Part shown: piece by piece, positions 1 through 33,768 of the stretch
Layout of the letters: each line of letters opens with the position of its first letter
Position numbering within the stretch: the stretch's first letter is position 1
From: a virus
Length of the DNA: 33,768 bases
IMG/VR virus record: IMGVR_UViG_3300017755_000037
Span: 1 to 33,768 of that record
Reading direction: 5' to 3' (one strand)
Position numbers and translations under genes: made by a program
The notes under the pieces: model-generated
Told to the model about the DNA's origin: nothing
The model's database searches: none
The model's input: the letters and a program-made list of their open reading frames with translations, nothing else

Positions 1-714
1 ACCATCAGAAGTTACACGAACTCTCTCACTACCACCAGTTTCTACTGTGACTGTATCGGCAGCAGGGAATCTAATAGCAGTATTGGTATCACCAGTATGA
101 ATTATTTTATCTGCTATTGATACATCAGCAGAAAATGTAGAAACACCAGCGACGATTAAGTTATCTAAGTCAGTTTGTCCATCTACATCTAACTCACCAT
201 TAAGGTCAATTGAAGAAGAAAACGTAGAGACTCCAGCAACTTGAAGAGTATCTAAGTCAGTTTGTCCATCTACATCTAACTCACCATTAAGGTCAATCGA
301 AGAAGAAAACGTAGAGACTCCAGCAACGATTAAATTATCTAAATCAGTTTGACCATCTACATCTAATTCAGCATTTACATCTAAAGCACTGGAGAAAGAC
401 GAAACTCCTGCAACAGTAAGACCACCTGCAGGAATTCTAACTCCAGATCTTGCTGTTAATACTCCAACAGAGTCAATACTAGTTACATCCTCATACGTTA
501 ATGTTCCTGCAATTGAAACATTACCTCTAAAAACTGCATCAGTAGCAGTAATTACACCGACAGACATTGTAATAGCGGTTCCAACTCGCAGTCTTGCAGT
601 AGTTGGACTATCAGTACCAATTGATACTTGACCAGTATCCGAATTAACTTGTAAGGCTGCTGTACTTATACCGCTAGCATAATCAGCAAGACCCGTTGCC
701 GGTGTAAGTGCCAT
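1..714 (-). CDS. Tail-fibre-like repeat protein, C-terminus cut by window edge
   Basis: The reading frame starts at the ATG complementary to 712-714 and stays open for 238 codons to the left edge, so the C-terminus is missing. The N-terminus begins MALTPATGLADYAS and soon shows the fibre motif VSIGTDSPTTARLRVG. A module with TYEDVTSIDSVG and ARSGVRIPAGG follows, then three tandem 29-residue repeats containing ELDVDGQTDLDNL (about residues 101-187), then a module with HTGDTNTAIRFPAAD. The same modules occur in the 1151- and 716-residue genes upstream, so this is a paralogous structural protein. Low-complexity beta-rich repeats of this kind are typical of trimeric tail fibres of marine myoviruses. 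A GATAAATA late promoter motif lies at 732-739; the ribosome site is weak. The fibre role is inferred; no receptor-binding tip is visible. Confidence 0.8.
   Translation of the reverse strand, partial: MALTPATGLADYASGISTAALQVNSDTGQVSIGTDSPTTARLRVGTAITMSVGVITATDAVFRGNVSIAGTLTYEDVTSIDSVGVLTARSGVRIPAGGLTVAGVSSFSSALDVNAELDVDGQTDLDNLIVAGVSTFSSSIDLNGELDVDGQTDLDTLQVAGVSTFSSSIDLNGELDVDGQTDLDNLIVAGVSTFSADVSIADKIIHTGDTNTAIRFPAADTVTVETGGSERVRVTSDG
154..414 (-). repeat. Three tandem 87-nt coding repeats
   Basis: Three consecutive units of exactly 87 bases (154-240, 241-327, 328-414) each encode a 29-residue module around ELDVDGQTDLD. Boundaries are set by the recurring codons for the tripeptide VAG. The units are nearly identical in DNA, and the spacing keeps the frame. 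Related units occur at 3816-3905, 5605-5691 and 5926-6099. Confidence 0.9.
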
Positions 715-731
715 TTCGTTATCTTTCTAGT

Positions 732-739
732 TATTTATC
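732..739 (-). promoter_or_regulatory. Late promoter motif GATAAATA
   Basis: The minus strand reads TGATAAATAAC. This is a seven of eight match to the T4 late promoter TATAAATA and fits the NATAAATA form described for T4-like cyanophages. It lies 18 bases upstream of the start at 714 and overlaps the TGA stop of the preceding gene. The assignment rests on motif and position only. Confidence 0.6.
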
Positions 740-1025
740 AAGCAGATGGTTTGTTTGCAATCAAGAATGCCTTGTATGCATTTTTAACTGTTGTGGTCCA
801 TACAGCATTACATACTGCTTTTACATCAGCATCTTCTCCACTGATGTCTGTATCTACAAAGTTATCACTCTCATCAATTGATCCACAACTGAGTGCATGT
901 CTATGGAAAGAACGTGCAACTTCTACACCATCTTTCTCAATAATTTCTGCTTTACGAACTTGTACTGCTTTATATGTACCAACGACTTCAATCTTGTCGT
1001 TCTCAAATCTTTCAGTAAGTGCCAT
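738..1025 (-). CDS. Conserved small structural-region protein (95 aa)
   Basis: This 95-residue soluble protein begins MALTERFENDKIEVVGTYKAVQVRKA. It has no signal peptide or membrane segment. The first half looks like a two-strand beta motif carrying charged residues (VRKAEIIEKDGVEVARSFHRH); the second half is acidic and then helical (ADVKAVCNAVWTTTVKNAYKAF). I recognise the general type as a small hypothetical protein found beside fibre genes in marine T4-like phages, but I know of no function. The ATG is preceded by a strong GGAGG and a GATAAATA motif at 1063-1070. It sits between two fibre-like genes, so a role as a minor structural or assembly protein is possible but not shown. Confidence 0.8.
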   Translation of the reverse strand: MALTERFENDKIEVVGTYKAVQVRKAEIIEKDGVEVARSFHRHALSCGSIDESDNFVDTDISGEDADVKAVCNAVWTTTVKNAYKAFLIANKPSA

Positions 1026-1062
1026 TAGGAAAATCCTCCGAATTAAACAGGTTTAGGCGTAT

Positions 1063-1070
1063 TATTTATC
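1063..1070 (-). promoter_or_regulatory. Late promoter motif GATAAATA
   Basis: The minus strand reads AAGATAAATAATACG, 38 bases upstream of the 95-residue gene and directly after the TGA stop of the 1151-residue gene (TGATAAGATAAATA). It matches the NATAAATA late motif. No -35 element is needed for this class. The assignment is by motif and position. Confidence 0.6.
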
Positions 1071-1073
1071 TTA

Positions 1074-4000
1074 TCAAGTAAAGTACTCCAAGGTGAAGAG
1101 GAGGTTTCCTCCATTAGTGTTTCCACCTACTTCATTGCCTTTTATTTCAGTCCAAGAGGCACCATCAGTGGCAGCAGTATAGTAGAAATAAATTAGATTG
1201 CTGTACACATAAGGAGTAAGACAATTTAGACCAGTTATATTTAAGTTGTTAAACGTCAAAGAACCTGCTGCATTCATACCTGCGCCGCTTTGTCCAGAAC
1301 CAGTTCCTGATGTTGCAGTGTTGAAAGGTAAACCTTGCAACCTAAAAGCACCAGTATCTCCTCCAGTCCATTTTAATTCACAACCTATAGTTACTTGTCG
1401 TCCAATTTTTGTATATCTTGCTCTATATACAACTAATGTTGAACTGGGATTGCTGCCGCTATTAACTGTTGGAGTCCAATATCCTTCTTCATAATCATCA
1501 AAGAGTTCATTTATGCCATTCCCTGAACCATCAGCTGTAGCAGAGAAGTCAATACCAGACCCCGATGTTGATAATACAATATTTCCTGCAAACGTAGCGT
1601 TGCCAGTGTTAGAAAATAGTTTTATTTTAGGGCTACTAAAAGATCCAGTAGAATCAAGTTCTATATGACCGTGACCTCTAATATTTGTAGTGATATCACC
1701 GTCATTTGCAATCGCAAAAGCACCAGCTGCAAATGAAGCTGAACCATCGGCCTTGATGTTGAGTTTTTCTGCATCGTTAAGTGTTGCATAGAAAGCACTA
1801 TCAGTACCAGTGGTTCTATTTGATTGGAACCATTCGCTAGAAGCGACTCTACCTACAAAATCAGCTCTGCCAGCAGAACTTATACTCAGTTTTTGTGCCA
1901 TAGTACCATTTAACATGGTACTAAAGACCATCGCACTATCCACAGTTGATGATGTTGATGTCCATTCCGCTTCTTTTACTGTCTTAATTTCCCCAGCTGT
2001 AAAATCTTGATCACCACCACTACTTCTATTCAAACTGAAGCTCATTGATGTAGCGGCATCTTCATGAGTGCTTTTATTTCTGATTGAGAGTGCTATGAGA
2101 TTACCATCATAATTTTGCTCAATACACATTCCACCATCACCAGCAATGAATGGAGTTGTTCTCTGAGTGCCTGAAAGAATTAGTTTACCATCTTTAGTTA
2201 AACGAAGTTTTTCTGTTGGTGTAGATGCATTATCTGGCGTGGTTCGGAATGTAAGTGCTCCCGGCATATCATCTGCACCAGGAGTACCATTAACTACACA
2301 CTCAATTGCTGCTGCAGAAACAAATTGTGTTCCATCACTACCTTGAAAATCGACAGCACCTATTACATCATCATTTGCAAGAAGTGTATTAGAATTAAGG
2401 TCAAGTCCCCTACTACGACTTAATAGAAGAATTGAGTATGGTTGTCTACTACTATTGGCTCCATTAGTAGTTATTGATAATGCAGAGTCTGAATAAGTAG
2501 TACCCTCAATCTGTACTTTAGGATTTATAGTACTAATATTATAAAAATTCGATCTTTCAGTAGTAAATCCAACTAATACCTTACCAGCAGAAGTTATACG
2601 AAGTTTTTCAGTGTTTGAAGCTCCTGTTGTAAAATAAAAATCACGGTTTTCATAAAGTTTAAAGTAAGCATTTACTCCAGCATCAATACCAATATGTAAA
2701 CCATCACCTGCATTAAATCCAGTATTTCCTTGTTGAATGGTTAAAGCATTGAACGCTGCTGAAGCAGATTTAGAAAGAGTAAGTAATCCGTGTCCATTTG
2801 CATTTGCAGATGGTCCAATATTTACATCACCATCACCAGTTATACGAAATGCTTCAGTTTCTCCAGAACCACCAATGTTTATGCTAAATGGACTGTTAGA
2901 AAAACTTCTAATGCTGGTTATACCACTAGTGGCAGAAAAATCAGCACGCTGTGTTGTCCCTGTATGAAGACAAAGTCCTGGTTTAGTTGAATCGGATATA
3001 TTCAACTGATGAGATGTTTCTGTAAAATTCCCGCCAATGTTTACATCACCAGCAGAAGTTATACGAAGTTTTTCTGTCAGACCACCACCAGTTGCTTGAG
3101 TGGCAAATTGGAAATATGCATCATCTGCGGCAGACTCACGTTTTACAGAGATTTGTGCAACACTATCTGTAGCATTTTCAAATAACAACTGACCAATAAC
3201 ACCATCATTAGTGCCTTGAACTGGTTGTCTATTGAATGTGATATCTGCTTCTTTACCACTCTCACCTTTTAATTCAAAAAGAGTTCCTGGAGTTGTGTTG
3301 ATACCAACCAAACCACCAGAAGTTATACGAAGTGCTTCGCTACCAGCAGTTTCTACAGTAAATGTATCTGCTGCAGGAAATCTTATTTGAGTGTTATCAT
3401 CGCCAGTATGGAATATGGAGTCTGCAATACCAACTCCACCAGTCATAGTAGGAGTTGAAATATTGGGAGATGTAAGAGTTTTATTAGTAAGAGTATCAGT
3501 TGTGGTTCTAGCAACCAATGTGTCTGTTGTTGCTGGTAGTGTTAATGTTATATTACCAGAAAAAGCAGAGTGTGCTGGTGCTTGTAATGCAGCATAGTGT
3601 GCGTTAGAACTCTCACAATATAATCTAATTGCTGATTGAGAACCATCGTTCTTTAAATCAATCAAACCAGTCGATAATGTTAATCTATCATTACCACCAA
3701 ATGCGATATCTATCTGATCGTCTGTATCTGCAGTTATGGTGGTATCCCCGTCAGCATCTAAGGTAAGAACACTACCATTTATATCTACTGCAGCAAAAGT
3801 AGAGACTCCTGCAACAACTAAATTATCTAAATCAGTTTGTCCATCAACATCTAATTCACCATTTACATCTAGAGCTGCAGCAAAAGTAGATACACCGGCA
3901 GTGACAACCATTCCACCAGCAGTAACTCTGACGCCAGTTCTTGCTGTGACTAATCCGACAGAATCAACGTTGGTTGCATCCTCATACGTTAATGTTCCGC

Positions 4001-4529
4001 CAATAGTTACGGGACCAGTGAATGTAGCAGCAATACCAGATATATTACCTGAAAACTGGTCAATTGCTGTAATTTTTGTAAATGTTGCGGCAGTACCAGT
4101 TGCATTACCAGTAAACTGGTCAGTTACTGTTAAATTAGTAAATGTGCCTGCAGTTCCTGTTATGTTTACTATAGATGTTGTATCACCAGATACAGTTAGA
4201 TCATCAGTGACAGTAAGATTATTTCCTACAGAAAAATTGCCTGTTGATTCAGCAACATTAGCAAGGTTGAATGCTTTATATGCAACTAATTCAAGTATAT
4301 CTCCATTGTTAGCAGCAGATGTTAACCCAACAGTTGTTCCATCTGTAGCAGTATAATCTTCTGCATTGATTAATCTACTACCATTTAGGTATGCATCAAT
4401 ATATCCAACGGTGTACCCACTAGCAAAAGTAAAATCCGTCTGAACACCAGTTGGACTATGAGTTTGTCTTGCAACAATAATTGAAGAGTCACCTGGTGCT
4501 CTTCCAATATAACCGCTACGATCCGCCAT
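1074..4529 (-). CDS. Large tail-fibre-like protein with fibre repeats and beta-sandwich tip (1151 aa)
   Basis: The N-terminus (about 1-90; GYIGRAPGDSS, then TDFTFASGYTVGYIDAYLNG) resembles a common N-terminal domain of marine phage tail proteins and may anchor the fibre. Next come a TYEDATNVDSVG module (about 180), one DVDGQTDLDNLVVAG repeat (about 220-247) and an HTGDDNTQIRFPAAD module (about 372-400). The central part has roughly ten repeats of the form EKLRITSAGxVxIG. From about residue 1011 the C-terminus (GYWTPTVNSG, then YTKIGRQVTIGCELKW and RLQGLPFNTAT) looks like a beta-sandwich fibre tip, the likely receptor-contact domain. The ATG shares one base with the previous stop (TGATG) and has AGGAG seven bases upstream, implying translational coupling. 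The tail-fibre role is inferred from architecture and context. Confidence 0.85.
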   Translation of the reverse strand: MADRSGYIGRAPGDSSIIVARQTHSPTGVQTDFTFASGYTVGYIDAYLNGSRLINAEDYTATDGTTVGLTSAANNGDILELVAYKAFNLANVAESTGNFSVGNNLTVTDDLTVSGDTTSIVNITGTAGTFTNLTVTDQFTGNATGTAATFTKITAIDQFSGNISGIAATFTGPVTIGGTLTYEDATNVDSVGLVTARTGVRVTAGGMVVTAGVSTFAAALDVNGELDVDGQTDLDNLVVAGVSTFAAVDINGSVLTLDADGDTTITADTDDQIDIAFGGNDRLTLSTGLIDLKNDGSQSAIRLYCESSNAHYAALQAPAHSAFSGNITLTLPATTDTLVARTTTDTLTNKTLTSPNISTPTMTGGVGIADSIFHTGDDNTQIRFPAADTFTVETAGSEALRITSGGLVGINTTPGTLFELKGESGKEADITFNRQPVQGTNDGVIGQLLFENATDSVAQISVKRESAADDAYFQFATQATGGGLTEKLRITSAGDVNIGGNFTETSHQLNISDSTKPGLCLHTGTTQRADFSATSGITSIRSFSNSPFSINIGGSGETEAFRITGDGDVNIGPSANANGHGLLTLSKSASAAFNALTIQQGNTGFNAGDGLHIGIDAGVNAYFKLYENRDFYFTTGASNTEKLRITSAGKVLVGFTTERSNFYNISTINPKVQIEGTTYSDSALSITTNGANSSRQPYSILLLSRSRGLDLNSNTLLANDDVIGAVDFQGSDGTQFVSAAAIECVVNGTPGADDMPGALTFRTTPDNASTPTEKLRLTKDGKLILSGTQRTTPFIAGDGGMCIEQNYDGNLIALSIRNKSTHEDAATSMSFSLNRSSGGDQDFTAGEIKTVKEAEWTSTSSTVDSAMVFSTMLNGTMAQKLSISSAGRADFVGRVASSEWFQSNRTTGTDSAFYATLNDAEKLNIKADGSASFAAGAFAIANDGDITTNIRGHGHIELDSTGSFSSPKIKLFSNTGNATFAGNIVLSTSGSGIDFSATADGSGNGINELFDDYEEGYWTPTVNSGSNPSSTLVVYRARYTKIGRQVTIGCELKWTGGDTGAFRLQGLPFNTATSGTGSGQSGAGMNAAGSLTFNNLNITGLNCLTPYVYSNLIYFYYTAATDGASWTEIKGNEVGGNTNGGNLLFTLEYFT
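3816..3905 (-). repeat. Single ELDVDGQTDLD coding repeat
   Basis: This is a 90-base unit encoding the same 29-residue module as the tandem repeats at 154-414, with one extra codon near its boundary. It shows the module in single copy inside the 1151-residue gene. Confidence 0.75.
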
Positions 4530-5068
4530 CAGCTAACTCCTGTGAGAATACTTACACTAACATCAAGTGCATTTTCCGTATCACAATAAACTCTCAATTC
4601 ATCTGCTGTTTCTAATACTGTCTTACCAGTATCAGATATAACGAAAGAACTTCCTGCAGGAACTGGAATCTTACTTGCAATCGCAATACCAACTCCTTCA
4701 GTTGCATCATATACCTCAACAGTTAGTTCAACTTGACTATCTGTATTATTAGCAAATGTGCCTCCAATTAAGATACTTTTAGTTGATGCAGGAGAGGTAT
4801 ATACTGTTGTTACTCCAAGATATTTTACTGATTGAGCACTTGCTGCAGATGAATTCGTTGAATCCCTATCTACAATGGTTGAATTTGCCCCAATCGCTGT
4901 GACTCTTGTTCCAGAAATATAATTTGCATTAACAACTAAATCACTAACGGCAACTCCAACAGTGGAAATACCAGTAACAAGGTTAGTGTTAATACCAATA
5001 GAACCGGCAGCACTAGTTGTCACAATTCCTGCTGCTCTTGCTAATTTATTTGAAAAAGCTTCTGCCAT
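4529..5068 (-). CDS. Small structural protein of the fibre cluster (179 aa)
   Basis: This 179-residue protein begins MAEAFSNKLARAAGIVTTSA. The N-terminal third is Ala/Gly/Thr-rich and the rest is predicted beta-rich, with motifs KYLGVTTVYTSPAS, LIGGTFANNTDSQVELTVEVYD and IPVPAGSSFVISDTG. That pattern resembles a small beta-sandwich domain seen in marine phage structural clusters. There is no signal peptide, membrane segment or enzyme motif. The start lacks a good Shine-Dalgarno sequence; a CATAAATA motif lies at 5089-5096. It is translationally coupled to the downstream 1151-residue fibre gene through TGATG, so it may be made with and attach to that fibre. Function is unknown. Confidence 0.8.
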   Translation of the reverse strand: MAEAFSNKLARAAGIVTTSAAGSIGINTNLVTGISTVGVAVSDLVVNANYISGTRVTAIGANSTIVDRDSTNSSAASAQSVKYLGVTTVYTSPASTKSILIGGTFANNTDSQVELTVEVYDATEGVGIAIASKIPVPAGSSFVISDTGKTVLETADELRVYCDTENALDVSVSILTGVS

Positions 5069-5088
5069 CGTTTTTTACGTATTAAGTG

Positions 5089-5096
5089 TATTTATG
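5089..5096 (-). promoter_or_regulatory. Late promoter motif CATAAATA
   Basis: The minus strand reads TTCATAAATACAC, 20 bases upstream of the 179-residue gene. The TAA inside the motif is also the stop codon of the preceding 716-residue gene. It matches the NATAAATA late consensus. Confidence 0.55.
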
Positions 5097-7242
5097 AACC
5101 AAGAGCAATAACAAGACCGATTGAAGGAATTGATCCTCCATTCAGAGTTGCTGTTACGTTTTCTGAATTTGAACCAATAGCAAAGGTTGAATTGTCGGGA
5201 TCGATTGTTAATGTAGTCCCTCCAGTCCCAACCTTCAGTGCTTTAGTGATGGTAGCTCCACCACTAACTATCACATCATTAGTAACAGTTAAACTATCAG
5301 AAATTGTTACATCGGTTGTAAGACCTACCGTAATAGTATTTCCTACACCAGTGGTATGTATTTGATTTGCTGTTCCTGCAACAGTTAAAGTTTCAGAATC
5401 TAAATCAATAGCAAGGGCACCACCACTATCTGCTATAAAGTCAAGATCTTGTGCAGTTACTTGACTATCAACATATGCTTTAACTGATTGCTGTGTAGGC
5501 AATGCAGTAGCACTATCAGATACCATTGTATCTTCATCAACAATTGATGTGATACCAACAGTAGTGCCTATTTTTAGAGTTGTTAATGTTGAAACACCAG
5601 CAACAACTAAATTATCTAAATCAGTTTGTCCATCTACATCTAGTTCACCATCAAGGTCAATTGAAGCAGAGAATGTTGAAACACCAGTAACAACTAAATT
5701 ATCTAAATCAGTTTGCCCATCAACATCCAGGTCTCCAGTTACATCTAAATTAACACCAACTGCAAGAGTAGAACCATTAAAGGTTAAGTTAGCATCATCT
5801 TCCAGTTCACCACCAGTTCCTGCAATAACAACACGGTTATCGGTGAGATCTTCTACCTTAAAGGTGTTTGCCTGTCCACCAGCATTGATATCAAGTAAAC
5901 CGCCAGTAGTAGTTACACCAGCAACAACTAAATTATCTAAATCAGTTTGTCCGTCAACATCCAGTTCTGCATTAAGGTCAATTGCAGCAGAAAATGTAGA
6001 TACGCCAGCAACCTGCAGGGTATCTAAATCAGTCTGTCCGTCAACATCCAGTTCAGCATTTACATCTAAGGCATTAGCGAAAGTGCTAACTCCAGTAACT
6101 TGAAGTCCATTAGCACTTACTACTAAACCACTACCACCTGAAACATTTGCGCCAAGGTTGATATCAACTAATCCACCAAATGTTGATGCTGCAGAGACAT
6201 TTACATCATCTAATTCTGCAAGTCCATTAAGATATAGATTTCTCCACTGTTGTGATGAAGAACCTAAATCATATGTATTATTATCATCGGGAATAAAGTT
6301 TGAATCAATATCTGCATTGAATACAACATTATCTCCAGTACTATCACCAATACTAATAGTACCATCTGTTCCAGCAGCAAAAGTAACAATTCCTGTAAAC
6401 CAAGAATTGCCTGTTACTGATATTCCTCCACCAACTGTTACATTACCTGCAACACCTAAACCACCATCAAGTTGAACACCTCCAGTATTAACATTACCTA
6501 AAGTGTTATTTGTGGTGTCTGTGAATGTCGAAACTCCCGTGACTGAGAGGTCATCATCAATAGTAACTGTTCCTCCAGCAGAATCAAGAGTTAAATTACC
6601 AGTTGATGTATCAATCTCATTATCACCTGCAACACCTATCCGTACATTATCAATTGTTGCGCCACCGTTTGCATCAACAGCACCAGTAAATGTAGAAGCA
6701 CCTCCGACAATTAAGTCAGAGTCTATACCGGCAGTTCCAACAACATCTAAACCATATCTTACTGTACCGGTTTGAATACCAACTAAACCAGTAGAAGTTA
6801 CTCTAACTCTTTCACTACCAGCAGTCTCTACAGTGAATGTATCTGCACTAGGAAATCTAATTGCAGTATCAACATCACCTGAATGAATTATCTTATCTGC
6901 TACAGATACTTCTCCTTGGAATGTTGCTCCAGAGGAAACATTTACTGTAGAAGCAGTTATTATTCCGGTAACATCAACATTACCTACCGTTAAGTCTCCA
7001 GATGAGGCAATTTCAACCCCACCACTACCAACACTTATACCGCCAGGGAATGAAGATAATCCTACAAAAGTAGATACTCCACTTAAATATGCAGTTGTTC
7101 CACCAATACCACCATTTACGTGTAAAGTATAATCCGGAGATGCAGTATTAATACCAACTCGGGTGTTATCCGAATCAGTAATTAAAAGATTAGTCTTTAC
7201 CTCAATACCATTCTTAATGACAAAGTTCTTATTGATTGCCAT
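5092..7242 (-). CDS. Tail-fibre-like repeat protein (716 aa)
   Basis: The protein begins MAINKNFVIKNGIEVKTNLL and continues with the fibre motif RVGINTASPDYTLHVNG (about 27-43). An HTGD module (HSGDVDTAIRFPSAD, about 117-150) follows. Next are a TYDLGSSSQQWRNLYLNG motif (about 320-341) and two clusters of ELDVDGQTDLDNLVVAG repeats (about 386-438 and 503-548). The motif MVSDSATALPTQQSVKAYVD (about 570-590) is a linker often seen in marine phage fibres. The C-terminus is another repeat-rich beta region without a distinct globular tip. It lacks the TYED module and carries HTGD before, not after, the DVDG repeats, unlike its two paralogues. A GGGGGAG ribosome site and a perfect TATAAATA precede it. 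The structural fibre role is inferred. Confidence 0.85.
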   Translation of the reverse strand: MAINKNFVIKNGIEVKTNLLITDSDNTRVGINTASPDYTLHVNGGIGGTTAYLSGVSTFVGLSSFPGGISVGSGGVEIASSGDLTVGNVDVTGIITASTVNVSSGATFQGEVSVADKIIHSGDVDTAIRFPSADTFTVETAGSERVRVTSTGLVGIQTGTVRYGLDVVGTAGIDSDLIVGGASTFTGAVDANGGATIDNVRIGVAGDNEIDTSTGNLTLDSAGGTVTIDDDLSVTGVSTFTDTTNNTLGNVNTGGVQLDGGLGVAGNVTVGGGISVTGNSWFTGIVTFAAGTDGTISIGDSTGDNVVFNADIDSNFIPDDNNTYDLGSSSQQWRNLYLNGLAELDDVNVSAASTFGGLVDINLGANVSGGSGLVVSANGLQVTGVSTFANALDVNAELDVDGQTDLDTLQVAGVSTFSAAIDLNAELDVDGQTDLDNLVVAGVTTTGGLLDINAGGQANTFKVEDLTDNRVVIAGTGGELEDDANLTFNGSTLAVGVNLDVTGDLDVDGQTDLDNLVVTGVSTFSASIDLDGELDVDGQTDLDNLVVAGVSTLTTLKIGTTVGITSIVDEDTMVSDSATALPTQQSVKAYVDSQVTAQDLDFIADSGGALAIDLDSETLTVAGTANQIHTTGVGNTITVGLTTDVTISDSLTVTNDVIVSGGATITKALKVGTGGTTLTIDPDNSTFAIGSNSENVTATLNGGSIPSIGLVIALGS
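5605..5691 (-). repeat. 87-nt ELDVDGQTDLD coding repeat
   Basis: One full 87-base unit, followed by a partial second unit to about 5760, lies inside the 716-residue gene. DNA identity to the units at 154-414 is high, including the shared stretch ctaaatcagtttgtccatc. Confidence 0.8.
5926..6099 (-). repeat. Two tandem 87-nt ELDVDGQTDLD coding repeats
   Basis: Two units of exactly 87 bases (5926-6012 and 6013-6099) encode the 29-residue module twice in the 716-residue gene. They belong to the same family as the units at 154-414, 3816-3905 and 5605-5691. Confidence 0.85.
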
Positions 7243-7279
7243 TCGGGTTCACTCTCCCCCGCGATACTTATTCTTTATT

Positions 7280-7287
7280 TATTTATA
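7280..7287 (-). promoter_or_regulatory. Late promoter TATAAATA (perfect match)
   Basis: The minus strand reads AGTTATAAATAAATAAAG in the 55-base gap between the 2712- and 716-residue genes. It is a perfect match to the T4 late promoter, 37 bases upstream of the ATG at 7242, and is the best promoter candidate in the window. Confidence 0.75.
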
Positions 7288-7297
7288 ACTTTTATTA

Positions 7298-10200
7298 TCA
7301 TCGCATTCCAAGTTCTCCACCGCCATTGTATCTTCCAGCACTTGATTCACTATTATATAAGTTAAAATACTGAATACCAAATTGGCCGCTACTGATTCCA
7401 CCGCTGGGAAGTACTACATTGAAAACATGCCCCCTTCCACGCGCCTTAAGTCCTGTATCACTCAGAACTCTATTATATTCATCTATTCTAGTAGTAAGGA
7501 AATTGGGGTCAGGATGACCTCTCCTACTACTAGTTTGATACAAAGGGACTATTAAATTTGCGCTATCAGAGAATAATTGTCGCGCACCCGTTGCGCCACT
7601 AGCATATTTTTCAGAAGAAAAAGTATATTCGGTTCCATTGATGAGATTTGATCTAAAATCAATACCCAAGTCAGACGGTTCGGCCTGAGCGGACTGATAT
7701 TTAGGTCCTTTAAATGCAAATCTATCCTGACCAGGATCTACTCTATATTGTCTTGCATATCCATCCCCACCTGCTGGCGCGGACCCCGGCGAATAGATAG
7801 CAACATTAGAATTTTCAGAAATACATCTCACATACTGTCCATAACCATTACCATTTAGTTTTCTGGGGAAATCATTCTTAGGGAAAACATAAAACACTGC
7901 ACCATATCCCTCTTGAGCATAGAACTTTACGGTTTTGGTAAACTCAGATCTTCCATCAGCATTCTGACCCCCTTCAGTTCCTTGGTCATCACCATAATAG
8001 TCCCAATAGGGTTGGTTCCCAATGTACTGGTTGATCCATTGTTGTTGTGCTCTCCATGCATCAGCCATACCTGGAATCTGACTACTCGCACTATAATGAT
8101 TATATTTGTGAAATGGTAGATCAGGTCGCGGCGTAGATCCGCCAACGACATATTCTGATTTTAAAATATGTCTAAAAATTGGTACCATTGCATATCCAGC
8201 ACCAGGTGTAAAGTTGCATGTTGTATTATCTGTTACTATACCCTCCCCTGATGGATCCTGATAATTATATGCTCTATTATCAGTACATGCAAGTATTTTA
8301 AATTCTGTGTCATTTTTTACAACTATTTCAATCTCATCTTCACTACCAGAGGTCTTTTCTTCAAAACTTATTTGATTACGATAACGACTATCTTCGTAGA
8401 ATGTTAAAATAAATGTTTCATCACCATCATCGTCTTCTTCTGAATTACTACTATCATTTATTGGTTTAAAACATAATGTTGCATCTGAATTCGATGAACC
8501 ACTTCTTCTTGTTTGTACAGAGCAAAATTCATTATTACTATTACTTCCATCATGATGAACGAAATCAGCAGGATTTCCAAAATCAGCATCCCATCCTTCA
8601 GTAATTGAAGATGTTAACGTTTTACTTGTATGTTGATGACCAAATCCAAGTCCAGCTTCTTTTGTTTGAATTGAACCCACGATATCATCACCAGATTTTT
8701 TCTGACCTCTTCCAGTTAGAACTTCAAAATCACCGATAGCATCCTCTAATTTATAATATATGGTTCTGTTTGCATTTCCTGTATGCTCTATGGTTAAAGC
8801 AACCGCTTTCCCACTCTGTTCGGAAAGTTCTAAATCACCATCTTCTAATTGAACTCTATTACTTCTATCTGAATATACAACATATTGAGTTTTTGTTTCA
8901 TCTAGAAGTTCTATTGCTTGCTCAAATGTATGATAGCGGGTTGCTCTTGATGTATCGCTGTAAACACGAATATCAAATACATTATTATCATCATTTGTAA
9001 TATAATTGTCGTTAGGAAAAAGATTAAAACTGCCTATTGCTTCATTAGCACGGAATATTCCATCACTATCAATATTCATGGTTATAGTTCTAGTAGCAGG
9101 TCGTATTCCTGCTCCCATAATCTCTTCTACCCATCTATAGTCAGGTTGACTATTAGAATCAGTATAAACACAATCTCCTCTATCAAAACGATCTGTTGCT
9201 CTCGCGGTTTGACCATTCTCAACTACATCAATAACAACAGAAATACTTGTTGCATCAGGAGGACTAGGAACAAAGTTTTCAACACGTATTTCAAAATCAT
9301 CAGAATTTTCACCTTCAAATAAATCTGCTCGTCTAAAACGATTATCAGTTCCTACCACTCTACCATTATATTCAAGAGTCCATTCAGGATCTGGTCTTGA
9401 AGTATCAAAAACGGTAAAATCTTTGGTTGCAATTGTACTAGAGAAATCAGACTCTCTAGATGCCTGCAAAGTGTATGCTTTATTTCCATCAGCATTAGTA
9501 TCATTCCTTGGTGTGAATGATAAAGTTCTTATATTACTTGCATAATTTCCAGATGCAGCATTTCCAAAAGTTCCATTTGCATTGCCTGAACCAAAATCAG
9601 TATTTCCATCTGCTAAATCGCCAAATTCATCTACAATTCTCCAATAAAGAGTTGTAGTAGTAGAGAAATTCTCAACATTCAAAGTGAAATTATTAAAATC
9701 TGCACCATCTGTTGTAACAACACTGCTACCTTCAATCATTGTTGCAGCAGCTGTTGGAGATATACTGAACACTGGAGTTTTTGATGTATCAATAACTTTT
9801 GCAGTGTATGTGCCGCCAACTTGAGTACTAAATGATGAGTCTGTAAAGATTTTTACAATAAAGTTCTCTGTAACTCCACCTGGTGTTGCAGTATCAGTTG
9901 TTTCATCTTCCGTAGGAGTGATAACAATATTGCTAGTTCCTGCATTATTAGTCAAACTAACAGACACATTACCAGATGTTGCAGCCCAATCAGATGCATC
10001 TGCCTCTGTAGATCCATCAATTTTGAAAATCTTCCAATAAATTACCTCTGGATTAGATGTAAATCTACAAGTCGCTCTTAAAGTTTTAGCAGTTCCTTCT
10101 TCAATTTCAGACTCAGTGTTACCATCAGTATCATCAAGTATGTAAGTGATGTTTGCAGTGTCGTTAACTGATAACTGCGAAGACTCAACCAATCGTGCAG

Positions 10201-13200
10201 TGCTATCACTTGTATCACTATCAAGACCAGTTCTAACAACTTGCACTGTAAAGTGTTCTGATCCCTCTGCATTTCCGCCATCAGGATTTGATATCACAGT
10301 GAATGTTCCAGTAGCACTCTCAGTAGTTCCATTGACCGTGAATGTTCCTGTATTAGTGAGGAAATCAGTATTTGGATCTATGGTTGCAGTAATATTAGTA
10401 TTAGGAGTGCTAGCATCGACAGCAGGAACAACTCTGAATGTAAAAGTTGTTCCGTCTCTAACAAATGTTGTGTCAAGAGTATATGTTACAGAATCTCCAG
10501 TAGCAAAGTTTGCTCCATGCTCATTAATTGTTTCTGTTTCTGGAGTTAATGTTAATGTTGGAGTTTGTGATGTATCAGAAATCACAATTACATTTTTCTG
10601 AACGGATCCATCAAAAATTCTTCTAGAAACGGTTCCATCATGGTGGAAAAGATCAATAGAAAACTGTTTCTCAATAGTGTTTGTAGCAAAATCTTCTTTT
10701 GGTTGAATGGTAAAACTTCCTGTTCCATCCACACTAGAATCGGGATTAGCAACAGAAAAGGCAAACTGACCATTATCTACACTATTATGGAAGTCTGCAG
10801 AGGATGTTGTGCCGTGAACAACGTGCCATCCAACTGTGGTTATACCTGCAGGATAAACATTGGGGAAGATTGGAACATCTTGTGTAGTAACATTATATGT
10901 TTTAAGTTGACCTTCAGTTAAACCATTTCCAACAACAGAACCTGCATCTTCTAATTGCAGAATATTTGCTGATGGGAATGATCTTGAAGTATCAGCAATT
11001 ATAAAATTCTTATTGCTTGGAGTGATCGTTACAGGAACTCTTGTATCTCTAACATTAGTTGCATATATCGCAATACCAAATCCTTCTTCGTTAGGGAATT
11101 CTGTGGAGACATCTTCTTTTACTGTTACAGTAAATGAACCTTGAATTTGATCTCCAACAGGAGCAGTATCAAACCTCATTCGATTATGAAATACTCCAGA
11201 TCCATCAGGTCTTGAAGAAACGTTCGGCCAGTCTGTAGGAAAAACAAAATCATCTACAGATGAGTTATGAGTTAATATTTCATAATAGAATGTTGTATAT
11301 GCAGGTATGTCTGTTGTTGTTACTGTGAATGTAACAGACTGACCTTCATTAACAGATATTCTAGTTGTTGGTGTAAGGTTGTGTGATGTTAATGTAACTT
11401 GAGGGTCAGGAATTCTAGAATCATCTGGTGGAGCAATTATTGGAAGAGGTTCAAATAGATCAACATTTGTATCAATACCAAATTCCCTTTCTATTGTTGT
11501 GTTATCAGGATAATCTACAAATTCTAATAAAGTTTCAGTGAGAACATCTGCTCTACTAATTTTAACGTATGGAGGTGCATCATTAAACCCTGTTATAGCA
11601 CCTTGAGGTGATGATTCAAGTCGTTCATTGGGCAATCTTCTAACAAAGAATTCTTCAGAATCTTCAGACCATCCTGATCCTCCTCCACCACCACCAGCAG
11701 ACCTAGAAGCACTTCCTCCAATCAATCCAGATCCACCATTTCCACCACCACCGACACTAAATCCTCCATTTGTCCTAGAGTTATAACCAGATTTAAATCC
11801 ACTATCTAAAATAGCAGTATTTTCAATTTCTTTACCATCGGCAAGTCTAAATCTAACTTCTCCAACATCTTCACAAGGAGAGAATGATGATTGACCGTAC
11901 CAACCAGCATAGTAATCACCTTCGGTACATCGTTGAGCTTTTCCACCCTCACCCTCAAGGCCAAATGTATCATTACCAAAATCGCCACTTCTAGGACTGT
12001 AATTTGTTCTACCTAATACAAATATTCCGTCTTGATTAGGTTCCGTAACATATCCACCGCCACCACCAAAGTTGTTTCCTTGCTCTCCTCTTAGGTTTAC
12101 TCCACCACCATCTCCACCATTTCCCAATGCTGCATCTCCACCTGCTCCAACACAAGCAATAAGTCTACCCTTCTTATATAAGAATGGGGTATTAGCACCA
12201 CCTTCTTGTGTTTCAAGACCAGCAATTACATATTCAGTATTTGCCTGCATTCTCAATCTAAAGTATCCAAAACCTCCTTTTCCTCCAGTATATTCTCCAC
12301 TATCTTGTCCCTTTCCTCCATATAAACTAATATCTACATCTAAATCATTGGCGCTATAAAATCTATAATATCTAGTCACAGAACCATTATTTGGACTTAC
12401 ACTGGGGTTAATGATTAGATCATTATTTTGTAAATTAGCACCACGAAGATTTGCAAAAGCATTATCACTAATTTCTTCAATAGTAATAGCACCATCTCCC
12501 AACTGTCTCATGGAAAGAGTCATAGTATTGGAATCAACAGTGCTAATCGGACGACAAATATCACAGGTTAATCTACAAAAATATTTTCTAGTAAGTGCAT
12601 AGTTTGATTTTATATTTAAATCTGGATATGCAGTTCTTGAATATGAAATTTGTTGAAGAATTGTAGCATCTCTGATAACTTCATTAATAGTATCAAAAGG
12701 TTTTTCAACAGTCATTTTCAGTGAGATTCTACCTATGCTGTCTGATTCTCCAGCTTCTGCATTAGTCACTCTATCTAATCCGTCAGTTCCACCCCAATAG
12801 GCACTTCTTCCTCCTTTACCTCCAGTTGCAACAGTTGCATTTTTAACTTTTAATGGAGCGATATATTGAATAATTCTTCTACCAACAAGTTCATCATCAA
12901 CTATAACACTTCTAGGAACAACACGGAAAATGCCTGCACCAAAAGTAACAACTAAATCTAAATAATCTCCATCTCCATCATTTAATATATCATATCCAAT
13001 AGTTCTACCCCTAATAAATCTATTTTTGACTCTATCATCAAGTATAGGATCTCCACTATATTCAAAGTCTTGTGATTGTATATCATTTCTTAGTAATGCA
13101 GATGAAACAAAATCTTCTTCATCACTAACAATATCATACGCTCTACCAGAAATTAACTGAAGTGCATCTATATTATTGGTTTGACCTGCTTTAAATTCTC

Positions 13201-15436
13201 CAACTGTTGTTTCAGTTTCTGTATCTATAACTCTGATTATTCTAGTGTCTGATGTTCCAGGTCTACTATAAGACCCCACAGATACTCTAGAAACTTCGGT
13301 TTCTTGTGCATCATCTCCTGGTGTTCCGCCAGCAGCTTGAGAAATTGCACCGGCACCACCGCCGCCTCCACCGCCACCATCACCAACAAATTTATCTCCA
13401 CCATTTAAACCAAATTTGGGATTAGGGCCAAGTGTATTTTCATCTTCTACTAGAGTAGAGAATCTAAAAATAGTATCAGAAAGAACTTGTACCTGTTCTA
13501 TTGTTGAAAAATCTCCAACCCCTGCTGTTACTTTGACAACGTCAAAAGTATTAACATATCCTCCAGTCTTTCTGCTAATATCTGCAGGATCGTTAACAAG
13601 GTCTATTGATTCAGATGCTAATCTAGTGCATGAACCACATGATGTTTCATCATCACACCATCCCAATTCAGTTGCTCTATGAGTAGAAGCATAATACTTC
13701 GTATCTCCTACCTGCACATAAGAACCGGTTGAATCTGAAAGAACTGTTGGTGGATTGCCTGTATCTTTAGTTAAATCTGCAACAACAACATTATCATATA
13801 TTACAACAATTCTTTCATAAGTGAAGATTGTTGAATCCGGTTCAACATTTTCTGTGAATGCTACATCAGAAATAAGAGTTTTGGTGTAAAATCCATAGTC
13901 AATATTAATTGTTTCACCATCTCTAGTACCGCATAAAGGATTAAAGTTTATCGTTGTTCCTTGCTGAGCATCAAATATTTGAGTTGTATCTACTATTTCT
14001 TCCCATATTCCTCCATTTTCGCCAGGTTCACCAGATGCTTCATAAGAACCACCTCCACCACCACCACCGCCACCGCAGATAGCAAGATATTTTGAACCGA
14101 TAGGATCAAAAAGAACAGAGGCACCGCCGCCACCGCCGCCACCTCCAGACATACCAACTGGACCTGCATGACCACCATCTCCACCAGAACCTTCAGTTAT
14201 TACTTTGCCTGGACCAGCCGCAATACCATCAACTATTGGGCCAGGGTCAAGCTCCAATGCGATAGGAGAGAATCCTCCGTCACCCTCTCCATTGTTACCA
14301 GTATATCCTCCATTATTTTCACGATATCCTCCCCACCATCCATTGTGTCCACCATTACCACTAAAAGCACCACCTAAGAACATTGGCGTATCGCCATCTG
14401 TATTATTAATTCTACTAATTAACTCTGGAGAAAAATTAAATTTACCATATGCTCCATAACCCCTTCTACCACCTTCATAACTTACAAATCTACCATCCTC
14501 AAGACTAAAATCACCAGCACCATCACCACCATCACCGCCATCCATTTCTACTTCTACGGCAGTCGTATGAGAAGGTATTCCTACAAATAATGTTGGTTCA
14601 TATGGAGAATTCCACCAACCACTTCGACGAACTGGTGCGCTTGCATAAAGAATTTCTGTTCTAATATTATCGTTTAATGTTTCTTCTGTTGTAAATGTAT
14701 TAATTACATTTGATGTAACGGTTCCATCAGAAAGAACGTTATCTATTTCTCCAATCTCCTCAATCCAATTGTAAAAAATTGTAGTGGAGACTACAGTTCC
14801 ATCTAAAAGAGTAAAGGTAGGACTTTCAGAAAATCTTTCATCAGACAATCTAGCTACAACTGTTGGAGCAGATACTTTATTTACAGTTCCAATTATGTTT
14901 GTTGGTTGAGTCTCAATAATGATATGAGGGAAAACCGTAAGAGATACTGTATCTGATAAGAAAGGTCCATTAACAGCATTACCTGTTTCATAAGTTTGTT
15001 CTGTTTGATAAGAATCAATATAATCTATAGCACAATAAAATCTTCTGGCGTGATCTGAAGGAGATTGTAAATTATTGAGATTTAATACTGGACTAGTTTC
15101 GCCATTTCTATTAGCATTACCGGAGTTTAATTTAATATCAGTAGAAAGATCTTGAGTATCACCTACTTGCTCATACCATTGATATGTAAGAGAACCACTA
15201 TTATCAACAGTTGGTGCTGTTGCATCAGATGTTCCTGCACCAACTTCTTTACTATCACCTGTTAGATAATATGCTTCAGCAACAACAGTAAAGTTTGCAT
15301 TGCGAAAATCGGTTCTTCCTACACCTGAATTCCCAAAAGTAGACTGTTTCTCTATAGAAACTGGTTGACTAGAAATTCTAATATAGGGACCGTTTAGGTC
15401 TAATTGTGTTAGGATATCTCTGTATGCTCTACTCAT
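7298..15436 (-). CDS. Giant modular adhesin/structural protein with Ig-, Gly-rich and Calx-beta-like repeats (2712 aa)
   Basis: This is the largest gene in the window. Residues 1-290 look like two Ig-like domains (for example SLTYQWYEQVGD). Glycine-rich blocks with poly-Gly runs lie at about 298-476, 690-705 and 1025-1255. Two cysteine clusters (CDDETSCGSC near 595 and CRLTCDIC near 955) separate them. From about 1340 to 2180 come some six Ca-binding Calx-beta-like repeats, several ending in an xDTSxxP linker (near 1481, 1622, 1885, 2011) with acidic NEGQS/EEGT-type starts. A motif ACTDNRAYNY (about 2382) precedes a unique C-terminal domain of about 300 residues rich in Tyr and Trp. There is no signal peptide or membrane segment, as expected for a virion protein. 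The ATG overlaps the upstream stop (ATGA), with GGAGG upstream. A host-surface adhesion role is inferred; I do not know a named homologue. Confidence 0.85.
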   Translation of the reverse strand: MSRAYRDILTQLDLNGPYIRISSQPVSIEKQSTFGNSGVGRTDFRNANFTVVAEAYYLTGDSKEVGAGTSDATAPTVDNSGSLTYQWYEQVGDTQDLSTDIKLNSGNANRNGETSPVLNLNNLQSPSDHARRFYCAIDYIDSYQTEQTYETGNAVNGPFLSDTVSLTVFPHIIIETQPTNIIGTVNKVSAPTVVARLSDERFSESPTFTLLDGTVVSTTIFYNWIEEIGEIDNVLSDGTVTSNVINTFTTEETLNDNIRTEILYASAPVRRSGWWNSPYEPTLFVGIPSHTTAVEVEMDGGDGGDGAGDFSLEDGRFVSYEGGRRGYGAYGKFNFSPELISRINNTDGDTPMFLGGAFSGNGGHNGWWGGYRENNGGYTGNNGEGDGGFSPIALELDPGPIVDGIAAGPGKVITEGSGGDGGHAGPVGMSGGGGGGGGASVLFDPIGSKYLAICGGGGGGGGGSYEASGEPGENGGIWEEIVDTTQIFDAQQGTTINFNPLCGTRDGETINIDYGFYTKTLISDVAFTENVEPDSTIFTYERIVVIYDNVVVADLTKDTGNPPTVLSDSTGSYVQVGDTKYYASTHRATELGWCDDETSCGSCTRLASESIDLVNDPADISRKTGGYVNTFDVVKVTAGVGDFSTIEQVQVLSDTIFRFSTLVEDENTLGPNPKFGLNGGDKFVGDGGGGGGGGAGAISQAAGGTPGDDAQETEVSRVSVGSYSRPGTSDTRIIRVIDTETETTVGEFKAGQTNNIDALQLISGRAYDIVSDEEDFVSSALLRNDIQSQDFEYSGDPILDDRVKNRFIRGRTIGYDILNDGDGDYLDLVVTFGAGIFRVVPRSVIVDDELVGRRIIQYIAPLKVKNATVATGGKGGRSAYWGGTDGLDRVTNAEAGESDSIGRISLKMTVEKPFDTINEVIRDATILQQISYSRTAYPDLNIKSNYALTRKYFCRLTCDICRPISTVDSNTMTLSMRQLGDGAITIEEISDNAFANLRGANLQNNDLIINPSVSPNNGSVTRYYRFYSANDLDVDISLYGGKGQDSGEYTGGKGGFGYFRLRMQANTEYVIAGLETQEGGANTPFLYKKGRLIACVGAGGDAALGNGGDGGGVNLRGEQGNNFGGGGGYVTEPNQDGIFVLGRTNYSPRSGDFGNDTFGLEGEGGKAQRCTEGDYYAGWYGQSSFSPCEDVGEVRFRLADGKEIENTAILDSGFKSGYNSRTNGGFSVGGGGNGGSGLIGGSASRSAGGGGGGSGWSEDSEEFFVRRLPNERLESSPQGAITGFNDAPPYVKISRADVLTETLLEFVDYPDNTTIEREFGIDTNVDLFEPLPIIAPPDDSRIPDPQVTLTSHNLTPTTRISVNEGQSVTFTVTTTDIPAYTTFYYEILTHNSSVDDFVFPTDWPNVSSRPDGSGVFHNRMRFDTAPVGDQIQGSFTVTVKEDVSTEFPNEEGFGIAIYATNVRDTRVPVTITPSNKNFIIADTSRSFPSANILQLEDAGSVVGNGLTEGQLKTYNVTTQDVPIFPNVYPAGITTVGWHVVHGTTSSADFHNSVDNGQFAFSVANPDSSVDGTGSFTIQPKEDFATNTIEKQFSIDLFHHDGTVSRRIFDGSVQKNVIVISDTSQTPTLTLTPETETINEHGANFATGDSVTYTLDTTFVRDGTTFTFRVVPAVDASTPNTNITATIDPNTDFLTNTGTFTVNGTTESATGTFTVISNPDGGNAEGSEHFTVQVVRTGLDSDTSDSTARLVESSQLSVNDTANITYILDDTDGNTESEIEEGTAKTLRATCRFTSNPEVIYWKIFKIDGSTEADASDWAATSGNVSVSLTNNAGTSNIVITPTEDETTDTATPGGVTENFIVKIFTDSSFSTQVGGTYTAKVIDTSKTPVFSISPTAAATMIEGSSVVTTDGADFNNFTLNVENFSTTTTLYWRIVDEFGDLADGNTDFGSGNANGTFGNAASGNYASNIRTLSFTPRNDTNADGNKAYTLQASRESDFSSTIATKDFTVFDTSRPDPEWTLEYNGRVVGTDNRFRRADLFEGENSDDFEIRVENFVPSPPDATSISVVIDVVENGQTARATDRFDRGDCVYTDSNSQPDYRWVEEIMGAGIRPATRTITMNIDSDGIFRANEAIGSFNLFPNDNYITNDDNNVFDIRVYSDTSRATRYHTFEQAIELLDETKTQYVVYSDRSNRVQLEDGDLELSEQSGKAVALTIEHTGNANRTIYYKLEDAIGDFEVLTGRGQKKSGDDIVGSIQTKEAGLGFGHQHTSKTLTSSITEGWDADFGNPADFVHHDGSNSNNEFCSVQTRRSGSSNSDATLCFKPINDSSNSEEDDDGDETFILTFYEDSRYRNQISFEEKTSGSEDEIEIVVKNDTEFKILACTDNRAYNYQDPSGEGIVTDNTTCNFTPGAGYAMVPIFRHILKSEYVVGGSTPRPDLPFHKYNHYSASSQIPGMADAWRAQQQWINQYIGNQPYWDYYGDDQGTEGGQNADGRSEFTKTVKFYAQEGYGAVFYVFPKNDFPRKLNGNGYGQYVRCISENSNVAIYSPGSAPAGGDGYARQYRVDPGQDRFAFKGPKYQSAQAEPSDLGIDFRSNLINGTEYTFSSEKYASGATGARQLFSDSANLIVPLYQTSSRRGHPDPNFLTTRIDEYNRVLSDTGLKARGRGHVFNVVLPSGGISSGQFGIQYFNLYNSESSAGRYNGGGELGMR

Positions 15437-18400
15437 GAGAAGTTCTGTCCTCCTACTATTCCGTACATTCCTACGGAGTTAATGTTTTCTAAATCAAAGC
15501 ATTTAAACGAATAGATGTCTATCGCTGAATTTGCCCTTGATACAGTGGGAACAACGTTACCTGGCCATCGAACTTCAACTGAACTTGAGTTATATTCAAA
15601 GTCATCAATATCAACTGCATAGTTAGCATCACTTGCTTGAGTAAACTTAATGGTGAACGACATTGAATTGTTAGCACCACTAGATCCATTTGAATCATTT
15701 GCAGTAGCAACAGGAACTCCTGCTAAAATAAGTTTAGTAATTGTCTCTGATATAGTGACTTCAAAGTTTTGTGCCTGATTCATCTGTAATGTTAATATAC
15801 CACTACTTATGGATGCTGCTAAACTCTTTTCAGAGAAACTATGCAGATAAGAGTGATCTTCGGTTGTTGTAATTCCAGCAACACGTAACTGGGTAATCGA
15901 TGTAATTCCACTAATATTTAGATCAGTAGAAGTAATGTGTGTTCCAACAATTTTACCAATTGTTGTAGCAGTGCTTCCAATACTATAATTGCCTAATATT
16001 GTAGAGATACCCGATGTTACATGTATTCCATTATTAATTGTTATCTGCCCCGTAACATGAGCATCATCATGTATATGAATGCTTGTTCCACTTGTACCAA
16101 CAACAGCAGAACCAACAGTTAGCGAATACCCAAGTAAGAAATCAGAAGCAGTTCCACCTGTTGGAATAGAAGTTCCAATACCAACAGATCCATTTAAAAC
16201 ATCTTCATATGAAAGATTATTACCTTGTCTAATCCAACCAACTTGGTCGGCATTCAGGTTAACCAGGTTAGAACCATCACCGTAGTAGTAAACAGTTGTT
16301 GCAGATCCAACAGCAGAGATAGAAACACCACCTCCAACACCTTCTCCAGTTCCAATGGTTGCAACACCAACACCTTGAATTGTACTTGATCCAGAAACAT
16401 GAACACCACCACTAGTAACTACTAATCGGTTTCCAACAGTTGATGCTCCACTAACAAGGGTTTCTCCATCAATATTAACTCTGCCCATGACGTTAAGGTC
16501 AAATTCATTAGCAGAAGTTCCAATACCAACTCCACCGTTTTCATCAACAGAGAATTGTTTTGTTCCTGACCAAACTAACAGTCTCTTATCACCTGATGTA
16601 GTGGTAGCAATACCAACTTTAGAGAAAATATCTTCTTTAAGATCTGTATCAAGAGAGATCGTACCAAAAGATCTCCATACATTGGATCTAGTATAAATCC
16701 AACCAGCAGAACCACCTTGATCTGGGTTTGCATTATAAACAAGGTCACCAGGGTTTCCTGCTAATGTAGGAGTTCCAAGTCCAACAGTATACTTTCTAGC
16801 AACAGTTGCCTCTCCTTGAAGGAATAAGTTATCTGTCTCAACACCCTTTGAAGAATTAACAACTAATTTATTGTTAATAACAAGAGGACCATTGAATTGT
16901 GATATAGATTCTCCAGAATTACCACCATCAACACGGATGGAGCGATCAAAAACACCCTCAAGAGGAGATATAACATTCAAACGCTCGCTGCCTAGAATGT
17001 CCTCTCCAGTGATGGATTGAACTGGAGTATCAAAAATTTCTTCACGTCCAGTGATGGTACTCAATCTCTTATTACCAGAGTATGAAATACCCTTATCATT
17101 CATTCCTGTATAGAAGTTAATACCTCCACCTCTCTTTGCAGATTGTGCAAGAAGTTCTTCTTGTGAAGAGATTTGTCTATCTTGCTTATCTGGGAATCCT
17201 GTTGAATAGTTACCAGGACCATATCCAACATATTCAAAAGTATGTCCAGATGCACGAATAATAGAGTGTCTTCTAAATTCAATTGGAATAACGTTAACTT
17301 TTCTAATTGTAGTATTAGCAACGTGAGCAGATGCTCTTGTTCCTAGCACACCACGGAATACTGTTATCGCATCTCCATTCTCCAATGTACCGGCATTTCC
17401 AGTTACGCTAGAGGTAGATGTTGTAGTCTTAACTCTCATTATCTCATCATTAACAGAGAGATAATCACCAATATTTAAATCATATCTTCCAACATTTCTT
17501 ATCGTGATACTAGTATCAGTAAGGTTAGCAACTGCAGATTGTAATGTTGTGGAAATACCAGCATAGAAGTTGGTCATTCTACCACGAATTGTTTCTGCAG
17601 CAGAGTCAGACATTGCTGAATTGTTTGCAGAGTGTCCTTCATGGTATGCAAACATTGTTCCCGTTTGCGTAGGAGCAGTTGTTCCTACACCAATATTAAC
17701 AGAGAAAGAATGTGATTGTGCTGATAATTGGTCAAGAATTTCAGTAATAGCAAAAGATCCGTTATAAAGTTCTTGATCTGCTCCACCAAGAGTTATTACT
17801 CTTCCAGCATCTAAACCATGATGATTTAGAGTTGTTACTGTAGCAATACCAGATGTGTAATCATAGGCAAAAGTATTAATCCTAATCTCTTCGCCAGTTA
17901 GATAATATCCAGCAGCTGCTGTTGCGTTTCCATCAAAAGATGAAGCGAATGATGTAAAAGTAGATGCAGATGATACGGTGAATGATCTTCCTGCACCTGC
18001 TTGAATATCAGTAATTCGATAAACATCATTATAATGTAGTAGAGATCTAGTTGTTATACCAGAAACTCTAATTGTTTGACCAACATCATTCCTAACATTA
18101 TCAACTACAATTGCTGCTTCAGTAAGGTTAGAAGAGGTTGTTATACCTGTAAGTGTTAGGGTGTTTCCAACCTCATATGCAGAACCACCGTCCATAATCT
18201 TAAGATTGGTGATAGAACCACCTGACCCAACAGTTACTTTTGCTGTTGCATGAACACCATTGCTTGAGGAACCTGTTCCTACTAATTTTGCATTGTAATA
18301 AACTTCATCACTACCAGAAAGTGATCCATAATTAGCACCAAAATTGGCGAAAGAAACATTAACAATTGAATTTAGGTTATGTTCAACATCAGTTGTTATA

Positions 18401-21400
18401 ACATGATTTGATCCTGTAGTAGATTCAATCTTTGATATTCCAATTTCATTACCAGTGTCTAAATTATAATCATCAGTCGCAGTTTTTGTTATGCTATTAG
18501 TTGCATCACAAATATCAACTTGACCAATCAAGGAAGACTTAGCATGGGATTGTGCTCCCTTTGGATCAGATTGTGGATTGTCTCTATCTAATTGAGGATA
18601 GAGATTTCTTACTGGTTGGGAATATCTATCATTACTAAATGGTGAAACTGTTGGTGATGTTGCGGTTTCAACTAAGGTCAGATAATATACGCCATCCTGT
18701 TCTCCTGTGATGTACTTTCTCTTCTCATTAATTCTGTATACATAGTAGATTTTAGGATAATCTAATCTCTTAAAGTATGGAAGAGAGGTGTTTCTTGTAC
18801 TAGTGTTATTTGTGATTGTTCCTGGGTTTGTTGTTAATCCAACAGTAAACTGTTTTGCACTAGAAATACCAGAAACTACAAACTCTCTGTTAAAACCAAG
18901 TTTTTCTGTACCAGCAGAATTATTTGTACTTGTGATATTTTGTAGTCCAACTCTGGTTCCTACCGTGAGTTTATGTGGAAGTTCAGTGTTGATAGTTGCT
19001 GTATCAGATCCATTCCATTCTGCATTACTAATGAATCTAAGGTTTCTATGTTGTATTGCATTGGATAGAGAACCTGTACCATAGTATTTTCCTATTTCTA
19101 CATCTGTTGATCCAATTGAAGTATTGGATTCTTGAACAATATAACCATCAATAGGAGGTCTTGCAGTAGATGTTGAAGTCTTTGGAATAATATAACGTGC
19201 ATGATAGATTCTATCAAAGGAGTTTCTATCATCAGTCAATCTCTTAATGAAGGTTCTAGGAGTTGCATCACCAAAAGAGGTAGATCCTAAACCTACAATA
19301 TTGGTATAGATTGCATTTTCTGTTGATGCAAGAGATACATTGATATACCAATGAGAATTGTTAATATCATATTGAATTGGGTGTCCAATATCATTAGGAT
19401 TCTTATCACTTACTCTACTTTGAATAGATAATTCTCCACCTTTATTATTAAAGGATATTGCACTATCATTAATAGCATCATTAAGTGTTTTTGCAAGCTT
19501 GATATTTTGTGTTGTAGAAATACCAGAAGAGGATGTAATTGCAAAATAAACAGTGTTTGAATCAAGACCATCGGGTAAGTGACCATTTTCACTCATAACT
19601 CGAACACTTTCACCATTGATAAAGGAATGATTTTCTTTAAGGCTTATAACATTCAGTACGCCACCAATACTACTAGAACCAATACTATTGATACCGGCGA
19701 TACTTCTTCCAACAGCGTGTGTCTTACGAGCACTTAATTCTCTAGTTGATTGATGATGTGCAAAGTCATCACTAACAGGCATAATGATACGTGAAGCATA
19801 CTCTTGTAAGTTTCCTGTAGTATCAGAGTAAACAAAACATAATTGATCATTTGTTCTTGAACCAACTCTATATCCCTGTAGAATATGTTCTGGTGGTACA
19901 TCAGCGTTCTTCTGCTCATACAGATAAAGTCTTCCTGTAGAACCAACACCAATAGAACTGTGAGTAACTGGTAATGTTTTTAGAATATCAATTGCTAAAA
20001 ATTCAATTGATTTTTCCTTAATAGGAACAGATCTTGGTGGAATAAGGTGTGTTATATAACCATGGTCATCTGCATTAAACGATTGAGGTCTGAATCCTTC
20101 AGATACAAGTGCAACAGCACCAAAGTTAGAGTTAGAGTTCGTAAGAGAAATATCTCCACCATTTACAGTAGAGAATTGTTCAGCATAACCAATTGCGAAA
20201 CAAGAAACTGCCTGAATAACTGAATTATTGGAAGACCTAATATGGAAGTTTCTATAACTTGGTTTATGTTTTGCTTTAGAATTATTGCTTAAGGTTTCGT
20301 TTCCAGCAGTGGAACTATCGTCATATAATCCGGTTGATGGAGAGTTATCATTGAACAAAACAAAAGCTTTATCATCCTTTTGTAGTCCAATTCCAGTGAA
20401 CTGAGCCACAACCATTGACTTGAATCCGGTTGCTTTTCTACCATCTGCCTCCATACCGCACATGCCAAATACAGATCTCAAAGAGATATTGAAGATATAT
20501 GGAGATGCAGATGTTACTGTATCTGATTGGAGAGACAAAGTTGCTCCAAATACAGAGGGTAACAGGTTACCTGGAATTGTTTGTGTATTGAACTTAACTT
20601 CTGTTGAACTTACTTTTTCAGAAACAACATACTGACCATTATATCCACCAGCAGTGACTCCTTCAATTCTGAATGGAGTATCGACTTCTAAACCAGTAAC
20701 TGAGGAATCTGTTGTTACTGTGAATACAGTTGATCCAGTGACACCATCTCCAGATTTTATACTAGAAATACCAACAGCGACACCAGTAGAACCAACAATT
20801 CTATATTCATCAATCTTCTTCTCAATATCAATGTCAGTACTTGGATAATCTGGAGCAATAGTTCTTCCAGAAGATTGACCATAAACTAGACTGATCTTCT
20901 CATAATACATATCAAGATCAGTTCTATCAGTAACAAAATTGCTTATAAAATCATCATCGATAGCAACATTGTTAAGACCATCTGCATATTCAAAACAAGA
21001 CAGTTTGTGGTGTGAGAAGTTAGGAACAAATGTGTTTGTTGTATAATCTTTATATACGGATCCATTTGGATCTGCATCAAACATAGAGAACTGCCAGAAA
21101 TAGCATCCTCCAGTTATTCTAAAGATAGAACATCTTTCAATCTGGTCATTTTCTGGGTCTGGAACATATTTTGCTCTTATCTTTGTTTTACGAAGATCTA
21201 AACCAACCAAAGAAGTTCCTCTAGGAACTATAACACCGCCATGAATACTATTCAGTTTATGTAATTCATTGGTAACACTATTAACGTCAAAGTTACTATT
21301 CAAGTCATATTGTGGAAGATCGTTAGTTGTTCCACCATTCCTTAATCTATAATTATTGGTTCCATCTGGAATATATCCTGGGCGATTATCAATCGTATGT

Positions 21401-21630
21401 TCACCAGGATATATTAGAATAGTTGTTTTACCAAACCTATCATTATTCAATCCCCTTTGATATGAAAATCTAGCCGACTCTATCAAAGCACGCTGAATAG
21501 TCTTAAAGGGTCGTGTAAGAGAGTTACCCTTATTCTCAATACTATCTGTTGAATCCAGGTCGTTTGGATTCACATAAAGAATGGTTCCGCGTGAAGATTT
21601 CAGAAAATTATCTAACCTGGAAAGACCCAT
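15433..21630 (-). CDS. Giant structural protein with N-terminal beta-helix-like domain and fibre-like C-terminus (2065 aa)
   Basis: The N-terminus (about 1-250) has the signature of a right-handed beta-helix of the pectate-lyase-like (DUF1565-like) type: ILYVNPNDLDSTDS, RPFKTIQRALIESARF, TTILIYPGEHTIDN and HGGVIVPRGTSLVGLDLRKT. Such domains in phages form rigid stalks or act on polysaccharide. The middle is a long series of beta-rich modules (for example NGQYVVSEKVSST and LTLTGITTSSNL). From about 1600 the sequence becomes fibre-like (GGVGIGTSANEFDLNVMG near 1700), resembling the downstream fibre genes. The C-terminal domain ends MYGIVGGQNFS, an ending I associate with large structural proteins of T4-like cyanophages. 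The ATG has a poor ribosome site; a terminator lies just upstream, so a new transcript probably starts here. No catalytic residues could be assigned. Confidence 0.85.
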   Translation of the reverse strand: MGLSRLDNFLKSSRGTILYVNPNDLDSTDSIENKGNSLTRPFKTIQRALIESARFSYQRGLNNDRFGKTTILIYPGEHTIDNRPGYIPDGTNNYRLRNGGTTNDLPQYDLNSNFDVNSVTNELHKLNSIHGGVIVPRGTSLVGLDLRKTKIRAKYVPDPENDQIERCSIFRITGGCYFWQFSMFDADPNGSVYKDYTTNTFVPNFSHHKLSCFEYADGLNNVAIDDDFISNFVTDRTDLDMYYEKISLVYGQSSGRTIAPDYPSTDIDIEKKIDEYRIVGSTGVAVGISSIKSGDGVTGSTVFTVTTDSSVTGLEVDTPFRIEGVTAGGYNGQYVVSEKVSSTEVKFNTQTIPGNLLPSVFGATLSLQSDTVTSASPYIFNISLRSVFGMCGMEADGRKATGFKSMVVAQFTGIGLQKDDKAFVLFNDNSPSTGLYDDSSTAGNETLSNNSKAKHKPSYRNFHIRSSNNSVIQAVSCFAIGYAEQFSTVNGGDISLTNSNSNFGAVALVSEGFRPQSFNADDHGYITHLIPPRSVPIKEKSIEFLAIDILKTLPVTHSSIGVGSTGRLYLYEQKNADVPPEHILQGYRVGSRTNDQLCFVYSDTTGNLQEYASRIIMPVSDDFAHHQSTRELSARKTHAVGRSIAGINSIGSSSIGGVLNVISLKENHSFINGESVRVMSENGHLPDGLDSNTVYFAITSSSGISTTQNIKLAKTLNDAINDSAISFNNKGGELSIQSRVSDKNPNDIGHPIQYDINNSHWYINVSLASTENAIYTNIVGLGSTSFGDATPRTFIKRLTDDRNSFDRIYHARYIIPKTSTSTARPPIDGYIVQESNTSIGSTDVEIGKYYGTGSLSNAIQHRNLRFISNAEWNGSDTATINTELPHKLTVGTRVGLQNITSTNNSAGTEKLGFNREFVVSGISSAKQFTVGLTTNPGTITNNTSTRNTSLPYFKRLDYPKIYYVYRINEKRKYITGEQDGVYYLTLVETATSPTVSPFSNDRYSQPVRNLYPQLDRDNPQSDPKGAQSHAKSSLIGQVDICDATNSITKTATDDYNLDTGNEIGISKIESTTGSNHVITTDVEHNLNSIVNVSFANFGANYGSLSGSDEVYYNAKLVGTGSSSNGVHATAKVTVGSGGSITNLKIMDGGSAYEVGNTLTLTGITTSSNLTEAAIVVDNVRNDVGQTIRVSGITTRSLLHYNDVYRITDIQAGAGRSFTVSSASTFTSFASSFDGNATAAAGYYLTGEEIRINTFAYDYTSGIATVTTLNHHGLDAGRVITLGGADQELYNGSFAITEILDQLSAQSHSFSVNIGVGTTAPTQTGTMFAYHEGHSANNSAMSDSAAETIRGRMTNFYAGISTTLQSAVANLTDTSITIRNVGRYDLNIGDYLSVNDEIMRVKTTTSTSSVTGNAGTLENGDAITVFRGVLGTRASAHVANTTIRKVNVIPIEFRRHSIIRASGHTFEYVGYGPGNYSTGFPDKQDRQISSQEELLAQSAKRGGGINFYTGMNDKGISYSGNKRLSTITGREEIFDTPVQSITGEDILGSERLNVISPLEGVFDRSIRVDGGNSGESISQFNGPLVINNKLVVNSSKGVETDNLFLQGEATVARKYTVGLGTPTLAGNPGDLVYNANPDQGGSAGWIYTRSNVWRSFGTISLDTDLKEDIFSKVGIATTTSGDKRLLVWSGTKQFSVDENGGVGIGTSANEFDLNVMGRVNIDGETLVSGASTVGNRLVVTSGGVHVSGSSTIQGVGVATIGTGEGVGGGVSISAVGSATTVYYYGDGSNLVNLNADQVGWIRQGNNLSYEDVLNGSVGIGTSIPTGGTASDFLLGYSLTVGSAVVGTSGTSIHIHDDAHVTGQITINNGIHVTSGISTILGNYSIGSTATTIGKIVGTHITSTDLNISGITSITQLRVAGITTTEDHSYLHSFSEKSLAASISSGILTLQMNQAQNFEVTISETITKLILAGVPVATANDSNGSSGANNSMSFTIKFTQASDANYAVDIDDFEYNSSSVEVRWPGNVVPTVSRANSAIDIYSFKCFDLENINSVGMYGIVGGQNFS

Positions 21631-21660
21631 CTTATTTGCACTATAAGTTCTGTTATAGAT

Positions 21661-21668
21661 TATTTAGC
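21661..21668 (-). promoter_or_regulatory. Possible late promoter GCTAAATA
   Basis: The minus strand reads TGCTAAATAATC between the terminator and the start of the 2065-residue gene. It differs from TATAAATA at two positions, but it is the only candidate in the short gap after a strong terminator, where a promoter would be expected. Confidence 0.35.
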
Positions 21669-21672
21669 ATTG

Positions 21673-21705
21673 AAAAAGGGGCAACCACTTTCGTAGTTAC
21701 CCCTT
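21673..21705 (-). terminator. Strong intrinsic terminator (13-bp stem, GAAA loop, T-tract)
   Basis: On the minus strand, 21705-21693 pairs along its whole length with 21688-21676: 13 pairs including two G-T pairs. The loop is GAAA (21692-21689), and a run of five T follows (21677-21673). The GC core is GGGG/CCCC. It closes the small-gene and tRNA block and precedes the 2065-residue gene. The plus strand lacks a T-run after the stem, so termination acts on minus-strand transcription. Confidence 0.9.
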
Positions 21706-21732
21706 CCGCACTTCCTTCACACAATGTATATA

Positions 21733-21903
21733 TTACTCTTCTTCTAACTCATTGTCAAGTATATACTCCACGGTTGTTGCAACATCATTCATAGCACTAC
21801 GAAGTTCTTTTTGAGTTCCAGTGTGCTGAGTCATTACATTAGTTTCTGTGAGTGACCACCGCCACTGCTCCATTTTTTGATTGTACCATAAGTTTATAAT
21901 CAT
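21733..21903 (-). CDS. Small hypothetical protein (56 aa)
   Basis: The reading frame starts at the ATG complementary to 21901-21903, two bases after the stop of the 89-residue gene, and ends TAA at 21733-21735. The product begins MIINLWYNQKMEQWRWSLTE and ends in an acidic helix (VEYILDNELEEE). A GTAGAG about five bases before the ATG can serve as ribosome site. An alternative start is the internal MEQWRW. The tight spacing to the gene before and the terminator 28 bases after it support a real last gene of the unit. Function is unknown. Confidence 0.6.
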   Translation of the reverse strand: MIINLWYNQKMEQWRWSLTETNVMTQHTGTQKELRSAMNDVATTVEYILDNELEEE

Positions 21904-21905
21904 AA

Positions 21906-22175
21906 TTACTCTACAGGCATGAGTTCTGGGTTTTCTAATTCTAACTCAAACATCATAGGATGACATTCTTCTGCTATCAAGTACATTGATGCGTTATACA
22001 TTTGTTCAACTTCCCATCGATGTTCGTTGTTTGCTAGGTCTAATACTTCGGGATTTTCCTTGGCAATCGAAGGCAGTTCATCAAAGGTAAATGGTATGTC
22101 TTGAATACAATATAATAATACTAAATATTGCCCCCGATTATACCAAGCATATTTGGTGCTAATCTTGTATTTCAT
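21906..22175 (-). CDS. Hypothetical protein (89 aa)
   Basis: I chose the ATG at 22175 (MKYKISTKYAWYNRGQYLV) over a GTG seven codons upstream, because the GTG has no ribosome site. The small protein has a beta-rich start and two helices (FDELPSIAKENPEVLDLA and HRWEVEQMYNASMYLIAEE) and an acidic tail. There is no signal peptide or convincing membrane segment. A CATAAATA motif at 22198-22205 may drive it with the 56-residue gene that follows two bases later. I do not recognise the family. Confidence 0.7.
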   Translation of the reverse strand: MKYKISTKYAWYNRGQYLVLLYCIQDIPFTFDELPSIAKENPEVLDLANNEHRWEVEQMYNASMYLIAEECHPMMFELELENPELMPVE

Positions 22176-22197
22176 ACCTGTGGTATACCCTAGCACT

Positions 22198-22205
22198 TAT
22201 TTATG
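22198..22205 (-). promoter_or_regulatory. Late promoter motif CATAAATA
   Basis: The minus strand reads CCCATAAATAAGTG, 22 bases upstream of the ATG at 22175 and outside any gene, just after the tRNA-Leu gene. It matches the NATAAATA late motif and could drive the last two small genes up to the terminator. Confidence 0.6.
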
Positions 22206-22256
22206 GGAGTGGGGTTTATTCTTACCACGAATAGCATAGTCTACTGTTTTAGTCAA

Positions 22257-22329
22257 TACCCGTGGCCGGACTCGAACCGGCACTGTAAGCATTTTAAGTG
22301 CTCTATCTCTGCCTTTGGATTACACGGGC
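22257..22329 (-). tRNA. trnL(uaa): tRNA-Leu (anticodon UAA) with short variable loop
   Basis: A 73-base cloverleaf. The acceptor stem GCCCGTG/CACGGGT has seven pairs with a G-T end pair. The D-stem has three pairs (ATC/GAT), and its loop contains GG. The anticodon stem is GAGCA/TGCTT with loop CTTAAAA, giving anticodon TAA at 22296-22294. The T-arm GCCGG/CCGGC has loop TTCGAGT, and the discriminator is A. CCA is not encoded. The anticodon reads UUA, a common codon in AT-rich phages. The variable region is only five bases (ACAGT), whereas bacterial tRNA-Leu normally has a long variable arm. It lies three bases after the tRNA(CAU) gene and is probably processed from the same transcript. Confidence 0.88.
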
Positions 22330-22332
22330 AGA

Positions 22333-22405
22333 TGCTTCCTGAGAGGATCGAACTCTCCTTAGGCAAATTATGAGTTTGCTGCATTCACCAGATTGCTAAG
22401 GAAGC
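22333..22405 (-). tRNA. trnM(cau): tRNA with anticodon CAU (Met, or Ile2 if modified)
   Basis: A 73-base cloverleaf. The acceptor stem GCTTCCT/AGGAAGC has seven perfect pairs. The D-stem has three pairs (GCA/TGC), and its loop contains GG. The anticodon stem GCAAA/TTTGC has loop CTCATAA, giving anticodon CAT. The variable loop is CTAAG, the T-arm is GAGAG/CTCTC with loop TTCGATC, and the discriminator is A. CCA is not encoded. The CAU anticodon fits elongator tRNA-Met, or tRNA-Ile2 after lysidine modification by the host; the sequence alone does not decide. An initiator is unlikely because the anticodon stem lacks three G-C pairs. Confidence 0.9.
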
Positions 22406-22412
22406 AAAAAAA

Positions 22413-22583
22413 TCAGGAAATTAAATTACCATACTTATCATAGGTGGGAGGATGAAAAACACAATACTCATTGAATGTAATCTTCATTTCCTTCTCTGTT
22501 AGGTTGCAATTCTTTGCTGCCTTGGGTAAGTTCCATTTCGCCGCGAACAACATTTCCATAGATTGACGGGTTTCTGGTCTCAT
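22413..22583 (-). CDS. Small helical protein, possible HTH-like (56 aa)
   Basis: The frame starts at the ATG complementary to 22581-22583 and ends TGA at 22413-22415, seven bases before the tRNA pair. The product begins MRPETRQSMEMLFAAKWNLP and continues with KAAKNCNLTEKEMKITFNEYC. The helix-turn-helix-like pattern (AAKNCNLTEKEMKITF) suggests a small nucleic-acid-binding protein; I associate this type with conserved small cyanophage proteins. There is no clear Shine-Dalgarno sequence. It overlaps another short frame (22468-22635) in a different phase. The composition looks more protein-like than the alternative, so I favour this one, though both may be translated. Confidence 0.55.
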   Translation of the reverse strand: MRPETRQSMEMLFAAKWNLPKAAKNCNLTEKEMKITFNEYCVFHPPTYDKYGNLIS

Positions 22584-22635
22584 AGTCGTAGCACTTTAGA
22601 ATTTCTTTGTGAAGAGAGTAATGATAGAAAATCAT
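22468..22635 (-). CDS. Possible small protein overlapping the 56-aa gene (55 aa)
   Basis: The ATG at 22633-22635 overlaps the stop of the preceding 61-residue gene (ATGA), the classic coupling arrangement. The frame ends TGA at 22468-22470. The product begins MIFYHYSLHKEILKCYDYET and ends with a polar tail (QPNREGNEDYIQ). The first 20 residues look plausible for a real protein; the rest overlaps the neighbouring 56-residue frame in another phase. Either both are used, or the overlap marks an ancestral single gene split by a frameshift. Function is unknown. Confidence 0.35.
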   Translation of the reverse strand: MIFYHYSLHKEILKCYDYETRNPSIYGNVVRGEMELTQGSKELQPNREGNEDYIQ

Positions 22636-22817
22636 AATGCTACCAGAGGATCGGAATACGACAACATATCTTCAGGACAATCATTACGAACTACCTCAAG
22701 AACACTGAAAAATTGCTCCATAGTTTCACAATCAACCACTTTCTCATCACCTTCATCAGAATACAAATAAAACTTGCGGTCCATTGGATTGACTACGCAG
22801 CGAGCAAGGAATGCCAT
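22632..22817 (-). CDS. Small hypothetical protein (61 aa)
   Basis: This 61-residue protein begins MAFLARCVVNPMDRKFYLYS and continues with an acidic stretch (DEGDEKVVDCETMEQFFSVL). The pattern suggests a beta hairpin followed by a helix. It is soluble, with three cysteines. The gap before it reads TTATAATAAC on the minus strand, which could be a bacterial-type -10 box, followed by AAGAGAAC as a weak ribosome site. It opens the small-gene and tRNA island. Function is unknown; the family is not recognised. Confidence 0.65.
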   Translation of the reverse strand: MAFLARCVVNPMDRKFYLYSDEGDEKVVDCETMEQFFSVLEVVRNDCPEDMLSYSDPLVAL

Positions 22818-22841
22818 AGTGTTCTCTTGATTACCTTGTTA

Positions 22842-23564
22842 TTATAACGCCACCTGCTGCCTTTCGGTGCCACCGTATTCCACTTCTAGTTCTGGCACGT
22901 CCTTGCGGGTTCCGTTGACCGTGTAATAGCAATCAATATTGGAAGCATTGGCTGACCTAATCTTAACTCTTCTTCCCCATTCAATTGCTTCTACAATTAA
23001 ATCTTGAGAAGAACCAATTTGAGTTAGAGTAACAGTAATACTTTCTGGATCAACAAGACCTCTCCAATATTCTGGAAGTTCAATAACATTTTTATTAGTT
23101 AATCGTCCACGATGATATACACCATGTTCTGGTCCTTCCAAACAAGCATGTCTCAACCTATGTTCTTCTTTAGTAGGGTGAGAAATATCGAATAGTTTTG
23201 CTTGAGCACTAAAGGCAAGAGCAGAACAAGTACCAGTAAATGTAGCATTCGTTGCGAATATATCACCAGTGATAGCAATACCACCAGTACCAGTAATACC
23301 AGCAGTTGATGCATTGGTTCCTGGGTTTACAATGAAAAGACTATTGATTTTTCCCATTTGGTGATAGAAAGGTTCACATGCCTCGTCTGGATAGTCATCT
23401 TCACCTGAATTTCCATACCAAATAAATTCATGAGTAGTAACAGGTCTACCCCATCCTCCTGGATTGTATGTGCTATCACACTCTTTTGTGGGAGCTGGTC
23501 TCATTTCACCAGGAAACTCCGCATCTTTTGGTTGACCGGGTGAAAGTTCTAAATTGTCTGCCAT
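22842..23564 (-). CDS. Virion protein with shared C-terminal HPTK/LRH domain (240 aa)
   Basis: The N-terminal 95 residues are unique, with many Pro, Gly and Trp (ECDSTYNPGGWGRP, HEFIWYGNSGEDDYPDE), followed by a short Thr/Gly-rich stretch (ITGTGGIAITGDIFATN). From about 122 to 232 comes a domain with FDISHPTKEEHRLRHA, LEGPEHGVYHRGRLT, IELPEYWRGLVDPESITVTL and CYYTVNGTRKD. This domain recurs at the C-terminus of many fibre-like proteins of marine phages. The upstream neighbour carries the same domain, so the two are paralogues. The ATG has AGAGGT ten bases upstream. A fibre or baseplate-appendage role is inferred; the enzymatic or chaperone nature of the domain is not established here. Confidence 0.8.
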   Translation of the reverse strand: MADNLELSPGQPKDAEFPGEMRPAPTKECDSTYNPGGWGRPVTTHEFIWYGNSGEDDYPDEACEPFYHQMGKINSLFIVNPGTNASTAGITGTGGIAITGDIFATNATFTGTCSALAFSAQAKLFDISHPTKEEHRLRHACLEGPEHGVYHRGRLTNKNVIELPEYWRGLVDPESITVTLTQIGSSQDLIVEAIEWGRRVKIRSANASNIDCYYTVNGTRKDVPELEVEYGGTERQQVAL

Positions 23565-23573
23565 AATTTACCT

Positions 23574-24335
23574 CTATACGTTTTTAGATTGTAAGTATTC
23601 TGAATTATCTCCTGGATAATCTCTTGGAGATGTGCCTTCATATTCTGAAATGTTTCTTTCACAATCTCTTCGTTCTCCATATACATGGAAGAAACAATTA
23701 ATAGGCATACCACCTCTTGATTGTAACATTACTTTGTTTTTTACAATACCTTTTACAATTACATCTTGATGTGCTCCAATTGGAGTTAAGTTTACCGTAA
23801 TTGTTGAAGGGTCAACAAGTTCTCTCCAGTAATCAGGAAGAACAATTTCTTTTGTATTTGTAACTCTTCCTCGATAATATACATCTGCAGTAGGACCTTC
23901 TGGAGCAACATGTCTCAATCTCCACCCATCTTTTGTTGGGTGATTAATATCAAAATCTTTCTTTGCTGCTAAGAAGTTTCCAGAATAATCATGAACGATA
24001 CTTCCAGATAATCCTCCTCCACATTGAATTCTAAAGTTTACATCAAGATTCCCCATGACTGCTTGATTAGCAGAAACACAAAGTGAGTATGGATTGCTTA
24101 AACCTAAAGGTAATGCACCAGGCACAAGACTGAGTGGTGCATCTGGATTTGAATTAGGTCCAACCATCAAGGTAGCATATGGAACTGGAAAATGAAGACC
24201 TTCGCCAATTACACATGGACCTTGAATATGAGAAGATCCATTAACTCTAGCGTTTCCTTCTCCAACAGCAGGAGATATTCCATTACCAACTTTAAGTTGT
24301 CCGCCAACCCTTAAGTCATCAAATTGAAAAGACAT
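23574..24335 (-). CDS. Virion protein with shared C-terminal HPTK/LRH domain (253 aa)
   Basis: Residues 1-120 are beta-rich with a fibre-like start (DDLRVGGQLKVGNGISPAV) and many Pro/Gly turns. Residues 125-233 carry the domain FDINHPTKDGWRLRHV, EGPTADVYYRGRVT, IVLPDYWRELVDPSTITVNL and CFFHVYGERRDCER, closely matching the 240-residue protein downstream. The N-terminal halves of the two differ. The ATG is preceded by TAGGA twelve bases upstream; only nine bases separate it from the next gene. It lies between the spike-like protein and its paralogue, so it is probably a tail-tip or fibre component. Function is otherwise unknown. Confidence 0.8.
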   Translation of the reverse strand: MSFQFDDLRVGGQLKVGNGISPAVGEGNARVNGSSHIQGPCVIGEGLHFPVPYATLMVGPNSNPDAPLSLVPGALPLGLSNPYSLCVSANQAVMGNLDVNFRIQCGGGLSGSIVHDYSGNFLAAKKDFDINHPTKDGWRLRHVAPEGPTADVYYRGRVTNTKEIVLPDYWRELVDPSTITVNLTPIGAHQDVIVKGIVKNKVMLQSRGGMPINCFFHVYGERRDCERNISEYEGTSPRDYPGDNSEYLQSKNV

Positions 24336-24344
24336 TTCTTATTC

Positions 24345-24977
24345 CTATGTATTGTTGTATTTCTTTTGAGTTCTCTGGAGACTATTCCAGGTATCTTTTA
24401 CCGCACATGCATCGGTCACTCCCTTACACATACCTCCATAAATTGTAAGAACGCCACTAGCAATAACTTCAGCAGATCCTGAAGTCATTAATCTATAAGT
24501 TGAGTTAGCTTTTACAAGGAAATCCTGTGCCTCACATACTATATTTTGTGATGCATTCAGACGAATGTTTCCTTTGCCCGTGCCCTCACCTACTGCAACT
24601 AATTCAATGTCAGTTCCCTGCATTCTAATTTTACCATTAGTTGCCGTAATAAGAATATTACCATTTTCTGCGTGAATTGCCAAGGAGTCTTGTGCCTCTT
24701 TATTATCATACCCACAACTCAATGAAATATTACCAGGAGCAGTCATTTGTGTCCACCCCTTTCTATTACCACTTCTATCAAGTGTTATAGAATGCCGACC
24801 ATCATGTGCCTGTAAGAGCACTGATGATGTTACATTCGCAGTTTCATGAATATGCCCAAATGATATACTACCATGATCATTTCCATAATAAAGAGCTGTA
24901 TAATTTTGCTCCGCATTTGTTGGTTGTCCACCTCCGCCAGTATACCTATTGGGTTGTGAATGTTGATTAGTTGGCAT
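24345..24977 (-). CDS. Beta-helical baseplate spike-like protein (210 aa)
   Basis: After a flexible Gly/Pro/Gln N-terminus (1-25), residues about 60-185 are a regular run of short strands: VLLQAHDGRHSITLDRSG, NISLSCGYDN, SLAIHAENGNILITATNGKI, NIRLNASQNIVCEAQDFLVK and TYRLMTSGSAEVIASGVLTI. This resembles the C-terminal beta-prism of T4 gp5 and the VgrG/P2 gpV spike, where three chains form the membrane-piercing needle. A GHIH motif (41-44) recalls the HxH iron site at some spike tips, but here it is near the N-terminus. The gp5-like protein in this window lacks such a needle, so this gene may supply it. One base separates it from the upstream stop. The spike role is an inference. Confidence 0.7.
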   Translation of the reverse strand: MPTNQHSQPNRYTGGGGQPTNAEQNYTALYYGNDHGSISFGHIHETANVTSSVLLQAHDGRHSITLDRSGNRKGWTQMTAPGNISLSCGYDNKEAQDSLAIHAENGNILITATNGKIRMQGTDIELVAVGEGTGKGNIRLNASQNIVCEAQDFLVKANSTYRLMTSGSAEVIASGVLTIYGGMCKGVTDACAVKDTWNSLQRTQKKYNNT

Positions 24978-24978
24978 T

Positions 24979-27900
24979 TTATTCTATATCTTGAAGAGTT
25001 CCGGGAATGTTAAGTCTAGGATCATTGGATCTGATGTCCGTGCCTTGCCTTAGGATTGCAGAAGGTGGAGTAGTAACCTCAGAGTCGATGCTCTCCTGTA
25101 AGTTATCATATACTCTTACTAATTCACCAGCAGTTTCATACACACCAGCATAAAGAGCTCCATCTCTGATAAATGTCTGACCAAAATACGCCCTCCCATC
25201 TATGTATCCGGTCTGTTTCAATCCAACCAAATCAGTAACTTGAATGAGTGTTTGTTCATCAACACCAATTGGATCTCTAACAACTCTGAATTTAGGTCTC
25301 AGAACTGCATTGATTCCTGTATCAGATATGATTCTAACCGTAGGAATAGAAGTGAATCCTCTTCCAGGATTTTCAATATCAACTCCAATAATTCTTCCGA
25401 ATGGACCAGTTCTAATTCTACCTCTAAATCCACCAAATTGTCCTGGACCAACTAAACCACCACGACCAGGAACACCATCAGGACTACCAGGAGTGACTGG
25501 GCGTCCACTATCATCATTAGGATCTGTAATAAGAGATGTGGTTGGATCAGGAAGTGTACCAGTTCCACCACCTCCGGTAGACGGTGTTCCATCCTGATTA
25601 GGATCATATGTTTCTCCATCACCATCAGAGGTTCGATCAGGAGGAGGTAAAGTTCCAGTGCCTCCACCATCACCATCACCGGGGTCAAATATTCCTGGAG
25701 TATTTGGAGAATCATCGAAGAATCCCCCTGCAGGAACTAGTGGACCAGATGAACCATCTGAGGGATCACCCGTGCCTGGATCATCAAACCCACCAATCAA
25801 TCCTGGAGAAGGTAGTGGATCAAATGGTTCAAAATCGCCAGGTATGATTACTATTGGATCGGTTGGTTTATATTCAATTCCTGGATTAACAACTTCAATT
25901 TCATCTAGTTCAAGAAGAACTGGGTATCCGGGACCAACGACAGGAGTATATCCAACACCAGGATTGACAATAACAACATCAGTAACAATTCCAACACCAC
26001 TTGTGTCTTGAGGACAAGGTGGTGGAATCAGCATCGCAGATACGCCGACAGGATTTTGTCTCCATGACCTAGGGTCATCAATTTTTTTCGGTTCTGGAGC
26101 AAAAATTTGGAGCCCAACATAAACTGGATTTAGGTTGAAGTTAGTTCCTGGTATATTAGCATTTTCCAATATGACTTTTATATCATAAGTTCCGGATTTT
26201 ATTCTCCTTTTCTTAGTCTTAACAACACCAATGGATGATGTTTGAATTGCCTTTGTATATTTTGAATCCCTTTGCTTTGAGCGTTTTATAAAAACTTGTA
26301 CAACATCATCACATATAGTTTTAAATTTATAATTTCCATCAAATTCAAATTCAATATTTTCCCATTCAAATTCCCATGTTCTACCTTGAAGTTCAAACTT
26401 TTCAAGTCTACCGCCCGAAAGGAAAGGTGTTATGAGCTTACCCATTTTAGTTTCTCTGGAAGCTTTTGTATAACTGGCAATAGTAGGTCCAGTATAACTT
26501 ACTCCCTTTAACTTTCTAACAGGTTTAGCTGTTTTGAACTTTGGATCATAAACAAACTTTCTGACCTTTACATAACTATCTCCACCATTTTCTGATCCTT
26601 TACCAGGTGCTTGACCACCGGGACCAACAACAACCTCTAATGTAGCACCTGCAGGCAATCTCACAGTATCTCTTGCATATGCACCACCAGAACCACCACC
26701 ACCAGACACAACCTTTCTCTTTGCGATAAGTTTGCGTGTTGAGTCCCCTAAAATTGTTCTGTCGGTATATGTTCCAATAACTTCTTCAATTTCTTTACGT
26801 CTGCCTCTATCTGAATTACCAGATCCACCACCACCAATACAATACATTCTAACCATAGTAAAATTCAGATCTCCAGGTTCTGATTGTGGAACTTGTATTT
26901 CATATTTTCCTGGTTTTGTATAAGTCACAGATCTACCAGTAGATCCCCAAATAATTTTTACACCACCATCACCGCCATCACCAGCAACAGCTCCGTTACG
27001 GCTACCGCCGCCTCCACCGCCACCATATGCACCTTGTCCTCCAGAGTTTGAATCACTACGGATTTCATCTTCATCACCACGTTGTTTTCCCTCAAAGTCA
27101 GCACCATAACCACCATCAATAGTTCCACCTTTTCCAGATTTTGCAGTTTTTCCTCCTTTTAATCCGGCACCACCACCGTTAGCTCCACCACCTTCTTGTT
27201 CATCAGATGATCCTGGACCACCTTTACCTGAAAGTTTTCTATCACCAACAATTACTCTACCAACCTTTTTTTGCTTTTTACTTGATAATCCACCATAACC
27301 ACCACCTGCATGACAGATAACTTCTTGTTTGACTGTTTCTGTTCTTAATTTTTTTGTATCAACAATCCAGTCTTGAGTATCAAAGATTTTCTTATCAACA
27401 ATTTTGAAATGATCTTTTGTTTCATTTTCAACTTCAATCTTAATTGTTTGCTTTCCCTCTCTTAGTTTAACTTTTCGCAAGTCAGGTTCTATTTTCTTAA
27501 ATCCATCAAGACTAAATCGTTGTCCTCCAATAGATATATGACCTCTATTATCAGATGTTCCTTTTATCCCATAAAATCCATCATAAGGAATGTCTACAGT
27601 CCATGATTTCTCCCAGTTATTTACGCCATTAGGAGTTGCACTACCTTTATTGGCTCTTGGTTTAATTGGAGATACAGCATATCTATTCATAAAAGGAGAC
27701 CATCTCCTATCAAAGACAGGAGTCCATCTATCGTCGCTGCTACCTTTATTATACCTAGATGTCCATAGAGGGTTATTTGGGCATCTACCTCTCGGTGCGG
27801 GAGGATCTTCTCTTGGTACTGGTGGACTAGGTGCATCAATAGTTAATGCAATACCGAATGGATTTTGATTCCACGATAGATCAGTTAGAACCCCTCTCTC

Positions 27901-30900
27901 AATAGCACGCAACTTAATATCAATTGCAACTCCCATTGGATTACCAGCAGTCAGTGATTTGCCTGGTAACTGAGTAAGTTCTACTCTAATTCTATACTTT
28001 CCTTTCTTAAAGAATTTTGTTACATCCTGATAGTTATTTTTCCTTCTTAATTCTAAAACACTATTAGTTTCACTGATTGTTTCATCACCACCTCTTAAAA
28101 CATCTTTTAGACCATTACCAATAGCCTTTTTACCCTTCCCACTTGAGTTACCAATAAAAAGTTTTGCACTATCATCTGCTTGCATAGCAATACTATAATT
28201 TCCATCCTCAGGAAAATCAATGCTTTCCCAGCGAATGATATGAGTTCCTTCATATGCATCGGAAGAAACTTGCGTTTTATTTGAGCTATTGTCTTTTAGT
28301 AACCTTACGCTATCAATTTCAAGTTCTGCATTGTTATCATAACCATTATCAATATTATCATCAAATCCGATTGAGGTATCATCGATTTTCTTATACCCAC
28401 TACTTCCACTACCACCTATTTGCGTAACTCTATATTTTCTACCCGCAGTAAATTCGCCACTACCAAACTTGGTATCTTTTTCTCTCCATTCACCACTTAA
28501 ATATGTCCCATTATCTCCTATTCTTCCTCTCTTAATACTAACTTCACCGTTATCACTATCAATACGTACTTCTTTCAATGCTAAACCAGAACTATCTGGA
28601 TCATCATCAATGTCTAATTTAAAATTAACTTTTACTCTACCAGTTCCATCAACCTTCAAGAAAATTTTACTATTTTCTTTTACAAACTTTACTGATGGTC
28701 TTGTTGCTTCAATAGCTTGAACTCTTCCAGGATCGAAAGGTGTAACACCAGATTTATTAAGGAATGAAAAGTTAGTAGAGTTTGACTTAACTATTGGATT
28801 CATCTTCCACAGTTGACGGTCAGCTTTTTTTCTATATTCGTAAGTGTTGAAAATGTTTCTTTGTGAGTTGGATTTTCTTGTTTCTTTAGTTCCACCAATA
28901 CTAATCGTCCTACTTACATCACCCTTCTGTCCAGATCTTGACCAATTTGTTCCATTAATTTCTACACCAGAAAGAGCGGTTCCTGCATTACCTGGATCAT
29001 CATTCCAACTCAACTTCAAGTTAGCCTGTCCTTGACCTACTAATTTTCTACCATCTGAAGAAAATTTAACCTTACCACTTCTTATTTCAAATTTAGCATT
29101 GGTATCTCCACCATCACCATCTACAAACTCTATTACTTTTCTATTACTAGAAACATTAAGGTTTCTATTTCTAGGATGTAATTTTATGTAATTAATATTA
29201 ACTTCGCTATCAACTATAACTGTTTCTGTTGTCCTTCCTATTCTTTTTCTTGGTTCTTTTATAGAATCTTGTTCGTTTTCTAACTGTAAAATTATGTTGT
29301 ATATGCCCTCTTCAATTGTTTTTGTAATCTTTGTTGGGGTTTTCTTATTCTTAACTCTACCTTTTATCTTCTCCAGTTCCATTTCAAGAACTTCGCCCTT
29401 TTGTGGACTTGATAACCTCATAGTGGAGTATGTATCTGCAATACCCTTAAAGGTATAATTGCCAGTATATGGGAAATATTCCTGCCAAGTTATTGTAAAC
29501 TGTTCTCCCTGTCGATCCGTTCCAGGAATGTCTGATGGGGGTTGAGGAGAAACTGCATAAGTATTCATAAAAGTATCATCAATCACAACCCTGGGTTCTT
29601 TCTTAACAGAGTCTCTAAAATTAAGTCTATATTCTAAGTCATAAGTGTTTCTTCTACTTACACCGGATTTTTTCTTAGGATTCTCGTCTTTTACGGTCGA
29701 TTTATTAGTTGCTATGAATCTACCGCGAGTACAGTTTATCTGTATATCATCGTTATCATTTGCAGATGCAACATAATCTGCAAAAATTACTGTTCCTATT
29801 GATCTTTTCTTTACACGACCAGTTTTTTGATTAACAAGACCCTTTTCTTGATTATTAATACCATCTCTATTCGTAGAACTTCCATCAGAGGTCCTAATTA
29901 AACCCTGTTCAATTCCTCTATCAAAGTTTTTAACTTTTTTTCTTGCAGAAGATTCTACTTTATATGTTGTATTAGCCTTTACTTTCTTAATAACCTTTTT
30001 ATTTCTTCCACTAACGCCAGAAGCCAGACCTTTTATCTTAAAAGTATGATCCCCGTCTACTTCAGTAAAAGTAAACATTAAATCTCTATTTCTCTTAGAC
30101 CCCTGAGAATATATGTCAAATTCAACTTCAACTAACCCAGTATTCTTCTCTGGTTTGATAATATCGCCACCCCAGTAAGGATGTTCAACTGCATGAAGAA
30201 TTCTACTGTATCTTGTTACTGATGCAACCTCAATTGGTCTAAACTCTCTACTGGACCACCATGGTGCAGGAAGTCTTTTTAAAAAATCTTGATACTTAAG
30301 AACTTCAAAACGTATGGGGTCTCTTGTTATGTTGATATAATCATCTGGATTCCATGCTCCAAGCTCCTCTCCATTTACACCATATCGTACTCCCCAATCA
30401 GTATTATCAAAATTAGGAGATAATGAAAAATCTAATTTTTCAAATTCATTTTCATCTGTAAAAGTTTCTATCTCAGTTCTAATAACTTCTCCTATTAGAG
30501 AATTTGCTGTTGCACCTAAACCTTTTTTCGTTGAATCTACAAAATTAACCAATGGTGCATATTGATATCCATATCCATGATGAATAATATCAACAGCAAG
30601 TATAGAACCGTCTCTTCCAACGACTACGTTCCCTTGTGCTCCTACTCCTCCACCACCAAGAAACTGAACATTAATGTCTTGTAACTTTGGAGGATTATTT
30701 TTATTAAACTGAATACCTTCACAATTTCTTCCTGGAATAGAATTAGGTACTACATCACTAACCTGTAACTGATTAACTTCATTGATATTATAATATTCTA
30801 CCTTATCTCTGTTAGTGACAATAAATTGAGCACCAGGATTTAACTCAGCATACTTATTTGCATCATAGATGGTAATATTGTCGACGAACCCAACGTCAGG

Positions 30901-30960
30901 ATGAATATATCCCACACGAATGTCTTTTCTTTGAGTATTACCAAAAATGTTTAGAGACAT
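24979..30960 (-). CDS. Giant modular adhesin-like baseplate protein with PA14-like modules (1993 aa)
   Basis: The N-terminus (1-155) includes a GYIHPDVGFVDNITIYDANK start and a GxGY repeat (IIHHGYGYQYAPLVNF). Four PA14-like beta modules lie near 463-520 (YFPYTGNYTFKGIADTYST), 905-940 (DFPEDGNYSIAMQADDSAKL), 1087-1145 (DIPYDGFYGIKGTSDNRG) and 1520-1560 (EFEFDGNYKFKTICDD). PA14 modules often bind carbohydrate. A duplicated module (LKLSWNDDPGNAGTALSGV near 650, FKLDIDDDPDSSGLALKEV near 780) and WxQNPxG motifs (near 1030, 1632) separate them. Gly-rich stretches span about 1214-1424, and an acidic Pro/Gly linker spans about 1711-1856. NPGxGY repeats end the protein. A GATAAATA motif precedes it; the ribosome site is weak. 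Placed after the hub gene, it is probably a baseplate-attached appendage; carbohydrate binding is inferred. Confidence 0.85.
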   Translation of the reverse strand: MSLNIFGNTQRKDIRVGYIHPDVGFVDNITIYDANKYAELNPGAQFIVTNRDKVEYYNINEVNQLQVSDVVPNSIPGRNCEGIQFNKNNPPKLQDINVQFLGGGGVGAQGNVVVGRDGSILAVDIIHHGYGYQYAPLVNFVDSTKKGLGATANSLIGEVIRTEIETFTDENEFEKLDFSLSPNFDNTDWGVRYGVNGEELGAWNPDDYINITRDPIRFEVLKYQDFLKRLPAPWWSSREFRPIEVASVTRYSRILHAVEHPYWGGDIIKPEKNTGLVEVEFDIYSQGSKRNRDLMFTFTEVDGDHTFKIKGLASGVSGRNKKVIKKVKANTTYKVESSARKKVKNFDRGIEQGLIRTSDGSSTNRDGINNQEKGLVNQKTGRVKKRSIGTVIFADYVASANDNDDIQINCTRGRFIATNKSTVKDENPKKKSGVSRRNTYDLEYRLNFRDSVKKEPRVVIDDTFMNTYAVSPQPPSDIPGTDRQGEQFTITWQEYFPYTGNYTFKGIADTYSTMRLSSPQKGEVLEMELEKIKGRVKNKKTPTKITKTIEEGIYNIILQLENEQDSIKEPRKRIGRTTETVIVDSEVNINYIKLHPRNRNLNVSSNRKVIEFVDGDGGDTNAKFEIRSGKVKFSSDGRKLVGQGQANLKLSWNDDPGNAGTALSGVEINGTNWSRSGQKGDVSRTISIGGTKETRKSNSQRNIFNTYEYRKKADRQLWKMNPIVKSNSTNFSFLNKSGVTPFDPGRVQAIEATRPSVKFVKENSKIFLKVDGTGRVKVNFKLDIDDDPDSSGLALKEVRIDSDNGEVSIKRGRIGDNGTYLSGEWREKDTKFGSGEFTAGRKYRVTQIGGSGSSGYKKIDDTSIGFDDNIDNGYDNNAELEIDSVRLLKDNSSNKTQVSSDAYEGTHIIRWESIDFPEDGNYSIAMQADDSAKLFIGNSSGKGKKAIGNGLKDVLRGGDETISETNSVLELRRKNNYQDVTKFFKKGKYRIRVELTQLPGKSLTAGNPMGVAIDIKLRAIERGVLTDLSWNQNPFGIALTIDAPSPPVPREDPPAPRGRCPNNPLWTSRYNKGSSDDRWTPVFDRRWSPFMNRYAVSPIKPRANKGSATPNGVNNWEKSWTVDIPYDGFYGIKGTSDNRGHISIGGQRFSLDGFKKIEPDLRKVKLREGKQTIKIEVENETKDHFKIVDKKIFDTQDWIVDTKKLRTETVKQEVICHAGGGYGGLSSKKQKKVGRVIVGDRKLSGKGGPGSSDEQEGGGANGGGAGLKGGKTAKSGKGGTIDGGYGADFEGKQRGDEDEIRSDSNSGGQGAYGGGGGGGSRNGAVAGDGGDGGVKIIWGSTGRSVTYTKPGKYEIQVPQSEPGDLNFTMVRMYCIGGGGSGNSDRGRRKEIEEVIGTYTDRTILGDSTRKLIAKRKVVSGGGGSGGAYARDTVRLPAGATLEVVVGPGGQAPGKGSENGGDSYVKVRKFVYDPKFKTAKPVRKLKGVSYTGPTIASYTKASRETKMGKLITPFLSGGRLEKFELQGRTWEFEWENIEFEFDGNYKFKTICDDVVQVFIKRSKQRDSKYTKAIQTSSIGVVKTKKRRIKSGTYDIKVILENANIPGTNFNLNPVYVGLQIFAPEPKKIDDPRSWRQNPVGVSAMLIPPPCPQDTSGVGIVTDVVIVNPGVGYTPVVGPGYPVLLELDEIEVVNPGIEYKPTDPIVIIPGDFEPFDPLPSPGLIGGFDDPGTGDPSDGSSGPLVPAGGFFDDSPNTPGIFDPGDGDGGGTGTLPPPDRTSDGDGETYDPNQDGTPSTGGGGTGTLPDPTTSLITDPNDDSGRPVTPGSPDGVPGRGGLVGPGQFGGFRGRIRTGPFGRIIGVDIENPGRGFTSIPTVRIISDTGINAVLRPKFRVVRDPIGVDEQTLIQVTDLVGLKQTGYIDGRAYFGQTFIRDGALYAGVYETAGELVRVYDNLQESIDSEVTTPPSAILRQGTDIRSNDPRLNIPGTLQDIE

Positions 30961-30998
30961 ATTTTCTGCAAAAACTTATATGCTTTCTTAAGTACTAT

Positions 30999-31006
30999 TA
31001 TTTATC
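30999..31006 (-). promoter_or_regulatory. Late promoter motif GATAAATA
   Basis: The minus strand reads TGCGATAAATAATAG, 38 bases upstream of the 1993-residue gene. The TAA within it is the stop codon of the gp5-like gene. It matches the NATAAATA late motif. Confidence 0.6.
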
Positions 31007-32789
31007 GCACTGGACGTACATCTGCTCTAGGAGGATCTCTATGATTAACTTTTTCTTGATCCTTCCTTGGTTTGGCGAATGGTTTAACTTTCGACCTATT
31101 AGATTTGGATTCCTTCGTTGCTACAGCGTCATTAACAGATTTTGAACTTGGTAACTGTGCCTCTGTCTGACCACCACTACCTTCACATAAGGTATAAAAA
31201 TCAGAAGCAGATACGTTCAAATTAGCAGAACAACCAAAAACATTAATATTCAACATGTCAAAATCAAGAGCAGCAGTAATGCTTCCTTGAATATCTGGAA
31301 TTTGATCCATAACTCCACTAAGATCTTTGGTAAGACCTGCAATTGATTTCTGAATTTCTGAAGTAAAATTACCAATATTTTCTAATAAAATTTCATTTGC
31401 CTCCTGAATATCATCCTTTCTCTCTGCAATTGCATTTACTACAAGATCTTCAGCATAACAAACTGGAACATTAGGAAATGTCTGAAATTCCTCTCTATTT
31501 TTAATAGATTGTTTAGCACTTTTTGTTAATCCTTTAATATCAAGAGCATCCATTATTCCACCAAGAATTAACTCAGTTAATTGATCAGATATCTTTCCAT
31601 ACAAACAGGATATCAATTGTGTGGTTTGTTCTTTCATATCGGCAACTAAATGCCTAAACGTAGATGGAGTTGAGGATACAAGAACAGATAATCCCTGATT
31701 AAGAATTTTGTTAACATATCCAATCAATTTATCAAAAATAATTTTCATGTACTTGGATATTTTTTTAGCTCCTTGTGAGATGAGATTTTTAAGTGCTTCT
31801 TCTGTATTTTCTATTATAGAAACACTCTCAATGTAACTTTGAAAGGACTGAATATACTTATCAATTCTTGTAACCAAATTATCAATTTCAGTTTGTATCG
31901 CCTTGATAGCAGACTCTACAGGTTTATCAGGTTTCATCAATGCAATTTTATTGCAGTATAAATCCTGTCTTTTAACATCTGCTGCAGATAATTGATGTAC
32001 ACCATCTGCATTCTCTATTGCTGCTCCAGATTGTGGACTGCTTAATGGAGATCGCTCAGACTGCTTTTGTCTTTCAAGAGATTTTTTTACTTTTTCTGCT
32101 ACAAATGCTTCTCTTTTTTCTCTCGTTAATACTCTCTTGTCTGCAGTTGCTTCTGCATCACTAATATATCCACGTATAGTGTCATTATATGGTATATTAG
32201 TAGGTAATCCAAACTTATCGACAGCTGTACCAGGAGAGGGTTGTGCAAGATATGACGATTGCCCTGCTTTGCTAGTTCTTAATTTATTATCCGGAAGAAC
32301 TTCTCTAGTTTTTTCTGTCTTTGGAACTGCTCCTCTAGCAATACCACTTCTTGCAATTATTCCTGGTGTGGCGTCGGTAACTTTATTATCACCAATTGTT
32401 GAAGAAAGTGGTGTTTGAGAATTATTTCCCAACACTCCCATGATAACTGGAACCTGTTGATCTTTCTCATCTAAGAAAAATCCAAACACCATGTTACCTT
32501 GACGAAGATTGGGTGTCTGTGAAGCAGCTGCCTGACCACCACCAGCAGTAACAGGATACATTATGTTTGCCCAAGGCAAATCTTGAGAGGGAATATTTAC
32601 CTCCCCCATATCATGTAGACCAATAATTCTGACTTTATATCTTCTACCCCAACCCTTTACTGAGTTTGGATCATCATATTTTCCAGGAATTATATTATCC
32701 CGCCAAGTTGAATCGTCGGCAATTTGCCCAACCCACCAATTAAAGTTGGATCCTAAAAACCCTGGATTAAAAGTTGCTGCTCCTTCCAT
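31002..32789 (-). CDS. gp5: gp5-like baseplate hub OB-fold protein, lysozyme-less (595 aa)
   Basis: The N-terminus (about 15-145) matches the OB-fold of T4 gp5: NWWVGQIADDSTWRDN, GRRYKVRIIGLHDMGEVNIP, LPWANIMYPVTAGGG, GNMVFGFFLDEKDQQVPVIM and GVLGNN. In T4 this ring sits under the gp27 hub and carries lysozyme and needle domains. Here, residues about 150-260 are a polar linker and about 275-480 are helical and coiled-coil-like (for example IKAIQTEIDNLVTRIDKYIQ), ending in a Lys/Arg/Pro tail. No lysozyme or beta-helix region is visible. I chose the ATG at 32789, joined to the previous stop as TGATG with GAGG four bases upstream; an in-frame TTG one codon earlier would have almost no spacing. 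The gene follows the gp27-like hub gene, as expected for partners. Confidence 0.88.
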   Translation of the reverse strand: MEGAATFNPGFLGSNFNWWVGQIADDSTWRDNIIPGKYDDPNSVKGWGRRYKVRIIGLHDMGEVNIPSQDLPWANIMYPVTAGGGQAAASQTPNLRQGNMVFGFFLDEKDQQVPVIMGVLGNNSQTPLSSTIGDNKVTDATPGIIARSGIARGAVPKTEKTREVLPDNKLRTSKAGQSSYLAQPSPGTAVDKFGLPTNIPYNDTIRGYISDAEATADKRVLTREKREAFVAEKVKKSLERQKQSERSPLSSPQSGAAIENADGVHQLSAADVKRQDLYCNKIALMKPDKPVESAIKAIQTEIDNLVTRIDKYIQSFQSYIESVSIIENTEEALKNLISQGAKKISKYMKIIFDKLIGYVNKILNQGLSVLVSSTPSTFRHLVADMKEQTTQLISCLYGKISDQLTELILGGIMDALDIKGLTKSAKQSIKNREEFQTFPNVPVCYAEDLVVNAIAERKDDIQEANEILLENIGNFTSEIQKSIAGLTKDLSGVMDQIPDIQGSITAALDFDMLNINVFGCSANLNVSASDFYTLCEGSGGQTEAQLPSSKSVNDAVATKESKSNRSKVKPFAKPRKDQEKVNHRDPPRADVRPVR

Positions 32790-33007
32790 CAATCCTCGTA
32801 AATTCTACATTCATCTGTTTCTGGATTCTCATCACAATACATTTCAAGTGGGGTAGGATCGTGATTTTCATCAGGATGATTTGCCTGATAGTGTTCTAGA
32901 TGATGCAACTCGTCCTCTGTATGACGGCGCATCTGTGGAGATAGTGTTGGATTGTCCAACAAATCTTTATCATCGTTGATGTGTTGTTGGATAGTTTTAT
33001 TTGACAT
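32789..33007 (-). CDS. Small acidic protein of the baseplate hub cluster (72 aa)
   Basis: This 72-residue protein begins MSNKTIQQHINDDKDLLDNP. It is rich in Asp, Glu and His, with a helical centre (RRHTEDELHHLEHYQANHP) and an acidic C-terminus containing two cysteines (YCDENPETDECRIYED). Its stop shares one base with the start of the gp5-like gene (TGATG), implying coupled translation. Placement between the hub and OB-fold genes suggests an assembly factor or minor hub component, but nothing in the sequence proves it. I recall small proteins like this in marine T4-like phages without known function. Confidence 0.75.
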   Translation of the reverse strand: MSNKTIQQHINDDKDLLDNPTLSPQMRRHTEDELHHLEHYQANHPDENHDPTPLEMYCDENPETDECRIYED

Positions 33008-33010
33008 TTT

Positions 33011-33018
33011 AATTTATG
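33011..33018 (-). promoter_or_regulatory. Weak late-promoter-like motif CATAAATT
   Basis: The minus strand reads GCATAAATTAAAATG, directly before the 72-residue gene, with the stop of the hub gene (TAA) inside the motif. Two positions differ from TATAAATA, and the spacing to the ATG (only a few bases) is too short for a normal leader. I list it as a weak candidate only. Confidence 0.2.
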
Positions 33019-33768
33019 CGGATGGTGAACCTTTTCTTCCAAAAGAGTCTCTTATCAAATTTAATTTAGTATAAGTTCCCTCTGGAGATAAGTAATGACA
33101 TAATTCCGATATAATATATAGACCCCCAGATTGTTTATTTACTGGATCGTCTGATTTTTCACTATGACCGGGAGAGTCAACATAAACCATATCCCCTGCT
33201 CTGAGTTCAAAATCACCAGAAATGGTAACTGATACTTGAGAGGTGAATAATTGGTTATACCTCATTATAGACTGATTTAGAATCTTTGTATACTCAAAGT
33301 TTTGTTCTTTAGATTGTTTGAGTTGCTCTTCAGTATCTCCTTGAGGTAAAGTGCCTGTGTCTTCTATAAAATATGTTGTTCGTGAAAAATCTTTTGATTC
33401 ACCAGCACGTCTAAATTCTGGATTTTGAATTGGTTGGTTCTGACCACTGTGTACATATGAGGAATCAAATTCTTCTGCAGTATAGGACTTAACTTCATAA
33501 TAGCAAGTAAATGGATTAAATAAAACAGTTTTTGTACTATACGCTCCAACATTATATTTTTGTTTCATGTTTGAAAGATTATTCTTTGAAAACGTAAGTG
33601 CCTTTGTGGTATATTGCCTGGGCATGTCCTTTCCAAATTCATCAGGAGTTTCTGTAAATACAATTGACCGTTTTTTGGGGTTTTTATTTTTATCCAATAA
33701 AGAATCAATAGATTTAAATTTATAACCATCATAAGTTTCCCAAAAGAAAAATCCTGCAGTTTTTTCTA
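33014..33768 (-). CDS. gp27-like baseplate hub protein, N-terminus cut by window edge
   Basis: The frame is open to the right edge: codons upstream of an internal TTG at 33697 encode AGFFFWETYDGYKFKSIDSL with no stop, so the gene starts outside the window. The visible 251 residues include FNPFTCYYEVKSYTAEEF, a helical linker (EEQLKQSKEQNFEYTKILNQ) and the C-terminal hub domain: SVTISGDFELRAGDMVYVDS, SGGLYIISELCHYLSPEGTY and TKLNLIRDSFG. That ending is characteristic of gp27/gp44/VgrG-type hub proteins, whose trimer forms the tube-like tail tip that holds gp5. The downstream gp5-like gene supports this. I assign it as a gp27 equivalent with moderate confidence, since only the C-terminal part is visible. 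Confidence 0.75.
   Translation of the reverse strand, partial: EKTAGFFFWETYDGYKFKSIDSLLDKNKNPKKRSIVFTETPDEFGKDMPRQYTTKALTFSKNNLSNMKQKYNVGAYSTKTVLFNPFTCYYEVKSYTAEEFDSSYVHSGQNQPIQNPEFRRAGESKDFSRTTYFIEDTGTLPQGDTEEQLKQSKEQNFEYTKILNQSIMRYNQLFTSQVSVTISGDFELRAGDMVYVDSPGHSEKSDDPVNKQSGGLYIISELCHYLSPEGTYTKLNLIRDSFGRKGSPSA

Follow-up and report, generated by a model that had tools for sequence, protein, structure and literature searches.

The gene at 22257-22329 on the minus strand of the window, by which we mean the whole 33,768-nucleotide stretch of viral DNA that was analysed (IMG/VR record IMGVR_UViG_3300017755_000037), very probably encodes a working leucine tRNA of a marine cyanophage, belonging to a widespread family with a short variable arm. 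This reading is anchored in a cloverleaf supported by tRNA models and by comparison, in membership of the family, in the exclusively leucine anticodons found within it, and in the retention of elements recognised by LeuRS. The likeliest role of the window tRNA, as read from sequence, would be to supply leucine tRNA for a codon that the phage favours. The family itself is large and little described; its members occur in numerous phages and actinobacteria and in one group of cyanobacteria.

Sequence, fold and identity elements

The 73-base gene with its short variable loop is identified as tRNA-Leu(UAA) by ARAGORN, by Rfam and by a stem-by-stem reading. ARAGORN, the check that the preliminary description of this DNA had proposed, predicts a minus-strand tRNA-Leu(taa) at 22256-22330, and the Rfam tRNA model (RF00005) scores 22257-22329 at 53.9 bits over model positions 1-71, against a gathering score of 29. 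Read 5' to 3' by stems, the sequence is GCCCGTG TA ATC CAAAGGCAGA GAT A GAGCA CTTAAAA TGCTT ACAGT GCCGG TTCGAGT CCGGC CACGGGT A, with seven acceptor pairs (GCCCGTG/CACGGGT, the first of them G-U), three D-stem pairs (ATC/GAT), five anticodon-stem pairs including one G-U (GAGCA/TGCTT, around the loop CTTAAAA) and five T-stem pairs (GCCGG/CCGGC). ARAGORN and sequence reading place the anticodon UAA (positions 34-36) at 22294-22296 on the minus strand, and the sequence has its discriminator A73 at 22257 on the same strand, with no encoded CCA after it. These readings bear out the preliminary description of a 73-base tRNA with anticodon UAA, a three-pair D-stem, intact stems throughout and just five bases, ACAGT, between the anticodon stem and the T-stem. 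That variable loop (22282-22286, minus strand) ends in U48, the expected partner of A15 according to the covariation of positions 15 and 48 in relatives. Class II tRNAs are those with a variable arm longer than 10 bases (as defined in the available text of PMC7609411), and the five bases of the window tRNA place it outside that class.

A pattern for the 3' half has a single match in the window, and 100 shuffles gave none. The bare transcript, folded for minimum energy, forms its acceptor and T-stems but leaves the D and anticodon arms unpaired (z -2.1, with equally good folding in 9 of 200 shuffles), so the cloverleaf rests on tRNA models and comparison, not on thermodynamics.

E. coli LeuRS requires A73, A15-U48, G18G19 and A20a, and leucylation is uncorrelated with the sequence or folding of the long arm, as given in the accessible portion of PMC9976931. 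All of these elements are present in the window tRNA: besides A73 and U48, its D-loop reads C13 A14 A15 A16 G18 G19 C20 A20a, under position numbers assigned by comparison with long-arm genes. Human mitochondrial tRNA-Leu(UUR) resembles it in being without a long arm and is charged via A73 and A14 (same portion of PMC9976931); animal mitochondrial tRNA-Leu is unlike it in being organellar and in having a weakly folded anticodon branch. We infer that host LeuRS would charge the window tRNA with leucine through the retained elements, the long arm being unneeded, and that the charged tRNA would read UUA, a codon heavily used by the phage. Among the 13 window ORFs counted, UUA accounts for 239 of 626 leucine codons and is the commonest choice. 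In alignments with proteins of phage Bellamy, window UUA codons fall on leucine in 58 of 120 columns, compared with 107 of 200 for the other five leucine codons; the alignment with S-T4 proteins gives a weaker signal (17 of 45 columns, compared with 43 of 99 for other leucine codons). Since the LeuRS elements are kept, leucylation by the host and reading of the phage's UUA codons would be the best explanation of the gene.

The genomic slot and its occupants in cyanophages

Records sharing DNA with positions 20000-33700 of the window are all Synechococcus phages (24 of 24), those examined being mostly Kyanoviridae, and the gene order of the window agrees with that of phage Bellamy. Three bases upstream of the leucine gene there is a CAU-anticodon tRNA (Met or Ile2; 22333-22405, minus strand; ARAGORN and Rfam), and downstream lies a small ORF (21906-22196, minus strand) with 67.5% identity to Bellamy gp24. 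The CAU tRNA is identical to that of S-CAM4, where it is followed, in the same order and at the same spacing, by an 85-base long-arm tRNA-Leu(UAA); in Bellamy, a long-arm tRNA-Leu(UAA) is followed by gp24, the orthologue of the small window ORF. By gene order, the short-arm gene of the window and the long-arm gene of Bellamy occupy one shared genomic slot. The window tRNA also has the usual features of phage-encoded tRNAs, being phage-borne, adjoining another tRNA gene and reading a codon that is common in the phage; it differs from the tRNA-Leu of neighbouring phages in arm class, not in kind. The CAU tRNA is variously labelled: Met by ARAGORN, pseudo for the S-CAM4 gene, and Ile2 for that of Sf-FS3 (a 92% relative). 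An Ile2 identity would fit the codon usage of the window ORFs counted, where 190 of 707 isoleucine codons are AUA.

The preliminary description had taken the gene for a tRNA-Leu whose long arm was missing, and had allowed that a sequencing error might have deleted it. The equal slot and order of the long-arm genes in S-CAM4 and Bellamy speak for such a deletion, or an assembly error, in the window genome, and in-place losses do seem to happen, given that a small short-arm type elsewhere has a long-arm-style D-arm. However, the same gene is present at 97.3% identity in the independent record of Synechococcus phage S-T4, and its two differences there together make one compensated T-stem pair, which contradicts a sequencing error. 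Moreover, differences from ordinary cyanophage tRNA-Leu(UAA) run along the whole of the gene. With the arm excluded, it matches the S-T4 gene at 64 of 66 positions, that of Synechococcus lacustris at 55 of 66 and those of S-SKS1 and Rhizobium phage RHph_I1_18 at 48 of 66 each, but four long-arm cyanophage genes, in the alignment that the preliminary description had called for, at just 35-37 of 66. This mismatch outside the arm means that a different gene sits in the window's slot. Judged on these comparisons, the window gene is neither an assembly error nor the product of arm loss from an ordinary cyanophage gene; the S-T4 copy and the non-arm positions rule out both, and we give them next to no credence. 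The idea of a reduced but working tRNA charged through A73 therefore survives in part: working order and charging through A73 appear well supported by the relatives and the kept LeuRS elements, whereas reduction within the window gene was wrong. The short-arm gene would instead have entered the slot as a different tRNA gene that replaced the usual long-arm one, with no arm loss in place.

The long-arm tRNA-Leu(UAA) genes of cyanophages and picocyanobacteria nevertheless share with the window gene the anticodon UAA, A73, U8, A14, A15, a GG-Y-A-G-A D-loop, a three-pair D-stem and U48. They differ in a variable arm that, in those compared, spans 15-17 bases against five, in having G13 and the T-loop TTCAA against C13 and TTCGA, and in sharing with it only 34-37 of 66 other positions. 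The idea that the window gene was copied from a host gene of the typical picocyanobacterial kind is likewise unsupported, since three cellular long-arm genes (L411-L413) match it at 34-37 of 66 positions outside the arm.

The more distant short-arm genes of S-SKS1 and RHph_I1_18 are annotated as tRNA-Leu. In the S-T4 record (MH412654.1; L002 1174-1573) the short-arm tRNA-Leu(UAA) carries no annotation, and neither do two adjoining tRNAs (Ile, Met) found by ARAGORN.

The short-arm family in viruses and Actinomycetota

We define the family by a D-arm CCAA..GG.AGAG, a leucine anticodon and a five-base loop ending in AGT; the window tRNA has the D-arm CCAAAGGCAGAG, the loop ACAGT and the anticodon UAA. 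Scanned with a pattern for the short 3' half, IMG/VR gave at least 120 matching stretches. Among the 120 matches listed, 117 passed a stem filter (at least six acceptor, four anticodon-stem and four T-stem pairs), the other three having a poor 5' half, and all 120 had A73, a base absent from the pattern. A second viral scan, which allowed a variable region of 5 to 27 bases, also matched at least 120 stretches, and 22 of the 120 listed were short. Thirteen of these 22 were shared with the first scan (eight visible among the matches listed) and nine were new, eight of which passed the stem filter; the other filter-passing rows among the matches listed had arms of 11 to 21 bases. The possibility raised earlier that short arms are simply standard in phage tRNA-Leu(UAA) thus holds only in part, for 22 of the 120 viral stretches listed.

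A third scan fixed the family D-arm and loop and constrained the anticodon loop only at Y32, U33 and R37, leaving the anticodon free, and matched at least 120 stretches. All 121 matches listed, in 120 stretches, carried leucine anticodons: TAA 88, CAA 19, TAG 9, CAG 2, GAG 2 and AAG 1. (A cellular tally of 101 TAA is no evidence on anticodons, those loci having been picked by UAA.) The scan required C or T at position 16, and the window gene, with A16, is not among its matches; we count it as a family member because of its likeness and its placement in the tree described below. These anticodons bear on the suggestion that the gene might have another identity, with UUA read otherwise, or be a decayed or regulatory tRNA-like element. 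An arm class unlike that of textbook tRNA-Leu and the poor folding of the bare transcript would fit such a reading, but the leucine-only anticodons of the family, the kept LeuRS elements and the alignment of UUA with leucine in both the window phage and S. lacustris all stand against it, and we consider it very improbable; UUA recoding finds no support in the family anticodons or the codon alignments either.

Four scans together supplied 181 five-base-loop UAA genes of viruses, of which 180 have A73 and all 181 have U8. The 15-48 pair is A-U in 155, G-C in 17, G-G in 6, A-C in 2 and G-U in 1 of the 181, most of which came from patterns that require U48; for the 51 genes fetched without that constraint the counts are A-U 25, G-C 17, G-G 6, A-C 2 and G-U 1, from which it follows that positions 15 and 48 change together. 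Where G15-C48 (17 of 181) or G15-G48 (6 of 181) replaces A15-U48, as in L151, L168, L209, L449, L456 and others, a reported LeuRS element is altered and A73 is kept. A separate short-arm type, with an ordinary long-arm-style D-arm and loops such as GTTTT or GTTCT (L141, L185, L201, L216, L448, L454, L471), apparently reflects a separate arm loss.

Over a genome collection, the short pattern gave at least 120 matches in at least 119 stretches, of which 108 of the 119 listed were Actinomycetota by title (including, among the matches listed, Mycobacterium, Nocardia, Rhodococcus, Microbacterium and Nocardioides) and 11 were others. Whole tRNAs accounted for 110 of the 120 matches listed, and A73 was present in all 120. 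These actinobacterial tRNA-Leu(UAA) genes resemble the window gene in the kind of D-arm, in A73 and in a five-base loop ending in AGT (the last set by the pattern), and differ in being cellular and in an acceptor that, among the matches listed, usually starts GCCCC. In a sample of 139 Actinomycetota genomes, whose centre genome was picked for carrying the short form, a UAA pattern open to any arm length matched in 122; the short form occurred in 29 of the 139, and in 28 of the 29 it was the sole match. Short here means rows of 31-32 bases, that is, a variable loop of 5-6, with the 5' halves read for a minority. For a good part of this phylum, then, the assumption of a long arm in bacterial tRNA-Leu fails.

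A further reading accepts a working leucine tRNA and holds that its short arm was selected for escape from host enzymes or toxins that take hold of the long arm or of host tRNA-Leu. It has been proposed that phage tRNAs withstand the tRNA nucleases of the host (available part of PMC10264068), but the enzymes described in the sources at hand are without reported action on cyanobacterial tRNA-Leu(UAA), and the presence of the short form in many Actinomycetota genomes, mostly as the sole match, leaves escape unneeded as an explanation. We regard selection for escape as unlikely, and supply of a leucine tRNA remains the preferred reading.

Fragments of this picture exist in the literature, each in the portion of the source available. 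The tRNA-Leu(UAG) of a mycobacterial tRNA gene cluster resembles the window tRNA in being specific for leucine and having a short variable loop, by which it differs from its isoacceptor at another site of that genome; it has another anticodon, and the likeness lies in a one-sentence description (PMC6582537). Short-armed tRNAs for Leu (type I tRNA-Leu), Ser and Tyr were counted among 571 tRNAs, viral ones included (PMC2474678). In M. tuberculosis only tRNA-Leu-2, 3 and 5 are named as long-looped like tRNA-Ser, which implies that some tRNA-Leu there is without the long loop (PMC11541572), and a human short-arm Leu gene was read as a tRNA-Met relative by the tRNAscan-SE authors (PMC8450103). In a search that left subscription journals mostly outside, and in partial texts, we found no published description of a short-arm tRNA-Leu family in phages or actinobacteria; parts of it may be known to specialists, and the genes perhaps stand in tRNA databases unremarked.

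A common, natural, armless leucine family suggests that bacterial LeuRS tolerates absence of the arm in vivo, as in vitro work on E. coli tRNA-Leu indicated, and offers an in vivo system for probing the purpose of the arm. It also warns annotators against calling short-arm Leu genes pseudogenes or wrong isotypes, and provides a marker for the passage of tRNA genes between phages and hosts.

The Synechococcus lacustris lineage and the history of the family

Many genomes of the family to which S. lacustris belongs (which we take to be Cyanobiaceae) have a long-arm UAA gene among the matches listed. A five-base-loop UAA match was found in 30 of 400 sampled S. lacustris relatives; by sequence, the S. 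lacustris type accounts for 28 of the 30, while the match in G058 is on a contig that carries phage-like genes and the one in G024 has the look of a chance match. With the long-arm gene so frequent in the family and a short match in only 30 of 400, acceptance of the short form by the LeuRS of the phage's own host is something we infer.

Nine long-arm tRNAs were read in each of two genomes, S. lacustris (G001) and G033, namely four Ser, one Tyr and Leu with CAG, UAG, CAA and GAG. Besides the short gene, no other UUA-reading tRNA was found in these two draft genomes, which may miss genes, and BLAST with a relative's long UAA gene yielded only their CAA and UAG genes; in G075 it gave two matches. 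One LeuRS per genome scored above the curated cut-off in the four genomes examined, S. lacustris included. Of the 24 UUA codons in leuS of S. lacustris, 21 fall on leucine in a long-arm relative; leuS of G033 and G075 has no UUA codons and is uninformative on this point. The short UAA gene in S. lacustris and G033 (L317 6618-6693; L409 1826-1900) was set against a relative's long gene (L411 2898-2981). The genes beside it in S. lacustris are presumably ndhL, one for a DUF3007 protein, and trpA, and the relative G069 has a long gene at the matching locus, in the opposite orientation relative to ndhL. The locus, the lone short UAA gene and the single LeuRS together point to an apparent replacement of an essential host tRNA-Leu(UAA) by the short-arm type in S. 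lacustris and G033, with a cyanobacterial LeuRS that would serve both forms.

A quick tree of 146 genes (66 columns, arm excluded, quick search, many forks without resolution) puts 81 of 85 short rows in one group together with one long row. The grouping branch has an SH-aLRT of 94 and is unstarred, and its one long row meets another long branch. Arm length changes five times on this tree, where shuffled labels need 47 changes on average; three changes are the minimum that starred branches impose. This pattern would fit a single large family together with a few independent losses. Apart from the S. lacustris genes, the group in which they fall consists of viral rows (SH-aLRT 90), which hints at a phage source of the S. 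lacustris short gene. Taken broadly, and tentatively enough that we put it somewhat below even chances, bacteria and phages may share a second, old leucine-tRNA architecture without the long arm, which spans six leucine anticodons, moves between phages and hosts, and in the S. lacustris lineage, probably coming from a phage, took the place of the essential host tRNA-Leu(UAA) at the chromosomal locus of the latter.

Nine loci of the genome collection (ten matches) have only a good 3' half (L247, L255, L264, L278, L297, L316, L318, L334, L341). No Rfam family scored above its gathering score in them and no 5' half was found by pattern within 1.5 kb, which does not support group I introns in the actinobacterial copies; 3'-end copies at the integration (attachment) sites of mobile elements are likelier than introns. 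The viral loci L086, L109 and L115 resemble these nine.
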